The notes under the pieces were generated by a model. The model saw nothing but the letters and a program-made list of their open reading frames with translations. It did no database searches and had not been told where the DNA came from. From NCBI RefSeq assembly GCF_013318015.2, contig NZ_CP115841.1, positions 620,001 through 684,000 on the forward strand: DNA of 64,000 nt. Reading direction: 5' to 3'. How positions within the stretch are numbered: position 1 is the first letter of the stretch; each line of letters starts with the position of its first letter. Below, piece after piece: positions 1 through 64,000 of the stretch. Source of the stretch: Agrobacterium tumefaciens. Its GTDB lineage: Bacteria > Pseudomonadota > Alphaproteobacteria > Rhizobiales > Rhizobiaceae. The position numbers and the translations under genes were made by a program.

Positions 1-2
1 GG

Positions 3-2942
3 CTGAGCGAGGTTCTGCCGGGAGTTATCCGCCCCTATACGCAGACGGAACTGAAATCCGTTCTCTCCACGCTGAAGGATATCGCCAAGGGCGAGCCAGC
101 TGTGGCCGCGCTTCTTGCCGCCGAAAGCCCGCTGAAGGACTTCATCGCTGCGGCTTTCACGCTGTCGCCCTATCTGCGCGATATGGCCGCGGCGGACGAG
201 GGACTGCTGACGCTCGCGATTTCGAAGCCGCTGGAGCCACTACTGGCCGATCTCGTCCGTGAAGCGCGCGATTGCTGGAAGCCGGGGCAAGAGGGCGGCG
301 TGCCCGTCGAAAACGAGGTGATGTCGCGCTTGAGGATCGCCAAGCGTCGGCTTTCCTTCGTCGCAGCGCTTGCCGATCTTGCGCGCATCTTCACCGCCCG
401 CGATACCACGCGCTGGCTGAGCGACATGGCGGATGCTTCGCTGTCGGCCGCCATCGACCACCTGCTGCTTGTCGGCCATGAGACCGGCAAGCTCAAACTG
501 AAGAACGTGGCCGCGCCAAGCGAAGGTTCCGGCCTGATCGTGCTTGGCATGGGCAAGCTCGGCGCGCGCGAACTGAACTATTCCTCGGACATCGACGCAG
601 TGGTGTTCTTTGAACCCTCTGCTGGCATTATCGATGATCCCTATGCTGCGACAGAGAATTTCGGCCGCATGATGCGCCGCCTCGTGCGTATCATGCAGGA
701 ACGCACGGCAGACGGTTACGTCTTCCGCACCGATTTGAGGCTCCGGCCAGACCCCGGCTCGACGCCGCTCGCTATTCCAGTGGAAGCGGCGCTGCTTTAT
801 TACGAGGGCAGGGGCCAAAACTGGGAACGCGCCGCCTATATCAAGGCGCGGCCGGTGGCCGGCGATCTTAAGGCCGGTGACAATTTCCTGCGCGAACTGA
901 CGCCTTTCATCTTCCGCAAATATCTCGATTACGCGGCGATTGCCGATATTCACTCCATCAAGCGGCAGATCCATGCGCATAAGGGCCATGGCGCGATTGC
1001 GGTTAAGGGCCATAACGTCAAGCTCGGACGCGGCGGCATCCGCGAGATCGAGTTCTTCGCGCAGACGCAGCAGCTGATTGCCGGCGGCCGTATGCCGGCG
1101 CTCAGGGTCCGCGCGACGCAGGAGGCGCTGGCGGCGCTCACCGAAGCGAAATGGATCGATGCCGAAACGCGCGATAGCCTGACGGACGCCTACTGGTTCC
1201 TGCGCGAGGTGGAACACCGCATTCAGATGGTGCGCGATGAGCAGACCCACGTGCTGCCCGACACCGAAACCGAACTGAAGCGCATTGCCTTCATGCTCGG
1301 TTTTGAAGATACCAAGGCGTTTTCCGAGAAGCTGGAAAAGGTGCTGCGGCTGGTGGAGCGCCGTTATTCGGCGCTGTTCGAACAGGAGACGAAACTCTCC
1401 GGTGAGGCAGGCAATCTGGTCTTCACGGGCCAGAAGGACGATCCAGATACGCTGAAAACCCTCTCAGCACTTGGTTTTCAGCGGCCGGAGGATATTTCCC
1501 GCGTCATACGCACCTGGCACAATGGCCGCTACCGGGCAACGCAATCGGTCGAGGCGCGCGAGCGGCTGACGGAGCTTACGCCGGATCTGCTGCGCGCCTT
1601 TGGCGAAAGCAAGCGGGCGGATGAGGCGCTGCTGCGCTTTGATAATTTCCTCTCCGGGCTACCGGCGGGCATCCAGCTCTTCTCGCTGCTCGGCAACAAT
1701 CAGGCGCTGCTGTCGCTGCTGGTGACGATCATGTCGTCGGCCCCGCGCCTTGCCGAAATCATCGCCGCCCGCCCGCATGTTTTTGACGGCATGCTGGACC
1801 CGGCGCTGATGAGCGACGTGCCGACGCGCGAGTATCTTGCCCAGCGCATGGGCAATTTCCTCTCCAATGCCCGCCACTATGAGGATATTCTCGACCGGCT
1901 CCGTATTTTCGCCGCCGAGCAGCGCTTTCTCATCGGCGTGCGGCTGTTGACAGGCGCGATCCGTGGCGAGATCGCCGCCCGCGCCTTCACCCATCTTGCC
2001 GATCTGGTAATTGAAGCGGCCCTGAATGCCGTTCTCTCGGAGATGGAGACGGCACATGGGCCATATCCGGGCGGGCGCGTGGCCGTGATGGGCATGGGCA
2101 AGCTCGGCTCCTTCGAGCTGACCGCGGGTTCGGATGTCGACCTCATTCTCCTCTACGATTACAACGATGCCGCCCATGAATCGACCGGCGCAAAACCGCT
2201 CGATGTGGTGCGTTATTTCACTCGCGTCACCCAAAGGCTGATTGCCGCACTATCGGCGCCCACGGCCGAAGGCGTGCTTTACGAGGTGGACATGCGGCTT
2301 CGCCCCTCCGGCAACAAGGGGCCGGTGGCGACGCGCATTTCCGCCTTTGAGAAATACCAGCGCGAGGAAGCCTGGACCTGGGAACATATGGCGCTTTCCC
2401 GCGCTCGCCTGATCTGTGGCAAAGCCTCGCTGATGGAAGATGCGCGCGGCATCATCGCCTCGGTACTGTCCCAGAAGCGCGATGTGGCGAAAGTCTCAGC
2501 CGATGTGCTGGAAATGCGAAGCCTCATTGAACAGGAAAAGCCGCCGGAAAACATCTGGGATTTCAAGCTCATCAATGGTGGGCTGATCGACCTCGAATTC
2601 ATCGCCCAATATCTGGCGCTGGTCGGTCCCGCCAGGGGTCTCCAGCCGCACGAACCGGGTCGCAACACGGCAGAGGCATTGCAGGTGCTGGCCGCCCCGG
2701 TGATGGAGCAGCAATCCTTCGACGACTGCATGGCGGCGACGGCGCTTTACACCGAGATATCGCAGATCGTGCGGCTGTGCATCGACGGTGCTTTCAATCC
2801 GAAGGAAGCGCCTGCCGGTCTTATCGATCTGGTTTGCCGGGCCGGGGATTGCCCGGATATTTCCACGCTGGAGGGCGAGGTGAAGCGGCTGGCGAAGGTT
2901 GTCAGGAAGGCGTTTGTGGCAACGGTGAAGAATGGCGGGTGA
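3..2942 (+). CDS. glnE: Bifunctional glutamine synthetase adenylyltransferase/adenylyl-removase (5' end outside window)
   Basis: GlnE adenylylates glutamine synthetase when nitrogen is plentiful and removes AMP when nitrogen is scarce, responding to PII protein. The reading frame is open to the first base of the window, and codons before the GTG at 102 read as plausible GlnE sequence (LPGVIRPYTQTEL), so the true start lies upstream. Both nucleotidyltransferase cores are visible: GMGKLGARELNYSSDID near 545-600 (adenylyl-removing half) and GMGKLGSFELTAGSDVD near 2090-2145 (adenylylating half), each followed by an R-L-R-P motif. At least 980 residues are present. It converges on the histidine kinase gene, with 62 bases between stop codons and no obvious terminator. 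Confidence 0.95.
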   Translation: MSEVLPGVIRPYTQTELKSVLSTLKDIAKGEPAVAALLAAESPLKDFIAAAFTLSPYLRDMAAADEGLLTLAISKPLEPLLADLVREARDCWKPGQEGGVPVENEVMSRLRIAKRRLSFVAALADLARIFTARDTTRWLSDMADASLSAAIDHLLLVGHETGKLKLKNVAAPSEGSGLIVLGMGKLGARELNYSSDIDAVVFFEPSAGIIDDPYAATENFGRMMRRLVRIMQERTADGYVFRTDLRLRPDPGSTPLAIPVEAALLYYEGRGQNWERAAYIKARPVAGDLKAGDNFLRELTPFIFRKYLDYAAIADIHSIKRQIHAHKGHGAIAVKGHNVKLGRGGIREIEFFAQTQQLIAGGRMPALRVRATQEALAALTEAKWIDAETRDSLTDAYWFLREVEHRIQMVRDEQTHVLPDTETELKRIAFMLGFEDTKAFSEKLEKVLRLVERRYSALFEQETKLSGEAGNLVFTGQKDDPDTLKTLSALGFQRPEDISRVIRTWHNGRYRATQSVEARERLTELTPDLLRAFGESKRADEALLRFDNFLSGLPAGIQLFSLLGNNQALLSLLVTIMSSAPRLAEIIAARPHVFDGMLDPALMSDVPTREYLAQRMGNFLSNARHYEDILDRLRIFAAEQRFLIGVRLLTGAIRGEIAARAFTHLADLVIEAALNAVLSEMETAHGPYPGGRVAVMGMGKLGSFELTAGSDVDLILLYDYNDAAHESTGAKPLDVVRYFTRVTQRLIAALSAPTAEGVLYEVDMRLRPSGNKGPVATRISAFEKYQREEAWTWEHMALSRARLICGKASLMEDARGIIASVLSQKRDVAKVSADVLEMRSLIEQEKPPENIWDFKLINGGLIDLEFIAQYLALVGPARGLQPHEPGRNTAEALQVLAAPVMEQQSFDDCMAATALYTEISQIVRLCIDGAFNPKEAPAGLIDLVCRAGDCPDISTLEGEVKRLAKVVRKAFVATVKNGG

Positions 2943-3004
2943 TGGTGGGTATCGCGCGTTCTGCCTTCACTTACTGCAACGCAAGGGGCACAGCCCGATA
3001 TTCC

Positions 3005-5341
3005 TCAATGCACCGTGCCACAGCACCCTGCCGCATGCGGGATGATAATCGTCACCACCGTGCCTCTGCCTTCGCAGGAGCGGATTTTCATCGTGCCGCC
3101 ATGCAGCCTGACGAGCGAGCGCGAGATGGCGAGCCCGAGGCCTGAGCCGCCCTGGCTTTTGGCGTATTGGCTCTGCACCTGCTCGAAGGGCTGGCCAATC
3201 TTGTCAAGCGCCTCGGCGGGAATGCCGATGCCGGTATCGGCGATGGTGAGGATCATGGCGGCCTGATGCACATGGGTGCGCAGCGCTACGCGGCCGCCAT
3301 TACCGGTGAACTTCACGGCATTGGACAGAAGGTTGAGCATGATCTGCTTCATGGCGCGGCGGTCGCCCTGCATCGTCAGCCCGGCGCAGACCTTCTGCTG
3401 CACGGTGATGTTCTTCTGTTCCGCCTGGATGGCGGTCAGCCGCAGGGTTTCCTCGATCAGCGGCGCGAGATCGATTGTCTCGCGGTTGATCCGCATATGG
3501 CCGGCCTCGATCTTGGACATATCGAGAATGTCGTTGATGACATTTAGGAGGTGCTTGCCGCTGTCGTGGATATCCCGGGCATATTCGGAATATTTCGGCG
3601 AGCCAACCGGGCCGAACATCTCGTTTTGCAGGATGTCGGAAAAGCCGAGAATGGCGTTGAGCGGCGTTCGCAGCTCATGGCTCATATTGGCGAGGAATTC
3701 GGACTTTGCGAGGTTTGCCGCCTGGGCGCGCTCTTTTTCGGCGAGATAATTGGCGTTGGCGTCTGAAAGCTCCGTCTTCTGCCGCTCCAGCTTATGCTGC
3801 GAGGCGGAAAGATCGCCGATGGTGGCCATCAGCCGGCGTTCGGAGTCACGCAGGCGCTCCTGATGGCGCTTCAGAAGCGTAATGTCGGTGCCGACGGAGA
3901 CGAGGCCGCCGTCACGGGTGCGGCGTTCATTGATCTGTAGCCAGCGATCATCGGCAAGCTGCACTTCCGTCATGCGCGAAAGGCCGGACTGATCGGGGTC
4001 CGCAACGCGCCGCTCCACAACCGGGCGTGCCGCAGCCGCCTGCACGGCGCTCTTTTCGGTGCCCGCTACCAGAACGCTGTCCGGCAGGCCGTAAGCTTTC
4101 TGGTAATGGGTGTTGCACATGACGAGACGGTCATTCTTGTCCCACAGCACGAAGGCTTCCGAGGTGGATTCGATGGCGTCTGCAAGGCGCTGGTCTGCCT
4201 CGGCATAACGTTGCGCAAGGCGGTGCTGCTCGGTCACGTCCATGGCGATGCCGATGACGCGTGGGCCATTATTGGTGCGGATGACCTGGGCGCGGGCGCG
4301 CAGCCAGACATAGTGGCCTTTCGCGTGGCGCATGCGGAAGATCTGGTCGATCTGGCGCAGATCACCGCAGCCGACAGCACGGGCAAGCTCGTAGAGGTTT
4401 CCATCTTCGGAATGCATCATGCGCGCCGCATCGGAAAAGGACAGCGGTGCGGCCTTCGGCGGTCTGCCGAGGATTTCGTAGAGCGAGCCGGACCAGAACA
4501 TGCGCCGCGTGGAAAGATCGAAGTCCCACAGGCCGCAGCGGCCGCGTGACAGCGCCGTCTCCACCCGCAGGTTCGATTCGGCGAAGATGTCGTCGGCGTC
4601 GCGGGCGCGTTTGACCTGCATGTAATAGGCGTAGAGCACGACGAGAAGGATCGAGGAGATTCCGGCAAACAGCGTCACGTTCATGGCGATTTCGCTGCGC
4701 CAGAAAGAACGGATCGGCTCAAGCGAGCGCGCCGCGATAACCATGCCGCCATCGTCGCCGAAGGGGATCATCGTCGCATAATGCGGCTGGTTGTCGATAT
4801 TGGTTTCGATGGTGCCGGGCGCGCCGGGAAAACGCTGAACAATGGCGATTTCGGGAAGCAAAGCCGGCAGGGAGGTGCCGATGTAAAGCGTGGCGCCCTT
4901 GCCGGCGCCGGCGAAAATCCGGCCGTTGCTGCCCGACAGAAGCACCATCGTGCCATCAGCAAGGCTGCCCGAAGGCAGCGCTGCGGCAAGGCTCGCCTCT
5001 GCGCGGGTGCGCTCTTGCGAGGCAAAGACAATACCGTTGTTGATAAGGGCTGCTTTGGCCGTCAGCGCTGTCAGTGCGGTAGAGTGGCGGGCTGCCTCTT
5101 CCATGCGGCTATATTCGGCAACGATGCCCAGCATGCGTGACGCCGCGATGACGACGAGAAATGCAAGAATGAGAATGGGAATGAGGCGCTTCAGCAGGGT
5201 CTCGACCTGCGGCATCGGGCGGTCGGAGCCGTTCATCAAACCCATCAGGTCGCTGGAAAGCCTTTCGCCCCAGGCCGCAAGATCAGAAAATTTGGCATAC
5301 GGCCGCTCATCGCCCGCAGTCGCCCGCCGCACGTTCGTCAT
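3005..5341 (-). CDS. PAS-domain membrane sensor histidine kinase
   Basis: A 778-residue membrane-bound sensor kinase. Two hydrophobic segments, about residues 53-75 and 222-244, flank a periplasmic sensing domain. Two PAS-like regions follow (one begins near ALSRGRCGLWDFD, the second near DAIESTSEAFVLWD), then a coiled coil, the HisKA box with SHELRTPLNAILGF (phospho-acceptor His near 555), and an ATPase domain with N box NLLSNAVKF, DTGIGI and GGSGLGLAI. There is no receiver domain. The HisKA region resembles the PleC/PdhS type of alphaproteobacteria. I chose the ATG at 5341, with a GAAGG/GGCGGGA sequence upstream, over a TTG 22 codons earlier. No response regulator is adjacent, so its partner is unknown. 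Confidence 0.9.
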   Translation of the reverse strand: MTNVRRATAGDERPYAKFSDLAAWGERLSSDLMGLMNGSDRPMPQVETLLKRLIPILILAFLVVIAASRMLGIVAEYSRMEEAARHSTALTALTAKAALINNGIVFASQERTRAEASLAAALPSGSLADGTMVLLSGSNGRIFAGAGKGATLYIGTSLPALLPEIAIVQRFPGAPGTIETNIDNQPHYATMIPFGDDGGMVIAARSLEPIRSFWRSEIAMNVTLFAGISSILLVVLYAYYMQVKRARDADDIFAESNLRVETALSRGRCGLWDFDLSTRRMFWSGSLYEILGRPPKAAPLSFSDAARMMHSEDGNLYELARAVGCGDLRQIDQIFRMRHAKGHYVWLRARAQVIRTNNGPRVIGIAMDVTEQHRLAQRYAEADQRLADAIESTSEAFVLWDKNDRLVMCNTHYQKAYGLPDSVLVAGTEKSAVQAAAARPVVERRVADPDQSGLSRMTEVQLADDRWLQINERRTRDGGLVSVGTDITLLKRHQERLRDSERRLMATIGDLSASQHKLERQKTELSDANANYLAEKERAQAANLAKSEFLANMSHELRTPLNAILGFSDILQNEMFGPVGSPKYSEYARDIHDSGKHLLNVINDILDMSKIEAGHMRINRETIDLAPLIEETLRLTAIQAEQKNITVQQKVCAGLTMQGDRRAMKQIMLNLLSNAVKFTGNGGRVALRTHVHQAAMILTIADTGIGIPAEALDKIGQPFEQVQSQYAKSQGGSGLGLAISRSLVRLHGGTMKIRSCEGRGTVVTIIIPHAAGCCGTVH

Positions 5342-5579
5342 TGTCCCGCCTTCAAGATATCCCCACTGATTCGAAGCGCCGCCGCTCGAATATGCATAGT
5401 GAATCAAATGCGATTCGCCGTGTCCAGAGGCAAAAGTTAAAAGAATTTTAACCCCTTGAACCGACTCCGTATTTTTTCGGGACAGCGCGTTACGGTCTTC
5501 ACAGCGGCGGCAGGCATTGGAAAAACCGACACCCGGATGGCCGGTCTGGGACGTTCCGGTGTGTTACGGCCGGTGGTTC

Positions 5580-5900
5580 TCAAGCCCTGTCGAAAGCTTC
5601 GAGAGCAGGTCCAAGTGCGCCGAGAACGCCGTTTCCGGCGGCGGGAAGCCCGGTCAGCACCGCGCTGATGATGTCGTCACGGCTTGCGCCATGCGCTTTG
5701 GCTTCCAGCACATGAAATGCCACACCGCCTTCAAGCCGCAGTGCGGCAAGAATGCCGATATAGACCAGGCATTGCGTCTTGGCATCCAGCGTGGACGCCG
5801 CACCCAGCCCCTGCACGGCCTGAAGCCAGACCGCCTGATGGGCCGGGGCCTCGGTGATGAAACGCTGGAACGAATTGCTGGTGTTGGAAATATCCGTCAT
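5580..5900 (-). CDS. Carboxymuconolactone decarboxylase (AhpD-like) family protein
   Basis: A 106-residue all-helical protein of the CMD/AhpD fold (DAKTQCLVYIGILAALRLEGGVAFHVLEAKAHGAS, shown here in outline by its conserved His and the AKAHGAS turn). Family members are decarboxylases or peroxidase partners with a redox CxxC/CxxxH site. Here the cysteine four residues before the conserved His is glycine and no CxxC is present, so thiol peroxidase chemistry is unlikely. The ATG at 5900, with AAAGGGAC upstream, is preferred to an ATG 35 codons earlier whose extra sequence is low-complexity. It is a single gene and its substrate is unknown. Confidence 0.75.
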   Translation of the reverse strand: MTDISNTSNSFQRFITEAPAHQAVWLQAVQGLGAASTLDAKTQCLVYIGILAALRLEGGVAFHVLEAKAHGASRDDIISAVLTGLPAAGNGVLGALGPALEAFDRA

Positions 5901-6043
5901 TTGAAGTCCCTTTCCGCTTGCGGCCGCGTTCCGGCCTGTCGCTGACGATTGTGTCGCGCAATGCGTTGCGCCGCCTTGACGGAAATCAAGACGGCGCACA
6001 GGCATTGTCCGGAATAGGGGAGTTGGCGAATGTTCGCCGGGTA

Positions 6044-8692
6044 TTATCCTTTCAGAATACGCCCGACGATATCGCTGACATCCGTCGAAAGACCTTTTGC
6101 TTCGGCGATCGTCGAAAGTGCTGCCTTGGCGTGTTCGGCGCGGCTTGCTTCCAGCGACCGCCAGGAGCGCATGGAGGTGAGAATGCGCGCGGCAAGCTGC
6201 GGGTTACGCTTGTCGATGGCTATGATCTGCTCGGCGAGGAACCGGTAGGCGGCACCGTCGGCGCGGTGGAAACCGGTAGGGTTGGAGAAGGCGAGCGTGC
6301 CCACCAGCGACCGTACCCGGTTGGGATTAGAGGCGATGAAGTGTTTCGACGTCATCAGCGCCTTGATACGTTCCAGCGCGCCGTCGCCAGGAATGGCGGC
6401 CTGCAGCGAGAACCATTTGTCGAGAACCAACGCATTGTCGGCAAAGCGGGCTTCGAAGGCGGCAAGCGCCTCCTTTGTCTCCGCGCTGTCGGGGAAACGT
6501 TGGGTCAGCACACCAAGCGCATGCGCAAGATCTGTCATGTTGGTGGCGCTGGCATAGGCCTTTGCCGCCCTGTCGGGCGTTCCCTCGGCAAAAGCAAGGA
6601 AGCTCAACGCGCCGTTGCGAAGCGAACGCCGTCCGGCGCTGTCGGCATCGGGGCTGTAGGCTTCACCATTGCCGTCGCTGTCGGCGAGCCCGCGGAGCGT
6701 TTCGAGACCGGCCGTGGCAATGGCCTTGATCGTCGCGTTGCGGGCCTTGTGGATGGCGTCCGGGTCGGTATTGCCGCCCAGTTCGCGAGCGATGTCCGTT
6801 TCGCTCGGCAGCGCCAGCGCCTGTGCGCGGAAAGCGGGTTCAAGCGAAGCATCGCCGACGATTTCGATCAGCGTTGCGATAAGGTCGGCGTCCGAGCGTA
6901 CTTCTTGGCCGTTCTGCACGGCCCTGGTGGCGGCAATCAGCGCCGGCAAAGCGAGATCGGTAAGCGCCTGGAAACGGGCAAACATATCCGTCTCGTGCCG
7001 GGCAACCTGCACCAGATCGGCAGCACTCTGTTCGAAATGCAGGTTGATCGGCGCCGAGAAGCTGCGGTTGAGCGACAGCACTGGGCGCGATGAAACGCCG
7101 GAGAAGGAGAATGTCTGGTTGCGTTCGGTCAGATGCAGCACGCCGTCACGGTATTCGCCGCCCGTAACAGCCTGCGGCTCGGCGATCTGGCCATTGTCGA
7201 GAATCAGCGCCAGCGACAGCGGAATATGACGCGGTTGCTTCACCGGTTGGCCGGGCGTTGGTGCGACGGTCTGTTCCAGCGTCAGCCTGAAGGTCGCCTT
7301 GGCGGCATCGTAAGCGGAGGAAACGGAGACGAGCGGCGTGCCGGCCTCGGTGTACCACAGCGAAAACTGCGACAGGTCGCGGCCGCTGGCGTCGGCAAAA
7401 CTCTTGACGAAATCCTCAACAGTCGCCGCTTCGCCGTCATGACGTTCGAAATAAAGGTCCATGCCTTTCTTGAAGTCGTCTTCGCCAAGGATCGTGGCGA
7501 TCATGCGGGTGACTTCGGCGCCCTTTTCATAAACGGTCGTCGTGTAGAAGTTGTTGATTTCGCGATAGGTATCGGGGCGTGGCGGGTGGGCCAGCGGACC
7601 GGAATCCTCTGGAAACTGCTCCGATTTCAGGTGACGCACATCGGCGATGCGCTTGACCGGGCGCGAGCGCATGTCGGCGGAAAATTCCTGGTCGCGATAG
7701 ACCGTCAGGCCTTCTTTCAGGCACAGCTGAAACCAGTCGCGGCAGGTGATGCGGTTGCCAGTCCAGTTGTGGAAATATTCATGCGCGATGATGCGCTCGA
7801 TATTGGCGTAGTCCGCATCGGACGCAGTTTCCGGGTCGGCCAGCACGAATTTGTCGTTGAAGACGTTGAGACCCTTGTTCTCCATCGCGCCCATGTTGAA
7901 ATCGGACACGGCGACGATCATGAAGATATCGAGGTCGTATTCACGGCCGAAGCGTTCCTCATCCCACTTCATCGAGCGCTTCAGCGCATCCATGGCATAG
8001 GCCGCGCGCGGCTCCTTGCCATGCTCGACATAGATCTTCAGCGCCACTTCGCGGCCGGAAAGGGTGGTGAACGTGTCTTCCACCACGCCGAGATCGCCGG
8101 CGACAAGCGCAAAGAGATAGCTGGGTTTCGGGTGCGGATCGAACCAGGCTGCAAAGTGGCGGCCTTCATCGTAATTGCCGCCGCCGAGGAAGTTGCCGTT
8201 CGACAACAGCAGCGGATTGCCCTCCTTCGCGGCGATGATCGTCACCGTATAGGGTGCCAGAACATCGGGCCGGTCCGGGAAATAGGTGATGCGGCGGAAA
8301 CCTTCCGCCTCGCACTGGGTGCAATAAACGCCGTTGGTGCGGTAAAGCCCCATCAGCTGCGTATTGACCTGCGGATTGATGTAATTGGTGACACAGATTT
8401 CGAAGGGCGTCTCCGCAGGCAGATCGCGGATCGTCAGGCTATCGGGCGTCGCGTCATATTGGCTTGCGGGAATGTCCACCTGATCGAGCAGCAGGCCCGA
8501 AAGCGTCAACTCGTCGCCATCGAGAACGAGCGGCGCTGACACATCGACGCCCTCTCGGCGATGAAAGATCAGACGGGCTTCGACCTTGGTATTCTTGGGG
8601 TCGAGTTCGAAGGTGAGATCCACCCGCTCCAGAACGAAATCGGTGGGGCGGTAATCTGCCAGGTGAACGATCTGGCCCGTGTCTGTTCGCAT
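6044..8692 (-). CDS. pepN: Aminopeptidase N (M1 family zinc metallopeptidase)
   Basis: An 882-residue cytosolic aminopeptidase that trims N-terminal residues from peptides. The exopeptidase motif GAMEN (in FNMGAMENKG) and the zinc site HEYFHNW, near residue 300, followed by the downstream Glu of the WFQLCLKEGLTVYRDQEF stretch, are all intact. The long C-terminal helical region typical of the E. coli-type PepN subfamily is present. The ATG at 8692 has AGGAACAG seven bases upstream; an in-frame start 14 codons earlier has no comparable site. It is monocistronic and diverges from the permease gene at 9186. Confidence 0.95.
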   Translation of the reverse strand: MRTDTGQIVHLADYRPTDFVLERVDLTFELDPKNTKVEARLIFHRREGVDVSAPLVLDGDELTLSGLLLDQVDIPASQYDATPDSLTIRDLPAETPFEICVTNYINPQVNTQLMGLYRTNGVYCTQCEAEGFRRITYFPDRPDVLAPYTVTIIAAKEGNPLLLSNGNFLGGGNYDEGRHFAAWFDPHPKPSYLFALVAGDLGVVEDTFTTLSGREVALKIYVEHGKEPRAAYAMDALKRSMKWDEERFGREYDLDIFMIVAVSDFNMGAMENKGLNVFNDKFVLADPETASDADYANIERIIAHEYFHNWTGNRITCRDWFQLCLKEGLTVYRDQEFSADMRSRPVKRIADVRHLKSEQFPEDSGPLAHPPRPDTYREINNFYTTTVYEKGAEVTRMIATILGEDDFKKGMDLYFERHDGEAATVEDFVKSFADASGRDLSQFSLWYTEAGTPLVSVSSAYDAAKATFRLTLEQTVAPTPGQPVKQPRHIPLSLALILDNGQIAEPQAVTGGEYRDGVLHLTERNQTFSFSGVSSRPVLSLNRSFSAPINLHFEQSAADLVQVARHETDMFARFQALTDLALPALIAATRAVQNGQEVRSDADLIATLIEIVGDASLEPAFRAQALALPSETDIARELGGNTDPDAIHKARNATIKAIATAGLETLRGLADSDGNGEAYSPDADSAGRRSLRNGALSFLAFAEGTPDRAAKAYASATNMTDLAHALGVLTQRFPDSAETKEALAAFEARFADNALVLDKWFSLQAAIPGDGALERIKALMTSKHFIASNPNRVRSLVGTLAFSNPTGFHRADGAAYRFLAEQIIAIDKRNPQLAARILTSMRSWRSLEASRAEHAKAALSTIAEAKGLSTDVSDIVGRILKG

Positions 8693-9185
8693 GACTGTTC
8701 CTGAATAACTTTGTCGTTGTCCTCCGGGCATCATGTCGTCATAAGGCCCGGATGTAAAATAGGTAGAGTATTCGTCACAATCATGTGCGCATCGGGAGGA
8801 CGTTCTGTCCTGCCATGGAAGGCTTTGCCGGCCCTGCAGACGATTCTGTCGCCGCCGGACCTGCGGACCATGCCAGCAAATGTTGAACGATTGCTGAAAT
8901 TGTATTTTATTTTCTTCAAATTTTAGCGCGTGTCGCTTTTGGTCTGATTCTCACGTCGCCATTAGGGCCGAAGGCCTGAACAATGGGGGTGAGGAGGCCA
9001 CAAGCCGGGGAAAGCAATCCTGCGCCTCACCAGATCAACGGAATTCATGGGTAAATAACATTTTTTGTTGTAAAGCGCTTCGGGAATGCTCTAGCCTTGG
9101 GCAAATCCAATTCCCCCGCGTCGTCCTCCCCCGCATGAACAATCTCCCGATGGCGTGTTTGCGCAGCCGATATGAGTAACTGCCG
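8693..9185. other. Divergent intergenic region upstream of pepN and the DMT permease
   Basis: About 490 bases without a credible gene. Visible features are an AT-rich tract at 8890-8935, a GC-rich hairpin GGGCCGAAGGCC near 8966, and GGTGAGG paired with CCTCACC at about 8989-9031, enclosing roughly 30 bases. No riboswitch family was recognised. It probably holds both divergent promoters and perhaps a leader for the permease gene. Confidence 0.4.
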
Positions 9186-10124
9186 ATGAACGCCGAACCG
9201 ACAAATCCCTTTCGGGGGATAAGCCTGAAGCTGATTTCGGTTGGCTTTTTTCTGGTGATGCAGACTTGTATCAAAGCCTCCGGTCCCGATGTGCCGGCCG
9301 GTCAGATCACTTTCTTCCGCTCCGCTTTCGCCATCATCCCCATCGTCGTTTATCTTGCCTGGCTGCATGCGCTAACGAGCGCGCTGCACACCAACAATCT
9401 CATCGGCCATTTCAAGCGCGGGTTTCTCGGCATTCTCTCCATGGCCTGCGGGTTTTACGGGCTGACGCTGCTGCCGTTGCCGGAATTCATCGCCATTGGT
9501 TATGCCTCACCGCTGCTGGCCGTCGTGTTCGCCGCCTTCATCCTGCGCGAGAAGGTGCGCATCTACCGCTGGAGCGCGGTTTTCGTTGGCATGATGGGCG
9601 TGCTGGTTATCCTGTGGCCGAAGATGACCCTGTTGCGTGAAGGCGGTTTTGCCGCGGGCGAGGGGCTGGGCGCGATTGCCGTGCTATGCGGGGCAGCACT
9701 TGGCGGTCTCGCAATGATCCAGGTGCGGCAACTGGTGGAAACGGAAAAGACGCCGACCATCGTTCTCTATTTCTCGCTCACGGCCACCTTGCTTTCGCTC
9801 GTCAGCGTACCCTTCGGCTGGAGCGCTCTGGATACCAAGCAGGCCGTGCTGTTGATCACCAGCGGCATTTGTGGCGGCGTCGCACAGATCTTCCTGACGG
9901 AGAGCTATCGCCACGCGGAGGTCTCAACCATCGCGCCCTTCGAATACAGCTCCATCGTTTTCGGGATAGCGGTCTCCTATATCCTGTTCGGAGACATTCC
10001 CACGCTCACCATGCTGATCGGCACGGCAATCGTGATTTTCGCCGGCATCTTCATCATTTTCCGCGAGCACCAGCTGGGCTTGGCGAGACGAGCGGCACGC
10101 AAGGCCTCCACGCCGCAGGGGTAA
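9186..10124 (+). CDS. EamA/DMT-superfamily transporter
   Basis: A 312-residue inner-membrane protein with about ten hydrophobic helices arranged as two EamA repeats. The first repeat carries the SFAIIPIVVYL and MACGFYGLTLLPLPEFIAIGYASPLL type helices; the second ends with EYSSIVFGIAVSYILFGD and a basic tail. The overall pattern is that of RhaT/YdcZ-like metabolite exporters, but the substrate cannot be read from sequence. The ATG at 9186 is the first in frame and begins a hydrophilic N-terminus of ordinary length. No other transporter genes lie beside it. Confidence 0.85.
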   Translation: MNAEPTNPFRGISLKLISVGFFLVMQTCIKASGPDVPAGQITFFRSAFAIIPIVVYLAWLHALTSALHTNNLIGHFKRGFLGILSMACGFYGLTLLPLPEFIAIGYASPLLAVVFAAFILREKVRIYRWSAVFVGMMGVLVILWPKMTLLREGGFAAGEGLGAIAVLCGAALGGLAMIQVRQLVETEKTPTIVLYFSLTATLLSLVSVPFGWSALDTKQAVLLITSGICGGVAQIFLTESYRHAEVSTIAPFEYSSIVFGIAVSYILFGDIPTLTMLIGTAIVIFAGIFIIFREHQLGLARRAARKASTPQG

Positions 10125-10204
10125 CGCACCAAATTTGGCGGAGGTCGCAAACATGCGGCATCGTCGGCGCCAGAGCCGTTGTCGTTTCGGCGCCTAGTCC
10201 CGCA

Positions 10205-10237
10205 AATGCAAAAGGCGCCTTCCCGAAGAAAGACGCC
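10205..10237 (-). terminator. Intrinsic terminator with UUCG tetraloop (minus strand)
   Basis: On the minus strand GGCGTCTTTC-TTCG-GGAAGGCGCC forms a 10-bp stem (including G-U pairs) with a UUCG loop, followed by TTTTGCATTT. It lies about 50 bases past the stop of the small gene at 10286-10477, which supports that gene being transcribed. Confidence 0.8.
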
Positions 10238-10285
10238 AGCGCGCAATCAAAGATATGGACCGGTTTTACACCGGCCTGAGTGCTC

Positions 10286-10477
10286 TCAGCGCTCGCGGAA
10301 ATCCGCAAAGACAGCTGCAGGACGTGTGACGCGAACCTGCTGCATGGCAGCACGTGCGGTCATCTGTTCGTTAGCGGCAGCGCCGAAACGATGGTAACCC
10401 TGACTGGATCGAGGGCCGAGGCCCGCCAGTCGGAGCGTTTCAAAGCCGGAATGTACCGGACGGAAGCGAGTGGTCAT
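10286..10477 (-). CDS. Small basic hypothetical protein (63 aa)
   Basis: Not assignable to a family. The product is basic and hydrophilic (begins MTTRFRPVHSGFE, ends AVFADFRER) with no signal peptide or membrane segment. Support is contextual: an AAGGAACC/AAGG purine tract sits just upstream of the ATG at 10477, and a strong UUCG-loop terminator follows the stop. It fills what would otherwise be a 500-base gap between the permease and the glycosylase gene. A non-coding RNA ending at the same terminator is the alternative. Confidence 0.5.
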   Translation of the reverse strand: MTTRFRPVHSGFETLRLAGLGPRSSQGYHRFGAAANEQMTARAAMQQVRVTRPAAVFADFRER

Positions 10478-10630
10478 TGCCTTGGTTCCTTAAACCGAAT
10501 TCCTCCCAAGACACAGGCTGGCTTATCGCAGTGCAGCATGGATTCGGCAAGCCGGGTCAGCGCGCCGCTGTTATGCGTAATACGCATGGCTTTTTTCATA
10601 CTTCATTTACTCTGAGTAAGAATCAGGCAA

Positions 10631-11530
10631 TCAGCCTTCGGAGATTTTTGCCTGAAACGCCAATAAATCCTGCCATGCCAATGACTTACTGGCAGGTGCG
10701 TTTAGAAGTTCCTGCGGATGCAGGCTCGCCAGCGCCGGTAAAACCAGGTGCCCGGCTGCGACATCACGCCACTGTCCGCGCAGCGTATGGATCGTTCCGG
10801 TGCCGCCGAAAAAGAAACGTGCGGTCAAGTTGCCAAGAAGCAACAGGTGTTTCGGCTCCGCAAGTGCGATCTGGCGCTCGATGAAGGGGCGGCAAATATC
10901 CATTTCGGCCTGAGTCGGCGGGCGGTTGCCCGGTGGACGCCAGGGCACGACATTGCCGAGCATGATGCGTGCGCGGTCAAGGCCGATAGCGGCCAGCATA
11001 CGGTCGAGCAGCAGCCCGGTCTTGCCGGCAAAAAGCTGGCCCTCGCGGTCGTCATCCGCATCCGGCATCGGGCCGATGACCATGACGGCGCAAGCAGGGT
11101 CGCCTTCGGTGAATACCGTGTTGCGGGCGCTGTTCTTGAGGTTGCAGCCGCTGAAACCCTCAAGCGCGATTTTCAGTTCGGAAAGCGACCTTGCGCTTTC
11201 AGCCGCAAAACGGGCAGCCGCCACGGCCTGTTCGTCCGGCATGGCAACATTCTGCTGAAGTGCCGGAGCAGGCGGCGCGCCTCTCGTCGGCGCGCTGCGA
11301 CCTGCCGTCTGCCGCTGCGGAGCATCGGCACGACGCTCCGTGCCGCTGTCCATCTGGTGTGCGGGCGCAGAACTTTCCTGACGCGCTGCCGGTCGGGCAG
11401 GGCGGGAGGCGGCAAATTCGGCGAAACGGTCAACAGGTCCGTCTTCCAGCAACCAGTCCACGCCCGCATCCGCATGGAAATGCAGAAGCGCGGCGAGTTC
11501 GGCCGGGGAGAGGTCGTGAGCGGCGATCAT
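10631..11530 (-). CDS. Uracil-DNA glycosylase superfamily protein (family 4/5-like, divergent)
   Basis: A 299-residue protein with a low-complexity Pro/Ala-rich linker (about residues 40-90) before a C-terminal UDG-superfamily domain. Recognisable parts are FAGKTGLLLDRMLAAIGLDRARIMLGN, the VPWRPPGNRPPTQAE stretch and HLLLLGNLTARFFFGG. The usual GEAPG motif is replaced by GPMPDADDD, and the first iron-sulfur Cys pair (CxxC) appears as a single Cys in FSGCNLK, so the cluster or catalytic activity may be altered. ATG at 11530. The stop of this gene is the nearest feature to the Hsp70-like gene on the same strand, whose stop lies 44 bases upstream of this start; co-transcription is possible. Confidence 0.75.
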   Translation of the reverse strand: MIAAHDLSPAELAALLHFHADAGVDWLLEDGPVDRFAEFAASRPARPAARQESSAPAHQMDSGTERRADAPQRQTAGRSAPTRGAPPAPALQQNVAMPDEQAVAAARFAAESARSLSELKIALEGFSGCNLKNSARNTVFTEGDPACAVMVIGPMPDADDDREGQLFAGKTGLLLDRMLAAIGLDRARIMLGNVVPWRPPGNRPPTQAEMDICRPFIERQIALAEPKHLLLLGNLTARFFFGGTGTIHTLRGQWRDVAAGHLVLPALASLHPQELLNAPASKSLAWQDLLAFQAKISEG

Positions 11531-11573
11531 GGGGTGAAATTATCCCATGTTCCCCGCCCGGGGAACCCGTAAA

Positions 11574-12872
11574 TCACGCTGTCCAGCGCTGAATGTCACC
11601 GCTTTCGCCGATCATGGCCAAACCATGGGCAATCGAGAGCAGCTCGCCGCCGGTTTCGATCCGGTCCGCGTCGAAGCGACGGGTGAAAAGCTCGCGCACC
11701 GCCGGCACGAAGGAGGTGCCGCCGGTGAGGAACACCTTGTCGATTGCCTCAGGCGCGACTTGCGTCTTCTCCAGAACTTCGTCCAGCGCGCCCTCGATCT
11801 TGGCGAGGTCGTCGGCGATCCAGTTGTTGAAGTCGCTGCGCTTGACCATTTTGCGGCCGGCCTTGCCGAGCGGCGCGAAGTTGAATTCCGCTTCTTCGGC
11901 CGAGGAAAGCGCCATCTTGGTGGCGGAAATCGACTGATAAAGCGGATAACCCTCGTCATGCTCCACGAGATCGATGAAGAGTTCGAGCTTGTCCGGCTCC
12001 AGCGCCGAGCGCACCAGCGATTTCAGATCGGTGAATTCCTTCGAGGTCTTGAAGATCGACAGCTGGTTCCAGCGACCGAAATTCACGTAGTAGCCGGAAG
12101 GCACGTCCAGCACCTTGTCGAAGCTCTTGAACTTGCTGCCCTTGCCGATTTCCGGCGAAACCAGATTGTCGATCATGCGGAAGTCGAAATGGTCACCGGC
12201 GACACCGACGCCGGAATGGCCGATGGGGGTGGCGGAAAGCTTGCCGGCATGGGTCTCGAAGCGGATCAGCGAATAGTCGGTGGTGCCGCCGCCGAAATCC
12301 GCCACCAGCACATTGGCGTCCTTCTTCAGGCTCTGGGCGAAATAATAGGCGGCCGCCACCGGCTCGTAGACATAGTGGATTTCCGGAAAACCGGCACGCG
12401 TCAGCGCTTCGTTGTAGCGGGAGAGCGCCAGCGTCTCATCCGGATTGCTGCCGGCGAAACGCACGGGGCGACCGGCGATGACGGTCGAGACGTCGCTTGG
12501 CCACTCTGCGCCCGCATAGGTTTTCAGCTTGCGCAGGAACACGTCCATCAAATCCTCGAAGCTCTGGCGCTTGGCGAAGATCAACGTACCCTGGAAGAGC
12601 GGCGAGGCCGCAAATGTCTTGATCGACTGAAGGAAGCGGCAATCGCCCGCATTGTCGATGAATTGCCTGATGGCTGCGTGGCCCGCTTCCACGTGCAGGG
12701 CAGCCGCACCAAGGCCCGAATCCTTCATGAAGGAGAGCGCGGTGCGCATGCTGTCATCCGTGCCAGCGCTGCTGGTAAACTGCATGGAGCGGCTTTCGCC
12801 GCCGCCGTCGGAAAGAGCCATGACCGTGTTGGTCGTGCCGAAATCGAGGCCCAGTGCCCGCTTTTGCGTCAT
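11574..12872 (-). CDS. Hsp70-family ATPase, YegD-like, without substrate-binding domain
   Basis: A 432-residue protein with actin/Hsp70-type ATP sites: phosphate 1 LGLDFGTTNTVMAL at the N-terminus, phosphate 2 VLVADFGGGTTDYS near residue 200, and the adenosine motif FLTGGTSFVPAVREL near the C-terminus. It is about 200 residues shorter than DnaK and ends after the nucleotide-binding domain, as in E. coli YegD, so no standard peptide-binding domain is present. The ATG at 12872 has AAGGA seven bases upstream; an ATG two codons earlier is too close to that site. No DnaJ or GrpE gene is near. Its role is unknown. Confidence 0.85.
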   Translation of the reverse strand: MTQKRALGLDFGTTNTVMALSDGGGESRSMQFTSSAGTDDSMRTALSFMKDSGLGAAALHVEAGHAAIRQFIDNAGDCRFLQSIKTFAASPLFQGTLIFAKRQSFEDLMDVFLRKLKTYAGAEWPSDVSTVIAGRPVRFAGSNPDETLALSRYNEALTRAGFPEIHYVYEPVAAAYYFAQSLKKDANVLVADFGGGTTDYSLIRFETHAGKLSATPIGHSGVGVAGDHFDFRMIDNLVSPEIGKGSKFKSFDKVLDVPSGYYVNFGRWNQLSIFKTSKEFTDLKSLVRSALEPDKLELFIDLVEHDEGYPLYQSISATKMALSSAEEAEFNFAPLGKAGRKMVKRSDFNNWIADDLAKIEGALDEVLEKTQVAPEAIDKVFLTGGTSFVPAVRELFTRRFDADRIETGGELLSIAHGLAMIGESGDIQRWTA

Positions 12873-13171
12873 CGCCATATCCTTGTCGCCGATAGAAATC
12901 CTCGCCCGGCCCAAAGGCGGCCCGGCGTGAGAATAAGGGACGCATTTGGCATCCCGATGTCAGAGGAGGGCGGTTGATTGCACAGGCCCGGCAGAATGGC
13001 AAGCGCCAGTTCTCGGTTTATTAAAACATTAGAATAAAGTAATTTTCCGTTATAAATACAGTTTTGCGATGCAAATTAAATATTTTTTCGCAATCGCAAA
13101 GTATAGATAAAGGCTATATCCTCAGGGAGCTTTCTTAATTGTAGCTGTCGCGTTGTAACCCGGAAGTCCAG

Positions 13172-14149
13172 ATGTCCCGCAAGCAGGCATGTTCCGCCCT
13201 CCAAGATGTGCCGCCCGGGCCGGAGGTCCTCATTCGCGGCGACGTGGAAATTTTCCATTCCCAGCTTATGAACCTCATGGCGTCATCGCAGCAGGGTTAT
13301 GCCCTTTTCGATGGCAGCGATGAGTTGCGCTTTGCCAATGCGGCCTTCCGCGAGGCGCTGGGCATGGCTCCGGACGGTTTTCCGAACTGGATGGAGCTGA
13401 TGCGCGGCGGGTATCGCAGCTCGACAGGAACGGCGGTCGAAACCACCGATTTCGAACTGTGGTTGCGCTCGGCGCGGACAAGGCGCGGCAAGTTGCCTTA
13501 CCGCACCATCGAAACCAGCCTGAATGATGGACGCTGGATGCTGACGACGGAAACGACGCTGCCGGGCGGCTGGATGTTGTGTGTCGTGACCGATGTTTCC
13601 GAGCTTGGCATCCAGTTGCGCGATCTGCGGCAGGAGCGCGACAGGGCGCTGAAATCGGCGCTGAGCGACGAACTCACGGGCCTCGGCAACCGCCGCTATG
13701 CCATGGATATCCTCAACCAGATGCTTGGCCCCAACAAGGCGCAGGCGCTTGCGGTGATCATCATGGATATCGACCATTTCAAGGCGGTGAACGACCGTTT
13801 CGGGCATGCCTGCGGCGATCTCGTCCTTAAGGATTTCGCCACCCGGCTTTCCGCCGCGATCGGCCGGGACGATCTGGTGGGACGGATCGGCGGTGAGGAG
13901 TTTCTGCTCGTTCTCAGCGGTTCGCGAATGCTGAGCGCGGAAAGCACCATGCAGAAGCTGCTGGCGACGTTGACAGAGGCATCGCCGCTGAGCGATGTGC
14001 CGGATTTCCGTTACAGCTGTTCGGCCGGCATTGCCTTTGCCGATCCCGGCGAGAGCGCGAGCGATGTGCTGCGCCGCGCCGACACGGCACTCTACGAAGC
14101 CAAGAATACCGGCAGAAACCGCTTCGTAGTCTACGGAGCGGCCTCTTGA
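13172..14149 (+). CDS. Diguanylate cyclase (PAS-like domain + GGDEF)
   Basis: A 325-residue cytosolic protein predicted to make cyclic di-GMP. The N-terminal half is PAS-like (QGYALFDGSDELRFANAAFREALG), followed by a short coiled coil (LRQERDRALKSALSDELTGLGNRR) and a GGDEF domain with the active-site variant GGEEF near residue 240, expected to be catalytic. The position of the inhibitory I-site Arg, nine residues before GGEEF, is Gly, so product inhibition through RxxD is probably absent. No membrane segment. ATG at 13172 with GGAAG seven bases upstream. The 300-base AT-rich region before it contains TTTGCGAT at 13063 and its inverted copy at 13093. Confidence 0.9.
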   Translation: MSRKQACSALQDVPPGPEVLIRGDVEIFHSQLMNLMASSQQGYALFDGSDELRFANAAFREALGMAPDGFPNWMELMRGGYRSSTGTAVETTDFELWLRSARTRRGKLPYRTIETSLNDGRWMLTTETTLPGGWMLCVVTDVSELGIQLRDLRQERDRALKSALSDELTGLGNRRYAMDILNQMLGPNKAQALAVIIMDIDHFKAVNDRFGHACGDLVLKDFATRLSAAIGRDDLVGRIGGEEFLLVLSGSRMLSAESTMQKLLATLTEASPLSDVPDFRYSCSAGIAFADPGESASDVLRRADTALYEAKNTGRNRFVVYGAAS

Positions 14150-14171
14150 CCGCTCCGGCGTCTCACCGGCG

Positions 14172-14960
14172 TCAGTTCGATTTCGCCGCGCCGCCATCCA
14201 CCCGCAGCATTGTGCCGGTGATGTAGCTTGCCGGAACCGAGCAGAGGAAAGCCCCGGCGGCGGCGAATTCTTCTACCGTGCCAAGCCTGCCTGCCGGAAT
14301 GCTCTTGACCGAAGCCTCGCGGATTTCCTCCATGCTTTTACCCAGGCGCTTGGCATTGGCGCCATCCAGCTCGTCGATGCGGTCGGTATGGATGCGGCCG
14401 GGCAGAAGAAGGTTGGAGGTGATGCCGAAACCGGCCACTTCGCTCGACAATGTCTTGCTCCAGCCCACCAGCGCCCCACGCAGCGTGTTGGAGAGCGCCA
14501 GATTGGGGATGGGTTCGAACACGCCGGAGGAGGCAACGGTCAGGATGCGGCCAAAGCCCTGTTCCTTCATCTGCGGCAGCAGCGCATTGGTGAGCGTGAT
14601 GACGCGCAGCACCATCGACTGGAAGAAGCTCTCCAGCTTCTCGGTCGTGATCTCCTGCGCAAGACCCGGCGTCGGGCCACCGGTGTTGTTGACGAGAATG
14701 TCAATGCCGCCGAGCTTGTCGTTCACGGCCTGAACCATGGCCTCGACGAAATTGTCATCGCCAAGATCGCCCCGCACCCAGTCGGCCTTGCCCTTGCCGA
14801 GTGCATTGATCGTCTTGCAGTTCGCGTCCAGCTTTTCGCTGCTTCTGCCAACGAGAAGAACATTCACGCCTTCATTCGCCAGCGCCGTGGCGATGCCCAG
14901 CCCAAGGCCGCGAGAGGAGGCGAGAACGAGGGCGCGTTTGCCGGAAATGCCGAGATCCAT
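14172..14960 (-). CDS. SDR-family oxidoreductase, divergent active site
   Basis: A 262-residue Rossmann-fold protein. The cofactor loop is ASSRGLGLG rather than TGxxxGxG, and NNTGGP replaces NNAG. The segment that normally carries catalytic YxxxK reads SNTLR in ALSNTLRGALVGWSK, so both Tyr and Lys are missing; a Ser pair (VASSG) remains. The subfamily is known among SDRs annotated as ketoreductases, but classical dehydrogenase activity is doubtful. ATG at 14960 with AGGAC upstream is preferred to a start 11 codons earlier. It converges on the diguanylate cyclase gene, with 22 bases between stops. Confidence 0.8.
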   Translation of the reverse strand: MDLGISGKRALVLASSRGLGLGIATALANEGVNVLLVGRSSEKLDANCKTINALGKGKADWVRGDLGDDNFVEAMVQAVNDKLGGIDILVNNTGGPTPGLAQEITTEKLESFFQSMVLRVITLTNALLPQMKEQGFGRILTVASSGVFEPIPNLALSNTLRGALVGWSKTLSSEVAGFGITSNLLLPGRIHTDRIDELDGANAKRLGKSMEEIREASVKSIPAGRLGTVEEFAAAGAFLCSVPASYITGTMLRVDGGAAKSN

Positions 14961-15103
14961 GGGTTTTGTCCTGTCTTGTTTGCAGCGGATCAAAGAATCG
15001 AAGCGTGACTACAGGCGAAAACCGTCCACAGTTTTCGCTATCCCGCTCCATCTGTGCTGTTTATAGGAAGGCGGCGCCCGCTTTTGAAGGTTAAATACGC
15101 GTC

Positions 15104-16024
15104 ATGACCGAACAATCTCTGCTGAAATTCTCAATTGCCATCACGGTTCTTCTGGCCGCGTTCGGCATTGGGGCAGGCCTGTTTTCCGGCTCTTTCGCGG
15201 TGGTGTTCGATGGCGTTTATGCCCTGACGGATGCCTTCATGACGGTGCTGGCGCTATTGGTGGCGCGGCTGATCGCGGCTTCCGCCGCCCCACGGCCCGG
15301 TGGAAGGCTGGCAGAGCGTTTCACCATGGGCTTCTGGCATCTGGAGCCGATGGTCCTCGGCCTCAACGGCACGCTTTTGATGGGCGCTGCGATCTATGCC
15401 CTGATCAACGCCATCGACAGCCTGATGGACGGCGGCAGATCGATCGAGTTCGATTACGCCATCATCGTCACCTTCGTCAGCTTTGCCGTTTCGCTCATCA
15501 TGGCATGGTTCGTCAAACGCCAGAACCGCAGACTGAAATCGGCCTTCGTGGCGCTGGACGCCAAAAGCTGGCTGATGAGCGCGCTCCTGAGCGCGGCCCT
15601 GTTCCTCGCCTTCGCCATCGGCTACGGGCTGACGGGAACGGCGCATCAGTGGATCGCGCCCTATATCGACCCCGCCGTTCTTGCGCTGGTCTGCCTCATC
15701 ATCATTCCCATGCCGCTCGGCAATGTGAAGCAGGCGCTCGCCGACATCCTTCTGGTGACGCCTTTTGAATTCAAGCAGCATGTGGACAGGGTAGCGGCCG
15801 AAGCCGTCGAAAAATTCGGCTTCGCCTCGCACTATTCCTATGTCGCCCGCGTGGGTCGAGGCCGCCAGATCGAACTCTTCTTCATCGTCCCGAAAAACTG
15901 GCCACCCCGGCGTCTCGAAGAATGGGACGCGATCCGCGACGAGATCGGCGATGCACTCGGCGGCGAGGGGACGGATCGGTGGTTGACGATTGTGTTTACG
16001 ACGGATGAGGAATGGGCGGTTTGA
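15104..16024 (+). CDS. Cation diffusion facilitator family transporter
   Basis: A 306-residue inner-membrane protein with about six hydrophobic helices and a C-terminal cytoplasmic domain, matching the CDF metal/proton antiporter layout. Helix II contains FDGVYALTDAFMTVLALLVARL, where Asp residues stand in the positions used for metal binding in CDF proteins. The C-terminal domain (FGFASHYSYVARVGRGRQIELFFIVP) is of the CDF dimerisation type. The metal (Zn, Fe, Mn or Co) cannot be read from sequence. ATG at 15104 follows GAAGG at a longish spacing. Single gene. Confidence 0.85.
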   Translation: MTEQSLLKFSIAITVLLAAFGIGAGLFSGSFAVVFDGVYALTDAFMTVLALLVARLIAASAAPRPGGRLAERFTMGFWHLEPMVLGLNGTLLMGAAIYALINAIDSLMDGGRSIEFDYAIIVTFVSFAVSLIMAWFVKRQNRRLKSAFVALDAKSWLMSALLSAALFLAFAIGYGLTGTAHQWIAPYIDPAVLALVCLIIIPMPLGNVKQALADILLVTPFEFKQHVDRVAAEAVEKFGFASHYSYVARVGRGRQIELFFIVPKNWPPRRLEEWDAIRDEIGDALGGEGTDRWLTIVFTTDEEWAV

Positions 16025-16242
16025 ACGGGATGTTTGATTTTAGCTGCTTGCGGTACTCATCCTGATTCGCAAGTAGAGGACTCTCGTAATTTTAGACAAA
16101 AAGAAATAGGTGCCCGAAAATCGGCGTTCTGAGCATTTTCCCGGTGCTAGTCGTTTCCAGGTAACGGCCGCGGCCTTTAGAACAGGCGACGGCTGAACGA
16201 AATTGAGCGAAAGCTCAAAGATAGCACACGGGAGACACCAAA

Positions 16243-17007
16243 ATGAGCAATCAGATTGAACGTGCAGAAAAGTTTCGAAGCTTGCACATTCCGGGCGATC
16301 CCATCGTCCTTTACAACATCTGGGATGCAGGAAGCGCGATGGCCGTTGCCCGCAGCGGTGCGAAGGCCATTGCAACCGGAAGCTGGTCCGTTGCTGCCGC
16401 GCAAGGCTATTCGGATGGTGAGGAGATGCCGCTCGATGACGCACTGGCGGTCGTCGCTCGAATAATGAAATGCATCGATCTGCCTCTCACTGTGGATTTT
16501 GAAGGCGGTTATTCGAGTGATGCTGCAACGGTCAGGCGCAACGTAGGTCGTCTACTCACCCTCGGCGTCATCGGATTGAACTTCGAGGATCAGGTGGTGC
16601 ACGGGACGGGCCTCTATGATGTCGATTATCAGGTGGACCGGCTTCGAGCTATTCGCAGCGCTGCCGAAGACCACCGTGTCCCGGTCTTCATCAATGCGAG
16701 AACGGACGTGTTTCTCAAAGCAGATGAGGGCATCGATCATGCGGTCTTGCTGGATGAGGTGCTCGCTCGCGGGGCAGCCTATAAGGCGGCAGGAGCAGAT
16801 GGTTTTTTCGTGCCCGGGCTAAAAGACAAAAAGCTGATCAAAGAAATATGCGACCGCGCGACTTTACCGGTCAATGTTATGATATCGGGCGACCTGAAAG
16901 ATATCCGAGAGCTGGCAGACCTTGGTGTGGCCCGGATCAGTTTTGGCCCCACGCCATACATCAAGGTGGCTGGAGACTTGGAAAACAGCGCACGCGTTTT
17001 TGCCTGA
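16243..17007 (+). CDS. Isocitrate lyase/phosphoenolpyruvate mutase family protein
   Basis: A 254-residue TIM-barrel enzyme of the PEP mutase/ICL superfamily, which cleaves or forms C-C or P-C bonds next to a carboxylate. Visible are VLYNIWDAGSAMAVARSGAKAIATGS (start of barrel), PLTVDFEGGYSSD (metal-binding region), GLNFEDQ and VFINARTDVFL. The KKCGH-type lyase loop of true isocitrate lyase is absent, so the substrate is probably another oxaloacetate-like or phosphono compound. ATG at 16243 with GGGAG eight bases upstream. Monocistronic. Confidence 0.85.
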   Translation: MSNQIERAEKFRSLHIPGDPIVLYNIWDAGSAMAVARSGAKAIATGSWSVAAAQGYSDGEEMPLDDALAVVARIMKCIDLPLTVDFEGGYSSDAATVRRNVGRLLTLGVIGLNFEDQVVHGTGLYDVDYQVDRLRAIRSAAEDHRVPVFINARTDVFLKADEGIDHAVLLDEVLARGAAYKAAGADGFFVPGLKDKKLIKEICDRATLPVNVMISGDLKDIRELADLGVARISFGPTPYIKVAGDLENSARVFA

Positions 17008-17279
17008 AAGCAACTCTTGTACTGACCTGATCTCATCATTGCTGAGGTCAAAGTCGGAAGAGCGGCGTTAGCCCGGCTGAGTCGGCCTTGGCGGAAAAAC
17101 ACTTTGCAGCTCGAGTTTTCGGCCGGCCGGATGGCTGGGAGTGCGAGCTGCAATGAACGGCGGGAAGCGTCCTGACCGCCCTGGCGACTTGGGCTCGGTG
17201 CAATCCTTGGAATTGGCAATCCTTTGCCATCAAATAATGACAAACCTTGACGCCCACCCACTCAACTCCTATTCTCAAT

Positions 17280-17297
17280 CTTACGTGCACGTAAAAG
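17280..17297. promoter_or_regulatory. Palindromic operator-like site upstream of ETF-QO
   Basis: Contains the perfect 14-bp palindrome TTACGTGCACGTAA at 17281-17294 within CTTACGTGCACGTAAAAG. An 18-base site at 32446-32463 matches it at 15 of 18 positions. Both resemble the TACGTNNACGTA-type targets of MerR-family regulators such as LiuR, which in other proteobacteria control acyl-CoA and branched-chain amino-acid oxidation, a fitting role next to ETF-QO. That assignment is inference. Confidence 0.5.
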
Positions 17298-17511
17298 TAA
17301 TAAAATACTCATCAGGTTGTCTGACAATTGAGTGGCGTGCGACATGTTTTGCCGCTATGGAAGCTCGACAAAGCCGTCGTGCTTTGCGAAGACAGGCTAG
17401 GGCGAATGTGTTGTCGCAGACTGGCTTTTCGGCCAGTGCAGGCAACACGGTGCGAATGCCGGAAGCGGATATAACAACAGCCGGATGGGACCGGCGAGGT
17501 GAGAGGACAAG

Positions 17512-19176
17512 ATGACGGAAGCGATGGAACTGCCGGAACGCGAAGCGATGGAATTCGACGTTGTGATCGTCGGTGCGGGTCCTGCGGGCCTTGCCGCCGC
17601 GATCCGTCTGAAGCAGGTCGAGCCGGAGCTTTCGGTCGTCGTTCTGGAAAAGGGTGCTGAAGTCGGCGCGCATATTCTCTCAGGTGCCGTGGTTGATCCC
17701 ATCGGCATCGACCGGCTTCTGCCCGGCTGGCGTGAGGAAGAGGGGCATCCCTTCAAGACCGAGGTCAAGGACGACCAGTTCATGTTCTTAGGCCCGGCCG
17801 GCTCCATCCGTCTGCCGAACTTCATGATGCCGCCGCTCATGAACAATCACGGCAATTACATCGTCTCGCTTGGGCTGGTCTGTCGCTGGCTGGCGGAAAA
17901 GGCGGAAGCGCTCGGCGTCGAGATCTATCCGGGCTTTGCCGCCACCGAAGTGCTTTATAATGAAGAAGGCGCAGTGATCGGTGTCGCCACCGGCGATATG
18001 GGCATCGAGAAGAACGGTGAACCCGGCCCCGCCTTCACGCGCGGTATGGAGCTGCATGGCAAATATGTGCTTGTTGGAGAAGGTGTGCGCGGTTCGCTCG
18101 CCAAGCAGCTGATTTCCAGGTTTGACCTTTCGAAAGATCGCGAACCGCAGAAATTCGGCATCGGCATCAAGGAACTCTGGCAGGTCAAGCCGGAACACCA
18201 CAAACAGGGCCTCGTGCAGCACTCCTTCGGCTGGCCGCTCGGTTTCAAGACCGGCGGCGGCTCGTTCCTCTATCATCTGGAGGACAATCTCGTTGCCGTC
18301 GGCTTCGTGGTGCATCTCAATTACAAGAACCCCTATCTTTATCCGTTTGAGGAATTCCAGCGCTTCAAGACGCATCCGGCCATCCGCGACACTTTCGAGG
18401 GCGGCAAGCGCATTTCCTATGGCGCGCGCGCGATTACCGAGGGCGGTTACCAGTCGGTGCCGAAGCTGACTTTCCCCGGCGGCGCGCTGATCGGCTGTTC
18501 GGCCGGTTTCGTCAATGTGCCGCGCATCAAGGGCAGCCACAATGCGGTGTTGTCGGGCATGCTGGCGGCGGAAAAAATCGCCTCGGCTATTTCCGCCGGT
18601 CGCGCCCATGATGAAGTGGCCGAGATCGAGGCGGAATGGCGTGACGGCGATATCGGCAAGGACCTGAAGCGTGTGCGCAACGTCAAGCCTCTGTGGTCGA
18701 AGTTCGGCACGCTTGTTGGCGTCGGCCTTGGCGGTCTCGACATGTGGACCAACCAGCTGTTCGGTTTCTCCGTTTTCGGCACGCTGAAACACGGCAAGAC
18801 GGATGCGCAGAGCCTTGAGCCGGCCTCCAAACACAAGCCGATCGCCTATCCGAAACCGGACGGCGTTTTGACCTTCGACCGGCTGTCATCGGTGTTCCTG
18901 TCCTCCACCAACCATGAGGAAGACCAGCCGGTGCATCTTCAGGTGAAGGATATGGACTTGCAGAAGCGTTCCGAACACGACGTCTATGCCGGTCCTTCGA
19001 CGCGTTATTGTCCTGCCGGCGTTTATGAGTGGGTGGAGAAGGACGGCGAGGAGGTCTATGTGATCAACGCGCAGAACTGCGTGCACTGTAAGACCTGCGA
19101 TATCAAGGACCCCAACCAGAACATCAACTGGGTGCCGCCGCAGGGTGGCGAAGGGCCGGTTTACGCCAATATGTGA
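17512..19176 (+). CDS. Electron transfer flavoprotein-ubiquinone oxidoreductase
   Basis: A 554-residue membrane-associated flavoprotein that passes electrons from ETF, hence from acyl-CoA and amino-acid dehydrogenases, to ubiquinone. The N-terminal FAD site VVIVGAGPAGLAAAI is near residues 19-33. Four C-terminal cysteines, one in CPAGVYEW and three in NCVHCKTC, bind the single [4Fe-4S] cluster. Length agrees with bacterial and mitochondrial ETF-QO. ATG at 17512 with GAGAGGA five bases upstream. The 500-base region before it has no gene but carries the palindrome at 17280. The ETF subunit genes are not in this window. Confidence 0.95.
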   Translation: MTEAMELPEREAMEFDVVIVGAGPAGLAAAIRLKQVEPELSVVVLEKGAEVGAHILSGAVVDPIGIDRLLPGWREEEGHPFKTEVKDDQFMFLGPAGSIRLPNFMMPPLMNNHGNYIVSLGLVCRWLAEKAEALGVEIYPGFAATEVLYNEEGAVIGVATGDMGIEKNGEPGPAFTRGMELHGKYVLVGEGVRGSLAKQLISRFDLSKDREPQKFGIGIKELWQVKPEHHKQGLVQHSFGWPLGFKTGGGSFLYHLEDNLVAVGFVVHLNYKNPYLYPFEEFQRFKTHPAIRDTFEGGKRISYGARAITEGGYQSVPKLTFPGGALIGCSAGFVNVPRIKGSHNAVLSGMLAAEKIASAISAGRAHDEVAEIEAEWRDGDIGKDLKRVRNVKPLWSKFGTLVGVGLGGLDMWTNQLFGFSVFGTLKHGKTDAQSLEPASKHKPIAYPKPDGVLTFDRLSSVFLSSTNHEEDQPVHLQVKDMDLQKRSEHDVYAGPSTRYCPAGVYEWVEKDGEEVYVINAQNCVHCKTCDIKDPNQNINWVPPQGGEGPVYANM

Positions 19177-19200
19177 TGGTGATGCCGGTCTGCCGGCAAC

Positions 19201-19290
19201 CTTCGTCTTGCCCGGGCTTGCCCCGGGCATCTGCAACCGATTGATTTCACGATACGTGGTTGGATCCTGGCGACAAGCGAAAGGATGACG
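19201..19290. repeat. Imperfect inverted repeat, likely degenerate copy of the 29034 palindrome family
   Basis: CTTGCCCGGGCTTGCCCCGGGC near 19207 and, reversed, GGTTGGATCCTGGCGACAAG near 19258 form a long imperfect hairpin between ETF-QO and the pentapeptide gene. The arms share the GGATCC, CTTGAC/CTTGCC and GATGACG blocks of the cleaner palindrome at 29034-29107, suggesting one dispersed family. Confidence 0.5.
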
Positions 19291-19478
19291 TCGCGTGCGC
19301 GAGGCATCGAAAGTCTCGTCCCCCCTAGTATTTGTGGATTGCCCTTCGATTTCTTACATATAGGATGTTGGGGTGTTGTCGCTTTGCATGGTCCATGGAT
19401 TGTGGGCCAGGAATGCGGTAACGCCTTGAATGTGCATATGTTGCGTTTGGGCCGTCGCCCGGCGGCAGGAGTGATGGA

Positions 19479-20219
19479 ATGTCCGGCTTTCAGAGGCTGA
19501 ATATCGTGCGGAATACAAGGATCGTCGCCGGTCTGGCGGCAGGTATGGTAGTTGCCGTTTCGCTCAGTGGCAGCCCGCTGATGGCCGCCAGCTGCCGCGC
19601 CGACGCCATGGCCGGCATCGACTGGCGCGAATGCAACAAGCGCCTCCTGATGCTGGGCGGCAGCAACCTCGATTCGGCGATGCTTTACGGCACGGATTTC
19701 ACCTATACGGATTTGCGCGGCTCCTCGCTGAAGGGCGCCAATCTTGAAAAGGCGAAACTCATCCGGACGGCTCTTGGAGAGGCGAACCTGCAGGGCGCCA
19801 ACCTGACGAAGGTGGAAGCCTACCGCAGTGACTTTTCCGCCGCCGACGCCACCAGCGCAAAATTCATCAATGCGGAAATGCAGCGGACCAATTTCAACAA
19901 GGCCAAACTGGACGGCGCGGATTTTACCAAGGCTGAACTCGGGCGTGCCGAGTTTCAAGATGCCAGCCTGTCCGGCTCGAAATTTTCGCTGACCAATCTG
20001 TCGCGTGCCAGCTTCCAGGGCGCAAAGCTCGGCGGCGCGGTGGATTTTGCCAACGCCTTCCTGCTGTTGACCCGCATAGAGGGGGTCGATCTTTCCGCCG
20101 CCACCGGCCTTGAGCAGAAACAGATCGACATCGCCTGCGGCGACGCCAAGACAAAACTGCCGAGCGGCCTGACGACGCCTGCCGCATGGCCATGCCCGGA
20201 AGATCCGGAAGACGATTGA
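19479..20219 (+). CDS. Exported pentapeptide-repeat protein
   Basis: A 246-residue protein with an N-terminal signal peptide (basic start, hydrophobic core AGLAAGMVVAVSLSGS, likely cleavage after LMAAS or nearby). The mature part begins with a two-Cys segment (SCRADAMAGIDWRECNK), then about 20 A(D/N)LXX-type pentapeptides such as ANLEKAKLIRTALGEANLQG and ANLTKVEAYRSDF, which fold as a right-handed beta helix. The C-terminus carries a further Cys. It probably sits in the periplasm or on the envelope; no enzymatic motif is visible. ATG at 19479 with AGGAG seven bases upstream. Confidence 0.85.
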   Translation: MSGFQRLNIVRNTRIVAGLAAGMVVAVSLSGSPLMAASCRADAMAGIDWRECNKRLLMLGGSNLDSAMLYGTDFTYTDLRGSSLKGANLEKAKLIRTALGEANLQGANLTKVEAYRSDFSAADATSAKFINAEMQRTNFNKAKLDGADFTKAELGRAEFQDASLSGSKFSLTNLSRASFQGAKLGGAVDFANAFLLLTRIEGVDLSAATGLEQKQIDIACGDAKTKLPSGLTTPAAWPCPEDPEDD

Positions 20220-20274
20220 CCGGGAAGGGCGCGCTTTATCAGGCGCGCACCTCCCACTTCGTGTGACGTGTAGA

Positions 20275-21291
20275 TCAAAAGCCCGAAAGCACGATCTTGC
20301 CCTTGGCCGTGTTGCTTTCAATCAAGGCGTGGGCCTTGATGAGGTTTGCGGCGTTGATGGTGCCGAAAACCTCGGTCAACGTCGTCTTGATCTTGCCGGC
20401 ATCGACCAGTTCAGCAACGTGATTGAGCAGCTTGTGCTGTTCGATCATGTCGGGCGTCTGGAATACCGCGCGGGCAAACATCATTTCCCAATGGATTGAA
20501 ACGCATTTGCGCTTGAACGCCATGGCGTCGAAACCGCCGGCCGGATCGTCGATCAGCGCAAAACGGCCCTGCGGCGCAATGGTCGCCACGCTGTCTGCGG
20601 CGTGAATGTCGCTATGGGTGGTCGAGAATACGAAGCCCGGTGCACCAAGGCCGAGCGCTTCCACCTGCGGGGCAATCGGCTTGCTGTGATCGACGACATG
20701 ATGCGCGCCGAGGTCTTTGGCCCATTGCATCGTTTCCGGCCGCGAAGCCGTGGCAATGACGGTGAGATCGGTCAGTGCGCGCAGAAGCTGGATGGCAATC
20801 GAGCCGACGCCGCCGGCGCCACCGATCACCAGAACGGCATTTGCCGCACCCGGAACGGGCTCTGTCACCCGCAGCCGGTCGAACAGCGTCTCGTAGGCCG
20901 TGATCGCGGTCAGCGGCAGTGCCGCCGCTTCCTCGAAATTCAGCGACTTCGGTTTGGCGCCAACGATGCGCTCATCGACCAGATGGAATTCGCTGTTGGA
21001 GCCGGGGCGGTTGATGACACCAGCGTAAAACACCTCGTCGCCGGGCTTGAACAGCGATACCTTGTCGCCGACGTCTTTCACCACGCCCGCCGCATCGAAG
21101 CCCAGCACGCGGGCAGCACCGTTTTCCGGCGCCTGGTTGCGGCGAACCTTGGTGTCAACAGGATTGACCGAAACCGCCTTCACCTCCACCAGAATATCAT
21201 GCCCCGTCGCCTCCGGCTGCGGCAGGTCGAGGTCGATAAGGGCATCCGTTGCGGTAATGGGCTGGCTCGTCTTGTAACCGATGGCGCGCAT
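20275..21291 (-). CDS. Zinc-type alcohol dehydrogenase-like (MDR superfamily) oxidoreductase
   Basis: A 338-residue NADPH-dependent medium-chain reductase. Visible are the GroES-like domain (VEVKAVSVNPVDTKVRR), the Rossmann loop VLVIGGAGGVGSIAIQLL and a C-terminal SNTAKGKIVL tail. The catalytic and structural zinc cysteines of alcohol dehydrogenases are absent, as in quinone reductase/zeta-crystallin relatives. ATG at 21291 with AAGGAG eight bases upstream; the long in-frame N-terminal extension from 21474 runs through the divergent regulator and is rejected. It is transcribed away from an HxlR regulator, which probably controls it. Confidence 0.9.
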   Translation of the reverse strand: MRAIGYKTSQPITATDALIDLDLPQPEATGHDILVEVKAVSVNPVDTKVRRNQAPENGAARVLGFDAAGVVKDVGDKVSLFKPGDEVFYAGVINRPGSNSEFHLVDERIVGAKPKSLNFEEAAALPLTAITAYETLFDRLRVTEPVPGAANAVLVIGGAGGVGSIAIQLLRALTDLTVIATASRPETMQWAKDLGAHHVVDHSKPIAPQVEALGLGAPGFVFSTTHSDIHAADSVATIAPQGRFALIDDPAGGFDAMAFKRKCVSIHWEMMFARAVFQTPDMIEQHKLLNHVAELVDAGKIKTTLTEVFGTINAANLIKAHALIESNTAKGKIVLSGF

Positions 21292-21329
21292 GAACAGTCT
21301 CCTTTGCTTGTTTGCGTGCCTCTTACTTG

Positions 21330-21378
21330 ATACATATGAACATCGATCACAAGAATGCACATTTTGTGATGATACATA
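21330..21378. promoter_or_regulatory. Divergent promoter with inverted-repeat operator for the HxlR regulator
   Basis: The 103-base gap between the two start codons contains ATCACAA (21346-21352) and its inverse TTGTGAT (21364-21370), separated by 11 bases, with ATACATA copies outside each arm (21330 and 21372). This symmetric arrangement suits a dimeric winged-helix HxlR protein repressing both genes. Confidence 0.6.
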
Positions 21379-21394
21379 CAAAAAGGATACTGTG

Positions 21395-21784
21395 ATGTCG
21401 CGACCGCGCGCCAAGCTTACCGGCAATTTTCCGGGCTGCCCGGTGGAGTCTGCCTTGAGTTTTCTCGACGGCAAATGGAAAGGCGTGATCCTCTATCACC
21501 TCATCAACGAGGGCACCCTGCGCTTTAACGAGTTGCGCCGCCACATCCCAAGCGTCACCCAGCGCATGCTCACCAAGCAGCTGCGGGAACTGGAAGAGGC
21601 GGGCCTGATTTCGCGCACCGTCTTCCCGGTGGTGCCGCCGCGCGTGGACTATGCGCTGACGCAACTTGGCGAAACCATGAAGCCTGTGATCTCGGCGCTG
21701 AAAAGCTGGGGCGACGCCCATGTTGTGTGCAAGAACGGTGCGAAATACACCCTTCATCCCGAGGCTGCGGAGAAGGCAGCCTGA
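21395..21784 (+). CDS. HxlR-family winged-helix transcriptional regulator
   Basis: A 129-residue DNA-binding protein with the family core CPVESALSFLDGKWKGVILYHL, RFNELRRHIPSVTQRMLTKQLRELEEAGLI and RVDYALTQLG. The Cys in FPGCPVE is in the position used for thiol or quinone/electrophile sensing in several HxlR-type proteins (known for YodB/QorR), which would fit control of the adjacent quinone-reductase-like gene. ATG at 21395 with AAGGA eight bases upstream; an in-frame start at 21281 lies inside the divergent gene and is rejected. Confidence 0.9.
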   Translation: MSRPRAKLTGNFPGCPVESALSFLDGKWKGVILYHLINEGTLRFNELRRHIPSVTQRMLTKQLRELEEAGLISRTVFPVVPPRVDYALTQLGETMKPVISALKSWGDAHVVCKNGAKYTLHPEAAEKAA

Positions 21785-21904
21785 AAAATAACGGGTAAAA
21801 CCAAGCCCTCCCGCACTTCTTTTTCATGGTGCGATGCAACACGGATTTGCCCGGTTTGATGCATAATGCTGCGAATTCGATTCGCAGCAGGGACACCAAA
21901 TCAC

Positions 21905-22741
21905 ATGAGCATCGGTTGGTTGGAGGCCGGATTTCTCGGCCTTTTGCAAGGACTTACGGAATTTCTTCCGGTTTCTTCAAGCGCGCATCTGAGGATAGCC
22001 GGGGAGTTTCTGCCCTCCGGTGCGGATCCGGGTGCCGCCTTCACGGCGATTACGCAGATCGGCACGGAAGCGGCGGTGCTGGTCTATTTCTGGTCCGATA
22101 TCATGCGGATCGCCGCCGCCTGGCTCCGGCAGAACCTTCGCCTCGGACCCTATGACAAGTCCGATGCGCGGCTTGGCTGGCTGATCATCGTCGGCTCGGT
22201 GCCGATCGTGCTGCTCGGCCTGTTTTTCAAGGATGCCATCGAGCATTCGCTGCGCAATCTCTATATCACCGCCGTAATGCTGATTGTCTTCGGCATCATT
22301 CTCGGGGTCGCCGACAGGATCGGCAAGAAGCGCTACAAGCTGAACCAGCTGATCTGGCGTGATGGCATCCTGTTCGGTTTCGCGCAGGCCATGGCGCTCA
22401 TCCCCGGCGTCTCGCGCTCGGGCGGCACCATCAGCGCCGGCCTGCTGTTAGGCTACACGCGCGAGGCGGCCGCACGATATTCCTTCCTGCTCGCCGTTCC
22501 CGCCGTCTTCGGTTCCGGTTTCTACCAGCTGTTCAAAAGCATCGGCGAGGAGAACCCTGTAGGCTGGGGCCAGACGGGGCTCGCAACCCTGATCGCCTTC
22601 GTCGTCGGTTACGCCGTGATCGTTGTCTTCCTCAAGCTGGTCTCCACCAAGAGCTACATGCCCTTCGTCTGGTACCGGGTGGTCATCGGCGTCATTCTTT
22701 TGGGACTTCTCGGAACGGGCGTTATCAGCGCCGGCGGTTGA
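21905..22741 (+). CDS. uppP: Undecaprenyl-diphosphatase (BacA/UppP)
   Basis: A 278-residue polytopic membrane enzyme that dephosphorylates undecaprenyl pyrophosphate to recycle the peptidoglycan lipid carrier; overproduction gives bacitracin resistance in known cases. Both signature regions are intact: LQGLTEFLPVSSSAHLRI near the N-terminus and ALIPGVSRSGGTISAGLLLG near residue 160. The start at 21905 gives the usual MSIGWLEA beginning; a purine tract AGGGA lies about 12 bases upstream, so an earlier ATG at 21866 cannot be fully excluded. Followed by a strong terminator. Confidence 0.92.
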   Translation: MSIGWLEAGFLGLLQGLTEFLPVSSSAHLRIAGEFLPSGADPGAAFTAITQIGTEAAVLVYFWSDIMRIAAAWLRQNLRLGPYDKSDARLGWLIIVGSVPIVLLGLFFKDAIEHSLRNLYITAVMLIVFGIILGVADRIGKKRYKLNQLIWRDGILFGFAQAMALIPGVSRSGGTISAGLLLGYTREAAARYSFLLAVPAVFGSGFYQLFKSIGEENPVGWGQTGLATLIAFVVGYAVIVVFLKLVSTKSYMPFVWYRVVIGVILLGLLGTGVISAGG

Positions 22742-22774
22742 GGGGTGGTTGCCCTGTCGAAAACTCTGCAAATG

Positions 22775-22805
22775 AAAAGGCCCGCTCTTTCGAGCGGGCC
22801 TTTTG
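22775..22805. terminator. Bidirectional terminator between uppP and mgtE
   Basis: AAAAGGCCCGCTC-TTTC-GAGCGGGCCTTTT: a perfect 9-bp GC stem with A and T runs on either side, so it can end transcription of the convergent genes from both directions. Confidence 0.92.
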
Positions 22806-22809
22806 TGTT

Positions 22810-24183
22810 TCAGAGCAGCGTGCCGCTGAGGATGACCAGCGCCACCGAGAAGTAGATGACGAGGCCGCTGACATCCACCAGCGTGGCGACGAACGGCGCA
22901 GATGCGCTGGCTGGATCCAGCCGCAGACGCTGCAGCAGGAATGGCAACATGGAGCCGGCCAGCGAGCCGAAGGTGACGATGCCGACGAGTGCGGCAAAGA
23001 CGGTGGCGCCCACCAGCAGCCAGTGGTCGCCATAATCATAAAAGCCTGCCTGCTGCCAGATGGTCAGACGCAGGAAGCCGATGGCGCCGAGAATGCAGCC
23101 GAGCGTCAGGCCCGTCGGGATTTCCCGCAGCAGCACCCGCCACCAGTCCGAAAGCTTCAGTTCGCCGAGCGCCAGCGCCCGGATGATGAGCGAGGTGGCC
23201 TGCGAACCGGAGTTGCCGCCTGATGACATGATGAGCGGTATGAACAGAGTCAGCACGACGGCTTTTTCCAGCTCGCCTTCAAAATGCTGCATAGCGCTTG
23301 CCGTCAGCATTTCACCCAGGAACAGGGCAGCCAGCCAGCCTGCGCGCTTGCGGATCATGTCCGGAAAGCCCATTGCCATATAGGGCTTGCCGAGTGCTTC
23401 CATACCACCGAACTTGTGAGCGTCTTCCGTGGTGTCGGCGATCATGGTGTCGATCACGTCGTCGACCGTGACGATGCCGAGGATATGCGAGTGGTCGTCA
23501 ACGACGGGAAGCGCCAGAAGGTCGTGCTTGCGGATGAGCCGGGCAACATCCTCCTGCGACATCAAGGGGCTGGCACAGACGATGCCTTCCTTCGATGCGA
23601 CGGAGAGAATGGAGGCGCCGGCCTCGCCGGTCAGCAGGCGACGCAGCGTCACGACGGTGGACAGCGTTCCGTCCTGCGCCAGAACATAGATGGCATAGAC
23701 CGTTTCACGCGACCGCTCGACGACGCGGATGTGCGAAAGGGTCTGTTCCACCGTCCAGCTATCCGGCACGCTGACGAATTCCGTGGTCATGATCGAGCCG
23801 GCGGTGCGCGGCGGATAACCCATCAGATGTTTGATGGAGAGCGCGGTTGTGCGATCCAGCCGGGAAAACAGCTTTGCGCGCGGCTCTTCGTCCATTTCCG
23901 CCATGACGTCGGCAACGCGGTCGTCTGACATCAGGTTGACGAAGCGGGCGGCCTGGTCAAGCGGAATGCCGGCAATGATGGCGGCTGCGTCATGCAGTTC
24001 CGGCCGGTCGAGAATGGCGACGGCCTTTGCATGCGGCATGGCGAGCAGGGCAGCGACTGCCTCATGCGTATCGAGTGTGTTGAGGTGCTCGACGCGTTCT
24101 GCAATGGTGGTGGAACCGGCATTTCCGCTGCGGAGAAGACGTGCGGCCTTGCTGGCTCTCTGGGAGAGGGTGTGGAAGTTCAT
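22810..24183 (-). CDS. mgtE: Magnesium transporter MgtE
   Basis: A 457-residue Mg2+ channel. It has the N-terminal superhelical MgtE_N domain, two CBS domains that sense cytosolic Mg2+ (around TTEFVSVPDSWTVEQTL and CASPLMSQEDVARLIRKH), a connecting helix and a five-helix membrane pore with the conserved LFIPLIMSSGGNSGSQATSL segment. ATG at 24183 with AGGTGA seven bases upstream. About 140 bases of non-coding sequence precede it; no Mg2+ riboswitch of a type I know could be identified. Confidence 0.95.
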   Translation of the reverse strand: MNFHTLSQRASKAARLLRSGNAGSTTIAERVEHLNTLDTHEAVAALLAMPHAKAVAILDRPELHDAAAIIAGIPLDQAARFVNLMSDDRVADVMAEMDEEPRAKLFSRLDRTTALSIKHLMGYPPRTAGSIMTTEFVSVPDSWTVEQTLSHIRVVERSRETVYAIYVLAQDGTLSTVVTLRRLLTGEAGASILSVASKEGIVCASPLMSQEDVARLIRKHDLLALPVVDDHSHILGIVTVDDVIDTMIADTTEDAHKFGGMEALGKPYMAMGFPDMIRKRAGWLAALFLGEMLTASAMQHFEGELEKAVVLTLFIPLIMSSGGNSGSQATSLIIRALALGELKLSDWWRVLLREIPTGLTLGCILGAIGFLRLTIWQQAGFYDYGDHWLLVGATVFAALVGIVTFGSLAGSMLPFLLQRLRLDPASASAPFVATLVDVSGLVIYFSVALVILSGTLL

Positions 24184-24456
24184 GATTGCTCACCTTTCCG
24201 TCGATTCGCCGATTACGACGAACGCGGTGGTGAGCCGACAGGTGCCGGATCAGTTCCCGTTCGCCGCTTTCGGCAAAGGCAATCGACTACTACTGTCGCT
24301 AGACATCAAATGATGCTCCGTTAAAATCCGCGCTGTGCCGGGTCACGGCCTGCGCGTAACGCCGTGTTGCGCCCGAAACCAAAAAGAGTCAAGCGAGCCG
24401 ATCGTGAAATTTCCGTAAGGTTTATTGCAGGTGCCGGAACGGGTGTTCCGGCCGCT

Positions 24457-24477
24457 GAAAAACCGGCTTTCAGCCGG
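24457..24477 (-). terminator. Terminator overlapping the MFS gene stop codon
   Basis: On the minus strand CCGGCT-GAA-AGCCGG is followed by TTTTT. The stop codon TGA (24470-24472) lies in the loop, so the last codons of the MFS gene are part of the hairpin. A second hairpin CCGGAAC-GGGT-GTTCCGG follows at 24434-24451 without a T run. Confidence 0.75.
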
Positions 24478-25714
24478 CTTTTGCGCGCCGTTCGACGGTG
24501 ACGGACACAAGGAAAACGCCAAGCCCGAGAAGCGAAAGAACAGCGCCCACATAACCGGTGGAGGCATATCCATAGCCCATGGCGATGACCATGCCGCCAA
24601 GCCATGCGCCGAGCGCGTTGGCGATGTTGAAGGCGGAGTGGTTGGAGGCAGCCGCAAGCGTCTGCGCATCCGCTGCCACATCCATCAGCCGCGTCTGCAC
24701 GGCGGGGCAGGCGGCAAAACCGCAGCCGATCAGAAAGACGCAGAGACACATCATGAACGGGTCATGCGCCGTCATGCCGAACACGGCCATGACCACCACG
24801 TTAAAGGCGAGCATGCCGCCGATCGTGCCGTTGAGCGAGATATCGGCCAGCCGCGAGCCGACCACATTGCCGACATTCATGCCGATGCCGAAGAGGGCGA
24901 GCACCATGGAGACGGTGGAAACCGGCATCATCGCGACATCGGTGGTGGTCTTGGCGATATAGCTGAAAACCGAGAACATGCCGCCGAAACCGACCGACGC
25001 GATGGCGAGCGTCAGCCATACCTGCACGCGGCGGAAAGCCCCGAGTTCACGCCAAACGCTGGCACCTTCCTCTACCCTGTCGCGCGGCTGGAACAGCCAC
25101 AGCAGGGCAACGGTCAACAGCCCGATGCCGCCGACCAGCATGAAGGCCGCGCGCCAGGAAAGCATCTGCCCGAAGAAAGTGGCAAGCGGCGTTCCAAGCA
25201 GCGTGGCGATGGTGAGGCCGAGCATGACGCGGCCAACGGCGCGGGCACGTTTGTGGATTGGCGCCATGGAGGCGGCCACCAGCGCTGCAACGCCGAAATA
25301 GGCGCCGTGCGGCAGGCCGGTGATGAAGCGCAACACGGTGAAGCTCAGGAAATCAGGTGCGACTGCGCTCAAGATATTGCCGAGTGCGAAAAGTCCCATG
25401 AGCCCGAGAAGCAGGGTGCGCCGCGTCATGCGTGCAGCCAGCACCGCGATGATGGGAGCGCCGATGACGACACCCAGTGCATAGGCCGTGATGACGTAAC
25501 CTGCCTGGGGCACCGTGACGCCATAGGTCGTTGCGACGTCAGGCAGCAGGCCCATGATGGCGAATTCGCCGGTGCCGATGCCGAAACCGCCGGCGGCAAG
25601 CGCCAGTTCGATGAGTGCGACGGCAAACGGCGTCAGTGCCACGGCAGGCCTTGCCGCAACAACGGTTTCACTCTCCGCCTCGAGGCGGGCTTCCGACAAA
25701 TTCGAATGGCTCAT
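24470..25714 (-). CDS. MFS transporter, DHA1-like
   Basis: A 414-residue inner-membrane protein with twelve predicted helices. The motif after helix II-III reads VLAARMTRRTLLLGLMG, the major facilitator motif A region, and GYVITAYALGVVIGAPI is typical of the AraJ/YdhP sugar or drug efflux branch. Substrate unknown. ATG at 25714 with AGG six bases upstream; an ATG nine codons earlier is possible. Its terminator overlaps its stop codon. Confidence 0.88.
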   Translation of the reverse strand: MSHSNLSEARLEAESETVVAARPAVALTPFAVALIELALAAGGFGIGTGEFAIMGLLPDVATTYGVTVPQAGYVITAYALGVVIGAPIIAVLAARMTRRTLLLGLMGLFALGNILSAVAPDFLSFTVLRFITGLPHGAYFGVAALVAASMAPIHKRARAVGRVMLGLTIATLLGTPLATFFGQMLSWRAAFMLVGGIGLLTVALLWLFQPRDRVEEGASVWRELGAFRRVQVWLTLAIASVGFGGMFSVFSYIAKTTTDVAMMPVSTVSMVLALFGIGMNVGNVVGSRLADISLNGTIGGMLAFNVVVMAVFGMTAHDPFMMCLCVFLIGCGFAACPAVQTRLMDVAADAQTLAAASNHSAFNIANALGAWLGGMVIAMGYGYASTGYVGAVLSLLGLGVFLVSVTVERRAKAG

Positions 25715-25948
25715 TGCGACCTGAAAGGGGAAGGACCCCACAGAAAAAAGGGCAAGACCGTATGGGAACGGCCTGCCCTGACTGGAGATGCGCGGTCATG
25801 AAAATGACCTTAAGTGATATCTAACATGAAATGATGCATTGCGGTAGAGCGATTCTCGGCAAAAGAGCATCTTCACGCGATGGTGTTTGGAACCCTATAT
25901 AACCCCAAGCATTTACGCGCGGCTGCCTCACAGGATCAGGTTGGAAAT

Positions 25949-26857
25949 ATGAAGCTCATTGCAATTTTCAATCGTGACGGCGGCACCTTCCGCACCACGG
26001 ATATGGATGCCTATTGCGACCACGCCCGCGAGGTCTTTTCCCGCGCCGGCCACACGATCGACTGCCGCGTGGTCTCCGGCAAGGAAGTCGTCGAGGAGAT
26101 GGAACGCGCCGCCGATGAGCCTGATATCGAAGGCATCATTGCCGGCGGTGGTGATGGAACGATTTCGGCCGCTGCCGGTATCGCCTGGAAACACGGCATC
26201 GCGCTCGGTATCGTACCGGCCGGCACCATGAACCTGTTCGCCCGCTCGCTGAAGCTGCCGCTCGATATCCGCCAGGTCCTGGAGACACTGGCGAATGGCG
26301 AGATCGCCAATGTTGATATCGCCAGCGCCAACGGCCGTCTTTTCGTCCACCAGTTTTCCGCAGGCCTGCATTCGCGCATGGTGCGCTATCGCAACAATCT
26401 CGCCTTCGCCTCCCGCCTTGGCAAGATCAAGGCAAGCGTCCGCGCCGCCATCAGCGTCATTCTCAATCCGCCGGTCTTCGAGGTGGAATATACGGTCAAT
26501 GGCAAGACGCAGCGCCGCAAGGTGTCAGCAATTTCCGTCTCCAACAATGAATTCGGGCAGAACTCGCTTCTGGTCGCGGATAATGTCTCGGGCGGCCACC
26601 TCGGCTTCTATCTCACCGATCCCCTGCGCCCCTCGGGCGTCGCAAGGCTCGCTTTCGACATCCTGCGCGGCAAGCTGAAGGAAAACGCTGCTGTAACGGC
26701 CACGACCGTCACGGGTGTGGAACTCCATTTCCCCAAGAAGCGCCACGACGTGCGCTGCGTCATCGATGGCGAATTGCTGCCGATGGAGCGCGACGTGGCA
26801 CTTGAGGTCCATGCCGGCGAATTGAAGGTGCTGGTGGGGCGAGGGGTCTTGGCGTAG
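25949..26857 (+). CDS. Diacylglycerol kinase-family lipid kinase
   Basis: A 302-residue protein of the DAGK catalytic/YegS family. The N-terminal domain has the nucleotide-binding GGGDGTISAAAGIAWK and LGIVPAGTMNLFARSL, and the C-terminal beta domain has VSAISVSNNEFGQNSLLVADNVSGGHLGFYL. It is expected to phosphorylate a lipid or related alcohol; the substrate is unproven. ATG at 25949 with GGA close upstream is preferred over an in-frame ATG 23 codons earlier. The first motif NRDGGT replaces the more common NPxSG. Confidence 0.88.
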   Translation: MKLIAIFNRDGGTFRTTDMDAYCDHAREVFSRAGHTIDCRVVSGKEVVEEMERAADEPDIEGIIAGGGDGTISAAAGIAWKHGIALGIVPAGTMNLFARSLKLPLDIRQVLETLANGEIANVDIASANGRLFVHQFSAGLHSRMVRYRNNLAFASRLGKIKASVRAAISVILNPPVFEVEYTVNGKTQRRKVSAISVSNNEFGQNSLLVADNVSGGHLGFYLTDPLRPSGVARLAFDILRGKLKENAAVTATTVTGVELHFPKKRHDVRCVIDGELLPMERDVALEVHAGELKVLVGRGVLA

Positions 26858-27067
26858 CGCACCACCTCGATAACGGTGCAATCGAACCTGCTTAAAGGTA
26901 GCGGCGCATTTCTTCTCCCCGGCGGGGAGTAGAAACAAGCGGCAAGGCCGAATCATCGTCTCGATCCCCCAAAAAACGCCAGTCTTGCCAAATCGAAGCC
27001 GCCCGGCCATGTTCGGTTGGGTGCGGCTCCGGAAGACGCCGTCGTCTTTGCGGGAGTGCGATCTGTC

Positions 27068-28444
27068 ATGAATGAAGTCTCCAAGCCGGTGTCCAACCTT
27101 GCCGCCATCGATGCCGCCCATCACCTGCACCCCTTTTCCGATATGGGTAAGCTGAACGCGAGCGGCACCCGCATCATCGAGCGTGCAGAAGGCGTCTTCA
27201 TCTATGACAGCACTGGTAAGAAGTATCTCGACGCCTTTGCCGGACTATGGTGCGTCAATATCGGTTACGGACGCCGCGAGATCGCCGATGTCGTGCAGCG
27301 CCAGATGAACGAACTGCCCTATTACAACGCCTTTTTCGGCACTACGACACCATCAGCGACACTTCTGGCTCAGAAGATCGCTTCCCGTGCCGGGCCGAAG
27401 ATGAACCATGTGTTCTTCACCAATTCCGGTTCGGAAGCCACCGACACCTGGTTCCGCATGGCGCGGGTCTACTGGAAGGCGCTCGGCCATCCGACGAAGA
27501 CCAAGGTGATCGCTCGCCGCAACGGCTATCACGGCTCTACGGTCGCCGGCGCTTCGCTCGGCGGCATGAAGTGGATGCACGAGCAGGGCAATCTGCCGAT
27601 CGAGGGTATCGCCCATATCGGCCAACCCTATTGGTATGCGGAAGGCGGCGATCTCTCACCCGCGGAATTCGGCCTGAAGGTGGCCCGCGAACTGGAAGCG
27701 AAGATAGACGAGCTCGGTGAAGAGAATGTCGCGGCTTTCGTAGCGGAACCCATTCAGGGCGCCGGTGGGGTCATTGTGCCACCGGAAACCTACTGGCCGG
27801 AAATCGCCCGCATCTGCAAGGCGCGCAACATTCTGCTGGTGTCCGACGAGGTGATCTGCGGTTTCGGCCGCCTCGGTTCGTGGTTCGGCTACCAGCATTT
27901 CGGCGTGGAGCCGGACCTCGCGCCCGTCGCCAAGGGCCTGTCATCCGGTTATCTGCCGATTGGCGGCGTCCTCGTTTCCGACCGGGTGGCGGAGGTGATG
28001 TTGTCCGAGGTCGGTGATTTCAACCATGGCTTCACCTATTCCGGCCACCCCGTCTGCGCCGCCGCCGCTCTGGAAAATATTCGTATCATCGAGGATGAGG
28101 GGCTGGTGGAACGGGTGCGGGATGATATCGGCCCTTATTTTTCGCAAGGCTGGAAAAGCCTCACCGACCACGAGTTGGTGGGTGAGGCAGTGAATGTCGG
28201 CCTCATGGGTGGCCTGCAGCTTGCGGTCGACAAGGCGACCCGCAGGCGTTTTGCCAAGCCGGATGACATCGGCACCGCCGTGCGCAACCACTGCCTGGCA
28301 AACGGCCTCGTCATGCGTGCCACCGGCGACCGCATGCTGGCCTCACCGGCGCTGACGATCAGCCGCTCGGAGGTGGACCAGATCATCGAGACTTTGCGCA
28401 AGGGGCTCGATCACCTGCGCGATACACCAGAGCATTTCCAATAA
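27068..28444 (+). CDS. Class III (omega) aminotransferase
   Basis: A 458-residue PLP enzyme that moves an amino group from a terminal amine to pyruvate or a keto acid. Class III features are visible: FTNSGSEATDTWFRMAR, RRNGYHGSTVAGASLGG, LVSDEVICGFGRLGSW (PLP-ring Asp) and APVAKGLSSGYLPIGG (Schiff-base Lys). It resembles polyamine/beta-alanine:pyruvate aminotransferases such as SpuC; exact substrate unknown. ATG at 27068 with GGGAG 11 bases upstream; an earlier start at 27017 adds unrelated sequence. The OsmC gene follows 58 bases downstream. Confidence 0.92.
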   Translation: MNEVSKPVSNLAAIDAAHHLHPFSDMGKLNASGTRIIERAEGVFIYDSTGKKYLDAFAGLWCVNIGYGRREIADVVQRQMNELPYYNAFFGTTTPSATLLAQKIASRAGPKMNHVFFTNSGSEATDTWFRMARVYWKALGHPTKTKVIARRNGYHGSTVAGASLGGMKWMHEQGNLPIEGIAHIGQPYWYAEGGDLSPAEFGLKVARELEAKIDELGEENVAAFVAEPIQGAGGVIVPPETYWPEIARICKARNILLVSDEVICGFGRLGSWFGYQHFGVEPDLAPVAKGLSSGYLPIGGVLVSDRVAEVMLSEVGDFNHGFTYSGHPVCAAAALENIRIIEDEGLVERVRDDIGPYFSQGWKSLTDHELVGEAVNVGLMGGLQLAVDKATRRRFAKPDDIGTAVRNHCLANGLVMRATGDRMLASPALTISRSEVDQIIETLRKGLDHLRDTPEHFQ

Positions 28445-28502
28445 AGCGCGTAGTTGTTTTACGTCCGGGAAATGCGAAAAAAAACTCTAAGGGAGAAAAG
28501 AA

Positions 28503-28973
28503 ATGGCAGGACAGGAACATCACTATGCCGTTCAGGTGAAGTGGACCGGCAATCGCGGCAAGGGTACCTCGGGCTACCGTGACTATGAACGCGACTACAC
28601 GATTTCCACGTCCGGAAAAGCGGATATCGCTGGCTCTTCAGATCCCGCCTTTCGCGGCGATGCCTCCCGCTGGAACCCGGAAGACCTGCTTGTTGCCTCG
28701 CTCTCAGCCTGCCACAAGCTATGGTACCTGCATTTCTGCTCCGTCAACGGCATCATCGTTGAAGACTATGTCGACAATGCCGAAGGCACGCTGGTTATGG
28801 AAAAGGACGGCGCCGGGCAATTCAGTGAGGTGGTGCTGAAGCCGGTCATCACCATCTCCAAGGGTGATCTTGCGCGGGCTGATGAGTTGCACCACGATGC
28901 CCACGACAAATGCTTCATCGCCCGGTCGGTGAATTTTCCCGTGCGTGTGGAGGGGACGGTGAAGGTGGTTTGA
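28503..28973 (+). CDS. OsmC/Ohr-family peroxiredoxin-like protein
   Basis: A 156-residue protein of the OsmC family, small dimeric enzymes that reduce organic peroxides with a Cys pair. It shows RGKGTSGYRDYERDY, PAFRGDASRWNPEDLLVASLSACHKLWYLHFC and HHDAHDKCFIARSVNFPV. The reactive Cys in SACHK and the resolving Cys in KCFIA are both present. ATG at 28503 with AAGGGAG upstream. It may be co-transcribed with the aminotransferase. Confidence 0.9.
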   Translation: MAGQEHHYAVQVKWTGNRGKGTSGYRDYERDYTISTSGKADIAGSSDPAFRGDASRWNPEDLLVASLSACHKLWYLHFCSVNGIIVEDYVDNAEGTLVMEKDGAGQFSEVVLKPVITISKGDLARADELHHDAHDKCFIARSVNFPVRVEGTVKVV

Positions 28974-29033
28974 GACGGATGTAGTTGCTTCCCCAGCGCG
29001 CGTAGCGGATTACTTTGCTCGGCCCAAATTCAA

Positions 29034-29107
29034 CGTCATCCTCGGGCTTGACCTGAGGATCCATAGTCGACCGGTGGTGGATCCTCGGGTCAAGCCGGAG
29101 GATGACG
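29034..29107. repeat. Near-perfect 30-bp palindromic intergenic repeat
   Basis: Arms at 29034-29063 and 29078-29107 are inverted copies matching at 28 of 30 positions, around a 14-base loop. Key blocks are CGTCATCCTCGGGCTTGA and GAGGATCCA. It sits between the convergent OsmC and amn genes, where it may act as a dispersed palindromic element, an mRNA-stabilising hairpin, or both. Confidence 0.8.
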
Positions 29108-29185
29108 ACGGAAAGGTTTCCAGCCTTTGCAGCGCCTCAAGGTGTCTGAGCAACATCACCACCTTGAGGACATGGATGCGCAAAT

Positions 29186-30691
29186 TTACTGGAATGCCGT
29201 CTCGTAGAAGCTTCTGAGCTTGCGCGAATGCAGCGTTTCCGTTGGCATGGCGGCGAGTTTCTGCACGGCGCGGATGCCGATCTGCAGATGCTGCGCAACC
29301 TGCGTGCGGTAGAACTCCGTCGCCATGCCCGGCAGCTTCAATTCGCCGTGCAGCGGCTTGTCGGAGACGCAGAGAAGGGTGCCGTAGGGCACGCGGAACC
29401 GGAAGCCGTTGGCCGCGATGGTGGCCGATTCCATGTCGAGTGCGATGGCGCGCGATTGCGACAGGCGCTTGACCGGGCCCGCCTGGTCGCGAAGCTCCCA
29501 GTTGCGGTTGTCGATCGTGGCGACGGTGCCGGTACGCATGATGCGCTTCAGCTCGAAGCCCTCGTAACCGGTGACTTCCGCAACCGCACCTTCCAGCGCC
29601 AGTTGCACTTCCGCCAGAGCCGGGATCGGCACCCAGACCGGCAGGTCGTCGTCCAGAACGTGGTCCTCACGCACATAGGCGTGTGCCAGCACATAATCGC
29701 CAAGGCGCTGGCTGTTGCGCAGGCCGGCGCAATGGCCAACCATCAGCCAGGCATGCGGGCGCAGCACGGCGATATGGTCGGTGATCGTCTTGGCGTTGGA
29801 AGGGCCGACGCCGATATTGACCAGCGTAATGCCGGCATGGCCCTTTTTCTTCAGGTGATAGGCTGGCATCTGCGGCAGGCGGCCAAGCACCGCATCCGTG
29901 TCCGGCCTGTCGGAGCCAGCGGGGGTGATGATGTTGCCCGGCTCCACGAAGGCCGTGTAGCCTTCGCCACCATTCTTCATCAACTGCCGCGCCCATGCGG
30001 CGAATTCGTCGATATAGAACTGGTAGTTGGTGAACAGCACGAAGTTCTGGAAATGGCTGGCGCTCGTTGCCGTATAATGGCTGAGGCGGGCCAGCGAATA
30101 ATCGATGCGCTGCGCGGTGAACGGCGCAAGCGGCGCGGGTTCGCCGGGCACCTGATCATATTCGCCATTGGCGATGAGATCGTCGGTGTTGTTGAGATCG
30201 GGCGTGTCGAAAAGATCGCGCAACGGCACGTCGGACAGCGAAGATGCCGCCGCCGCCTCGACATAAGCGCCTTCGCCAAAGGCGAAATGCAGCGGAATGG
30301 GCGTGGCCGATTCGGCAACCGTCACCGGAACGCCGTGGTTCTTGATCAGAAGCCCCAGCTGCTCTTTCAGGTAGTGGCGGAAAAGCTCCGGCCGGGTGAT
30401 CGTCGTCGTGTAGACGCCGGGGGAGGTGACATGGCCGTAGGAAAGGCGCGAATCGACATGACCGAAAGTGGATGTCTCGAGGCTGACCTGCGGATAACAG
30501 GCGCGGTAGCGGCCGGTAATCGGCGCACCCTTGGCAAGTTCGGTGAAGGAGTTGATGAGGAACGCCGTATTGCGTTCGTAAAGCGCGGTCAAAGCCTCGA
30601 CAGCTTCTTTCGGGTCCGTGAACGTCTGCGGCGCGAAAGGCTCGGGGCTGATGAAGGAGAAGGGCGGAATCGTTCGTTTTGCTATTGTCAT
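29186..30691 (-). CDS. amn: AMP nucleosidase
   Basis: A 501-residue cytosolic enzyme that hydrolyses AMP to adenine and ribose 5-phosphate, setting adenylate pools. The C-terminal nucleoside-phosphorylase-like domain has INIGVGPSNAKTITDHIAVLRP, MVGHCAGLRNSQRLGDYVLAHAYVRED and ALDMESATIAANGFRFRVPYGTLLCVSDKPLHGE; the N-terminal domain is specific to Amn. Length fits E. coli Amn plus a short N-terminal extension. The ATG at 30691 lacks a clear Shine-Dalgarno site. Confidence 0.93.
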   Translation of the reverse strand: MTIAKRTIPPFSFISPEPFAPQTFTDPKEAVEALTALYERNTAFLINSFTELAKGAPITGRYRACYPQVSLETSTFGHVDSRLSYGHVTSPGVYTTTITRPELFRHYLKEQLGLLIKNHGVPVTVAESATPIPLHFAFGEGAYVEAAAASSLSDVPLRDLFDTPDLNNTDDLIANGEYDQVPGEPAPLAPFTAQRIDYSLARLSHYTATSASHFQNFVLFTNYQFYIDEFAAWARQLMKNGGEGYTAFVEPGNIITPAGSDRPDTDAVLGRLPQMPAYHLKKKGHAGITLVNIGVGPSNAKTITDHIAVLRPHAWLMVGHCAGLRNSQRLGDYVLAHAYVREDHVLDDDLPVWVPIPALAEVQLALEGAVAEVTGYEGFELKRIMRTGTVATIDNRNWELRDQAGPVKRLSQSRAIALDMESATIAANGFRFRVPYGTLLCVSDKPLHGELKLPGMATEFYRTQVAQHLQIGIRAVQKLAAMPTETLHSRKLRSFYETAFQ

Positions 30692-30793
30692 GGCCCATTA
30701 TAGGAGGCCTATTTCGACAGGCAAGCGACAGAAATACGAAGAAACTGAAAAGAAACGGAAAAATGGCTGCGGCAAAGGGCGGGCGGTGAAATC

Positions 30794-30967
30794 TCAGCCG
30801 AGCGCGCCGCGTTGCAGGCTCATAAGCAGCACGAAACCGGCGCCCTTTGATGCCGGGCGGGGATCTGCCTTGTAAACTGCAAGTCCCGCCACCGGGCCTA
30901 GAAAGATCGATGCCATCAGCACCAGTCTCAGTGCGGAAAACAGGCCGTTGGAAAAGATCGTCGTCAT
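30794..30967 (-). CDS. Small single-pass membrane protein (57 aa)
   Basis: Unrecognised. It has one hydrophobic segment, ALRLVLMASIFLGPVAGLAVY, followed by a polar tail ending SLQRGALG. GAGGA lies eight bases upstream of the ATG at 30967. It begins 10 bases after the stop of a second small membrane protein gene on the same strand, so the two look like one operon. Confidence 0.6.
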   Translation of the reverse strand: MTTIFSNGLFSALRLVLMASIFLGPVAGLAVYKADPRPASKGAGFVLLMSLQRGALG

Positions 30968-30977
30968 CGGCTGGTCC

Positions 30978-31154
30978 TCACAGCACGACGGGGCAATTGG
31001 CGGCGGGTGCCGGGCTGTGCTGGCAGGCAAGCGCCGCACCCGCATTCACCCGCTGAAAGCTGCGGTTGGGATTAACGACGAGCGAGGCGAAGGACATGGC
31101 GAAGATCGCCATGAGAAACGCGAAGATTGCCAGCCGGCTGATCAACTTTGTCAT
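30978..31154 (-). CDS. Small membrane or exported protein with two cysteines (58 aa)
   Basis: Unrecognised. It has an N-terminal hydrophobic stretch, LAIFAFLMAIFAMSFASLVV, that could be a signal peptide or anchor, then a short polar region with two Cys (ACQHS and NCPVVL). The ATG at 31154 is seven bases after AGGGGA; an ATG two codons earlier is too close to that site. First gene of a two-gene unit with the 57-residue membrane protein. Confidence 0.6.
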   Translation of the reverse strand: MTKLISRLAIFAFLMAIFAMSFASLVVNPNRSFQRVNAGAALACQHSPAPAANCPVVL

Positions 31155-31319
31155 GTCCATTCCCCTTTATTGGAGTTCATGGACAGAGTTTTGCCACACT
31201 CGGACTGAACGGACCCTGAGACCCCGGTTCATATGGTGTTCAGGGAGATTAACGGGATACTTCCAGTGTGAATTAGGGCGGTGGCTGGCTTCAGCGGCCT
31301 CAAATTGCCTTCTTTTGCA

Positions 31320-31916
31320 TCACGCCGGAGAGGCTACCGCACGGGCTGTGAGTTCGTTGACGAGGCCATCGAATGCTTCGGGATTGGCGATGTCGACGAT
31401 CGGGACGTGATGGTGTCGCGCGGATGCCAGCATTTCGGTATTTTCGCGCAGGGACCGCTCAATGAAGGCGTCCATGATCCGGCGCTGGCCCGCCGTCGCA
31501 TCTTTATATCCTGCATGCGCGCGCATTCTGTCGGAGAGAAAGTCATTCTGTGCGTGAAGAAAGACCCCGGCAACCGTGCTGCCCAGCAGGGGCGCTATAA
31601 ATTCCGGCCGCAAGGCCGCGCCCTCGAAGATGACGATATTGCCAGTGCCTGTCTTGCTGTCGATCAGCCCGCGCACAAGCGGCCAGATATTCTGGTGATG
31701 CACCTTCAGAAACCAATGGATCGTTTCTGCCGACAGCTGCCTGTAATATTCCTCCACAGGCGCGGGTATGCCCGGCCATGGCCTCCCGGGGTGGCGTGCC
31801 AGGCTGTCGGTTGAAATTGCCTCGCAGTGGAGTTTTTCGCTTAACAGGCCGGCTAGGGTGCTTTTGCCGACATGGGACGTACCCGAAATCAGGATTATGG
31901 AAAGGGTGGCAGGCAT
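31320..31916 (-). CDS. P-loop kinase-like protein (2-phosphoglycerate kinase/zeta-toxin-like fold)
   Basis: A 198-residue small NTPase. The Walker A motif GTSHVGKST is at residues 12-20, followed by a kinase-like IFEGAALRPEFIAPLL strand and a LID region rich in Arg (SDRMRAHAGYKDATAGQRRIMD). The pattern matches small-molecule kinases that resemble 2-phosphoglycerate kinase; the substrate is unknown. ATG at 31916 with a weak AAGAG site upstream. No antitoxin-like gene is adjacent, so a toxin role is not supported. Confidence 0.7.
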   Translation of the reverse strand: MPATLSIILISGTSHVGKSTLAGLLSEKLHCEAISTDSLARHPGRPWPGIPAPVEEYYRQLSAETIHWFLKVHHQNIWPLVRGLIDSKTGTGNIVIFEGAALRPEFIAPLLGSTVAGVFLHAQNDFLSDRMRAHAGYKDATAGQRRIMDAFIERSLRENTEMLASARHHHVPIVDIANPEAFDGLVNELTARAVASPA

Positions 31917-32037
31917 GCGTCGCTCTTAAGAGTGTTCGTTCGGGCCGCGACGATACATCAGCGGATATATGCGTTACACATGACGTCCGTCTGCGACGAC
32001 GGACAGGCTGTTACAAGCCTGTCCGCCGCATCTTATC

Positions 32038-32376
32038 TCACAACCGCGTCCAGGTCTGGGATTTGCACAGGATTTTCAGCACGCAGCCCTTCATGCTCAG
32101 CGAATTGCCGGAAACGGTGCCGGAGCCGCTATAGGTCTTGTCATTGGCGGGATCGGTAATATCGCCCGAATAGCTGTTTCCCTTGCCGGAAAGCTTGCCG
32201 ATCTGTTTTCCCGCATGTTTGCCTGTCTTCAGCGTCACGCAGAAAGCTGCGCCGCAGGGGCCGATTACGGCTGTCTCGCCGCTCGCCGTCTTCCAGTTGC
32301 CTTCAATGGGCTCAGCAGCAAAAGCAAGGTTGCTGCCGATCAGCAGGCCTGCGGCAATCATCATCACACGCTTCAT
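32038..32376 (-). CDS. DUF2147-like small periplasmic protein
   Basis: A 112-residue exported protein: signal peptide MKRVMMIAAGLLIGSNLAFAA, then a beta-rich domain (EPIEGNWKTASGETAVIGPCG, KHAGKQIGKL, YSGSGTVSGNSLSMKGCVLKILCKSQTWTRL) that matches the DUF2147 lipocalin-like pattern. Four Cys could form disulfides. ATG at 32376 with GGAGGAG six bases upstream; the longer in-frame start at 32526 is rejected. An operator-like site lies about 70 bases upstream of the start. Confidence 0.8.
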   Translation of the reverse strand: MKRVMMIAAGLLIGSNLAFAAEPIEGNWKTASGETAVIGPCGAAFCVTLKTGKHAGKQIGKLSGKGNSYSGDITDPANDKTYSGSGTVSGNSLSMKGCVLKILCKSQTWTRL

Positions 32377-32445
32377 AAAAACTCCTCCGTCCATGTCGCG
32401 CTTTCTTTGCCCGTTTCGTCCTCCGCACGGGCATGCGGATAGTAT

Positions 32446-32463
32446 TTGACGTTCACGTAAAAG
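32446..32463. promoter_or_regulatory. Operator-like site upstream of the DUF2147 gene
   Basis: TTGACGTTCACGTAAAAG matches the site at 17280-17297 at 15 of 18 positions. It is 70-87 bases upstream of the DUF2147 start codon; on that strand it is followed by the -10-like TACTAT, so a MerR-type promoter with an elongated spacer is plausible. Confidence 0.4.
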
Positions 32464-32857
32464 GAAACAGAAAATTCCAGCTGCGAGACGGCATTTGCGT
32501 CGGTCAGGAGAGTGGGAGAGGGGCAATTCGAAAAACCGTTGTTTGGATCGTGGTGAATGAAGGGTTGAAATCCAATTCTAAAGTTTTCGTAAAATTCGCT
32601 CGAAAGTCCTTAATTTCCGCACCTCGTGATATTTAACAAAAACCCAATTTTACCAATCGTTTGCAGTTTGTTTGCGGCCCATTAATCATGCCTTTTAAGC
32701 GCCCGTTGAAAGCCTCATGACATATTGGGGTCATCAAAAGCGCAGGGAAAACCTGCCGGCCGGAAGAACAAAAAAGCCGCAAAAGACGGCAGTTCCAAAG
32801 GTTAGCCTCGACAAGAAGGCACTTGATGAAACAGGCGAGAAGACAGGGATTAAAACG

Positions 32858-33124
32858 ATGGCACGCTTTGAAATTCGCGATATCGAAATGGCAGTTGCCG
32901 GTGGCGAAACCCGCGCCGACACCCTTTGCAATCTCGGCCTGGTCTATGCGACCGGCCGGGGATGCAAGGTGGATCTGGTCGCCGCCCACAAATGGCTCAA
33001 CATCGCCGCGATCCGCGGATCGGAAAGAGCCGCTTCGCTGCGAGCAGATCTTGCCCGCAACATGACCAAGGCGGAACTGGCCGAAGCGCTGCGTGCCGCA
33101 CGCGACTGGATGACGATGCACTGA
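32858..33124 (+). CDS. Sel1-repeat-like small protein (88 aa)
   Basis: A cytosolic alpha-helical protein with one clear Sel1/TPR-like unit (ADTLCNLGLVYATGRGCKVDLVAAHKWLNIAAIRG), followed by a helical tail ending ARDWMTMH. Such single-unit Sel1-like proteins are common in Rhizobiaceae and have no assigned role. The ATG at 32858 has a CAGGGA tract upstream. The reading frame extends to 32717, but the extra N-terminus is basic and lacks a ribosome-binding site. A strong terminator follows at 33251. Confidence 0.7.
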   Translation: MARFEIRDIEMAVAGGETRADTLCNLGLVYATGRGCKVDLVAAHKWLNIAAIRGSERAASLRADLARNMTKAELAEALRAARDWMTMH

Positions 33125-33250
33125 CGCACCTTATCCGCGACAGAATTTCCGGTCCGGTTCCCTCCAGTCCCGATGACCGGTACAAACGAAAGTAAACCCG
33201 AAGGGGAATGCGGCGAGGGCTTTGAAAAGGAGCTTTTGCGCTGACACATC

Positions 33251-33290
33251 AAACCGCGACCGGCAGGAACAAGGCCGGCGCGGTTTTCTT
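33251..33290 (+). terminator. Intrinsic terminator downstream of the Sel1-like gene
   Basis: ACCGCG-a-CCGGC pairs with GCCGG-CGCGGT around a nine-base loop, followed by TTTCTT. The bulged A aside, the stem is about 11 bp. Confidence 0.8.
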
Positions 33291-33402
33291 ATGTCTGGCG
33301 ATGTCGGTTGATGGAAAACGATTCGCGAACAGTGGTTTGTCAGAGGATGTTGAATCGATGCACGCAATGGTCGATCGCACCATATGCCGCCTGGCTCGCC
33401 AT

Positions 33403-33520
33403 CCTCATCCCTTTGCCTGCCACGGGGATCCAGCCGGCACACGTCTGTGTGGCGAAAGACTCCTTTCAGCCCAAGGACTTGGGCTGGCTCGATTCCTCGT
33501 GACAAGAACAGGAATGAGGA
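33403..33520. repeat. RIME1-like intergenic repeat, copy 1
   Basis: A block of about 118 bases with two nested palindromes: the outer CCTCATCC...GGAATGAGGA ends and the inner CAGCCCAAGGACTTGGGCTG. It aligns along its length with 62531-62646, sharing TTTCAGCCCAAGGA and GTGACAAG. The design matches the RIME1 elements described in Rhizobium. It sits between convergent genes. Confidence 0.75.
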
Positions 33521-33536
33521 GAAGGCAAGCGAAACC

Positions 33537-34649
33537 TCAACCCAGCGCCTTGATGACCTTCGGCAATGCCTGTTCAAAAAGATCAAGCTTGTCATCAGGT
33601 CCCACACTCACACGAATGCAGCGGTTGAGCGGCGCCACGCCCGGCATGCGGATGAACACGCCATGTTCCATCAAGCCGTCGACGATGGCGCGGGCGTAAG
33701 TGCCGTCGCGCTGGCAATCGATGGTGACGAAATTGGTTGCCGACGGCAGGGGTGAGAGGCCGTTATTGCGGGCAATCGCGGAAATGCGATCTCGAGCCAC
33801 CGCAATTTTTCCAACGACGTCATGCAGATAGGCCTGATCCTTCAGCGCCGCCAATGCGCCGGCGACCGAAACGCGTGCCATGCCGAAATGATTGCGGATC
33901 TTGTCGAAGGCTTCGACATTGCCGAGCGTGCCGATGGCATACCCCACGCGGGCGCCGGCAAGCCCATAGGCTTTCGAGAAAGTCCGCATGCGCAGGATGT
34001 TCGGCTGGCCGATAAGGGCGTCGATGCTTGGCACGGCGCTGGCAGGTGCGGTCTCGCAATAGGCCTCGTCCAGAATGAGCAGGCAGGTTTCCGGCAGCGC
34101 ACGGGCAAAGGCCACGACCTCGCTTGCCTCCCACCAGCTTCCCATCGGATTGTCGGGATTGGCGAAATAGACCAGCGGTGCATTTTCCCGGATGACGAGA
34201 TCGAGAAGCCCGTCGAGGTTCTCGTGATCGTCGACATATGGCGTGGTCACGAGTTTTCCGCCAAAGCCGTTCACATGGTAGTTGAAGGTAGGATAACCGC
34301 CGAGCGAGGTGACCACCGGCGTTCCCGGCTCAACGATTAGCCTGGCGATCTCACCCAGCAAACCATCGACACCGCCGCCAATGGCGATATTGCCACGCGA
34401 AACGCCGTGGTGGATGGCGAGCGCTTCCTTCAGTTCGAAATTTTCCGGATCGCTGTACATCCAGGTCTCGGCCGCCGCATCCCGCATGGCCATAAGCACG
34501 GATGGGGCAGGACCGAACCCGCTTTCATTGGCGCCTATCCGCGCTTCCACCTTCAGGCCGCGGCCCCGCTCGATGGCTTCCGGGCCGACGAAGGGAACGG
34601 TTGAAGGAAGAGAGACGGCAAGCGGCGTAAGACGTGAGAAAGCGGACAT
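33537..34649 (-). CDS. HisC-like PLP-dependent aminotransferase
   Basis: A 370-residue class I/II aminotransferase. Seen are YSDPENFELKEALA, NIAIGGGVDGLLGEIARL, VYFANPDNPMGSWW (cofactor Asn), LLILDEAYCE (Asp) and RMRTFSKAYGLAGARVGYAIG (Schiff-base Lys). It is of the histidinol-phosphate aminotransferase type, but it stands alone with no his genes, so it may act on other amino acids. ATG at 34649 has only a weak upstream site; an alternative start lies 22 codons earlier. Confidence 0.85.
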   Translation of the reverse strand: MSAFSRLTPLAVSLPSTVPFVGPEAIERGRGLKVEARIGANESGFGPAPSVLMAMRDAAAETWMYSDPENFELKEALAIHHGVSRGNIAIGGGVDGLLGEIARLIVEPGTPVVTSLGGYPTFNYHVNGFGGKLVTTPYVDDHENLDGLLDLVIRENAPLVYFANPDNPMGSWWEASEVVAFARALPETCLLILDEAYCETAPASAVPSIDALIGQPNILRMRTFSKAYGLAGARVGYAIGTLGNVEAFDKIRNHFGMARVSVAGALAALKDQAYLHDVVGKIAVARDRISAIARNNGLSPLPSATNFVTIDCQRDGTYARAIVDGLMEHGVFIRMPGVAPLNRCIRVSVGPDDKLDLFEQALPKVIKALG

Positions 34650-34697
34650 TGGCTGAGATTTCCAGTACCTGTTTGAAAACCCGGCACACAATAGGTG

Positions 34698-34727
34698 CAA
34701 AAAAACCGGACGCAAGTCGCGCCCGGT
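34698..34727 (-). terminator. Intrinsic terminator downstream of the PilZ gene
   Basis: On the minus strand ACCGGGCGC-GACTT-GCGTCCGGT (9 bp with one G-T pair) is followed by TTTTTTTGC. It lies about 80 bases after the PilZ stop codon and insulates the HisC-like gene. Confidence 0.85.
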
Positions 34728-34808
34728 TACCGGATGCCTGTTTTGGAACAGTTTTTTCCACCGTCGCGCCGTGAGAGAAAGACTCGGCCGCGAATCGGCC
34801 GATGCGGC

Positions 34809-35156
34809 TCAGACGCTGGTCTCGAAACTCAGCCTGCGCACATGGTGCAGGAATTCCGCGTCGATCAACATGTTGAATCCGATGGTGACCTTTTCCTCTT
34901 CCCTGCGGATCAGGTTGCAGCCGATCTCATCGCGAATGCCGAGAATTTCCAGATAGAAATTAGTGGGCATCTCCAGATGCGGGCTGACCTCGATCTCTGC
35001 GCCGTAAAGCGAGATGCTGCGCACCAGGCAGCGCATGGTATCCTTGGCGCTGAGGTGATGCCCGATGAAGGTGATCTTTCCGGGCCGGTCGATCTGAAAC
35101 TTCTCGTATTGCTCGTCCTGCGGGACGCTTTGACGGTGATCAATATGTAAAGCCAT
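34809..35156 (-). CDS. PilZ-domain-like protein (115 aa)
   Basis: A single small beta-barrel-like protein with the PilZ pattern: YEKFQIDRPGKITFIG, then TMRCLVRSISLYGAEIEV and IGCNLIRREEEKVTIGFNML. PilZ domains usually bind cyclic di-GMP through RxxxR and (D/N)xSxxG motifs. Here the RxxxR is not evident and the second motif reads SISLYGA, so binding may be weak or lost. ATG at 35156 with GGGAGG seven bases upstream. A diguanylate cyclase is encoded elsewhere in the window but not nearby. Confidence 0.7.
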   Translation of the reverse strand: MALHIDHRQSVPQDEQYEKFQIDRPGKITFIGHHLSAKDTMRCLVRSISLYGAEIEVSPHLEMPTNFYLEILGIRDEIGCNLIRREEEKVTIGFNMLIDAEFLHHVRRLSFETSV

Positions 35157-35484
35157 GACAACCTCCCGGATTGCCTTTTCCTGATGCCAATTTTAACGCG
35201 GCTTCCTTGCCAGTGCGTGAAGGAAATCCGCGCAATTGTCTGTTCTGCGTCTCGACATGGGCCAGACCGCCTGTCGGAAGCCGATGTTTCCCTTGAGGAA
35301 ATGCATCCGGCTCCTTCCGGTTGCAAGGGTGTCGCAGTATGGGGTGATAATGTGTCATGCTTGCACCGGGCTGGTGGCGCTGTACGGTTGACGCGGGCCG
35401 TACTTGGCGTTACGCCTGATCCCGCAATATGGCTTCGCAGGGTGCGGCAAATCTGCCCATTGGCGATTGTTCTGGGAGTGAAAT

Positions 35485-36702
35485 GTGGCGGGAAGGCTGG
35501 TAATCGTCGGGGCGGGGCAGGCCGCTTTCGCGCTGGCGGCAAAGCTCAGGGCGCTGAAGGATGAGCGCCCCATCACCATCATCGGCTCGGAGGATGCCTA
35601 TCCTTATCAACGGCCGCCACTGTCGAAAAAATACCTTTTAGGCGAGATGAGCTTCGACCGGCTGATGTTTCGGCCTGAGGAGTGGTACGCGGAAAACAAT
35701 GTCGATATCCGGCTCTCCACCTTCGTGGAGGAGATAGACCGCGCTGCCAAATCCGTTCGCATGCAGGATGGCAGCACGCTTTCCTACGACAAGCTGGTAC
35801 TGGCGACCGGCGCTGCACCACGCGAGCTGCCCGCCAGCATCGGCGGCGATCTCGAAGGGGTTCTGACCGTCCGCGACAAGCGCGATGCTGACCGGCTGTT
35901 TGAGGAAATGAAACCCGGCCGCAGGCTGCTGGTTATTGGCGGTGGTTATATCGGTCTGGAAGCGGCAGCCGTCGCCCGCAAGCTCGGTCTCGAGGTCACG
36001 CTGATCGAAATGGCCGACCGCATTCTCCAGCGCGTGGCGGCAAAGGAAACCGCCGATATCATGCGCGGCATCCATCAGGAGCACGGCGTCTCCATCCGCG
36101 AAAAGACCGGCCTCGTGCGGCTCGTCGGCATGGATGGCCGGGTGGCCGCTGCCGAGCTTTCCGATGGTTCGGTGCTTGACGTGGATTTCGTCATCGTCGG
36201 CATTGGCGTAACCCCGAACGATCGCCTTGCCCGCGAATCGGGCCTCGATGTCGGCAATGGCATCGTGGTGGATGAACACACCCGCAGCTCGGACGAGGAT
36301 ATCCACGCGGTGGGGGATTGCGCGTTGCTGCCGTGGCGGGGCCAGCTTGTGCGTCTCGAATCAGTCCAGAACGCGGTTGATCAGGCCGAGGCCGCCGCTC
36401 ACGTACTGGCAGGCGCTGAAGTCGCCTATGATGCCAAACCCTGGTTCTGGTCTGATCAATACGAGGTAAAGCTGCAGATCGCCGGCTTCAACCTCGGTTA
36501 TGACGAGACGGTGCTGCGGCCCGGCGCGCGCGAAGGCAGCTGGTCGGTCTGGTATTTCCGCGACGGGCGATTCGTGGCGGTCGACGCGGTCAACGATGCC
36601 AAGGCTTATGTTTCCGGCAAAAAACTGCTCGATACCGGCGCTGAGCCGGATCGCGCCATCCTGGCGGACCCGTCCGCCGATCTGAAATTACTGCTTTCCT
36701 GA
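35485..36702 (+). CDS. Ferredoxin reductase-like FAD/NAD(P) oxidoreductase
   Basis: A 405-residue flavoprotein of the rubredoxin/ferredoxin reductase group, which feeds electrons from NAD(P)H to ferredoxin or Rieske partners of oxygenases. FAD site VIVGAGQAAFALAAKLR at the N-terminus, NAD site LLVIGGGYIGLEAAAVARKLG near residue 150, second FAD motif EDIHAVGDCALLPW, and a Reductase_C domain (PWFWSDQYEVKLQIAGFNLGYDE). The start is GTG at 35485 with GGGAG seven bases upstream. The aldolase gene follows after seven bases, so the pair forms an operon. Confidence 0.9.
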   Translation: MAGRLVIVGAGQAAFALAAKLRALKDERPITIIGSEDAYPYQRPPLSKKYLLGEMSFDRLMFRPEEWYAENNVDIRLSTFVEEIDRAAKSVRMQDGSTLSYDKLVLATGAAPRELPASIGGDLEGVLTVRDKRDADRLFEEMKPGRRLLVIGGGYIGLEAAAVARKLGLEVTLIEMADRILQRVAAKETADIMRGIHQEHGVSIREKTGLVRLVGMDGRVAAAELSDGSVLDVDFVIVGIGVTPNDRLARESGLDVGNGIVVDEHTRSSDEDIHAVGDCALLPWRGQLVRLESVQNAVDQAEAAAHVLAGAEVAYDAKPWFWSDQYEVKLQIAGFNLGYDETVLRPGAREGSWSVWYFRDGRFVAVDAVNDAKAYVSGKKLLDTGAEPDRAILADPSADLKLLLS

Positions 36703-36709
36703 GGACATC

Positions 36710-37510
36710 ATGCCCGCTCCCGAAAATCGTTTCAAAACAGCCATCCACGCCGGCAGGCCGCAAATCGGCCTCTGGCTCGATATGGGTGAGGCCATCACGG
36801 CGGAAATTGCCGGAACAGCGGGTTTTGACTGGCTGGTCATCGATGGTGAGCACGGCCCGAACGATCTTCGCAGCATCATCGACCAATTGCGCGCTCTCGC
36901 TACATCGCCCGCCGAACCGGTGGTGCGTGTGCCCGTTGGCGAAAGCTGGATGATCAAGCAGCTGCTGGACGCAGGCGCCCGCACGCTTCTGGTGCCCATG
37001 GTCGATTCGGCGGCGCAGGCTGAAGCTTTGGTCAGTGCTATGCACTATCCGCCGCGCGGCATTCGCGGCATGGGGGCGGCGGTTGCCCGCGCCTCAGCCT
37101 TCAACACCATAACCGATTATGCCGACAGTGCGTCCGACAGCGTGTGCCTGCTGGTGCAGGCCGAAACGCGCGCCGCGATCAATGATCTCGACAATATTCT
37201 TGCGGTGGAAGGTGTGGACGGCATCTTCATCGGCCCGGCCGATCTTGCTGCGGATATGGGCTATCTCGGCAGGCTGGACGAGCCGGAAGTGCAGGCTGTA
37301 ATAGAGGCAGCGATCGTCAAGATCGTCGCGGCCGGCAAAGCTGCCGGCATTCTCACCTTCAACGAGACCTTCAATCGCCGTTATCTGGAACTCGGCGCAT
37401 CTTTCGTGGCTGTTGGCGCAGATGTCACGGAGTTTTCCAATACACTGCGTGCGCTTTCCAGCCGCTACAAGGGCGGGGCAGCGCCTGCGCCATCCAAATC
37501 CGGATATTGA
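36710..37510 (+). CDS. HpcH/HpaI aldolase family protein
   Basis: A 266-residue metal-dependent class II aldolase/citrate-lyase-like TIM barrel. Visible are IGLWLDMGEAITAEIAGTAGFDWLVIDGEHGPND (active-site His), RTLLVPMVDSAAQAEALV, CLLVQAETRAAINDLDNIL (metal Glu) and GVDGIFIGPADLAADMGY (metal Asp). The family cleaves 2-keto-3-deoxy or 4-hydroxy-2-oxo acids to pyruvate plus an aldehyde. ATG at 36710 with GAGGAC upstream. It is probably co-transcribed with the upstream flavoprotein, suggesting a small catabolic unit of unknown substrate. Confidence 0.9.
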   Translation: MPAPENRFKTAIHAGRPQIGLWLDMGEAITAEIAGTAGFDWLVIDGEHGPNDLRSIIDQLRALATSPAEPVVRVPVGESWMIKQLLDAGARTLLVPMVDSAAQAEALVSAMHYPPRGIRGMGAAVARASAFNTITDYADSASDSVCLLVQAETRAAINDLDNILAVEGVDGIFIGPADLAADMGYLGRLDEPEVQAVIEAAIVKIVAAGKAAGILTFNETFNRRYLELGASFVAVGADVTEFSNTLRALSSRYKGGAAPAPSKSGY

Positions 37511-37513
37511 GTC

Positions 37514-37690
37514 TTAGTCATCGTTGCTGGCGTTCAGCTTTTCCGGCGGAATGCCTTCTTCGCCGGAAGCGAGATAACCATTATTGATGAGTGCCGCGCG
37601 GACGATGCGCTGGATAGCCTCATCCCTGTCAATGCCGTGATCTCTCGCGAAATCCGACAATGCTTCTTCAAGATCGCTGCTGAACATCAT
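37514..37690 (-). CDS. Small ribbon-helix-helix-like protein (58 aa)
   Basis: A short acidic protein (FSSDLEEALSDFARDHGIDRDEAIQRIVRAALINNGYL) with the beta-strand plus two-helix spacing of ribbon-helix-helix DNA-binding proteins. No toxin gene is adjacent. ATG codons at 37690 and 37687 both follow a GGGGGGGCGGAA tract; a longer in-frame start at 37738 is less likely. It converges on the aldolase gene with three bases between stop codons. Confidence 0.6.
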   Translation of the reverse strand: MMFSSDLEEALSDFARDHGIDRDEAIQRIVRAALINNGYLASGEEGIPPEKLNASNDD

Positions 37691-37786
37691 TTCCGCCCCC
37701 CCGTTCGTCAATTCTCTGAAATAAATGCGAACAGGCAAGGCGGAACGTATCCCGCCTTGCCTGAATTCTAGCCTCTAGTGCGGCAA

Positions 37787-38128
37787 TCAGCGCCAGCGAT
37801 AAAGGCTGCTGTTCGAAGAACTCTGCTGCGTACCAGCGCCGACCGCATAACCGATCGCAAAGCCGAGTGCGCCGACGATAGTCAACAGTGAGGTTGCAGT
37901 GCCGGGGTTTTCCTTGACTGCTTCCACAACGTTCTGGCCCTGGGCGCGCACATTGCTTGCCGCCTTGCGAACGCGGCCACGAGCCTCATCCAGAAATTCG
38001 GATGCATCTTCACCAACGCCTTCCGCACGAGCGGAAACGGACTTGGAGAGAGACGAAATCTGCGAACGCAACTCCGCAATCTGGTTTTCGATCGTATCTT
38101 CGACAACATTCAGTTTGGTCTGAGCCAT
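37787..38128 (-). CDS. DUF883 (ElaB/YqjD-like) inner-membrane protein
   Basis: A 113-residue protein: a long amphipathic helix (VVEDTIENQIAELRSQISSLSKSVSARAEGVGEDASEFLDEAR region) then one C-terminal membrane segment TSLLTIVGALGFAIGYAVGAG and a short basic tail. This is the ElaB/YqjD layout; E. coli YqjD binds ribosomes at the membrane in stationary phase, but that role is not shown here. ATG at 38128 with AGAGGT eight bases upstream. It reads away from the tRNA-Ser gene. Confidence 0.85.
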   Translation of the reverse strand: MAQTKLNVVEDTIENQIAELRSQISSLSKSVSARAEGVGEDASEFLDEARGRVRKAASNVRAQGQNVVEAVKENPGTATSLLTIVGALGFAIGYAVGAGTQQSSSNSSLYRWR

Positions 38129-38291
38129 TAGAACACCTCTTTTTGTTACCGAAGCCAGAACGTGCCGGAAGAGAAGAAGTTCCCCAATGGCCCGCAAAGT
38201 TTCGCTGGCGGGTGTTCGGCCAACAGGTTTTTCGGCTTCTTGGCGAAAAACCCTTGCATTCATTTTTTTAAAGCAATAATCAGGCCGCACC

Positions 38292-38382
38292 GGAGAGGTG
38301 GCCGAGTGGTCGAAGGCGCTCCCCTGCTAAGGGAGTATACGTCAAAAGCGTATCGTGGGTTCGAATCCCATCCTCTCCGCCA
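38292..38382 (+). tRNA. tRNA-Ser (anticodon GCU)
   Basis: The acceptor stem GGAGAGG (38292-38298) pairs with CCTCTCC (38372-38378), followed by discriminator G and encoded CCA. The anticodon arm CTCCC-CTGCTAA-GGGAG places GCT at 38326-38328. A long variable arm (TATACG...CGTATC) and the T arm GGTTCGAATCC confirm a serine tRNA reading AGC/AGU. The 3' end is the left attachment site of the integrated element. Confidence 0.97.
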
Positions 38383-38384
38383 TT
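38369..38384. other. attL core
   Basis: CATCCTCTCCGCCATT: the last bases of the tRNA T-arm/acceptor, the CCA end and two bases beyond. Identical to the copy at 54890-54905. Confidence 0.9.
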
Positions 38385-38388
38385 ACCC

Positions 38389-39159
38389 TTGATTTCATTC
38401 AATAATTCGTCTTTTTTTGCCGCTTGCCATAACTTGGTGAGGATTTTACAATCCCGCAGACGCCATGGTTGGGGACCAACTTTGATCCAGTTTCTTTGGG
38501 AATCAATCCAGTGGGCGTTCTCGGATAATCTAAAGACGGCAATCGCAACGGCAATTCTCACTATTCTCTTCTTTCCCGTGAGGGAAAGGATCACTAGGTG
38601 GTACGGTGCTTCGTTTACCCTACGTCACAAAAAATGGGTGATTAGGCGCCTAAAACGTCTAACTGCGGACCTGGAGATGGTTCGACGCGGGGTGGTGCAC
38701 CTAGAGGTTCTGCGTCACATCGCGACAATAGCCGCGTTCTCAGGTGTTATCACTTTAGCTGCGGTTGGAAGTGGGTCGCAGTCTGAAACCATGTGGTGGT
38801 TCACGCCGCATTTGGTAATCTCTTTCGCTATTGCCTGCTCGGTCTACTCCCTTTCTTCTGCGTTCAAGTTGATTAGAGTGGGGCTCTATCCACGCTCGGA
38901 AATATCGTCGTTCGCCAGACAGCTTGACCGAAAGCGCAGAGACGAGCTCACAGACCGAGAGCGTCAGGTCATTCTTAAATATCTTGACGAACTCAGGGAC
39001 TTGTTTCCAGACGATCAGCCTATCGAGAATGCCATTGAGAACTTCGACGACATAAAATTGTATTTAAAATCGGCACATTCAATCGAAGCCGAAGCGAAGT
39101 TCAAGGAAAGGATGCATTCGCGTTCCAAAGATATCATGTCAGGTGATGAACAGGGCTGA
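38389..39159 (+). CDS. Hypothetical membrane protein at the left edge of the element
   Basis: About 256 residues, family unknown. Hydrophobic stretches AIATAILTILFFPV near the N-terminus, HIATIAAFSGVITLAAVG and LVISFAIACSVYSLSSAFKL indicate three membrane segments, followed by a charged cytosolic tail with heptad-like pattern (FARQLDRKRRDELTDRERQVILKYLDELRDL). The first possible start is TTG at 38389, five bases past the attachment core; GTG at 38437 is an alternative, and neither has a good ribosome-binding site. It is cargo of the element, with an architecture like exclusion or effector proteins, but no function can be assigned. Confidence 0.55.
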   Translation: MISFNNSSFFAACHNLVRILQSRRRHGWGPTLIQFLWESIQWAFSDNLKTAIATAILTILFFPVRERITRWYGASFTLRHKKWVIRRLKRLTADLEMVRRGVVHLEVLRHIATIAAFSGVITLAAVGSGSQSETMWWFTPHLVISFAIACSVYSLSSAFKLIRVGLYPRSEISSFARQLDRKRRDELTDRERQVILKYLDELRDLFPDDQPIENAIENFDDIKLYLKSAHSIEAEAKFKERMHSRSKDIMSGDEQG

Positions 39160-39324
39160 GGCCCGCAGGGTGGTGAATCCTGCGAGCCTCGTTGGCGCTG
39201 TGGTGGCGCTTGATCCCAGACGCGAAGTGCGTCTAGGTCTCCTCGGTGATAAAGGACCGGATGCAGCCCGAAGGCGCACACCGGCAAGGTGGCTGGCCTT
39301 GCATGTCATAAGGCCAGCTGGGAA

Positions 39325-39564
39325 TTATTGTGGACGTGATTCTTTCAACCATTCCCGGACAAGAGCGTCCAACCGCTCAGTCAACTCATCTATCCGGGCG
39401 CCGGCGAGTGCTGCGGTCGCGCTAATACCCGGCAATGCCAAAGGGCTATCTGGATCCGGGCCGTCTGCCGCTAGGGAAATCAAGTCGATAACCTTGCGCA
39501 CTTCACAGAGAGAAATGGAGACTTCCTCAAGGGCGAGCGCGCCGTGCATGACAACGTGACTCAT
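39325..39564 (-). CDS. Small phage hypothetical protein (79 aa)
   Basis: Unrecognised helical protein ending with an amphipathic helix (AGARIDELTERLDALVREWLKE). Its ATG overlaps the stop of the upstream gene in an ATGA arrangement, pointing to translational coupling. It is the second gene of a two-gene unit reading away from the XRE repressor, the position of early genes in temperate phages. A 9-bp hairpin (GCTGGCCTT/AAGGCCAGC) at 39292-39318 lies just beyond the stop. Confidence 0.6.
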   Translation of the reverse strand: MSHVVMHGALALEEVSISLCEVRKVIDLISLAADGPDPDSPLALPGISATAALAGARIDELTERLDALVREWLKESRPQ

Positions 39565-39815
39565 GCCCTTGCCCTCCGGGCCGCGTGGTGCGCATCCATA
39601 GCCGCATAGAATTTGGCTTTCAGTACCTCCGCGCGGTTCGCAGCATCATGAAGGATGTACGCCGCAGTGTTGGCGTCGTCGTGGTCCATGTGAGCCACCA
39701 ACTGGGCGCTGATGTAGTCCAGCGCAATTCGTGTGGAGTTGAAAACGTCACACACCTCAGCCTCAAGGTTGGGGAACGACTCATTAACCGTATCTATTTG
39801 GGACTCGCTAACCAT
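39561..39815 (-). CDS. Small phage hypothetical protein (84 aa)
   Basis: Unrecognised, mostly helical, acidic N-terminal half and Ala/Arg-rich end (MDAHHAARRARA). ATG at 39815 with AAGGAAC nine bases upstream. Divergent from the XRE repressor gene, with two palindromic operators in the 104-base gap, so it is probably repressed in the lysogenic state. Confidence 0.6.
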   Translation of the reverse strand: MVSESQIDTVNESFPNLEAEVCDVFNSTRIALDYISAQLVAHMDHDDANTAAYILHDAANRAEVLKAKFYAAMDAHHAARRARA

Positions 39816-39849
39816 ATCGGGCGTTCCTTGTTGCTTTTGTGTCGCTGCA

Positions 39850-39917
39850 TTTGTACTGTGTACACATCAAGCCACACGAAATTAACCGTGTCAACATGTA
39901 TTTGTACAGGGTACCAA
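39850..39917. promoter_or_regulatory. Twin 17-bp operators for the element's repressor
   Basis: TTTGTACTGTGTACACA at 39850-39866 and TTTGTACAGGGTACCAA at 39901-39917 share TTTGTAC-NNN-GTACNNA symmetry, with starts 51 bases apart. The second covers the ribosome-binding region of the XRE gene, as expected for autoregulation; the first lies near the divergent gene pair. Confidence 0.7.
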
Positions 39918-39919
39918 AA

Positions 39920-40204
39920 ATGAACGCCACTCAGCTTAAAATGGCCCGCGTCGGACTTGGTTGGGGTGTGCGAGACCTGGCTGAAAAAGCGGGTATTACC
40001 GCCAACACAGTCACGCGGATTGAGAACGGTTCAGACGCGAAGACTTCCACCGTCCACCTTCTTCAGACGGCTTTAGAAATTGGCGATGAGATCGAGCCGG
40101 GTAAATGGCGTTTCGCAGAGTTTATTGATCCCGACGGCGTGCGTATAAGGATTGGCGGTGATCCTGATGCCGTTGGTGGAGCGGTTGTCCATAAACCAAT
40201 CTAG
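39920..40204 (+). CDS. XRE-family helix-turn-helix repressor
   Basis: A 94-residue DNA-binding protein with a Cro/C1-type HTH: MNATQLKMARVGLGWGVRDLAEKAGITANTVTRIENG, then a short C-terminal tail with no peptidase domain. Without a self-cleaving domain, SOS induction by RecA is unlikely. The ATG at 39920 lies directly after the second operator. It is the best candidate for the lysogeny regulator of the element. Confidence 0.85.
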   Translation: MNATQLKMARVGLGWGVRDLAEKAGITANTVTRIENGSDAKTSTVHLLQTALEIGDEIEPGKWRFAEFIDPDGVRIRIGGDPDAVGGAVVHKPI

Positions 40205-40264
40205 CGGCGGGCTTGACCGGCGGTAACGCCTCAATCATTTTGCTACCCTGACTTGGGGGCAAAG

Positions 40265-40564
40265 ATGAAACTACCGTTGGCGCTTATCGCCGTCCTTCTC
40301 ATGGTCCTGGGCGCATGGCTTGGTGGCCTGCGCATTTTTGTCATCCAGCCCATTGGCGCGATCCCTAATGGCGTGACGGCCGTGGTTGTCGGGGTGAGGG
40401 GCATCAACTTCATAGACAGCCCTGACGCCGTATGTGCACGGATAGTGCAGCCGAACCTCCTTTGCAGGGGCGCGGCTGCCGCACGCGTAGCTGACAACAG
40501 CTATATCCTATTGCGGCTACCATTCAGCGAAACGCTGTACCGATGGAGTGGGGCGAGGCTTTAG
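40265..40564 (+). CDS. Small membrane-anchored hypothetical protein (99 aa)
   Basis: Family unknown. N-terminal hydrophobic segment LPLALIAVLLMVLGAWLGGL, then a polar domain with two Cys (DAVCARI and NLLCRGA), which may be periplasmic and disulfide-linked. ATG at 40265 with GGGGG six bases upstream. It follows the XRE repressor on the same strand, so it may be expressed in the lysogen. Confidence 0.55.
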   Translation: MKLPLALIAVLLMVLGAWLGGLRIFVIQPIGAIPNGVTAVVVGVRGINFIDSPDAVCARIVQPNLLCRGAAAARVADNSYILLRLPFSETLYRWSGARL

Positions 40565-41041
40565 CGCTTATAGTCTGGTGAGATTGGCGGCTATAGTGGG
40601 GAAATTCCCCAGTTGATCAGATCGCCAACTTGGCGACTTGGATTAATGGCTTGTGGATTTTCTTGACCGGCAAATAGGCCGCTCGTGATTATGAAAACCG
40701 CAGGCAGAACGAGTGTTTTGAACAAATCGCCTGTGGATAGTTACTCTATGTGGAGACAAACGCGCCGATTCCAGAGTCATAATGTGCGCGTGCCGGAGAG
40801 CAGATGCGTTTAGAACCGCAATAATGACCTGCTCCCCGGACACTGGCGACCCCGGAAGAGGGAGGATCGGTTGCAGCCGATCCTCCCTCACTTGTCCCGG
40901 ACAAGAGGCATTCTTCAATAATCCGTCCGGCCTGCAAAGCCCCGAGCCATCTTTTGCAGGCATTTTTGTTTAAAAGCGCCTTAAGCGGGAAACTCTTCAC
41001 CGCACCATCTGGCAACAGCGTAGAATTTGGGAGGCCCTGTA
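40565..41041. other. Palindrome-rich non-coding segment of the element
   Basis: No supported gene in about 480 bases. It holds GGGGAAATTCCCC (40598-40610), TCGCCAACTTGGCGA (40622-40636), a perfect 13-bp stem GAGGGAGGATCGG/CCGATCCTCCCTC around a six-base loop (40858-40889), and CTTGTCCCGGACAAG right after. None is followed by a T run. It may encode a structured RNA or serve as a recognition region. Confidence 0.5.
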
Positions 41042-41989
41042 TTGACTCATGTTGAAAAAGAAAAACCGTCAGCACTTAAAAAGCAGGACGAACCGGAACT
41101 ACCACCGCGGCGACATCACTTTGCGGGAGCGGCTGCGGCAACGCTTAAAAAATATGCGCCTGTTATTCCAAGCAAACTTTATCACTACACGAGTTCCGAA
41201 GGTCTGCTTGGGATCATCTCTAATAACAATTTTAGATTTTCGGATAGCCGTTTTCTGAACGACGGCTCCGAGAATTATACCGCACAGAACATTGCCGCCT
41301 TGGCAATCGAGTCTTATCGCAATGACCATCCAGAAGTTCAAAAGGAAGTTGGAGATCGCCTGCTCGAAGCGATAAGGGAAGCTGTCAATACGCTGATTCC
41401 TGTCGTTTTCTGCATGAGTTCGCAAAACAACCTTTTGAACCAATGGAGAGACTACGGCAAGGATGTGGTTCCGTACTCGCTGGAGGTAGACGTCAGTTCC
41501 CTTTACGATAATAGAATTTACGATTTTCCGGTTTATCTTGTAAAAGTTATCTATGATGCGACTGAGATGATTGCGATTTGTCACGACTTCTTCTTAGGAA
41601 TTCACCGCGCAGTTAATGAGATTTATCCTGATGGTTCTCCATCACCGGAAGAAGAAGATAAATTGTATGAAGGTGCAGCCCTGGAGTTTGTGGCACTCTC
41701 GCTGAGTTTCAAAAATCCTGCTTTTGAGGCAGAACAAGAATGGCGATTGGTGACAACCACCGTCGACCTCCGAAACCAAGGTGTCGCGAGACGATATAGG
41801 TCTAGTAACCTCGGCGTGGTGCCGTACTTTCAGTGGGGACGAAAGGACGGAAAGAGTTTGCCTATATCGCTAGTGACAGTCGGCCCCTCGCCCTACTCAC
41901 GCGTTTCCGATTTGGCTCTAAAAGAATTCTTGGACGATAATGGATATGAGTGTGAGACGGTCTTTTCTACCATCCCAATCCGTCGCTGA
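41042..41989 (+). CDS. DUF2971 domain protein
   Basis: A 315-residue protein matching the DUF2971 pattern: KLYHYTSSEGLLGIISNNNFRFSDSRFLNDGSE, then VVFCMSSQNNLLNQWRDYGK and EQEWRLV. The family is common on mobile elements and near defence genes; its biochemical activity is not settled to my knowledge. The start is probably TTG at 41042, seven bases after GGGAGG; a TTG five codons earlier is possible. Lower GC than the flanking phage genes. A perfect 8-bp hairpin (TGACATCG/CGATGTCA) begins at its stop codon. Cargo gene, opposite in strand to the structural operon. Confidence 0.75.
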   Translation: MTHVEKEKPSALKKQDEPELPPRRHHFAGAAAATLKKYAPVIPSKLYHYTSSEGLLGIISNNNFRFSDSRFLNDGSENYTAQNIAALAIESYRNDHPEVQKEVGDRLLEAIREAVNTLIPVVFCMSSQNNLLNQWRDYGKDVVPYSLEVDVSSLYDNRIYDFPVYLVKVIYDATEMIAICHDFFLGIHRAVNEIYPDGSPSPEEEDKLYEGAALEFVALSLSFKNPAFEAEQEWRLVTTTVDLRNQGVARRYRSSNLGVVPYFQWGRKDGKSLPISLVTVGPSPYSRVSDLALKEFLDDNGYECETVFSTIPIRR

Positions 41990-42012
41990 CATCGTTTCGA
42001 TGTCATGCGCCT

Positions 42013-42183
42013 TTACCGCTTAAATACCAGCGCCGTTATTTCCGAAACGCGACTACCGCTGGCCAAGGATCCCGAGGGACCGCCGAGCCCAAGCCAAGCA
42101 ACGTTGCCATCCTCATCCCAACCGCAGCCGTCAGAAATGACCTTGATGCAGGTTTCGAATTTTTGCATGTAAATTAGAGACAT
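42013..42183 (-). CDS. Small protein at the end of the tail operon (56 aa)
   Basis: A short open frame starting four bases after the tape-measure stop codon, with GGGG seven bases upstream of its ATG at 42183. The product begins MSLIYMQKFETCIKVISDG and continues CGWDEDGNVAWLGLGG, ending ALVFKR. The codon use and tight spacing suggest a genuine last gene of the structural operon. Family unknown; it might be a minor tail or assembly component. Confidence 0.55.
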   Translation of the reverse strand: MSLIYMQKFETCIKVISDGCGWDEDGNVAWLGLGGPSGSLASGSRVSEITALVFKR

Positions 42184-42187
42184 CGGT

Positions 42188-44143
42188 TTACCCCAACTTC
42201 ACGTTGCCCTTTTGGGCCTTCCTGACGGTTTCAATGATGTTTGCTTTCAGATCGCGGTTCGTCTTTTCCAAACCGGCCTGAAGGCGGGCCACGGCTGCAA
42301 CGTCCGCGCCACGGGCGTCAATGTGATAGACTGGCGATAAGGTTACCGCGCCACCACCACCGCCACCCGTGATGGACTTCATGTCGGGAATGCTGGGCGG
42401 CGAAAGCGCCGGTATTGCGCCGACGTAGCCGCCATCAGCGTATCCTTTCAGGCCGCGCCGCATAGCCTCCATGGCTGCAGGACCGCCGGCAGCTTTTACA
42501 GCTGCCTGGTCGAACACGTACTCGCCTTTGTGCACGACGCCGGCAGGCTGGTACTTTCCGCCGTCGCCGGTGTAGCCGCCTTCAGAATAAAGGCCGCCAG
42601 GAGCCGAAGGGAAGCCACCGCCACCACCCTTGAAGATGTCGAACAGTCCGCCGCCGCCCATGTTGAACAGGCTATCGAGTCCGCTGTTGATCAGACGGCT
42701 GCCAAGGTTCTTCAGTGCGTTGCCAAGCACCTCAGCGGCACTTGCGCCTTCAATAAAGCCGTCAACCAACGTGCCAGCGAAATCACGCGCCGCGTCTCGG
42801 GCTTCTTCCGCTGCCGCTTTGGTCTTTTCATAAGCCTCAGACTCGCGATTGATGGCGTCAATCTTGTTGGCAATGGCCAACTGTTCCTCAGCGGTTGCTG
42901 CTGCGCCCGCCTGGCGAAGCGCGTTCATTTTGTCCTGCTGAGCGGCAGACTTGCCAATCAGCGAGTATTCGAAGTCCAGCTGCGCAATCAGGTCGGTCAC
43001 GGCCTGCCGCTCTCGCTCCGCTTCTCTTGTGGCTTTTGCCCTCGCGCTTTCGGCCTTCGGGTCCGGAGGGGTGATAGGCGTGAAAGTGCGGTCTGTCGTC
43101 TTGGAGACCTCGGGCAGTTTTGTGCCCAGTGCGCCGGCAATCGCGCCGCTCTCCTCAGTCAGCTTTTGAAGCTCAATGCGGTACTGGCCGACCGCCTTGT
43201 TGCGCTGCTGCTGCGTTAGCAACTGGTTGTTGGTGGTTTCAAGGATCTTGTTCTCGAGATCAAGTCGCTTGCTGTCGACTTCAGCCTGGCGCGCGGTGAG
43301 CGTACCGGCCATCTGGCTTTCGGTTGCCCGCCAACGGTCGATGAAATCGACCAGCGAATCCGAAGCCGAAACAATAGCCGCCTTTAGGTTCTGGCCCACC
43401 GTGTGCACGATGGTGTTGAATTTTGCGTCCAGTTCCGCAGCGCGATTGATGAGGTCATCATTGATGACAATCCCCAGGTCATTCGCCGCCTTGATTTGGG
43501 CGCGAATTCCTTTCTCACCCTGAGCCAAGAGCGAAACCATGCGCTCGCCGCCGGTGCCCCCGAATAGTTCGTCAAAGATGCGAACGCCAGCGGCGGTGTC
43601 GTTCAACTGCTTTGTGCGGTTGATCAGCAGCAACAGGAATTCGGATGGGTCTTTAAGGCGCTCCTTGACCTCCTGAGGCGACAAGCCAAGCCGCTGGAAC
43701 GCCTCCGCAGCGCTGCCCTTACCGGTCTGCGCAAACTCATCGGCGCGCAGGGACATTTCCTTGAGGCCGTCCGTCATGGCGTCAATTGGAATGCGGGCCT
43801 GTTCCGCAACATAGCGCCATTCCTGAAAGGACTTTGCGGACACGCCGGCCATCTTCGCGGCGTCGCCCAACTCAGCAACGGCTTTCGTAGCTGCCGCGAA
43901 ACCAGCAACGAGACCACCAACACCACCGGCAGCAACCCCTGCAAACAGGCCAGCAAGGCTGGTTTTTGCTACGTCACCAGCTGAACTGAAAGCTTTGCTC
44001 AAGCGGGCCCGCATTCCTTCAGCCGAAGCCTCAATCTTCCGAAAATTGCGATCGGCATTACGTGTTGCGCCGGCGATCTTTCTTTCAAAGTCGGCAACGC
44101 GTGCTTCCAGGAGGACAGCAAGTCGTTCGTACTCTACGCTCAT
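42188..44143 (-). CDS. Phage tail tape measure protein
   Basis: A 651-residue protein that sets tail length and is injected with DNA. N-terminal coiled coil (FERKIAGATRNADRNFRKIEASAEGM), hydrophobic Gly/Ala-rich segment GLFAGVAAGGVGGLVAGFAAATKAVAEL, long helical middle (AEVDSKRLDLENKILETTNNQLLTQQQRN and similar), and a Gly-rich C-terminal part with GEYVFDQAAVKAAGGPAAMEAMRRGLKGYADGGYVG typical of lambda/HK97-type tape measures. The length predicts a short siphovirus-type tail. ATG overlaps the upstream gene stop (ATGA). Confidence 0.92.
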   Translation of the reverse strand: MSVEYERLAVLLEARVADFERKIAGATRNADRNFRKIEASAEGMRARLSKAFSSAGDVAKTSLAGLFAGVAAGGVGGLVAGFAAATKAVAELGDAAKMAGVSAKSFQEWRYVAEQARIPIDAMTDGLKEMSLRADEFAQTGKGSAAEAFQRLGLSPQEVKERLKDPSEFLLLLINRTKQLNDTAAGVRIFDELFGGTGGERMVSLLAQGEKGIRAQIKAANDLGIVINDDLINRAAELDAKFNTIVHTVGQNLKAAIVSASDSLVDFIDRWRATESQMAGTLTARQAEVDSKRLDLENKILETTNNQLLTQQQRNKAVGQYRIELQKLTEESGAIAGALGTKLPEVSKTTDRTFTPITPPDPKAESARAKATREAERERQAVTDLIAQLDFEYSLIGKSAAQQDKMNALRQAGAAATAEEQLAIANKIDAINRESEAYEKTKAAAEEARDAARDFAGTLVDGFIEGASAAEVLGNALKNLGSRLINSGLDSLFNMGGGGLFDIFKGGGGGFPSAPGGLYSEGGYTGDGGKYQPAGVVHKGEYVFDQAAVKAAGGPAAMEAMRRGLKGYADGGYVGAIPALSPPSIPDMKSITGGGGGGAVTLSPVYHIDARGADVAAVARLQAGLEKTNRDLKANIIETVRKAQKGNVKLG

Positions 44144-44601
44144 TTCTTTTTGCTCCTGACGGCTTTGGACATCGCGCGTTTGATTTTGGCTGCGGCCTTT
44201 TTCTGCGCCAGCCGGAAACCCGAGAAGAAGTACGGCTGCGCCCTGCTGCCGGGGTTTTTTGTTCCCGCAAATTGGCCGCCATTGAGGTGGGCTCGTGTCC
44301 CAAACTCAACGAGGTGGGCGTACCTTACCTTGCTATTGCCGGCTGTAATCATCGCGGCGTTTGCAGGTACAACAGTCGAGCGACCTGGCTGACTATGTGG
44401 TGGGGTTTTCTGTCCGCCGGGGGTAACCTCAATGCTGTCCTTCAGATCGCCGTCGTCGACTGGCGCCAGCGCCTTCATAACGGCGGCCACATCCTGTGCG
44501 GCGGAAGTGATTGCAGGCTGGGTCTGCTCGCGCACAGCCTTTGGGATTTTTTCAAGGCGGCGCTTTAGTCGGTCCCAGCCTTCAAGGGTCCGCCTAGCCA
44601 T
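44140..44601 (-). CDS. HK97 gp10-like tail/head-tail joining protein
   Basis: A 153-residue protein with the gp10 family pattern: helical N-terminus (RLKRRLEKIPKAVREQTQPAITSAAQDVAAVMKALAPVDDGDLKDSIEVTPGG), VRYAHLVEFGTRAH, and AQPYFFSGFRLAQKKAAAKIKRAMSKAV. In HK97-type phages this protein joins the head-tail interface and is encoded upstream of the major tail gene; here it lies between the chaperone and tape-measure genes. Coupled to both neighbours by short overlaps. Confidence 0.85.
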   Translation of the reverse strand: MARRTLEGWDRLKRRLEKIPKAVREQTQPAITSAAQDVAAVMKALAPVDDGDLKDSIEVTPGGQKTPPHSQPGRSTVVPANAAMITAGNSKVRYAHLVEFGTRAHLNGGQFAGTKNPGSRAQPYFFSGFRLAQKKAAAKIKRAMSKAVRSKKK

Positions 44602-44956
44602 TTACTGCGGCAGGCTCGGCTTCGTCTGCGGCGCCTCCCTTGCCGTGGAATGCGGCATCCATCACCCGAACCACTAATGGGAAATTCTCTGCCGCGGGTC
44701 GATTCTCGACGTAGTTACGAACCAAGCGCAGCGCATCTGTAGGTTTCGTGCCCCCGCCAATCAGGCCGAGGCGCAGAATTTCGCGTGCGTCATTGAGATT
44801 GACGATGCCGGTGCGGACAGCGTGAAGCAGCGTCGCATACATAGAGCGATCCGTTGTTTTTTCCCATTCACTGGCCAAATCCCAGGTCAGTGCAAATTTA
44901 TACGTGCCGTCAGCAAAGTCTTCTTCGACGATTGCAAATGGTTGTGCTGTGGTCAT
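44594..44956 (-). CDS. Tail assembly chaperone, GTA gp10-like (Phage_TAC_11 type)
   Basis: A 120-residue protein with FAIVEEDFADGTYKFALTW, an N-terminal beta domain, then LNDAREILRLGLIGGGTKPTDALRLVRNYVENRP, the pattern of the chaperone that precedes the tape measure in gene transfer agents and related phages. ATG at 44956; overlaps the gp10-like start by eight bases. The major tail protein expected just upstream is missing; its place is taken by two opposite-strand cargo genes. Confidence 0.75.
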   Translation of the reverse strand: MTTAQPFAIVEEDFADGTYKFALTWDLASEWEKTTDRSMYATLLHAVRTGIVNLNDAREILRLGLIGGGTKPTDALRLVRNYVENRPAAENFPLVVRVMDAAFHGKGGAADEAEPAAVNG

Positions 44957-45052
44957 TTAGATTTTCCTTGTGGATTGTGGGCGGGTTGCATCGACGCGAC
45001 GAACTTCCACGGCAATACTTGCGAGAATTTAGCGCCAAGAGTTGGGGTCTCG

Positions 45053-45550
45053 ATGCCTAGTTGGCTCACAGATATGTTCTCGCGGGAGATAAGCTCTAAG
45101 ATTGCCCTGCCGATACTAGTCTTGTCGGCACTGACGCTTTTCGCTCCAAACGACTATGCGAAAATACTCGGGATAGACGGTTTCAGAAGCGAGTATAGGC
45201 TCTGGATCGGTGCGGCATTTGTGCTGTCCTCTTCGGCGTTGGTTACCAATGCCATCTGGAGCGCAGCAATTTTTCTAAAGCCGTGGGTAAGCGGATGGGT
45301 CTTTGTTCAAACGCACAAAAAAAACCTACACTCGCTCACATCGGACGAGAAGGCTATTCTCCGCCTGTTTATTATCGACGGAGAATCCACCGTCTACGAA
45401 GATGCCAACACTGGTGCGATAAATTTGCTTGTGAACAAGCATATCGCACACCGCGCAAGCAATTTGTCATTGAGAATGACTAGGTTTGCCTACATATTGC
45501 ACCCGTGGGCACGAGAGTATCTCGAAAAGAACCGAAGTCTTCTTGAATAA
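45053..45550 (+). CDS. Superinfection exclusion protein B (SieB)-like membrane protein
   Basis: A 165-residue inner-membrane protein. Two hydrophobic segments (IALPILVLSALTLFAP and YRLWIGAAFVLSSSALVTNAIW) flank DYAKILGIDGFRSEYR, followed by a cytosolic domain with SDEKAILRLFIIDGEST and TRFAYILHPWAREYLEKN. This layout matches the SieB family, with which prophages block development of other phages. ATG at 45053 with GGGG five bases upstream; the long in-frame extension to 44822 overlaps the chaperone gene and is rejected. It is a plus-strand 'moron' inside the minus-strand structural operon. Confidence 0.75.
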   Translation: MPSWLTDMFSREISSKIALPILVLSALTLFAPNDYAKILGIDGFRSEYRLWIGAAFVLSSSALVTNAIWSAAIFLKPWVSGWVFVQTHKKNLHSLTSDEKAILRLFIIDGESTVYEDANTGAINLLVNKHIAHRASNLSLRMTRFAYILHPWAREYLEKNRSLLE

Positions 45551-45611
45551 AATAGAGATGCGCAGCAAAGTAGGCATTTCGTAATTCATAATTGCATAGC
45601 AGGAGAGCAAC

Positions 45612-45824
45612 GTGTCGAACGCCGGATGGATATTTTATTTGGAAGACGGTATAGACCGGTACGTGGTTCATGTATCAGAACCGGATCGCAATGCAGCGGC
45701 GAACCTGATACCCGCAAATCTGCGAGGTCTAAATGTGACTAATGAGCAGATCATGAGCAAATCGTTGAACGATTTCTTTCCTCTACAGCCAGGAAAAGTA
45801 GCTGTGGGAAAATACCTCGTCTAA
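45612..45824 (+). CDS. Small hypothetical protein (70 aa), cargo
   Basis: Unrecognised soluble protein (begins MSNAGWIFYLEDGIDRYVVHVSEPDRNAA, ends GKVAVGKYLV). The start is GTG at 45612, six bases after AGGAG. It follows the SieB-like gene by 61 bases on the same strand and may be co-transcribed. About 240 bases without a gene follow, including a GC-rich imperfect hairpin around 45955-45983. Confidence 0.6.
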   Translation: MSNAGWIFYLEDGIDRYVVHVSEPDRNAAANLIPANLRGLNVTNEQIMSKSLNDFFPLQPGKVAVGKYLV

Positions 45825-46067
45825 CGATTTTCCATCATAGAGGCCGGCGCTATGTGTCGAAAACCCTTTTGGCGCGGCTGTGCATACTGGTAAGTTCCTC
45901 TCGATCAGTCTCACACTTAGCTCGATTGGCGTAAGCCAAAAAACTCAATGATTTCTCGCACGCGCGCTTGCGCACGCGCGAGGCAAAAATCTGTGTTTGC
46001 ATTAAAAGTGCATTCCCCCGCCGGTCCGCAGCTGAGGGGTCTTGGACTTTTTGACCACCCCGGTGGG

Positions 46068-46301
46068 TCAGAGGTACGCTGCCTCACCCCACGTCGTCAC
46101 CTCGCGGACGTTTACTGCCCTTGCTCGACCGTCCATTCCCGTGACGCGGTCATAGTCAAATCGCTGGCCGATGCGTGGCGCATCATGATCCGGCATACTT
46201 GTGATGTGGACAAAGTCGCCGCCCTTCTCGCGTGCGCCTTCCTCTTGGATGAAACCGAAACCGCGATCGGTCATCCACTTTATGATCTTGCCTGATGGCA
46301 T
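46068..46301 (-). CDS. Cold-shock domain protein
   Basis: A 77-residue single cold-shock domain: SGKIIKWMTDRGFGFIQEE with RNP1-like RGFGFI, then GGDFVHITSM as RNP2-like. Such proteins bind single-stranded nucleic acid. The sequence differs from housekeeping CspA in its RNP2 (FVHIT) and its basic end, and it stands within the structural operon, so it is probably a phage gene. ATG at 46301 with GAGGAC seven bases upstream. Confidence 0.85.
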   Translation of the reverse strand: MPSGKIIKWMTDRGFGFIQEEGAREKGGDFVHITSMPDHDAPRIGQRFDYDRVTGMDGRARAVNVREVTTWGEAAYL

Positions 46302-46365
46302 TGTTCAGTCCTCATACGTGGTAAAGGGTGGATCTTTAGATGGCTGAGCGAACAGTGCGTCGCAA

Positions 46366-46614
46366 TCAGATCAACTGTTTGGCGCGAAGGCGCTTGATGC
46401 GAGCGGCAAGCTCTTCATCTGTCTCTGGCTTGATGATCGCCTCAGTGACAAGGACAGTGCCGTGATCCATCTCGAATGGCCCGCCTTCTTCTGCCTGCGG
46501 ATCATCCTTGCCGAGCTCTTCTTCAAGCATTTCGGTTGCCATCTGAAAGGCTGCACGGAAGCCTTCAAGATAAGACTTTACATGCGCTGTTACATCGAGG
46601 CGTGTTGCTTCCAT
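46366..46614 (-). CDS. Hypothetical phage protein (82 aa)
   Basis: Unrecognised acidic helical protein (FRAAFQMATEMLEEELGKDDPQAEEGG, then DEELAARIKRLRAKQLI). ATG at 46614 with GGAGA six bases upstream. It begins just after the terminator-like hairpin that follows the capsid gene, so it is expressed by read-through or from its own promoter. Confidence 0.6.
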   Translation of the reverse strand: MEATRLDVTAHVKSYLEGFRAAFQMATEMLEEELGKDDPQAEEGGPFEMDHGTVLVTEAIIKPETDEELAARIKRLRAKQLI

Positions 46615-46623
46615 GTGCTTCTC

Positions 46624-46670
46624 CAAAAAAGAAAAAGGGGTGGCCTGCTGCCGGTGCTCAGCAGCAGGCC
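46624..46670 (-). terminator. Strong hairpin/terminator after the capsid gene
   Basis: On the minus strand GGCCTGCTGC and GCAGCAGGCC form a perfect 10-bp stem, followed by ACCCCTTTTTCTTTTTT. Located between the capsid stop (46718) and the next gene, it would favour capsid over downstream expression. Confidence 0.8.
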
Positions 46671-46717
46671 GGTGATAGCGCGGCCACTCATATCGACGCT
46701 ATCTGGATGCTTGGCGA

Positions 46718-47815
46718 TTAGGCCTCGAAGTCACCGGCGACCAGAGACTCTGGGCGATAGACCGCCAGAGCCAGACGTTCTTCAATGCGCGCAGTCGCCA
46801 TGTTCTTCTCGAAGTCGTCAGCGTTTTCTGTGCTGATTTCGAAAGTAACCTGCTGTCGGTCGAAGACCTGCGCGGCAGTAGCGAGTGCACCCACAAGGAA
46901 CTGGCCGGCTGGCATGGCGGTGGTGTCGACAATCGGCAGGCGCCAGATGCGGCCCGAGCCGCCTTCCACCGGGTCAACGATGATATAGTTGCCGCCGGCG
47001 TCTTTCGTCAGCTCGAGCTCGGCCAGATCGTCCGGGTTCATGACGATGCCGGTTGCGGTATACTCGGCGCGACGCACCTGCTGGATGGCGCGGCGAATGG
47101 TGTCGACGCGAGTGTCGCCGGTATGGCGTAGGCTGTCGTCGAATTCGGTCGCCTGGGGAATAAGGCCAAGGATATTCTGGCCAGTGCCGCTACCAAACAG
47201 AAGCTGCTGCTCCTCGACCAGCTTCAAGCCGGTTGTGCCACGCAGATCCAGATAGGAGACCAGCCCGGCGACGTCATCAAGCATCTGCTTGGAGAGTTTG
47301 AAGAGGTGCGCAATGGTCCGAACCGACGCGGTCTTCAGGTCGAACGTGATGTCAGAATAGGGCTTTTGCGTAGTCTCGGCGACAGGTGCCGCGTTATTGG
47401 TGAAGCCGGTTTCCTGTACGAATTCGATCGAGCCGGCAGTGGTCTTGCCGGGCGCGATGAGGTCACGCACCGTGAGAACACGCTGGGCTGGTGCGACTAT
47501 GCCGGGGCGGCGATCGGCGGGGACAAGAGAAGTGCCCTGCGAGCGACCAGTGCCGACGGTCGTGTTTCCTGATGTGATGGCGGCAGATTCGACATAAGCG
47601 CGGCCACGATTGGCGCCACCGTTCAACTCCTTGAAGGCCGGCGTGTTGACCAGCGCTGTTGCCAGGCTTTCGCCCGTGGCGAAGTTGTCGTTGGCGTGGC
47701 CGTCCATACGGGCGAAGCTCTTTTCAAGGCCGGAAATTCGCTCAGACAGGTCGGTTGTGGCGGTGTTGAAAGCGGAGCCAAGCTGCTCGATTTTTGCAGC
47801 GATATTGTCAGTCAT
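46718..47815 (-). CDS. HK97-fold major capsid protein
   Basis: A 365-residue phage capsid subunit. The N-terminal 45 residues are coiled coil (AAKIEQLGSAFNTATTDLSERISGLEKSFARM), a scaffold/delta-like domain that is short for the family. The core has VLTVRDLIAPGKTTAGSIEFVQETGFTNNAAPVAE, TIAHLFKLSKQMLDDVAGLVSYLDLR and the C-terminal RIEERLALAVYRPESLVAGDF typical of the family. No capsid maturation protease is encoded nearby. ATG abuts the upstream gene stop (TGAATG). Confidence 0.92.
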   Translation of the reverse strand: MTDNIAAKIEQLGSAFNTATTDLSERISGLEKSFARMDGHANDNFATGESLATALVNTPAFKELNGGANRGRAYVESAAITSGNTTVGTGRSQGTSLVPADRRPGIVAPAQRVLTVRDLIAPGKTTAGSIEFVQETGFTNNAAPVAETTQKPYSDITFDLKTASVRTIAHLFKLSKQMLDDVAGLVSYLDLRGTTGLKLVEEQQLLFGSGTGQNILGLIPQATEFDDSLRHTGDTRVDTIRRAIQQVRRAEYTATGIVMNPDDLAELELTKDAGGNYIIVDPVEGGSGRIWRLPIVDTTAMPAGQFLVGALATAAQVFDRQQVTFEISTENADDFEKNMATARIEERLALAVYRPESLVAGDFEA

Positions 47816-48103
47816 TCAGGTGTCCTTTTCGACATAGGAGAACGCGCCGAGGTAGGCAAGCATGTGCGGCAGATACGTTCGTCCGGGTTTGTCTGTGTTG
47901 GCGGCATTCCATGCGTCGATTTCGACGACGTGCCGCTTGGCTTGGCGGTATAGATCGCGATGCGCAGCGATCTGTTCGGGTGTCCGGTGCTTTTGGATGG
48001 CTTCTTCGATTGCAGCGGCAACGGGGTTGGCTGAAACTTCAGCCTTCTTTGTCGCTGCCTCCACTCGAATTTCTGCGAGCAGGCGCGTAACTTCAGACGT
48101 CAT
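47816..48103 (-). CDS. Hypothetical phage protein (95 aa)
   Basis: Unrecognised, helical (begins MTSEVTRLLAEIRVEAATKK; ends LGAFSYVEKDT). ATG at 48103 overlaps the stop of the 48100-48594 gene (ATGA), and its own stop abuts the capsid start, so it is translationally coupled on both sides. Its position just before the capsid gene is where a protease or scaffold would lie, but no Ser-His-Lys/Asp protease pattern is seen. Confidence 0.6.
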   Translation of the reverse strand: MTSEVTRLLAEIRVEAATKKAEVSANPVAAAIEEAIQKHRTPEQIAAHRDLYRQAKRHVVEIDAWNAANTDKPGRTYLPHMLAYLGAFSYVEKDT

Positions 48104-48594
48104 TGCGCAGCCCGCCATTCTTTCGCCAGCGCTTCGAACGCGGGACCGGCAACAAGCGCCTGCTTCACAGCGCCGGTTGTCTGCGTGGCACCGAAAACGG
48201 CATGGACGCCTTGGCCGCAGACATCGGCGAGAATATCGACGCCCGGGTTTTCCAGATCATTGCGCAGCACAATGCTCTTGATGACCGGGAAAAACGGGTT
48301 TGACCGGCCGCCGTCGAACGCGGCTGCAATAGCCTCAACGAGCGACATGCAGAGCCTTGGGGAATGGATACGGGCAAACTTGTCGACGCTTTCGCCTACT
48401 GAGCCGAGACCGTTGTCGGCCAGCACGGCGATAAGTAGCCGCGCCATCTGGTCAGCGGAGAGGGGTGGATAGGTGCGTCCTACGGCCTTGGGCAGAACGC
48501 CGGCATCCGCAGCACGTTGCGCCAATGAAGTGACGCGACCTAGGCCAATGCCGAGGGTCTTTGAAATGGCAAAGCATGCCGCAGCTTTTCGCAC
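48100..48594 (-). CDS. Hypothetical phage protein, first gene of the structural operon (164 aa)
   Basis: Not assigned. The N-terminal part (AISKTLGIGLGRVTSLAQRAADAGVLPKAVGRTYPPLS) looks like a helix-turn-helix or DNA-contact region, followed by a helical domain. It could be a small-terminase-like or regulatory protein; the evidence does not separate these. The start is GTG at 48594, five bases after AAAGGAGG, a strong site. A palindrome at 48607-48624 lies directly upstream. Confidence 0.6.
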   Translation of the reverse strand: MRKAAACFAISKTLGIGLGRVTSLAQRAADAGVLPKAVGRTYPPLSADQMARLLIAVLADNGLGSVGESVDKFARIHSPRLCMSLVEAIAAAFDGGRSNPFFPVIKSIVLRNDLENPGVDILADVCGQGVHAVFGATQTTGAVKQALVAGPAFEALAKEWRAAQ

Positions 48595-48606
48595 GGTCGC
48601 CTCCTT

Positions 48607-48624
48607 TCATTTTTGGAAATGAAT
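48607..48624. promoter_or_regulatory. Palindromic site upstream of the structural operon
   Basis: TTCATTT-TTGG-AAATGAA, a perfect 7-bp inverted repeat with a four-base spacer, sits 13 bases upstream of the GTG start and touches the ribosome-binding site. It could be an operator for late gene control. Confidence 0.45.
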
Positions 48625-48649
48625 GTTTTGGGTGTTTAAAAAATCGCAG

Positions 48650-48691
48650 GCGCTCTGCCGGTCGTCGAGGAGACAGACGTCGGCAGAGCGC
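48650..48691 (-). terminator. Terminator-like hairpin between replication and structural modules
   Basis: GCGCTCTGCCG and CGGCAGAGCGC form a perfect 11-bp stem with a 20-base loop; on the minus strand CTGCGATTTTTT follows. It separates structural genes from upstream transcription. Confidence 0.7.
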
Positions 48692-48817
48692 GCGATCGAA
48701 CCGCGATACCACTCGCGGGATTTCAGGGTGGCAGTACATCCGTGCGCACCATGATTGGAAACTGGGGTGAGCTACCGCGCGCGGCAACCCACCATCACGG
48801 CAGTGACGGCTGCCGGA

Positions 48818-48846
48818 AATGATAAAGGCCCGCATCGCTGCGAGCC
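48818..48846 (-). terminator. Terminator after the 48888-49670 gene
   Basis: On the minus strand GGCTCGCA-GCGA-TGCGGGCC with one T-G pair, then TTTATCATTT, about 40 bases past the stop codon. Confidence 0.7.
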
Positions 48847-48887
48847 TCTCTCTCTTATACCCTGTAGCGCGGGGAAATGGGGTACCC

Positions 48888-49670
48888 CTATGCGGCGAGC
48901 CTGTCTTGAGCACGCCAATGGCGATCCACAATCCCGAGGCCGTCGAATATCCTGGCGCGCGCCTCACCTTTGGCTCCTTTGCTCCCTGCGCCGAGCCGCT
49001 TGCCGATTTCGTCGAGCGTCATGCCGTCGACGACCGACCACTCGAAAGCTTCAAGGATGGCCGGGACATAAGCCAGCTTGGCGCGAAGGATCGCTAGTTC
49101 TCGCTTTGCATCGATCGCCGCCAGGATTGGCCAGTCGCCGTTCCACTTCTTAGGCACCGGTGCCGCAAGCTTGCGGGTGGTCTCGCCGGCAGATGTCTTT
49201 TTGGTTGGCGCGGTGTCAGGGTTCGCCTTCTTGCCTGTCACGACCTTAACGCCTTTTGACCGGCCTTCTGCATCTTGGTTCTCTACGAAGAAGAGGTTTT
49301 CGCATTCCTTGCCGATCAACTGCGTCGGCCGCGAAGCGGTGTCGTGCAGGTCTCGGTACCGACCTGCGAGCGAAAGGAAGTAGTCTTTGCCTTCGGTTCG
49401 CAAAAGCTTCTGCAGCGGCCAATCGGCATTGTCATTGGCCGCTTGGCCGTCGAAGCCATTGGAGGCGTACCAGGCGGTTCCGTTCGCGCGAAACCTCTCC
49501 ACCTCGTCGTGAGGCGCAACCGACAAGAAAATTTTCGGTAAGGGATCTCCTGCTATGAGCACGACGTCTCCGCGCTTCATGCGCGCGCGTCTTGGCGACC
49601 ATTCGCCAGCATCGAGAGAAATTGCAGTCGGCGTGTCGCGCCGGTCAAAAACCGGATTGTCTTTTTCCAT
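48888..49670 (-). CDS. Hypothetical phage protein with C-terminal helix-turn-helix-like region (260 aa)
   Basis: Family not recognised. The C-terminal third (AILEAFEWSVVDGMTLDEIGKRLGAGSKGAKGEARARIFDGL) resembles a sigma-region-4-like helix-turn-helix, with TLDEIGKRLG as the helix pair. A Lys/Thr-rich linker precedes it, and the N-terminal domain has DVVLIAGDPLPKIFLSVAPHDEVERFRANG. It may regulate the structural operon, whose control region lies downstream. ATG at 49670 with AAGGTG nine bases upstream. It is flanked by terminators and stands alone. Confidence 0.6.
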   Translation of the reverse strand: MEKDNPVFDRRDTPTAISLDAGEWSPRRARMKRGDVVLIAGDPLPKIFLSVAPHDEVERFRANGTAWYASNGFDGQAANDNADWPLQKLLRTEGKDYFLSLAGRYRDLHDTASRPTQLIGKECENLFFVENQDAEGRSKGVKVVTGKKANPDTAPTKKTSAGETTRKLAAPVPKKWNGDWPILAAIDAKRELAILRAKLAYVPAILEAFEWSVVDGMTLDEIGKRLGAGSKGAKGEARARIFDGLGIVDRHWRAQDRLAA

Positions 49671-49954
49671 TAGGCCGTCACCTTATGAAAGAGGGTGTTG
49701 AGAGCTGCATACCGACAAGATGTCGGACACACATACTTTCCGAGAGAGGCGCGAAAACGGGTAGTCGATTTGAGAATATTTTTTGATGTCTACCGCAGAT
49801 GTATAATTGAAATATATCCAGTAAAATTATACGCCATAACGAATTATGTAAGAAGTTATATTATTCGCTGTGAGTAAAAACCTAGATCGCTGAATTTCTG
49901 TTGCTTTACAGCAATCATACGAAGATAATTCCCTTGGTATAACGGAGATTCGCT
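49671..49954. promoter_or_regulatory. AT-rich divergent promoter region upstream of the cargo operon
   Basis: About 284 bases between divergent genes. CCGACAAGATGTCGG (49712-49726) is a perfect 6-bp inverted repeat with a three-base spacer, 42 bases upstream of the 49670 start. The stretch 49770-49900 is strongly AT-rich with several TATAAT-like hexamers (TATAAT at 49801, TTATATTATT near 49857), unlike the rest of the element. Confidence 0.55.
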
Positions 49955-50233
49955 ATGGCAGATGTGCTTGTGACATGTATCAATAAAAAAGATCGAAACA
50001 GCAGCCACGAGGGTATTACTCATCTAGGCAATCCGAATGCTGGTGGTGGTTGGAAGTGGACGAGGGCTGAGGTCATTGCTTCAATCGAAGCGAAGACAAA
50101 TACCTTCTACACTTATGTAAACGGAAACCGCGGCGACATTGGTGTCGTTAATGGGCAGAACGGGAAGTACGTAAGGACTTACGCAGACGGAAAATGGAAT
50201 GACAACCTGTTGTCGCTTCCAGAGTGCAACTGA
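49955..50233 (+). CDS. DUF3892 domain protein, first gene of a four-gene cargo operon
   Basis: A 92-residue protein that fits the DUF3892 pattern: VTCINKKDRNSSHEGITHLG, then GGGWKWTRAEVIASIEAKTNTFYTYVNGNRGDIGVV and a C-terminal LLSLPEC. The function of the family is unknown. ATG at 49955 with GGAG seven bases upstream, behind an AT-rich promoter region. Genes at 50254, 50404 and 50853 follow with very tight spacing, so the four are probably one transcript. Confidence 0.8.
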   Translation: MADVLVTCINKKDRNSSHEGITHLGNPNAGGGWKWTRAEVIASIEAKTNTFYTYVNGNRGDIGVVNGQNGKYVRTYADGKWNDNLLSLPECN

Positions 50234-50253
50234 TTTTTTTGGATGCAAGTAAA

Positions 50254-50403
50254 ATGTCGAACGACAAAAAAACTTCAATTCCCGCTAATAAGCAAACCGG
50301 ACGCGTCACTCAAGACGGTGTCAAAAACACCCAGCAAAAATCTTTTTCCACTGCTGGTAATAAGGACAAAATCGCAAAGCCAAAACCAGGGGGTGGCCGC
50401 TAG
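50254..50403 (+). CDS. Small basic Lys/Gly-rich protein (49 aa), cargo operon
   Basis: A short hydrophilic product (begins MSNDKKTSIPANKQTGR, ends KDKIAKPKPGGGR) with many Lys, Asn and Gln and no hydrophobic core, probably disordered. GGA lies about ten bases before the ATG. Its TAG stop directly abuts the TTG start of the next gene, which argues for real translation and coupling. No family recognised. Confidence 0.55.
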   Translation: MSNDKKTSIPANKQTGRVTQDGVKNTQQKSFSTAGNKDKIAKPKPGGGR

Positions 50404-50856
50404 TTGATTCAGTGGTTGGCTTCTTCAGAAAACTTGTCATGGCTGGCGAATACCGTAACAGCAGTCGGCCTGCCAATCGGTTTGTTGGGCTTGCTGGCCG
50501 TAACGATCCAAATGCGTAATGATCGGTTAGCTGTTTCGGCTGCTGCAATTGGCCAGATGCGATCTGATATAATGGATCGCGTTGACCGCATCCACCAGGC
50601 GCAAAAGAGCGGAAACGTCACTTTATGGGAAAGCGAGTTCGGTGAGCTCGCTAATGATCTCGAGATGGCCTGCGCCATCTATCTCGACGGGCAGATGGCA
50701 GGACGCACTGGTAGGCTTGCGAAAAACATGATCACCGATTTCTTGAATATGATCAACGAAGACGACGACTTGCGAGATGAGCTAGATCGGCTCGTACATG
50801 CGAAACATACATTCCAAAATATCCGAGACTTCCGATCAAAATCGAGGCGACCATGA
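50404..50856 (+). CDS. Single-pass membrane protein (150 aa), cargo operon
   Basis: Unrecognised. One N-terminal membrane segment, VTAVGLPIGLLGLLAVTIQM, then a cytosolic helical domain with heptad-like stretches (RSDIMDRVDRIHQAQKSGN, DDDLRDELDRLVHAKHTFQN). The start is TTG at 50404, immediately after the upstream TAG and following an AGGGGGTGG tract. The stop overlaps the next ATG (ATGA). Topology suits a membrane-anchored effector or sensor. Confidence 0.7.
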   Translation: MIQWLASSENLSWLANTVTAVGLPIGLLGLLAVTIQMRNDRLAVSAAAIGQMRSDIMDRVDRIHQAQKSGNVTLWESEFGELANDLEMACAIYLDGQMAGRTGRLAKNMITDFLNMINEDDDLRDELDRLVHAKHTFQNIRDFRSKSRRP

Positions 50857-51353
50857 TACGATCAAGAGCTCTCCGAAGAACACCAGTCGACGACCTTGTG
50901 CCGGGTGATCTGTTCCGTTTCAGTTATGGATCTGGAGCAGTATTGGCGCTTTTTTTGGAACGTGTCGAAGGTGAAGCGCCAAGGGTGGGGATACTTCAAG
51001 GCGCAGACTTCAAAACCAACATGATCTGGCTAGATTACAATGGCGGGCCGCGTGAATGTCTTTCCTACGGAAGTGAGTGGCTGCTTGAAGAGGAGCACGG
51101 ATCCGAAACCTATTGTGGGGAACGACAATCAAGGGGAAAGGCACGCCTCTATATTGATACCCCCGGCCTGGTCATGGTGTTCGGTCCATCGAACGGAAAC
51201 ATCTTCGGCTTTAACTTTGTGATTGACCTACAATCAAGCGCCTCGTTCAAATTAACCCCGGATGCCGCGCCGATATTAGGATGGAAAATTTGGGAGAACG
51301 AAGCTCACCGTGACAGCGGTAATGCGCCGTTGTTTGATACCGAGAACCCCTGA
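50853..51353 (+). CDS. Hypothetical beta-rich protein (166 aa), cargo operon
   Basis: No family recognised. Mostly beta strands with PVDDLVPGDLFRFSYGSGAVLALFLERV at the start and GNIFGFNFVIDLQSS late; no membrane segment or catalytic motif is obvious. The ATG overlaps the previous stop by four bases, so expression depends on the operon. It converges with the 51420-51737 gene across 66 bases that include TGGCAAAAATTGCCA (51401-51415). Confidence 0.7.
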   Translation: MIRSRALRRTPVDDLVPGDLFRFSYGSGAVLALFLERVEGEAPRVGILQGADFKTNMIWLDYNGGPRECLSYGSEWLLEEEHGSETYCGERQSRGKARLYIDTPGLVMVFGPSNGNIFGFNFVIDLQSSASFKLTPDAAPILGWKIWENEAHRDSGNAPLFDTENP

Positions 51354-51419
51354 CGTTCTCTCTCGGGCATGTGGTCCGTCATTTTCGCCATAGCCAGTCA
51401 TGGCAAAAATTGCCACAAC

Positions 51420-51737
51420 TCAGTTATTAGGAATTTCCGAACCACTTCCTTGTTGGAAGTGGTTGCTGGTCACACTGCGGGCACCGCCAAGAGCGCTGTC
51501 GCCGGTGAACCGCTTGCCGCAGTCACTGCATTTGCACATGTATCCACCGGGCGCGAACCCAGCGGTGTTGTCATTGGCTTCGATCCTTCCAAGGGCGTCC
51601 GCAACGGCATTGGCCAGCATGTGCAATTCATGCACAAGCTCGCTCTTTTCCTCATGGAAGCGGAACGGATCCCGGTGGCTTGGCGCAAGCCGCGCCAGCC
51701 GGTTGGCCAGCGCGTGAAAGTCGTTGGCTATGTTCAT
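51420..51737 (-). CDS. Small phage protein with zinc-ribbon-like half site (105 aa)
   Basis: Helical N-terminus (MNIANDFHALANRLARLAPSH) and a Cys cluster YMCKCSDCGKRFTG that resembles the first half of a zinc ribbon. The second Cys pair is not visible, so the domain may be truncated or may use another ligand. ATG at 51737 overlaps the stop of the upstream replication gene (ATGA), marking it as the last gene of the replication unit. Confidence 0.6.
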   Translation of the reverse strand: MNIANDFHALANRLARLAPSHRDPFRFHEEKSELVHELHMLANAVADALGRIEANDNTAGFAPGGYMCKCSDCGKRFTGDSALGGARSVTSNHFQQGSGSEIPNN

Positions 51738-52543
51738 GCGGCCTCCAGCGGAAGAAAATCGTCGCTCGCCGTAAGAAGCAGCGGAATGCCTATCACGTCG
51801 CTAGGCTTATTGATCTGGTCGATGCCGAGAGCGATCGCCAGTCGTTCGAGCTTTTTCATACCGCGTTCCTGCATGCCTTGATCTTCGTCGCTTTGGACAC
51901 ACACGGCATATTGCTCTTTGGCGCCATCGGCGTCCTCGAGCTCCATTTGAAGCCAGTCTGATCCATCGTCTTTGTCGTGCTCAATGTGGCTCGAGACAAT
52001 GGTCATCACGCGATCTTCAGACGCACGGGCCGGGGCGGCCGACAGGCCCGACCCCGCGCCCGCTGCGGATGTATTTACTTTGTCTCTGGCTGTAGCCGAG
52101 ACAAGTAAATGAGTTTGCTCCTGCGGCTGTGGGACGCTACCAGATTTAGCGTCCTGTGACCGTAGGACGATCTCGTCCTGTGGCTGTAGGACGCTTGATT
52201 TTGTTTCGTCCTGTGACGGTAGGACACTAGTAGTGTCCGGCGACTGTAGGACGCTAAAATTCGGGTGGTATTGTGAGGGCCGTTTGCCGGAACCCATGAC
52301 GCGGGTGAAGTAGCCCCAGTCAACAAGATCCTCTGTTGCGCTTGCGACGCTGCCCCTAGTCAGGCCGGTGGCTTGCTGCAAGAAACTAACACTGGCGCGC
52401 GCGTTGCCATGCTTTTGGTAATAGCGCTTGAGAATGTGGCGCGCGGTCTTGATGTGGATGAGCCGCACGCGCTCATCGTCGATGATGGCTCCTAAGAGTT
52501 CTATACGGTCGACGGGACCGCCAGCGTGATCAGGCTTGCTCAT
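51734..52543 (-). CDS. Phage replication protein, lambda-O-like, with internal iterons
   Basis: A 269-residue protein. The N-terminal winged helix (RLIHIKTARHILKRYYQKHGNARASVSFLQQATGLTRGSVASATEDLVDWGYF) matches helix-turn-helix replication initiators. The middle is a repeated peptide of the type VLxxQDxxx encoded by DNA iterons, and the C-terminal domain contains SSHIEHDKDDGSDWLQMELEDADGAKEQY. In lambda, gene O holds its own origin in the same way. ATG at 52543 is preferred over an upstream in-frame start. It overlaps both neighbours. No helicase loader or helicase gene is visible, so host DnaB is presumably recruited. Confidence 0.65.
   Translation of the reverse strand: MSKPDHAGGPVDRIELLGAIIDDERVRLIHIKTARHILKRYYQKHGNARASVSFLQQATGLTRGSVASATEDLVDWGYFTRVMGSGKRPSQYHPNFSVLQSPDTTSVLPSQDETKSSVLQPQDEIVLRSQDAKSGSVPQPQEQTHLLVSATARDKVNTSAAGAGSGLSAAPARASEDRVMTIVSSHIEHDKDDGSDWLQMELEDADGAKEQYAVCVQSDEDQGMQERGMKKLERLAIALGIDQINKPSDVIGIPLLLTASDDFLPLEAA
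52117..52253. repeat. Five palindromic iterons, candidate replication origin
   Basis: Copies start at 52117, 52150, 52174, 52207 and 52234, each about 20 bases with inverted ends CGTCCT...AGGACG around GTGACCGT-like centres. Spacings of 33, 24, 33 and 27 bases are all multiples of three, so the copies stay in frame inside the replication gene. Confidence 0.75.
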
Positions 52544-52877
52544 ATTTAGCCATCCGTGCGTCATGTGCCGCCCGCCAATCATCCCCGCGCTCGACGACAG
52601 GGATGTACATTGCGCGGCCTTCCTCGGTGCGCCCGATCTCCTTAATGAAACCGGCATCGATCGCGCCCCTTATGGTGTTCCACATGGTTTTGCGGCCGAC
52701 GCCGTAGCGCGCTGCCAAGGCGTTAGTGCGCAGGACGGCAAACCCGTGTTCGCGCCACTGCTCCACGACCAGGGCGGGAATGCGAAAACCGTTCTTTGTC
52801 TTGAGCACATATGCGCCAGCGGTCATGTAATCGGTTAGACGCTCGATATCGTCGTCGTTAAGCGATCGGTGGTCCAT
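52530..52877 (-). CDS. Helix-turn-helix phage protein (115 aa)
   Basis: A DNA-binding-like protein: a helical N-terminus (DDDIERLTDYMTAGAYVLKTKNG) and a helix-turn-helix segment LAARYGVGRKTMWNTIRGAIDAGFIKEI. It is the gene before the replication protein, overlapping its start by 14 bases, so it may be a regulator or a replication partner. ATG at 52877 with AAGGA six bases upstream. Confidence 0.7.
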   Translation of the reverse strand: MDHRSLNDDDIERLTDYMTAGAYVLKTKNGFRIPALVVEQWREHGFAVLRTNALAARYGVGRKTMWNTIRGAIDAGFIKEIGRTEEGRAMYIPVVERGDDWRAAHDARMAKYEQA

Positions 52878-52957
52878 CTCAATCCTTTCTGGAGAGCGCA
52901 CGAATGCGCGCCTGCCGGCAGGCGTCGGCAGGTTGTTGGAGGTGATGGCGGTTTCCT

Positions 52958-53191
52958 TTAGATGAGGCCGGCTTGGCGCGCCGCTGCAACGCGGTTGATG
53001 TCCTCAATGGCTGCGTCAAAACGGTTCGCAGCGGTTTTCTCAAATGCGACGGCTTCGAAAGCGATAATGGCCAGTTGGACTGTCGCGAGCGATTTCATGC
53101 TTGCGGCAAGTTCGCCGGTCTCCGCAGCCTGCACCACTAGCTTTTTGCGTTCTTCTTTCAATGCGCCAAGATAATCTTGAACGGAACTCAT
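52958..53191 (-). CDS. Small helical phage protein (77 aa)
   Basis: Unrecognised all-helical protein (DYLGALKEERKKLVVQAAETGELAASMKSLATVQLAIIAFEAVAFEKTAANRFDAAIEDINRVAAARQ in outline). ATG at 53191 overlaps the stop of the AlpA-like gene (ATGA). It belongs to the early unit with the genes on either side. Confidence 0.6.
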   Translation of the reverse strand: MSSVQDYLGALKEERKKLVVQAAETGELAASMKSLATVQLAIIAFEAVAFEKTAANRFDAAIEDINRVAAARQAGLI

Positions 53192-53400
53192 GCCGCCGCC
53201 CTCGCGCCAATCGCAGTTTCAATCCAAGCCTCAACCTCGGCGCGGACGTAAGCGATTCGCTTCAAGCCGATCTGCACCGGCTGCGGGAAGCGGTTTTCTT
53301 TGGACATGCGGGCAAGCAGCACGCGCGACATAGTCGTTGCGGCTGCTGCTTCTTTCGGCGTCATCAGGCGCGGCTTGTTGTCATTCGCTGGAATGGTCAT
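53188..53400 (-). CDS. AlpA-family regulator/excisionase-like protein
   Basis: A 70-residue MerR-like helix-turn-helix protein: MTPKEAAAATTMSRVLLARMSKENRFPQPVQIGLKRIAYVRAEVEAWI, the AlpA pattern. AlpA proteins act as transcription activators or excision factors for P4-type integrases. ATG at 53400 with GAGGAG five bases upstream. Next to the integrase gene, it is the candidate directionality factor. Confidence 0.8.
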   Translation of the reverse strand: MTIPANDNKPRLMTPKEAAAATTMSRVLLARMSKENRFPQPVQIGLKRIAYVRAEVEAWIETAIGARAAA

Positions 53401-53614
53401 GGTGACTCCTCGAAGCCAAGACAGAGTCATGGCGTGAAATGGAACGAAGATTTTTGAGAAGGTTCGGTTGCCGGCTGATGCCGGTGAAGGTTAGGGGCGC
53501 TGGGCGCCAATGAGCCGGTTTTCCCGGCGCTGCTTTTTGGCGGGCACCACCCCACCGATTGCCGCAACCACCACAATTGCGACGCTCATTTAATAGACCG
53601 ATTTTACAAATTTG

Positions 53615-54787
53615 TCAAGATTTGGAAACTGTTGAAACCTTGCTTTCGCAGTATTCGGTCCAGTCCTCCATCATGGCGCGCCGCTTCGCAAGCGCGTCAC
53701 TCCGGCGATATGCTTGCTCAACGACATCACCCACGGCGTGGGCAAGGGCAGCTTCCGCAACCTCGCGGGGGTGGCCGGTGGTATCGCCTGCCCAGTCGCG
53801 GAAGGATGAGCGCAGACCGTGCAGCGTAATGGACTTGTCCTCTGACGCGGCCCGCAGACTTTTCACCATTGCCGTATCCGATATCGCCGCGCCTTCCTTG
53901 CCGCCCTCGAATACCAGGTCACCGGTCGCCGCCTGCTTACGCGCCTCAAGGATAGCCAGCATCCGGCCGGTGAGCGGAACACGGTGCTCACGTCCAGCCT
54001 TCATTCGCTCAGCCGGCACAATCCAAACCGCCTGAGCAAAATCGATTTCAGACCAGACTGCGCCGCGAACTTCGCCGGAACGTGAAGCGGTGAGGGCGGT
54101 AAACTCCACAGCCCGAGCCGAAACGGCGTCACTTGCCCGAAGCTTCGCCATAATGGCAGGCATGTCTTTATATGCCGCCGCTGCATGGTGGCCGCGCGTC
54201 AGCTTGCTGCGTGCGGGCAAGAGCTCTTTCAAGCCCCCGCGCCAGCTGGCCGGGTTATCACCGGTGAACAGCCCGCGTGCCCGCGCGTGGTCCAAAACCG
54301 CCGCGATTCGCATTCTGGTTCGGTCGGCGGTTTCTGGAATGGTGGTCCAGATAGGTTTCAGGGCTTCAACAACGTCGTCGCGTGTGATGTCGCCTACCGG
54401 CTTCTTGTGCAGCGGCTTTGCATATTCATCGAGCGTCATGCGCCATTGCGCCTTGTGCTTCTCATTCTTAAAGCTGGCTTCCTTCACGGCAATGACGTCT
54501 TCCATGACGTCGGCGAAGGTTTTGCGCGTGGCCAGATCCTCGCCGCGCGCCAGACGTGCGCGAACCTCATCCGCTTTTTCCCGTGCCAAGGCCAGCGGTA
54601 CTGGTGCCGTGCCTTGGCCATAGCCGCCTAGACCGATCTCGACGCGCTTACCTGCGCGTTTGTATATAAAGACCCATTGGCGGCTGCCGCCGGCGCGCAC
54701 GCGAAGGAAAAGGCCGTCGCCGTCGCCGTAAATACCCGGCTTTGTGAGCGTCTTTATCTTGGTCTCTGAAAGCTTATTGCGCGCCAT
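53615..54787 (-). CDS. Tyrosine integrase (P4/DUF4102 type)
   Basis: A 390-residue site-specific recombinase. The N-terminal DUF4102 arm-binding domain (KIKTLTKPGIYGDGDGLFLRVRAGGSRQWVF) is followed by a core-binding domain and the catalytic domain with Arg in TASRSGEVRG, LHGLR, the His of ALAHAVGD and the nucleophile in VVEQAYRR, so all key residues are present. Such integrases commonly target tRNA 3' ends. It lies 103 bases from the right attachment copy and reads inward. The enzyme looks intact. Confidence 0.95.
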   Translation of the reverse strand: MARNKLSETKIKTLTKPGIYGDGDGLFLRVRAGGSRQWVFIYKRAGKRVEIGLGGYGQGTAPVPLALAREKADEVRARLARGEDLATRKTFADVMEDVIAVKEASFKNEKHKAQWRMTLDEYAKPLHKKPVGDITRDDVVEALKPIWTTIPETADRTRMRIAAVLDHARARGLFTGDNPASWRGGLKELLPARSKLTRGHHAAAAYKDMPAIMAKLRASDAVSARAVEFTALTASRSGEVRGAVWSEIDFAQAVWIVPAERMKAGREHRVPLTGRMLAILEARKQAATGDLVFEGGKEGAAISDTAMVKSLRAASEDKSITLHGLRSSFRDWAGDTTGHPREVAEAALAHAVGDVVEQAYRRSDALAKRRAMMEDWTEYCESKVSTVSKS

Positions 54788-54889
54788 GCTTCGCCCGTTG
54801 TCATAACTTTATGCATGAAATTATGGCAAATACGGCCATTGTCAACGAAATCGTATCAATAATTTCAATAGCTTACGAAGCGCGGCGGA

Positions 54890-54905
54890 CATCCTCTCCG
54901 CCATT
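54890..54905. other. attR core
   Basis: Exact 16-bp copy of CATCCTCTCCGCCATT found in the tRNA-Ser 3' end. Bases on either side differ from the left copy, so the repeat ends here. Confidence 0.88.
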
Positions 54906-55681
54906 TCGGCACGAAGCCTGAAATTATAAATCTCCCTAAACAGCTACTTCTTCCCAGCAGACACCCAAAGCATGCGTTTCCGTATGCCAGTTCGTTCTTC
55001 AGTGCGTTTCGCGAAACGCCGGACCCCTACGATAAACCGCAGGATAGTGGAGAGAGCTAATGGGCCGACTCGATTCTGCCCCTCGTTTCTTGCAGGCAGT
55101 TATAAAGCACTCTGTACCCAAGTGACACAAACTCGTATCCCGCGCCGTTTTCGCGACTCGTCCCGTAACGCTTGCGGACGCAATCGGCCAAACAATTGAG
55201 GTGCCGGAGCCTGCGAGCCGAATCGTTGATCGGGGAATCGGCGGCGAACCGCTCGGGTTTCACTGTTGTTTCTCTGTGCGCACCGGGGAGCCATACTAAG
55301 TGTGGCGCCGGAGCGGGGCAAAAGTTTCCGTCGCCCTTCCCCTGCGGGGCAAGGGATCTCCGAAAAGGCCTATAGTTTAGAAAGACCTTGTTAACCGCGC
55401 TAACTAACGGATTTTCAAGTCATTTCTTAACGCATGGTAAAGCCGCCTATGGGCCGTGTGCCCACTGTGTGCTGTTTCCGCAACAAACCGAAATGAAGCA
55501 TGTACGTAAATGCGCTTTATCGGATGTTGGCGATTGCAAGCGGCGAAACCTTTTGTATTTTCACGACCAGAAGCGAGGCGGTGGATCGTTTGGCTTCTAA
55601 GAACACGGGAATGGGGCAGGGAATGCTGTCCTTCGGCAAAAGTACCCAGACCCACTTAAAAACTTTGACTGGAGGTCAATC
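54906..55681. other. Non-coding region between the element and the first porin
   Basis: No supported gene in about 775 bases. Several short open frames lack ribosome-binding sites. A GC hairpin CCCTTCCCC-TGC-GGGGCAAGGG near 55337 and a long untranslated leader before the porin are the only features seen. This resembles porin upstream regions, which are often long and regulated. Confidence 0.4.
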
Positions 55682-56749
55682 ATGAACATCAAGAGCCTTC
55701 TCATCGGCTCCGCTGCGGCTCTCGCAGCAGTATCCGGCGCTCACGCTGCCGACGCTATCGTCGCTGCTGAGCCTGAGCCCCTGGAATACGTTCGCGTTTG
55801 CGACGCTTTCGGCACCGGCTTCTTCTACATCCCCGGCACCGAAACCTGCCTGAAGTTCGATGGTTACATCCGTTTCCAGACCGACTTCGGCCGTAACAAG
55901 TCCGGCACGTCTGACTGGGATTCGTTCACGCGCGCTCAGTTCAACATCGACACCCGCACCGACACCGAGCTCGGCGCTCTGCGTGGTTACATCGGTCTTC
56001 GTGGCCAGGCTGACAACGACAGCAACCGTGGCGTTGTTGTTGACCAGGCTTTCATCGAACTCGGCGGTCTGAAGGTCGGTTACTACTACAACTGGTGGGA
56101 TGATGGTCTCTCTGGCGAAGTTGACGTACTCAGCTCTAACCAGACCCGTCTGAACGCTGTCCGCTACACCTACGACGCTGGCTCGTTCTACGTTGGTGTT
56201 GCTGTTGAAGAGCTGGAAGCTGCTCGCGGCGGTTCCAACATCTCCGACGACTTCCTAAAGGGCGGTTCGTTTGAGCGTGCGAACAACGTAGGTATCGACG
56301 CTATCATCGGCGCGAAGTTCGGCGCAGTTTCTGCCAACCTGCTCGGCGGCTACGACACCGATGCTGAAGAAGGCGCAGTCCGTGCTATCGTAACGGCTGA
56401 CATCGGCCCAGGCACTCTTGGTCTCTCTGGCGTTTGGGCTTCTGGCGCAAACCGCTACTACGAAGAGTCCGAGTGGACCGTTGCTGCTGAATACGCCATC
56501 AAGGCAACTGACAAGCTGACCATCACCCCCGGCTTCCAGTACTTCAACACGATCGACCTCGGCGCTAACAACGACTGGGTTGGCGATCGCGATGCATGGA
56601 AAGCTGGCGTAGCTGTTGGCTACAAGATCACCCAGGGCCTCTCCACGCTCGTTTCGGTTAACTACCAGGACGTAGACGGCACCGAAGGTGTTGATACGGG
56701 TGCCGGCGACAGCTGGGTTGGTTTCGTTCGCCTTCAGCGCACGTTCTAA
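55682..56749 (+). CDS. Outer-membrane porin, RopA/Omp2b-like, copy 1
   Basis: A 355-residue beta-barrel porin of the alphaproteobacterial porin_2 family. Signal peptide MNIKSLLIGSAAALAAVSGAHA is followed by the mature start ADAIVAAEPEP. The C-terminal phenylalanine of GFVRLQRTF is the usual BAM recognition end, and VRVCDAFGTGFFYIPGTETCLKFDGYIRFQTDFG is the conserved N-terminal block. ATG at 55682 with GGAGG seven bases upstream. Variable middle loops differ from copy 2. A strong terminator follows. Confidence 0.92.
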   Translation: MNIKSLLIGSAAALAAVSGAHAADAIVAAEPEPLEYVRVCDAFGTGFFYIPGTETCLKFDGYIRFQTDFGRNKSGTSDWDSFTRAQFNIDTRTDTELGALRGYIGLRGQADNDSNRGVVVDQAFIELGGLKVGYYYNWWDDGLSGEVDVLSSNQTRLNAVRYTYDAGSFYVGVAVEELEAARGGSNISDDFLKGGSFERANNVGIDAIIGAKFGAVSANLLGGYDTDAEEGAVRAIVTADIGPGTLGLSGVWASGANRYYEESEWTVAAEYAIKATDKLTITPGFQYFNTIDLGANNDWVGDRDAWKAGVAVGYKITQGLSTLVSVNYQDVDGTEGVDTGAGDSWVGFVRLQRTF

Positions 56750-56774
56750 TCTGATCTGACATCGTCAGTGATGG

Positions 56775-56803
56775 AAAGCCCGGCTCTTGAGCCGGGCTTT
56801 TTC
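56775..56803 (+). terminator. Terminator of porin copy 1
   Basis: AAAGCCCGGCTC-TT-GAGCCGGGCTTTTT, a 12-bp stem including the A/T pairs, followed by TTCG. Confidence 0.92.
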
Positions 56804-57341
56804 GTTTGATGCACATTGGCGAGGGGCAGGCAAAGCGTCGATTGGCCGGCGTTTCGATATCCCGGCGACTTTCCGTTACGGCTTAAGTCGGTTTGTATCG
56901 TTGCCGATTCGTCTGCCACTCAACTGTTTTGGGCCTGTCGAACTGGGAACTGATTCTCTCCTGCTGCGGATGGAAGCATTGCTGCCGACAGCCCGATTTC
57001 CCACCAATGGCACCGCGTTTCAGACGATTTCCCATGGCGCAGCGATGTCAGAATTCTGGCGGTGGGATGAGGAATGACTTATCTCATTTATCGGCATTTC
57101 GCTTAAGTCGCTGAAAAGCATGAATTATTAACGTTTTGTTAGGAAGTGCTGCCCGTCGGTTAGAATTGTAGCTATTTCGCAACAATGCAAAACTAAGGTC
57201 CCCTTACTGTCTTCCTTTTGTCATCATTGGGATTGCCTCCCCGGCCGGTTTTGGCTCTAATCATCTCCATAAGCGGCACGCATTTAGTTGTGTTTCCCCA
57301 CCCGCTGCTTAGAAAATTAAGCGTTTGACTGGAGGTCAACC
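56804..57341. other. Intergenic region between the porin copies
   Basis: About 540 bases without a supported gene. Its last 28 bases, TTTGACTGGAGGTCAACC before the second ATG, nearly repeat those before copy 1 (TTTGACTGGAGGTCAATC). The remainder is dissimilar, so the promoters may be regulated differently. Confidence 0.5.
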
Positions 57342-58388
57342 ATGAACATCAAGAGCCTTTTGATCGGCTCCGCTGCGGCTCTCGCAGCAGTATCCGGCGC
57401 TCACGCTGCCGACGCTATCGTCGCTGCTGAGCCTGAGCCCCTGGAATACGTTCGCGTTTGCGACGCTTTCGGCACCGGCTTCTTCTACATCCCCGGCACC
57501 GAAACCTGCCTGAAGTTCGACGGTTACATCCGTTTCCAGACGGACTTCGGTCGTAACCAGTCCGGTACGTCTGACTGGAACTCGTTCACGCGCGCCCAGT
57601 TCAACATCGACACCCGCACCGACACCGAACTCGGCGCTCTGCGTGGTTACATCGGTCTTCGTGGCCAGGCCAACAACGACAGCGACCGTGGCGTCAACGT
57701 CGACCAGGCTTTCATCGAACTCGGCGGCCTGAAGGTCGGTTACATGTACACCTGGTGGGATGACGATCTCTCCGGCGAAACCGATATCCTTTCTTCGAAC
57801 TCCACCCGTAGCAACGCTCTGCGTTACACCTACGATGCTGGTTCGTTCTATGCTGGTATCAGCGTTGAAGAACTCGACTCGGTACGTGACGGCAACTCCA
57901 ACCTCGGCGTTGCCAAGGGTGGCGTCTTTGAAGGCCCGAACAACGTCGGCGTCAGCGGCATCATCGGTGCGAAGTTCGGCGCAGTTTCTGCCAACCTGCT
58001 CGGCTCCTATGACACCGACCAGGAAAATGGTGCAATCCGCGCTATCCTGACGGCTGACATCGGTCCCGGCACCTTCGGTCTCTCTGGCGTTTGGGCTTCT
58101 GGCGCAAACTACTACTACGAAGAGTCCGAGTGGGCAGTTGCTGCTGAATACGCAATCAAGGCAACTGACAAGCTGACCATCACCCCCGGCGCTCAGTACC
58201 TCGGTACGATCGATATCGCTCCTGATGGTGACTTCACCGGCGACAACGATGCATGGCGCGCTGGCCTGACGGTTGATTACAAGATCACCCAGGGTCTCGA
58301 TGCCAAGATCGCTGCAAACTACCAGGACGTCGATGGTCCGACCGGCGACAGCTGGACCGGCTTCGTTCGCCTTCAGCGCACGTTCTAA
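57342..58388 (+). CDS. Outer-membrane porin, RopA/Omp2b-like, copy 2
   Basis: A 348-residue porin of the same family, with a signal peptide identical to copy 1 and near-identity over the first 75 mature residues, then loop differences and matching GFVRLQRTF end. Two tandem genes with the same ribosome-binding sequence point to duplication followed by loop divergence, or gene conversion of the ends. ATG at 57342 with GGAGG seven bases upstream. Its terminator is a near-copy of the first. Confidence 0.92.
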   Translation: MNIKSLLIGSAAALAAVSGAHAADAIVAAEPEPLEYVRVCDAFGTGFFYIPGTETCLKFDGYIRFQTDFGRNQSGTSDWNSFTRAQFNIDTRTDTELGALRGYIGLRGQANNDSDRGVNVDQAFIELGGLKVGYMYTWWDDDLSGETDILSSNSTRSNALRYTYDAGSFYAGISVEELDSVRDGNSNLGVAKGGVFEGPNNVGVSGIIGAKFGAVSANLLGSYDTDQENGAIRAILTADIGPGTFGLSGVWASGANYYYEESEWAVAAEYAIKATDKLTITPGAQYLGTIDIAPDGDFTGDNDAWRAGLTVDYKITQGLDAKIAANYQDVDGPTGDSWTGFVRLQRTF

Positions 58389-58413
58389 TCTGATCTGACA
58401 TTGTCAGTGATGG

Positions 58414-58441
58414 AAAGCCCGGCTCTCGAGCCGGGCTTTTT
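58414..58441 (+). terminator. Terminator of porin copy 2
   Basis: AAAGCCCGGCTC-TC-GAGCCGGGCTTTTT, differing from copy 1 by one loop base. Confidence 0.92.
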
Positions 58442-58465
58442 CGTTTGAGTGCGGTAAATCCTGAA

Positions 58466-58497
58466 AACAAAAAAAGCACCGGGCCTGCCGGTGCTTT
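58466..58497 (-). terminator. Terminator of the lytic transglycosylase gene
   Basis: On the minus strand GCACCGG-CAGGC-CCGGTGC is followed by TTTTTTTGTTTTC. It lies about 37 bases after the stop codon at 58534 and faces the porin terminator. Confidence 0.88.
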
Positions 58498-58533
58498 GAT
58501 ATTTTGACAGTAGTCAACTGATGAACCGGTCTT

Positions 58534-60606
58534 CTATCCCGCCCGCCCATGACGCAGGTCATCGACAATATCAGCCTGTTGCCCCAGCCTCGTCTTGTAG
58601 ACCTGATAATTCTCCATCACCCGCTGCACGTAATTGCGGGTTTCGGGGAAGGGGATGCGCTCGATCCAGTCCACGACATCGTCGATCGGCTTGCCCCGCG
58701 GGTCGCCATAGCGGGCGATCCATTCCGGCACACGTTTCGGGCCGGCATTATAGGCGATGAAGGTGAGGATGTAGGAGCCGCCGAAACTGTCGATCTGTTC
58801 GCCGAGATAATGTGCGCCGAGCGTGGCGTTATATCCGGCGTCGCTGGTCAGCATCGCCTGCGTGTAGGGCAGGCCGTGGCGCCCGGCCACGCCCTTGGCG
58901 GTTCCGGGCAATAATTGCAGTAGTCCGCGGGCATTGGCAGCGGAGACGGCGGCCGGGTTGAAGGCGCTTTCCTGCCGGGCGATGGCATAGGCAAGCGCCT
59001 TGCCGGAGCCGGCAATATTGGCACTGGCGGGAATGACACCGAGCGGATAGGCAAGGGCGGCCGCATCGATGCCGCGGCTGAAGGCCGTCTTGCCGATTTG
59101 CAGTGATACCTGATGGTTGCCGTTGCCCTCCGCCCTTGCTGCCAAAATGGCAAGCTCGCCCGGGCTGTCGAGCTGATCTGCCAATGACCTGTAGAGGCTG
59201 TCGGCCCGCCAGCCGTAGCCTGCGGCTTCCAGCCTGTCGATGGCCCGCACCGCTTCGCGGCCGGCAAAGCGTTCACGGTCGGCAGCGCTCGGAGCAGGGT
59301 ATGTGACGTTCAGCGTCTTTGCATCGATTCGTGCGGCAGCAAGCTGGCCGTAAAAGGTGCCGGAATGGGCAGCCGCCTTGGTGAAGAAATCGCGGGCATT
59401 GCCCGGCCCGCCCACTTCCGCCGCCCGCCCGAGCCAATAATAGGCGCGCGAGGCGGAAAGTGGCCGGTTCGAGGTCTGCAAAAGGGTGTTGAAGTGGCGT
59501 GAGGCCGTGGCGGGATCGCGCAGCGCCCGCAACGCATACCATCCAGCATGGAATTCCGCATCGGCAACATCGACGGCTGATGTGGCCGAATGATTGGCGA
59601 CGATGCGATAGGCTTCGGCAAAATCGCCGAGATCGGCGACGCCGCGCGCGATGATTCGCCGCTCGTTCCACCATTCGCCGGGATTGACGAGTTTTGCCGT
59701 GTCCTTCGGCGCCTGCTTTAAAAGTGCTGCGGCTTCCGGATATTTCTGCTGGTTGCGCAGATTCTCGATGCGCGCGAAGAGAAAAGCAGGGTCTCTGCGC
59801 AAGTTGGCGTCGACCTTGCCCAGCAGCGCCACGGCATTGCCTGAGCGCTGCAGCACGGCGGCCCAGGCATTGTAGAGCGACTGCGCCTTGCCGAGATCAC
59901 CGAAACGTTTCGCCTGGCCGATTCGGCTGCGATACATCAGATAATCCATCCGCGCCTTGTGGTCGGCGGGCGTCAGATAAGTCGGGAACTCGGCAAGAAC
60001 ACGGTCTTCCATGTCCTTGTCCATGCCTTCGCTCACCCAGAGCTGGCGAATGAGGCGTTGTGCTTCCAAAGCCTTGCCGGAAGAGGTGAGGGCCTTGGCG
60101 AGCACAACGGTGCCCTCGGCTGTTTCCGGCCGGCCGCTGGCAAAAGCGGCAAGCACCTGGGGTGCCGGTGGATTTTCGCGGTAAAGCGCCTTTTCGGAAT
60201 TGGCGCGCAGCGTCGCCGCACCCGGCCACCCCGCCAGCTCGCTCTGGGCTGTAGTGATTTCGGCGGAGGGCACGTCCCTCTGCCCGGAAATGGCAATCGC
60301 CCAGGTAAGAATATGCCGGTCGAGACTGCCTGTCTGCATGGCGTTGCGAAGGGCGATGGCGCGTGTCGTGTCGCGGCTGGAAAGCGCATCCAGTCCGGCT
60401 TTAAGCTGGCTCGCATCGTCAGGCCGGTTAAGGCGTGGTATGGCGCCGGTAATTTCGGGCGAGGCCGGCATGAAGGCGGGAACAGCAGGCGCATTCGGCT
60501 TCACATAGGGAAGCGGCACGGCAGCTTCCGGCACGGGGCCGGCCAGCGCGTTCCAAACGGTCGCGGCAAGACCTGCCGCCATCAATCCCCAAACTGTCTT
60601 TTTCAT
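58534..60606 (-). CDS. Soluble lytic murein transglycosylase (Slt70-like)
   Basis: A 690-residue periplasmic enzyme that cleaves the glycan backbone of peptidoglycan with formation of a 1,6-anhydro end. An N-terminal signal peptide (KKTVWGLMAAGLAATVWNALAG) is followed by a Pro-rich stretch, a superhelical TPR-like domain and a C-terminal goose-lysozyme/SLT domain. Catalytic Glu lies in AIARQESAFNPAAVSAANARGLLQLLPGTAK, with the later motif FIAYNAGPKRVPEW. The start at 60606 puts the signal peptide at the N-terminus; ATGs 4 and 18 codons earlier are also possible. Confidence 0.9.
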   Translation of the reverse strand: MKKTVWGLMAAGLAATVWNALAGPVPEAAVPLPYVKPNAPAVPAFMPASPEITGAIPRLNRPDDASQLKAGLDALSSRDTTRAIALRNAMQTGSLDRHILTWAIAISGQRDVPSAEITTAQSELAGWPGAATLRANSEKALYRENPPAPQVLAAFASGRPETAEGTVVLAKALTSSGKALEAQRLIRQLWVSEGMDKDMEDRVLAEFPTYLTPADHKARMDYLMYRSRIGQAKRFGDLGKAQSLYNAWAAVLQRSGNAVALLGKVDANLRRDPAFLFARIENLRNQQKYPEAAALLKQAPKDTAKLVNPGEWWNERRIIARGVADLGDFAEAYRIVANHSATSAVDVADAEFHAGWYALRALRDPATASRHFNTLLQTSNRPLSASRAYYWLGRAAEVGGPGNARDFFTKAAAHSGTFYGQLAAARIDAKTLNVTYPAPSAADRERFAGREAVRAIDRLEAAGYGWRADSLYRSLADQLDSPGELAILAARAEGNGNHQVSLQIGKTAFSRGIDAAALAYPLGVIPASANIAGSGKALAYAIARQESAFNPAAVSAANARGLLQLLPGTAKGVAGRHGLPYTQAMLTSDAGYNATLGAHYLGEQIDSFGGSYILTFIAYNAGPKRVPEWIARYGDPRGKPIDDVVDWIERIPFPETRNYVQRVMENYQVYKTRLGQQADIVDDLRHGRAG

Positions 60607-60993
60607 ACCGCTCTTCATCACTGGACGGAAACAATCGACCTTCTTGTATTGTCGTTTCATTGCAGCGGGATTGCGAAATGCGCCAGTGCGTTGCACCTAT
60701 GAATTTCGCCTCAGATCCCGCTCTGGAATCTACGGAGACTGTGCTTAACGAAACCTTACTTTCCGCTCGGCACTCCAATCAACTTTTATTCACCGGTCTG
60801 CGAGCGGCGTAAAATTCCACCGCCTCGTTTTTTGCCTGCCGCGTGAGCTTCCGCGACTGTCACACTTCCGACAATTTCGGACAAAATAGGCTGCCTTTGC
60901 GCTTGTCGGCGCCAAGGGCTGGCACTAATGTGTGCCGGTTTTAACCATCGAATGCGGCCGAAGCATGAACCGGCTCGGCGCCAGGAGCTTTGT

Positions 60994-61878
60994 ATGTTCA
61001 AGGGATCAATTCCCGCCCTCATTACCCCGTTCACGGACAATGGTGCCGTGGACGAACAGGCATTTGCCGCCCATGTGGAATGGCAGATTGCCGAAGGCAG
61101 CAACGGACTTGTGCCTGTGGGCACGACGGGGGAATCTCCAACCCTGTCCCACGACGAGCACAAACGTGTGGTCGAGCTGTGCATCGAGGTAGCGGCGAAA
61201 CGGGTTCCGGTCATCGCGGGCGCTGGCTCCAACAATACCGATGAAGCGATCGAACTTGCCCTGCACGCGCAGGATGCCGGCGCGGATGCGCTGCTGGTGG
61301 TCACCCCCTATTACAACAAGCCGACGCAGAAGGGGCTTTTCGCCCATTTTTCCGCAGTTGCGGAAGCGGTGAAACTGCCGATCGTCATCTATAACATCCC
61401 GCCGCGTTCGGTGGTGGATATGTCGCCGGAAACCATGGGTGCGCTTGTGAAGGCGCACAAGAACATCGTCGGCGTCAAGGATGCGACGGGCAAGCTCGAC
61501 CGCGTCTCCGAACAGCGGATTTCCTGCGGCAAGGATTTCATCCAGCTGTCCGGCGAAGATGGCACGGCACTCGGCTTCAACGCCCATGGCGGCGTCGGCT
61601 GCATTTCGGTCAGCGCCAATGTTGCGCCACGCCTCTGTTCTGAATTCCAGGCGGCCATGCTTGCAGGCGACTACGCCAAGGCGCTGGAGTATCAGGACCG
61701 CCTGATGCCTCTGCACCGGGCCATCTTCATGGAACCTGGTGTCTGCGGCACAAAATATGCGCTTTCGAAGACCCGTGGCGGCAACCGCAAGGTCCGCTCG
61801 CCGTTGATGAGCACGCTGGAACCGGCAACGGAAGCGGCAATCGACGCGGCGCTGAAGCATGCCGGCCTGATGAACTGA
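60994..61878 (+). CDS. dapA: 4-hydroxy-tetrahydrodipicolinate synthase
   Basis: A 294-residue TIM-barrel lyase in the diaminopimelate/lysine pathway that condenses pyruvate with aspartate semialdehyde. Catalytic residues match E. coli DapA: Lys162 in GVKDATGK (Schiff base), Tyr133 in VIYNIPPRS, Thr45 in GTTGES and Tyr107 in TPYYN. ATG at 60994 with AGGAG seven bases upstream; an in-frame GTG/ATG 22 codons earlier is not conserved. smpB follows, a pairing seen in other alphaproteobacteria. Confidence 0.96.
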
Positions 61879-61894
61879 CGGACACCTGAAACCC

Positions 61895-61950
61895 AAAGGC
61901 GCGCAATGGGACTGCTTCGCGACAGAAGCCGTTTCGCGCGCCTTTTCTTT
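61895..61950 (+). terminator. Terminator between dapA and smpB
   Basis: AAAGGCGCGC and GCGCGCCTTTT pair around a 30-base loop that itself holds GCTTC/GAAGC; TCTTTTC follows. Confidence 0.75.
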
Positions 61951-62039
61951 TCGTAACGACGATACTAAATAGAAACGTGAAAACCGCTCGTGGCGGACAA
62001 GCCGCAGGCGCAATAAGAAAAACAAGGGATTGAAATATC

Positions 62040-62522
62040 ATGGCCCCCAATGGCAGCCAGCGCGTGGTGAACAAGATCGTTGCGGAAAACCGCAAGGCTC
62101 GTTTCAACTACGAAATCATCGACACCTATGAGGCGGGTTTGGTGCTGACCGGCACCGAGGTCAAGGCGCTGCGCGAAGGCAAGGCTAATATCGCCGAGTC
62201 CTACGCATCGGACGAGGGCGATGAAATCTGGCTCATCAATTCCCACCTGCCGGAATATCTGCAGGCCAACCGCTTCAACCACGAGCCGCGCCGCCGTCGC
62301 AAGTTGCTGCTGAACAAGCGCGAGATCAACCGTCTACGCGCCGGCATCAACCGTGAAGGCATGACGCTGGTGCCGCTGAAGGTCTATTTCAACGAAAAGG
62401 GCCGTGCGAAGCTGGAACTGGCACTGGCCAAGGGCAAGAAGCTGCACGACAAGCGCGAGACGGAGAAGGAACGCGACTGGAACCGGCAGAAGTCGCGGCT
62501 GCTGAAGGGCAACAACGCCTAG
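62040..62522 (+). CDS. smpB: SsrA-binding protein SmpB
   Basis: A 160-residue RNA-binding protein that brings tmRNA to stalled ribosomes. The beta-barrel core has [55 protein letters not shown], and the C-terminal basic tail with [25 protein letters not shown], which enters the decoding site. Length fits the family. ATG at 62040 with AAGGGA about eleven bases upstream. The tmRNA gene is not in the window. Confidence 0.96.
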
Positions 62523-62530
62523 AGCTCATC

Positions 62531-62646
62531 CCTCATTCCTGCACTTGTCGCAGGAATCAAGCCGCCGCGCGTCTGCGCGGCGAGCGAGTTCTTTTCAGCC
62601 CAAGGATTTGGTCTGGCTAGATTGTTGTGACAAGCACAGAAATGAG
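62531..62646. repeat. RIME1-like intergenic repeat, copy 2
   Basis: A 116-base block with palindromes CTCATTCCTGCACTTGTCGC...GTGACAAGCACAGAAATGAG at the ends and TCAGCCCAAGGATTTGGTCTG inside, plus GCCGCGCG/CGCGCGGC in the middle. It aligns to copy 1 at 33403-33520. It lies between convergent smpB and the chemoreceptor gene. Confidence 0.78.
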
Positions 62647-62681
62647 AGCGGGGATGCTTTCGCCTCTTGAATAGACAGCTC

Positions 62682-64000
62682 TCACGCCGCCCTGTAAGTC
62701 CGCTCCACATAGGAGGTGGACGCCGAAACGCTGAACCGGCTGACCAGTGCCGCCAGATTGGCGCTCACATCGCTCAGATTGTGCGTGGCCGCGTTGGTTT
62801 CTTCCACCATGGCCGCATTCTTCTGGGTCAGATTGTCCATGCTGTTGATGGCGGCGCTGATTTCCTGAATGCCGACGGACTGCTCCTGGGCCGCCTTGGT
62901 CAGTGAGGTGATATGTTCCTGAATATGATCCACCTTGTTGCCGATCGTATTCAGCGATTGCCCGGTTTTATTGACCAGCGATACGCCCTGCATCACATCC
63001 TCCGAGGATTTGGTGATGAGGGTCTTGATCTCCTTGGCGGCGTTGGCTGAACGCTGTGCCAGCTCGCGCACTTCCTGGGCGACGACGGCAAAACCCTTGC
63101 CAGCTTCACCGGCACGCGCGGCTTCCACACCGGCATTCAGCGCCAGAAGGTTCGTCTGGAACGAAATCTCGTCGATGACGGAAATGATCTGGGTGATCTT
63201 CTGCGACGATTCCTCGATGGCGCCCATCGCTTTTACCGCTTCCGTCACCACATCCCGTGACCGCGCCGCTTCGGCGGCCGAGCTTTCGACGATGGCCTTG
63301 GCTTCTTCGGAGCGCTGCGCCGAAAGCTTGGAAATGGTGGTGATTTCCTCCACGGCGGCGGCGGTTTCCTCAAGGGCTGCTGCCTGCTGCTCCGTTCTGC
63401 GGGCCATGTCGTCGGTCGCCGATGTCAGTTCGCGCGTATTGCCTGATATCTTGTTGGCTTCCTCGACGATCTGCGAGAATGCACCCGCGAGATTGCCGAC
63501 CGCAGCGTTGAAATTGGCAATCAGCCCCTCGAATTGTGGTGCAGTCTTTTCATTGATGCTGGAGGTAAGGTCGCCATTCGCCAGCTTGTTCAGGGCGTTG
63601 TTGAGCAGTTCGAGAACGTGCTCCTGCTCCTTCTTCATCTGCGCCTGTTCCTCCTCGACCTTCAGCCGCTCGGCGGCAAGCACGTCGAGGTATACGGAGA
63701 TCGAATAGTCCATGTCGAGAAGGGCGGCCTTGATCGTTACCGTCAGGGCGTCGTTCAGCTTCTTGGCCTTCTTTTCCTGGAAAAGGCCCTTCAGTTCTGA
63801 ATTGACGACGGCTTTGACGATGCCATCAAGCATCAGCGCGTAACCGCCAATATACCATCTCGGCTCCAGCCCCAGCCTTGCATGGGTACGGCCGATGGCC
63901 GTCACGGCATCGGTATAGTCCGAGTTGAAGGTGCCGGAGGCAATTCTTGCCCAGTGTTTCATCTGCATGCCTTTGGCATGCTGGACATGCGCGTCGCTTG
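62682..64000 (-). CDS. Globin-coupled methyl-accepting chemotaxis protein (5' end outside window)
   Basis: A cytosolic oxygen-sensing chemoreceptor. The frame is open to the end of the window; upstream codons at 63969-64000 (SDAHVQHAKG) continue the protein, so the first ATG at 63968 is internal. Residues after it (MKHWARIASGTFNSDY, HARLGLEPRWYIGGYALMLDGIV) belong to the C-terminal part of a sensor globin of the HemAT/GcHK type; the haem-binding His probably is the one in HAKGM or just outside the window. A short coiled coil, a HAMP-less linker and a long signalling helix with the hairpin tip EISFQTNLLALNAGVEAARAGEAGKGFAVVAQEVRELA follow. There are no membrane segments. Confidence 0.9.
   Translation of the reverse strand, partial: SDAHVQHAKGMQMKHWARIASGTFNSDYTDAVTAIGRTHARLGLEPRWYIGGYALMLDGIVKAVVNSELKGLFQEKKAKKLNDALTVTIKAALLDMDYSISVYLDVLAAERLKVEEEQAQMKKEQEHVLELLNNALNKLANGDLTSSINEKTAPQFEGLIANFNAAVGNLAGAFSQIVEEANKISGNTRELTSATDDMARRTEQQAAALEETAAAVEEITTISKLSAQRSEEAKAIVESSAAEAARSRDVVTEAVKAMGAIEESSQKITQIISVIDEISFQTNLLALNAGVEAARAGEAGKGFAVVAQEVRELAQRSANAAKEIKTLITKSSEDVMQGVSLVNKTGQSLNTIGNKVDHIQEHITSLTKAAQEQSVGIQEISAAINSMDNLTQKNAAMVEETNAATHNLSDVSANLAALVSRFSVSASTSYVERTYRAA

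What the first reader, a model, noticed from the sequence alone, without database searches (positions are those of the whole stretch)
49955..51353. Four-gene DUF3892-led operon as a candidate undescribed system
Four coupled genes on the plus strand (DUF3892 protein, 49-residue basic protein, single-pass membrane protein, beta-rich protein) stand between phage replication and structural genes, behind an AT-rich promoter and against the main direction of transcription. Stops and starts touch or overlap (TAG-TTG, ATGA). Such tight cargo operons in prophages often block other phages or help the host; a membrane protein with a soluble partner suits a sensor-effector pair. Function is inference only.
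Basis: partly seen in the sequence, partly recalled or inferred. Interest (0 to 1): 0.7.

Follow-up and report, generated by a model that had tools for sequence, protein, structure and literature searches.

The report
Swappable prophage cargo with membrane-protein pair
A small virus-like element in a bacterial genome carries an interchangeable gene cassette, built around a tiny basic protein encoded directly ahead of a membrane protein, which probably helps the cell resist other viruses, although no function has been shown.

Summary
The four genes are real, but the unit was drawn wrongly. DUF3892 (g1) is genuine, yet adjoins the others only here among the g3 loci I read. The conserved unit is g2 (49 aa, basic) - g3 (150 aa, one membrane segment), with g4 (166 aa, beta-rich) in 5 of 11 loci. 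A g2-type ORF precedes g3 in 11 of 11 loci by reading; a leave-group-out profile ranked it first in 10 of 10 tested. Junctions are -4 to +2 nt in 10 of 10 measured. The cassette sits in a 16.5-kb prophage- or satellite-like element (38369-54905) that also carries SieB. Against L183 and L184, 88-91% DNA identity stops at 49783-49785 and resumes at 51394; between, they carry a diverged g2-g3 cassette. So this is swappable cargo. I infer superinfection exclusion or abortive infection, with g2 restraining g3. g2-g4 reach no curated Pfam or NCBIfam cut-off and no convincing PHROG or PADLOC match; g3 and g4 have no significant fold match. Function is untested.

The parts
38369..54905 (.). Integrated mini-prophage / satellite-like element (about 16.5 kb) that holds the cassette
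   Evidence: 16-bp repeat at 38369-38384 (3' end of tRNA-Ser) and 54890-54905; integrase, AlpA, capsid, tail genes
38292..38382 (+). tRNA-Ser (GCT), attachment site
   Evidence: ARAGORN; Rfam tRNA 60.7 bits
49680..49954 (+). AT-rich leader of the cassette, 38.2% GC
   Evidence: no consensus promoter on the plus strand in the scan
49955..50233 (+). g1, DUF3892 protein, 92 aa; optional leader gene, not part of the conserved unit
   Evidence: PF13031 63.7 bits, phrog_8224 72.9 bits; not seen beside g3 elsewhere
50254..50403 (+). g2, 49-aa basic protein with motif KSFST...KIAKPKP
   Evidence: leave-group-out profile finds it first, E 1.1e-5; alignment
50404..50856 (+). g3, 150 aa, TTG start, membrane segment 13-37 then helical bundle
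   Evidence: 32 homologues; hydropathy; model pLDDT 85.2
50853..51353 (+). g4, 166 aa, beta-rich, no hydrophobic segment
   Evidence: homologues; model pLDDT 84.2, pTM 0.82; hydropathy
49786..51393 (.). Exchanged segment: no DNA match to relatives L183 and L184, which hold another g2-g3 cassette here
   Evidence: blastn blocks end at 49785 (L183) or 49783 (L184) and resume at 51394; cassette content
44993..45550 (+). SieB-family superinfection-exclusion protein, second variable slot of the same element
   Evidence: PF14163 84.2 bits, cut-off 26; the matching interval is about 300 bp in L063, L064 and L183
41084..41989 (+). DUF2971 protein, further plus-strand gene of the element
   Evidence: PF11185 26.1 bits, cut-off 22
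46718..47815 (-). Major capsid protein
   Evidence: PF05065 194 bits
48888..49670 (-). gene X, backbone gene left of the slot, function unknown
   Evidence: 83% identical protein in L064; DNA match in L183, L184, L064
51420..52657 (-). p105 and a replication-type gene, backbone right of the slot
   Evidence: 51734-52657 matches replication-initiation PHROGs only weakly (best E 0.006); p105 end conserved in L183/L184
53188..53430 (-). AlpA-type regulator
   Evidence: PF05930 38.4 bits, cut-off 21
53615..54787 (-). Tyrosine integrase
   Evidence: PF00589 44.3 bits, PF22022 85.9 bits

Best explanation
This is a mobile exclusion cassette carried as cargo by a prophage- or satellite-like element. 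Its core is a pair of tightly joined genes: g2, a small basic, probably disordered protein, and g3, a single-pass inner-membrane protein with a helical bundle after the membrane segment. I propose that g2 binds the g3 bundle through its K[SG][LF][ST]T motif region and keeps it silent in the lysogen. Invasion by a competing phage disturbs the complex, through g4 or the interchangeable leader proteins (DUF3892 here), and freed g3 assembles in the membrane and stops phage entry or the infected cell. Shown: gene coupling, constraint, co-occurrence, slot exchange, SieB in the same element. Inferred: the anti-phage role, g2-g3 binding, silencing, topology, membrane action, and any role of g4 and DUF3892.
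For: A g2-type ORF lies upstream of g3 in 11 of 11 distinct loci by reading, and was the top profile hit in 10 of 10 tested with near kin left out. Junctions are -4 to +2 nt in 10 of 10 measured loci, with g3 starts chosen by me and a doubtful CTG start in L183 and L184. dN is below dS: g3 0.12 vs 1.73, g4 0.13 vs 0.82, g2 0.46 vs 0.89 (L002/L003); g2 0.07 vs 0.73, g3 0.018 vs 0.138 (L183/L184). Cassette exchange at 49786-51393 between elements 88-91% identical in the adjoining left backbone, with a diverged g2-g3 in L183/L184 (g3 35-36% identical). L063 has a 175-aa hydrophobic protein in the corresponding region. g2-g3 cassettes in a similar place and against the backbone direction in L046 and L033. 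SieB in the same element; a RelA/SpoT protein matching PADLOC candidate PDC-S33 (293.5 bits) in relative L064. g3 also lies on four Sinorhizobium plasmids, among transposases in the two opened.
Against: No convincing PADLOC match for g1-g4 (only g3 to ZorA1, E 0.0025, 14.3 bits, residues 10-33, and Csx1, 11.2 bits). No known toxic or pore domain. g4 was not seen in 6 of 11 g3 loci and also occurs without g3, so it may not belong to the mechanism. No expression or phage data. Slot exchange also fits toxin-antitoxin genes or other morons. The family is rare: 6 of 394 genomes of the family, 2 of 297 of the order, own genome included. One g3 copy (L177) is broken by a stop.
Confidence: 0.42

Rival explanations
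1. A toxin-antitoxin pair for element maintenance: g2 is the antitoxin, encoded just ahead of the membrane toxin g3; loss of the element frees g3.
For: Small basic partner upstream, abutting or overlapping genes, constant pairing in mobile elements; L034 has a Fic/Doc-family gene beside the cassette (43.1 bits).
Against: No match to known toxin or antitoxin families for g2 or g3 at the cut-offs used. Does not explain g4 or the varied leader genes. An exclusion system may also be toxin-like, so the two overlap.
Confidence: 0.22
2. A satellite's tool against or for its helper phage: g3/g4 change helper entry, packaging or lysis so that the element spreads.
For: The element has capsid and tail genes and AlpA but no unassigned ORF as long as a large terminase or portal (ORF list; assignments); related elements L033 and L066 carry small terminase genes (29.0 and 27.9 bits).
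Against: A g2-g3 cassette also sits among tail genes of an ordinary-looking prophage contig (L182), and g3 lies among transposases on two plasmids.
Confidence: 0.13
3. Lysogenic conversion for host fitness (stress, envelope, plant association), not phage-directed.
For: g3 occurs on four large Sinorhizobium plasmids.
Against: The two plasmid copies opened lie among transposases; other variable genes of this element and its relatives are of exclusion or defence-candidate type.
Confidence: 0.13
4. Virion, lysis or holin component of the prophage.
For: Lies next to structural genes; g3 is a small membrane protein.
Against: Opposite strand and lower GC than the capsid gene; exchanged as a block; g3 also on plasmids; no meaningful PHROG match for g2-g4; no significant fold match of g4 in the viral or PDB libraries.
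Confidence: 0.04
5. Four unrelated small ORFs that only look like an operon.
For: DUF3892 is indeed an independent passenger.
Against: g2-g3-g4 order is kept in Sinorhizobium, Ensifer and a viral contig.
Confidence: 0.02

Closest known systems
RexAB-type prophage defence pairs (lambda RexAB; Sbash gp30/gp31; Butters gp30/gp31)
   Same: Prophage-borne adjacent pair of one cytosolic and one membrane protein that blocks other phages (passages of PMC7542560, and PMC6426596).
   Different: Those membrane partners have four predicted transmembrane segments, and Sbash gp30 and RexA a DUF4747 motif; here one segment, a 49-aa partner, and no DUF4747 match.
[quoted passage not shown]
   Same: Fixed backbone with a slot holding interchangeable cargo (abstract and outline of PMC9122126).
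   Different: Different element family and host group; antiviral activity not tested here; cargo proteins unassigned.
SieB superinfection exclusion (PF14163)
   Same: An exclusion protein; a member lies in the same element at 44993-45550.
   Different: g3 does not match PF14163, nor do the 15 members of alignment A4 among the families listed.
Min-Wnt/DUF3892 proteins of the lipocone superfamily paper
   Different: Here DUF3892 is a separate gene, and I saw no constant partner for it.

Membership tests
DUF3892 (PF13031) | Pfam score above the gathering cut-off | tested here: met
   63.7 bits vs 22.3, residues 6-89
RexAB-like pair | Membrane partner with four transmembrane segments | tested here: not met
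   One hydrophobic segment 13-37 in g3; one in 27 of 32 homologues, none in the 5 of 113-115 aa that lack the N-terminus
RexAB-like pair | DUF4747 motif in the cytosolic partner | tested here: not met
   No such match for g1, g2, g4 at E up to 1, nor for 15 g4 relatives at E up to 5
Known defence systems in PADLOC-DB 2.0.0 | Match to a system protein model | tested here: not met
   g1, g2, g4 none at E up to 1; g3 only ZorA1 (E 0.0025, 14.3 bits, residues 10-33) and Csx1 (E 0.053, 11.2 bits)
Zorya | ZorA of about 640 aa | tested here: not met
   150-aa protein, best stretch 24 residues of a 639-position model
Type II toxin-antitoxin | Two small adjacent or overlapping genes | tested here: met
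   Junction 0 nt here, -4 to +2 in 10 measured loci; co-transcription not tested
Type II toxin-antitoxin | Toxicity of one protein neutralised by the other | not testable with these tools
   needs expression
Type II toxin-antitoxin | Homology to a known toxin or antitoxin family | tested here: not met
   (one of 15 g3 members has Epsilon_antitox at E 0.14, not meaningful)
Superinfection exclusion | Blocks superinfecting phage in the lysogen | not testable with these tools
   needs plaquing
Phage satellite (PICI/P4-like) | Small element with integrase and AlpA at a tRNA | tested here: met
Phage satellite (PICI/P4-like) | Lacks genes for autonomous packaging and lysis | tested here: inconclusive
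   No unassigned ORF of large-terminase or portal size between the att repeats (expected sizes recalled), but not every small ORF was scanned
Phage satellite (PICI/P4-like) | Helper-dependent mobilisation | not testable with these tools
   needs induction with a helper
Virion protein | Match to structural PHROGs or virion folds | tested here: inconclusive
   No meaningful PHROG match for g2-g4; no Foldseek match at E <= 0.001 for g4 or for g3 in PDB; absence is weak evidence

The most novel reading that the evidence does not exclude
A new class of anti-phage system: a co-translated pair of a disordered motif-bearing guard peptide and a single-pass membrane effector, with interchangeable small leader proteins (DUF3892, YjzC-like, or another small protein) and an optional beta-rich adaptor. 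It diversifies by block exchange inside a family of satellite-like elements of Rhizobiaceae.
Probability: 0.25. Interest if true: 0.72.

Novelty: new variant of a known kind. Interest (0 to 1): 0.48.

Why it matters
It turns an anonymous stretch of hypothetical genes into a defined, testable unit: two proteins found together in every g3 locus read, in a slot that closely related elements fill with a diverged version of the same pair. If it excludes phages, it adds a minimal membrane-effector design to prophage defence and gives a place to look for more in rhizobia. It also separates DUF3892, a domain of unknown function, from a system that it only accompanies.

Tried and rejected
Rejected: DUF3892 as an integral member. 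Rejected: a virion role as the leading idea. Rejected as meaningful: ZorA1 and Csx1 hits of g3, the HMG-CoA synthase hit of g4 (E 0.27), Fe_dep_repr_C for one of 15 g3 members (E 0.0029), DUF3553 for one of 15 g4 members (E 0.075).

No match: g3 and g4 in the phage records; PDB sequences for g1 and g4, and only two chance rows for g3 at E 0.63 and 0.74; Rfam at gathering scores besides the tRNA. A regex for the g2 motif hit 6 of 10,155 short ORFs, all g2 and two of them copies of one sequence, but the regex was made from these, so it is circular; one search is the fair test.

Gene X as the left border is firm only in L064, L183 and L184. The genes in that position in L033, L046, L052 and L053 are only 14-21% identical to it, and L063's was judged by eye, so their 'same slot' is by position and gene order. 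Papers: the word DUF3892 occurs in 3 papers of the library. Passages of PMC8987031 and PMC9936078 were seen and not used.

Full report
1. The observation. g1 (49955-50233) is DUF3892 (63.7 bits, cut-off 22.3). g2 (50254-50403) is 49 aa with net charge +8. g3 (50404-50856, TTG) has one hydrophobic segment, residues 13-37. g4 (50853-51353) is modelled as beta-rich. g1 and g2 are 20 nt apart, g2-g3 abut and g3-g4 overlap by 4 nt. The leader has 38.2% GC and the cassette 49.2%, against 60.4% for the capsid gene. The promoter scan gave no plus-strand site, so a promoter there is only likely.

2. The setting. A 16-bp sequence at the 3' end of tRNA-Ser (38369-38384) is repeated at 54890-54905 beside the integrase, which bounds a 16.5-kb element. 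Integrase, AlpA, a weakly assigned replication-type gene, capsid, tail-tube (TAC_11), gp10-like and tape-measure genes lie on the minus strand. No unassigned ORF in the list is as long as a large terminase or portal (expected sizes recalled). Plus-strand genes include SieB (44993-45550, 84.2 bits, cut-off 26) and DUF2971 (26.1 bits, cut-off 22). The element is therefore probably a defective prophage or a satellite; helper dependence is untested.

3. What is conserved. In 394 genomes of the same family g3 was found in 6, g4 in 12 and DUF3892 in 9. Five of the 6 g3 genomes have g4 beside g3. Two of these five (G138, G202) give the same alignment and count as one lineage. DUF3892 adjoins g3 only in the window; G063 has it on another contig. 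Order-wide profile searches found g3 in 2 of 297 genomes and g4 in 3 of 297, each count including the window's own genome. G138 agrees in contig length and position with S. sojae plasmid NZ_CP023069.1, and g3 lies on three further plasmids, of S. fredii. In the two that I opened, a gene at the place of g4 follows and the surroundings are transposases. The host family is thus taken to be Rhizobiaceae.

4. The g2-g3 pair. I collected 11 distinct g3 loci: the window; L002 (with L030 and L031); L003 (with L032); L046 (with L185); L047 (with L181); L182; L183; L184; L033; L034; L177. A g2-type ORF precedes g3 in all 11. I recognised most of these by eye. As a test I built a g2 profile without the locus and its nearest kin and searched the short six-frame pieces of that locus. 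The true g2 came first in 10 of 10 (E 2.5e-15 to 2.3e-3; the best other piece had E 0.06; L184 was not run separately). Gaps are -4 to +2 nt in 10 of 10 measured loci, with g3 starts chosen by me; in L183 and L184 the fitting start is CTG, so their g3 start is unsure, and L177 was not measured. The g3 of L177 is broken by a stop codon. dN is below dS: g3 0.12/1.73, g4 0.13/0.82 and g2 0.46/0.89 between L002 and L003; g2 0.07/0.73 and g3 0.018/0.138 between L183 and L184. The other pairs compared were saturated at synonymous sites.

5. Companions vary. g4 is next to the pair in 5 of 11 loci (downstream in the window, L002, L003, L046; upstream in L034) and was not seen in 6. g4 also occurs without g3, in prophage and other settings. 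The gene before g2 is DUF3892 here; a YjzC-like protein in L046 (16.4 bits, below the cut-off of 25) and, by eye, in L003; and another small protein in L033, L183 and L184 (by eye). DUF3892 itself was found in 11 viral contigs with differing neighbours.

6. Cassette exchange. L184 matches the window at 90.5% DNA identity from 46749 to 49783. Similarity then stops and resumes at 51394 (75%). L183 behaves alike (87.9% from 48718 to 49785, resuming at 51394 with 83%). The gap brackets leader and cargo, and in both relatives it holds a small protein, a g2 with two motif copies and a g3 that is 35-36% identical to the window's. L063, 89% identical over 46667-48643, holds a hydrophobic 175-aa protein on the opposite strand just outside the gene in gene-X position. 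L046 and L033 hold g2-g3 cassettes, and L052 and L053 DUF3892 with other genes, in a like position and against the backbone direction. There the flanking gene is only 14-21% identical to the window's gene X, and the L053 contig ends soon after, so this is position, not proven homology of both borders. L065 shows no cargo between its replication-type gene and gene X. The SieB interval is a second variable slot: about 300 bp, too short for SieB, in L063, L064 and L183. L064 carries, beside the capsid gene and on its strand, a RelA/SpoT protein matching the PADLOC candidate PDC-S33 (293.5 bits).

7. Mechanism. Shown: coupling, constraint, co-occurrence, block exchange, membrane segment. Inferred: that the cassette protects against phages (by association with SieB and PDC-S33 and by slot turnover), that g2 holds g3, and that g3 acts at the membrane. 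The g3 model is a long helix from residue 8 to 69 followed by four further helices (pLDDT 85.2); no fold match is significant. [quoted passage not shown] This would suit a sensor, but its independence from g2-g3 makes that optional.

8. Compared with the known. The nearest working analogues are RexAB-like prophage pairs (passages), which differ in having four-segment membrane partners and, in Sbash and lambda, DUF4747. [quoted passage not shown] A 16.8-kb putative Pseudomonas satellite without identified terminase or lysis genes (passages) is a parallel for the element's size; unlike this one, its virion proteins come from the helper. None of g2-g4 belongs to a family in Pfam, PHROGs, NCBIfam or PADLOC at a meaningful score.

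9. Verdict. An anti-phage role is the best guess at about 0.4, toxin-antitoxin next; the two overlap.

Noticed in passing
window 38369-54905: A 16.5-kb element at tRNA-Ser with capsid, tail-tube and tape-measure genes and AlpA but no unassigned ORF of large-terminase or portal size; relatives L033 and L066 carry a small terminase subunit (29.0 and 27.9 bits). It may be a capsid-encoding satellite class.
   Followed up: partly
window 44993-45550: SieB-family exclusion protein (84.2 bits) on the plus strand inside the minus-strand structural genes; the same interval is too short for it in L063, L064 and L183.
   Followed up: partly
L064:3174-4253: RelA/SpoT-domain protein matching PADLOC candidate PDC-S33 (293.5 bits) beside the capsid gene of a near relative of this element.
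   Followed up: partly
   Followed up: no
L048:7971-9025: A g4 relative overlaps by 4 nt a following 178-aa protein with an N-terminal hydrophobic stretch, apparently not a g3; g4 may pair with more than one membrane protein.
   Followed up: no
window 52118-52279: Three imperfect 45-nt repeats within the replication-type gene, possibly origin iterons.
   Followed up: no
window 41084-41989: DUF2971 gene with low GC (47.4%) at the far end of the element, another likely cargo gene.
   Followed up: no
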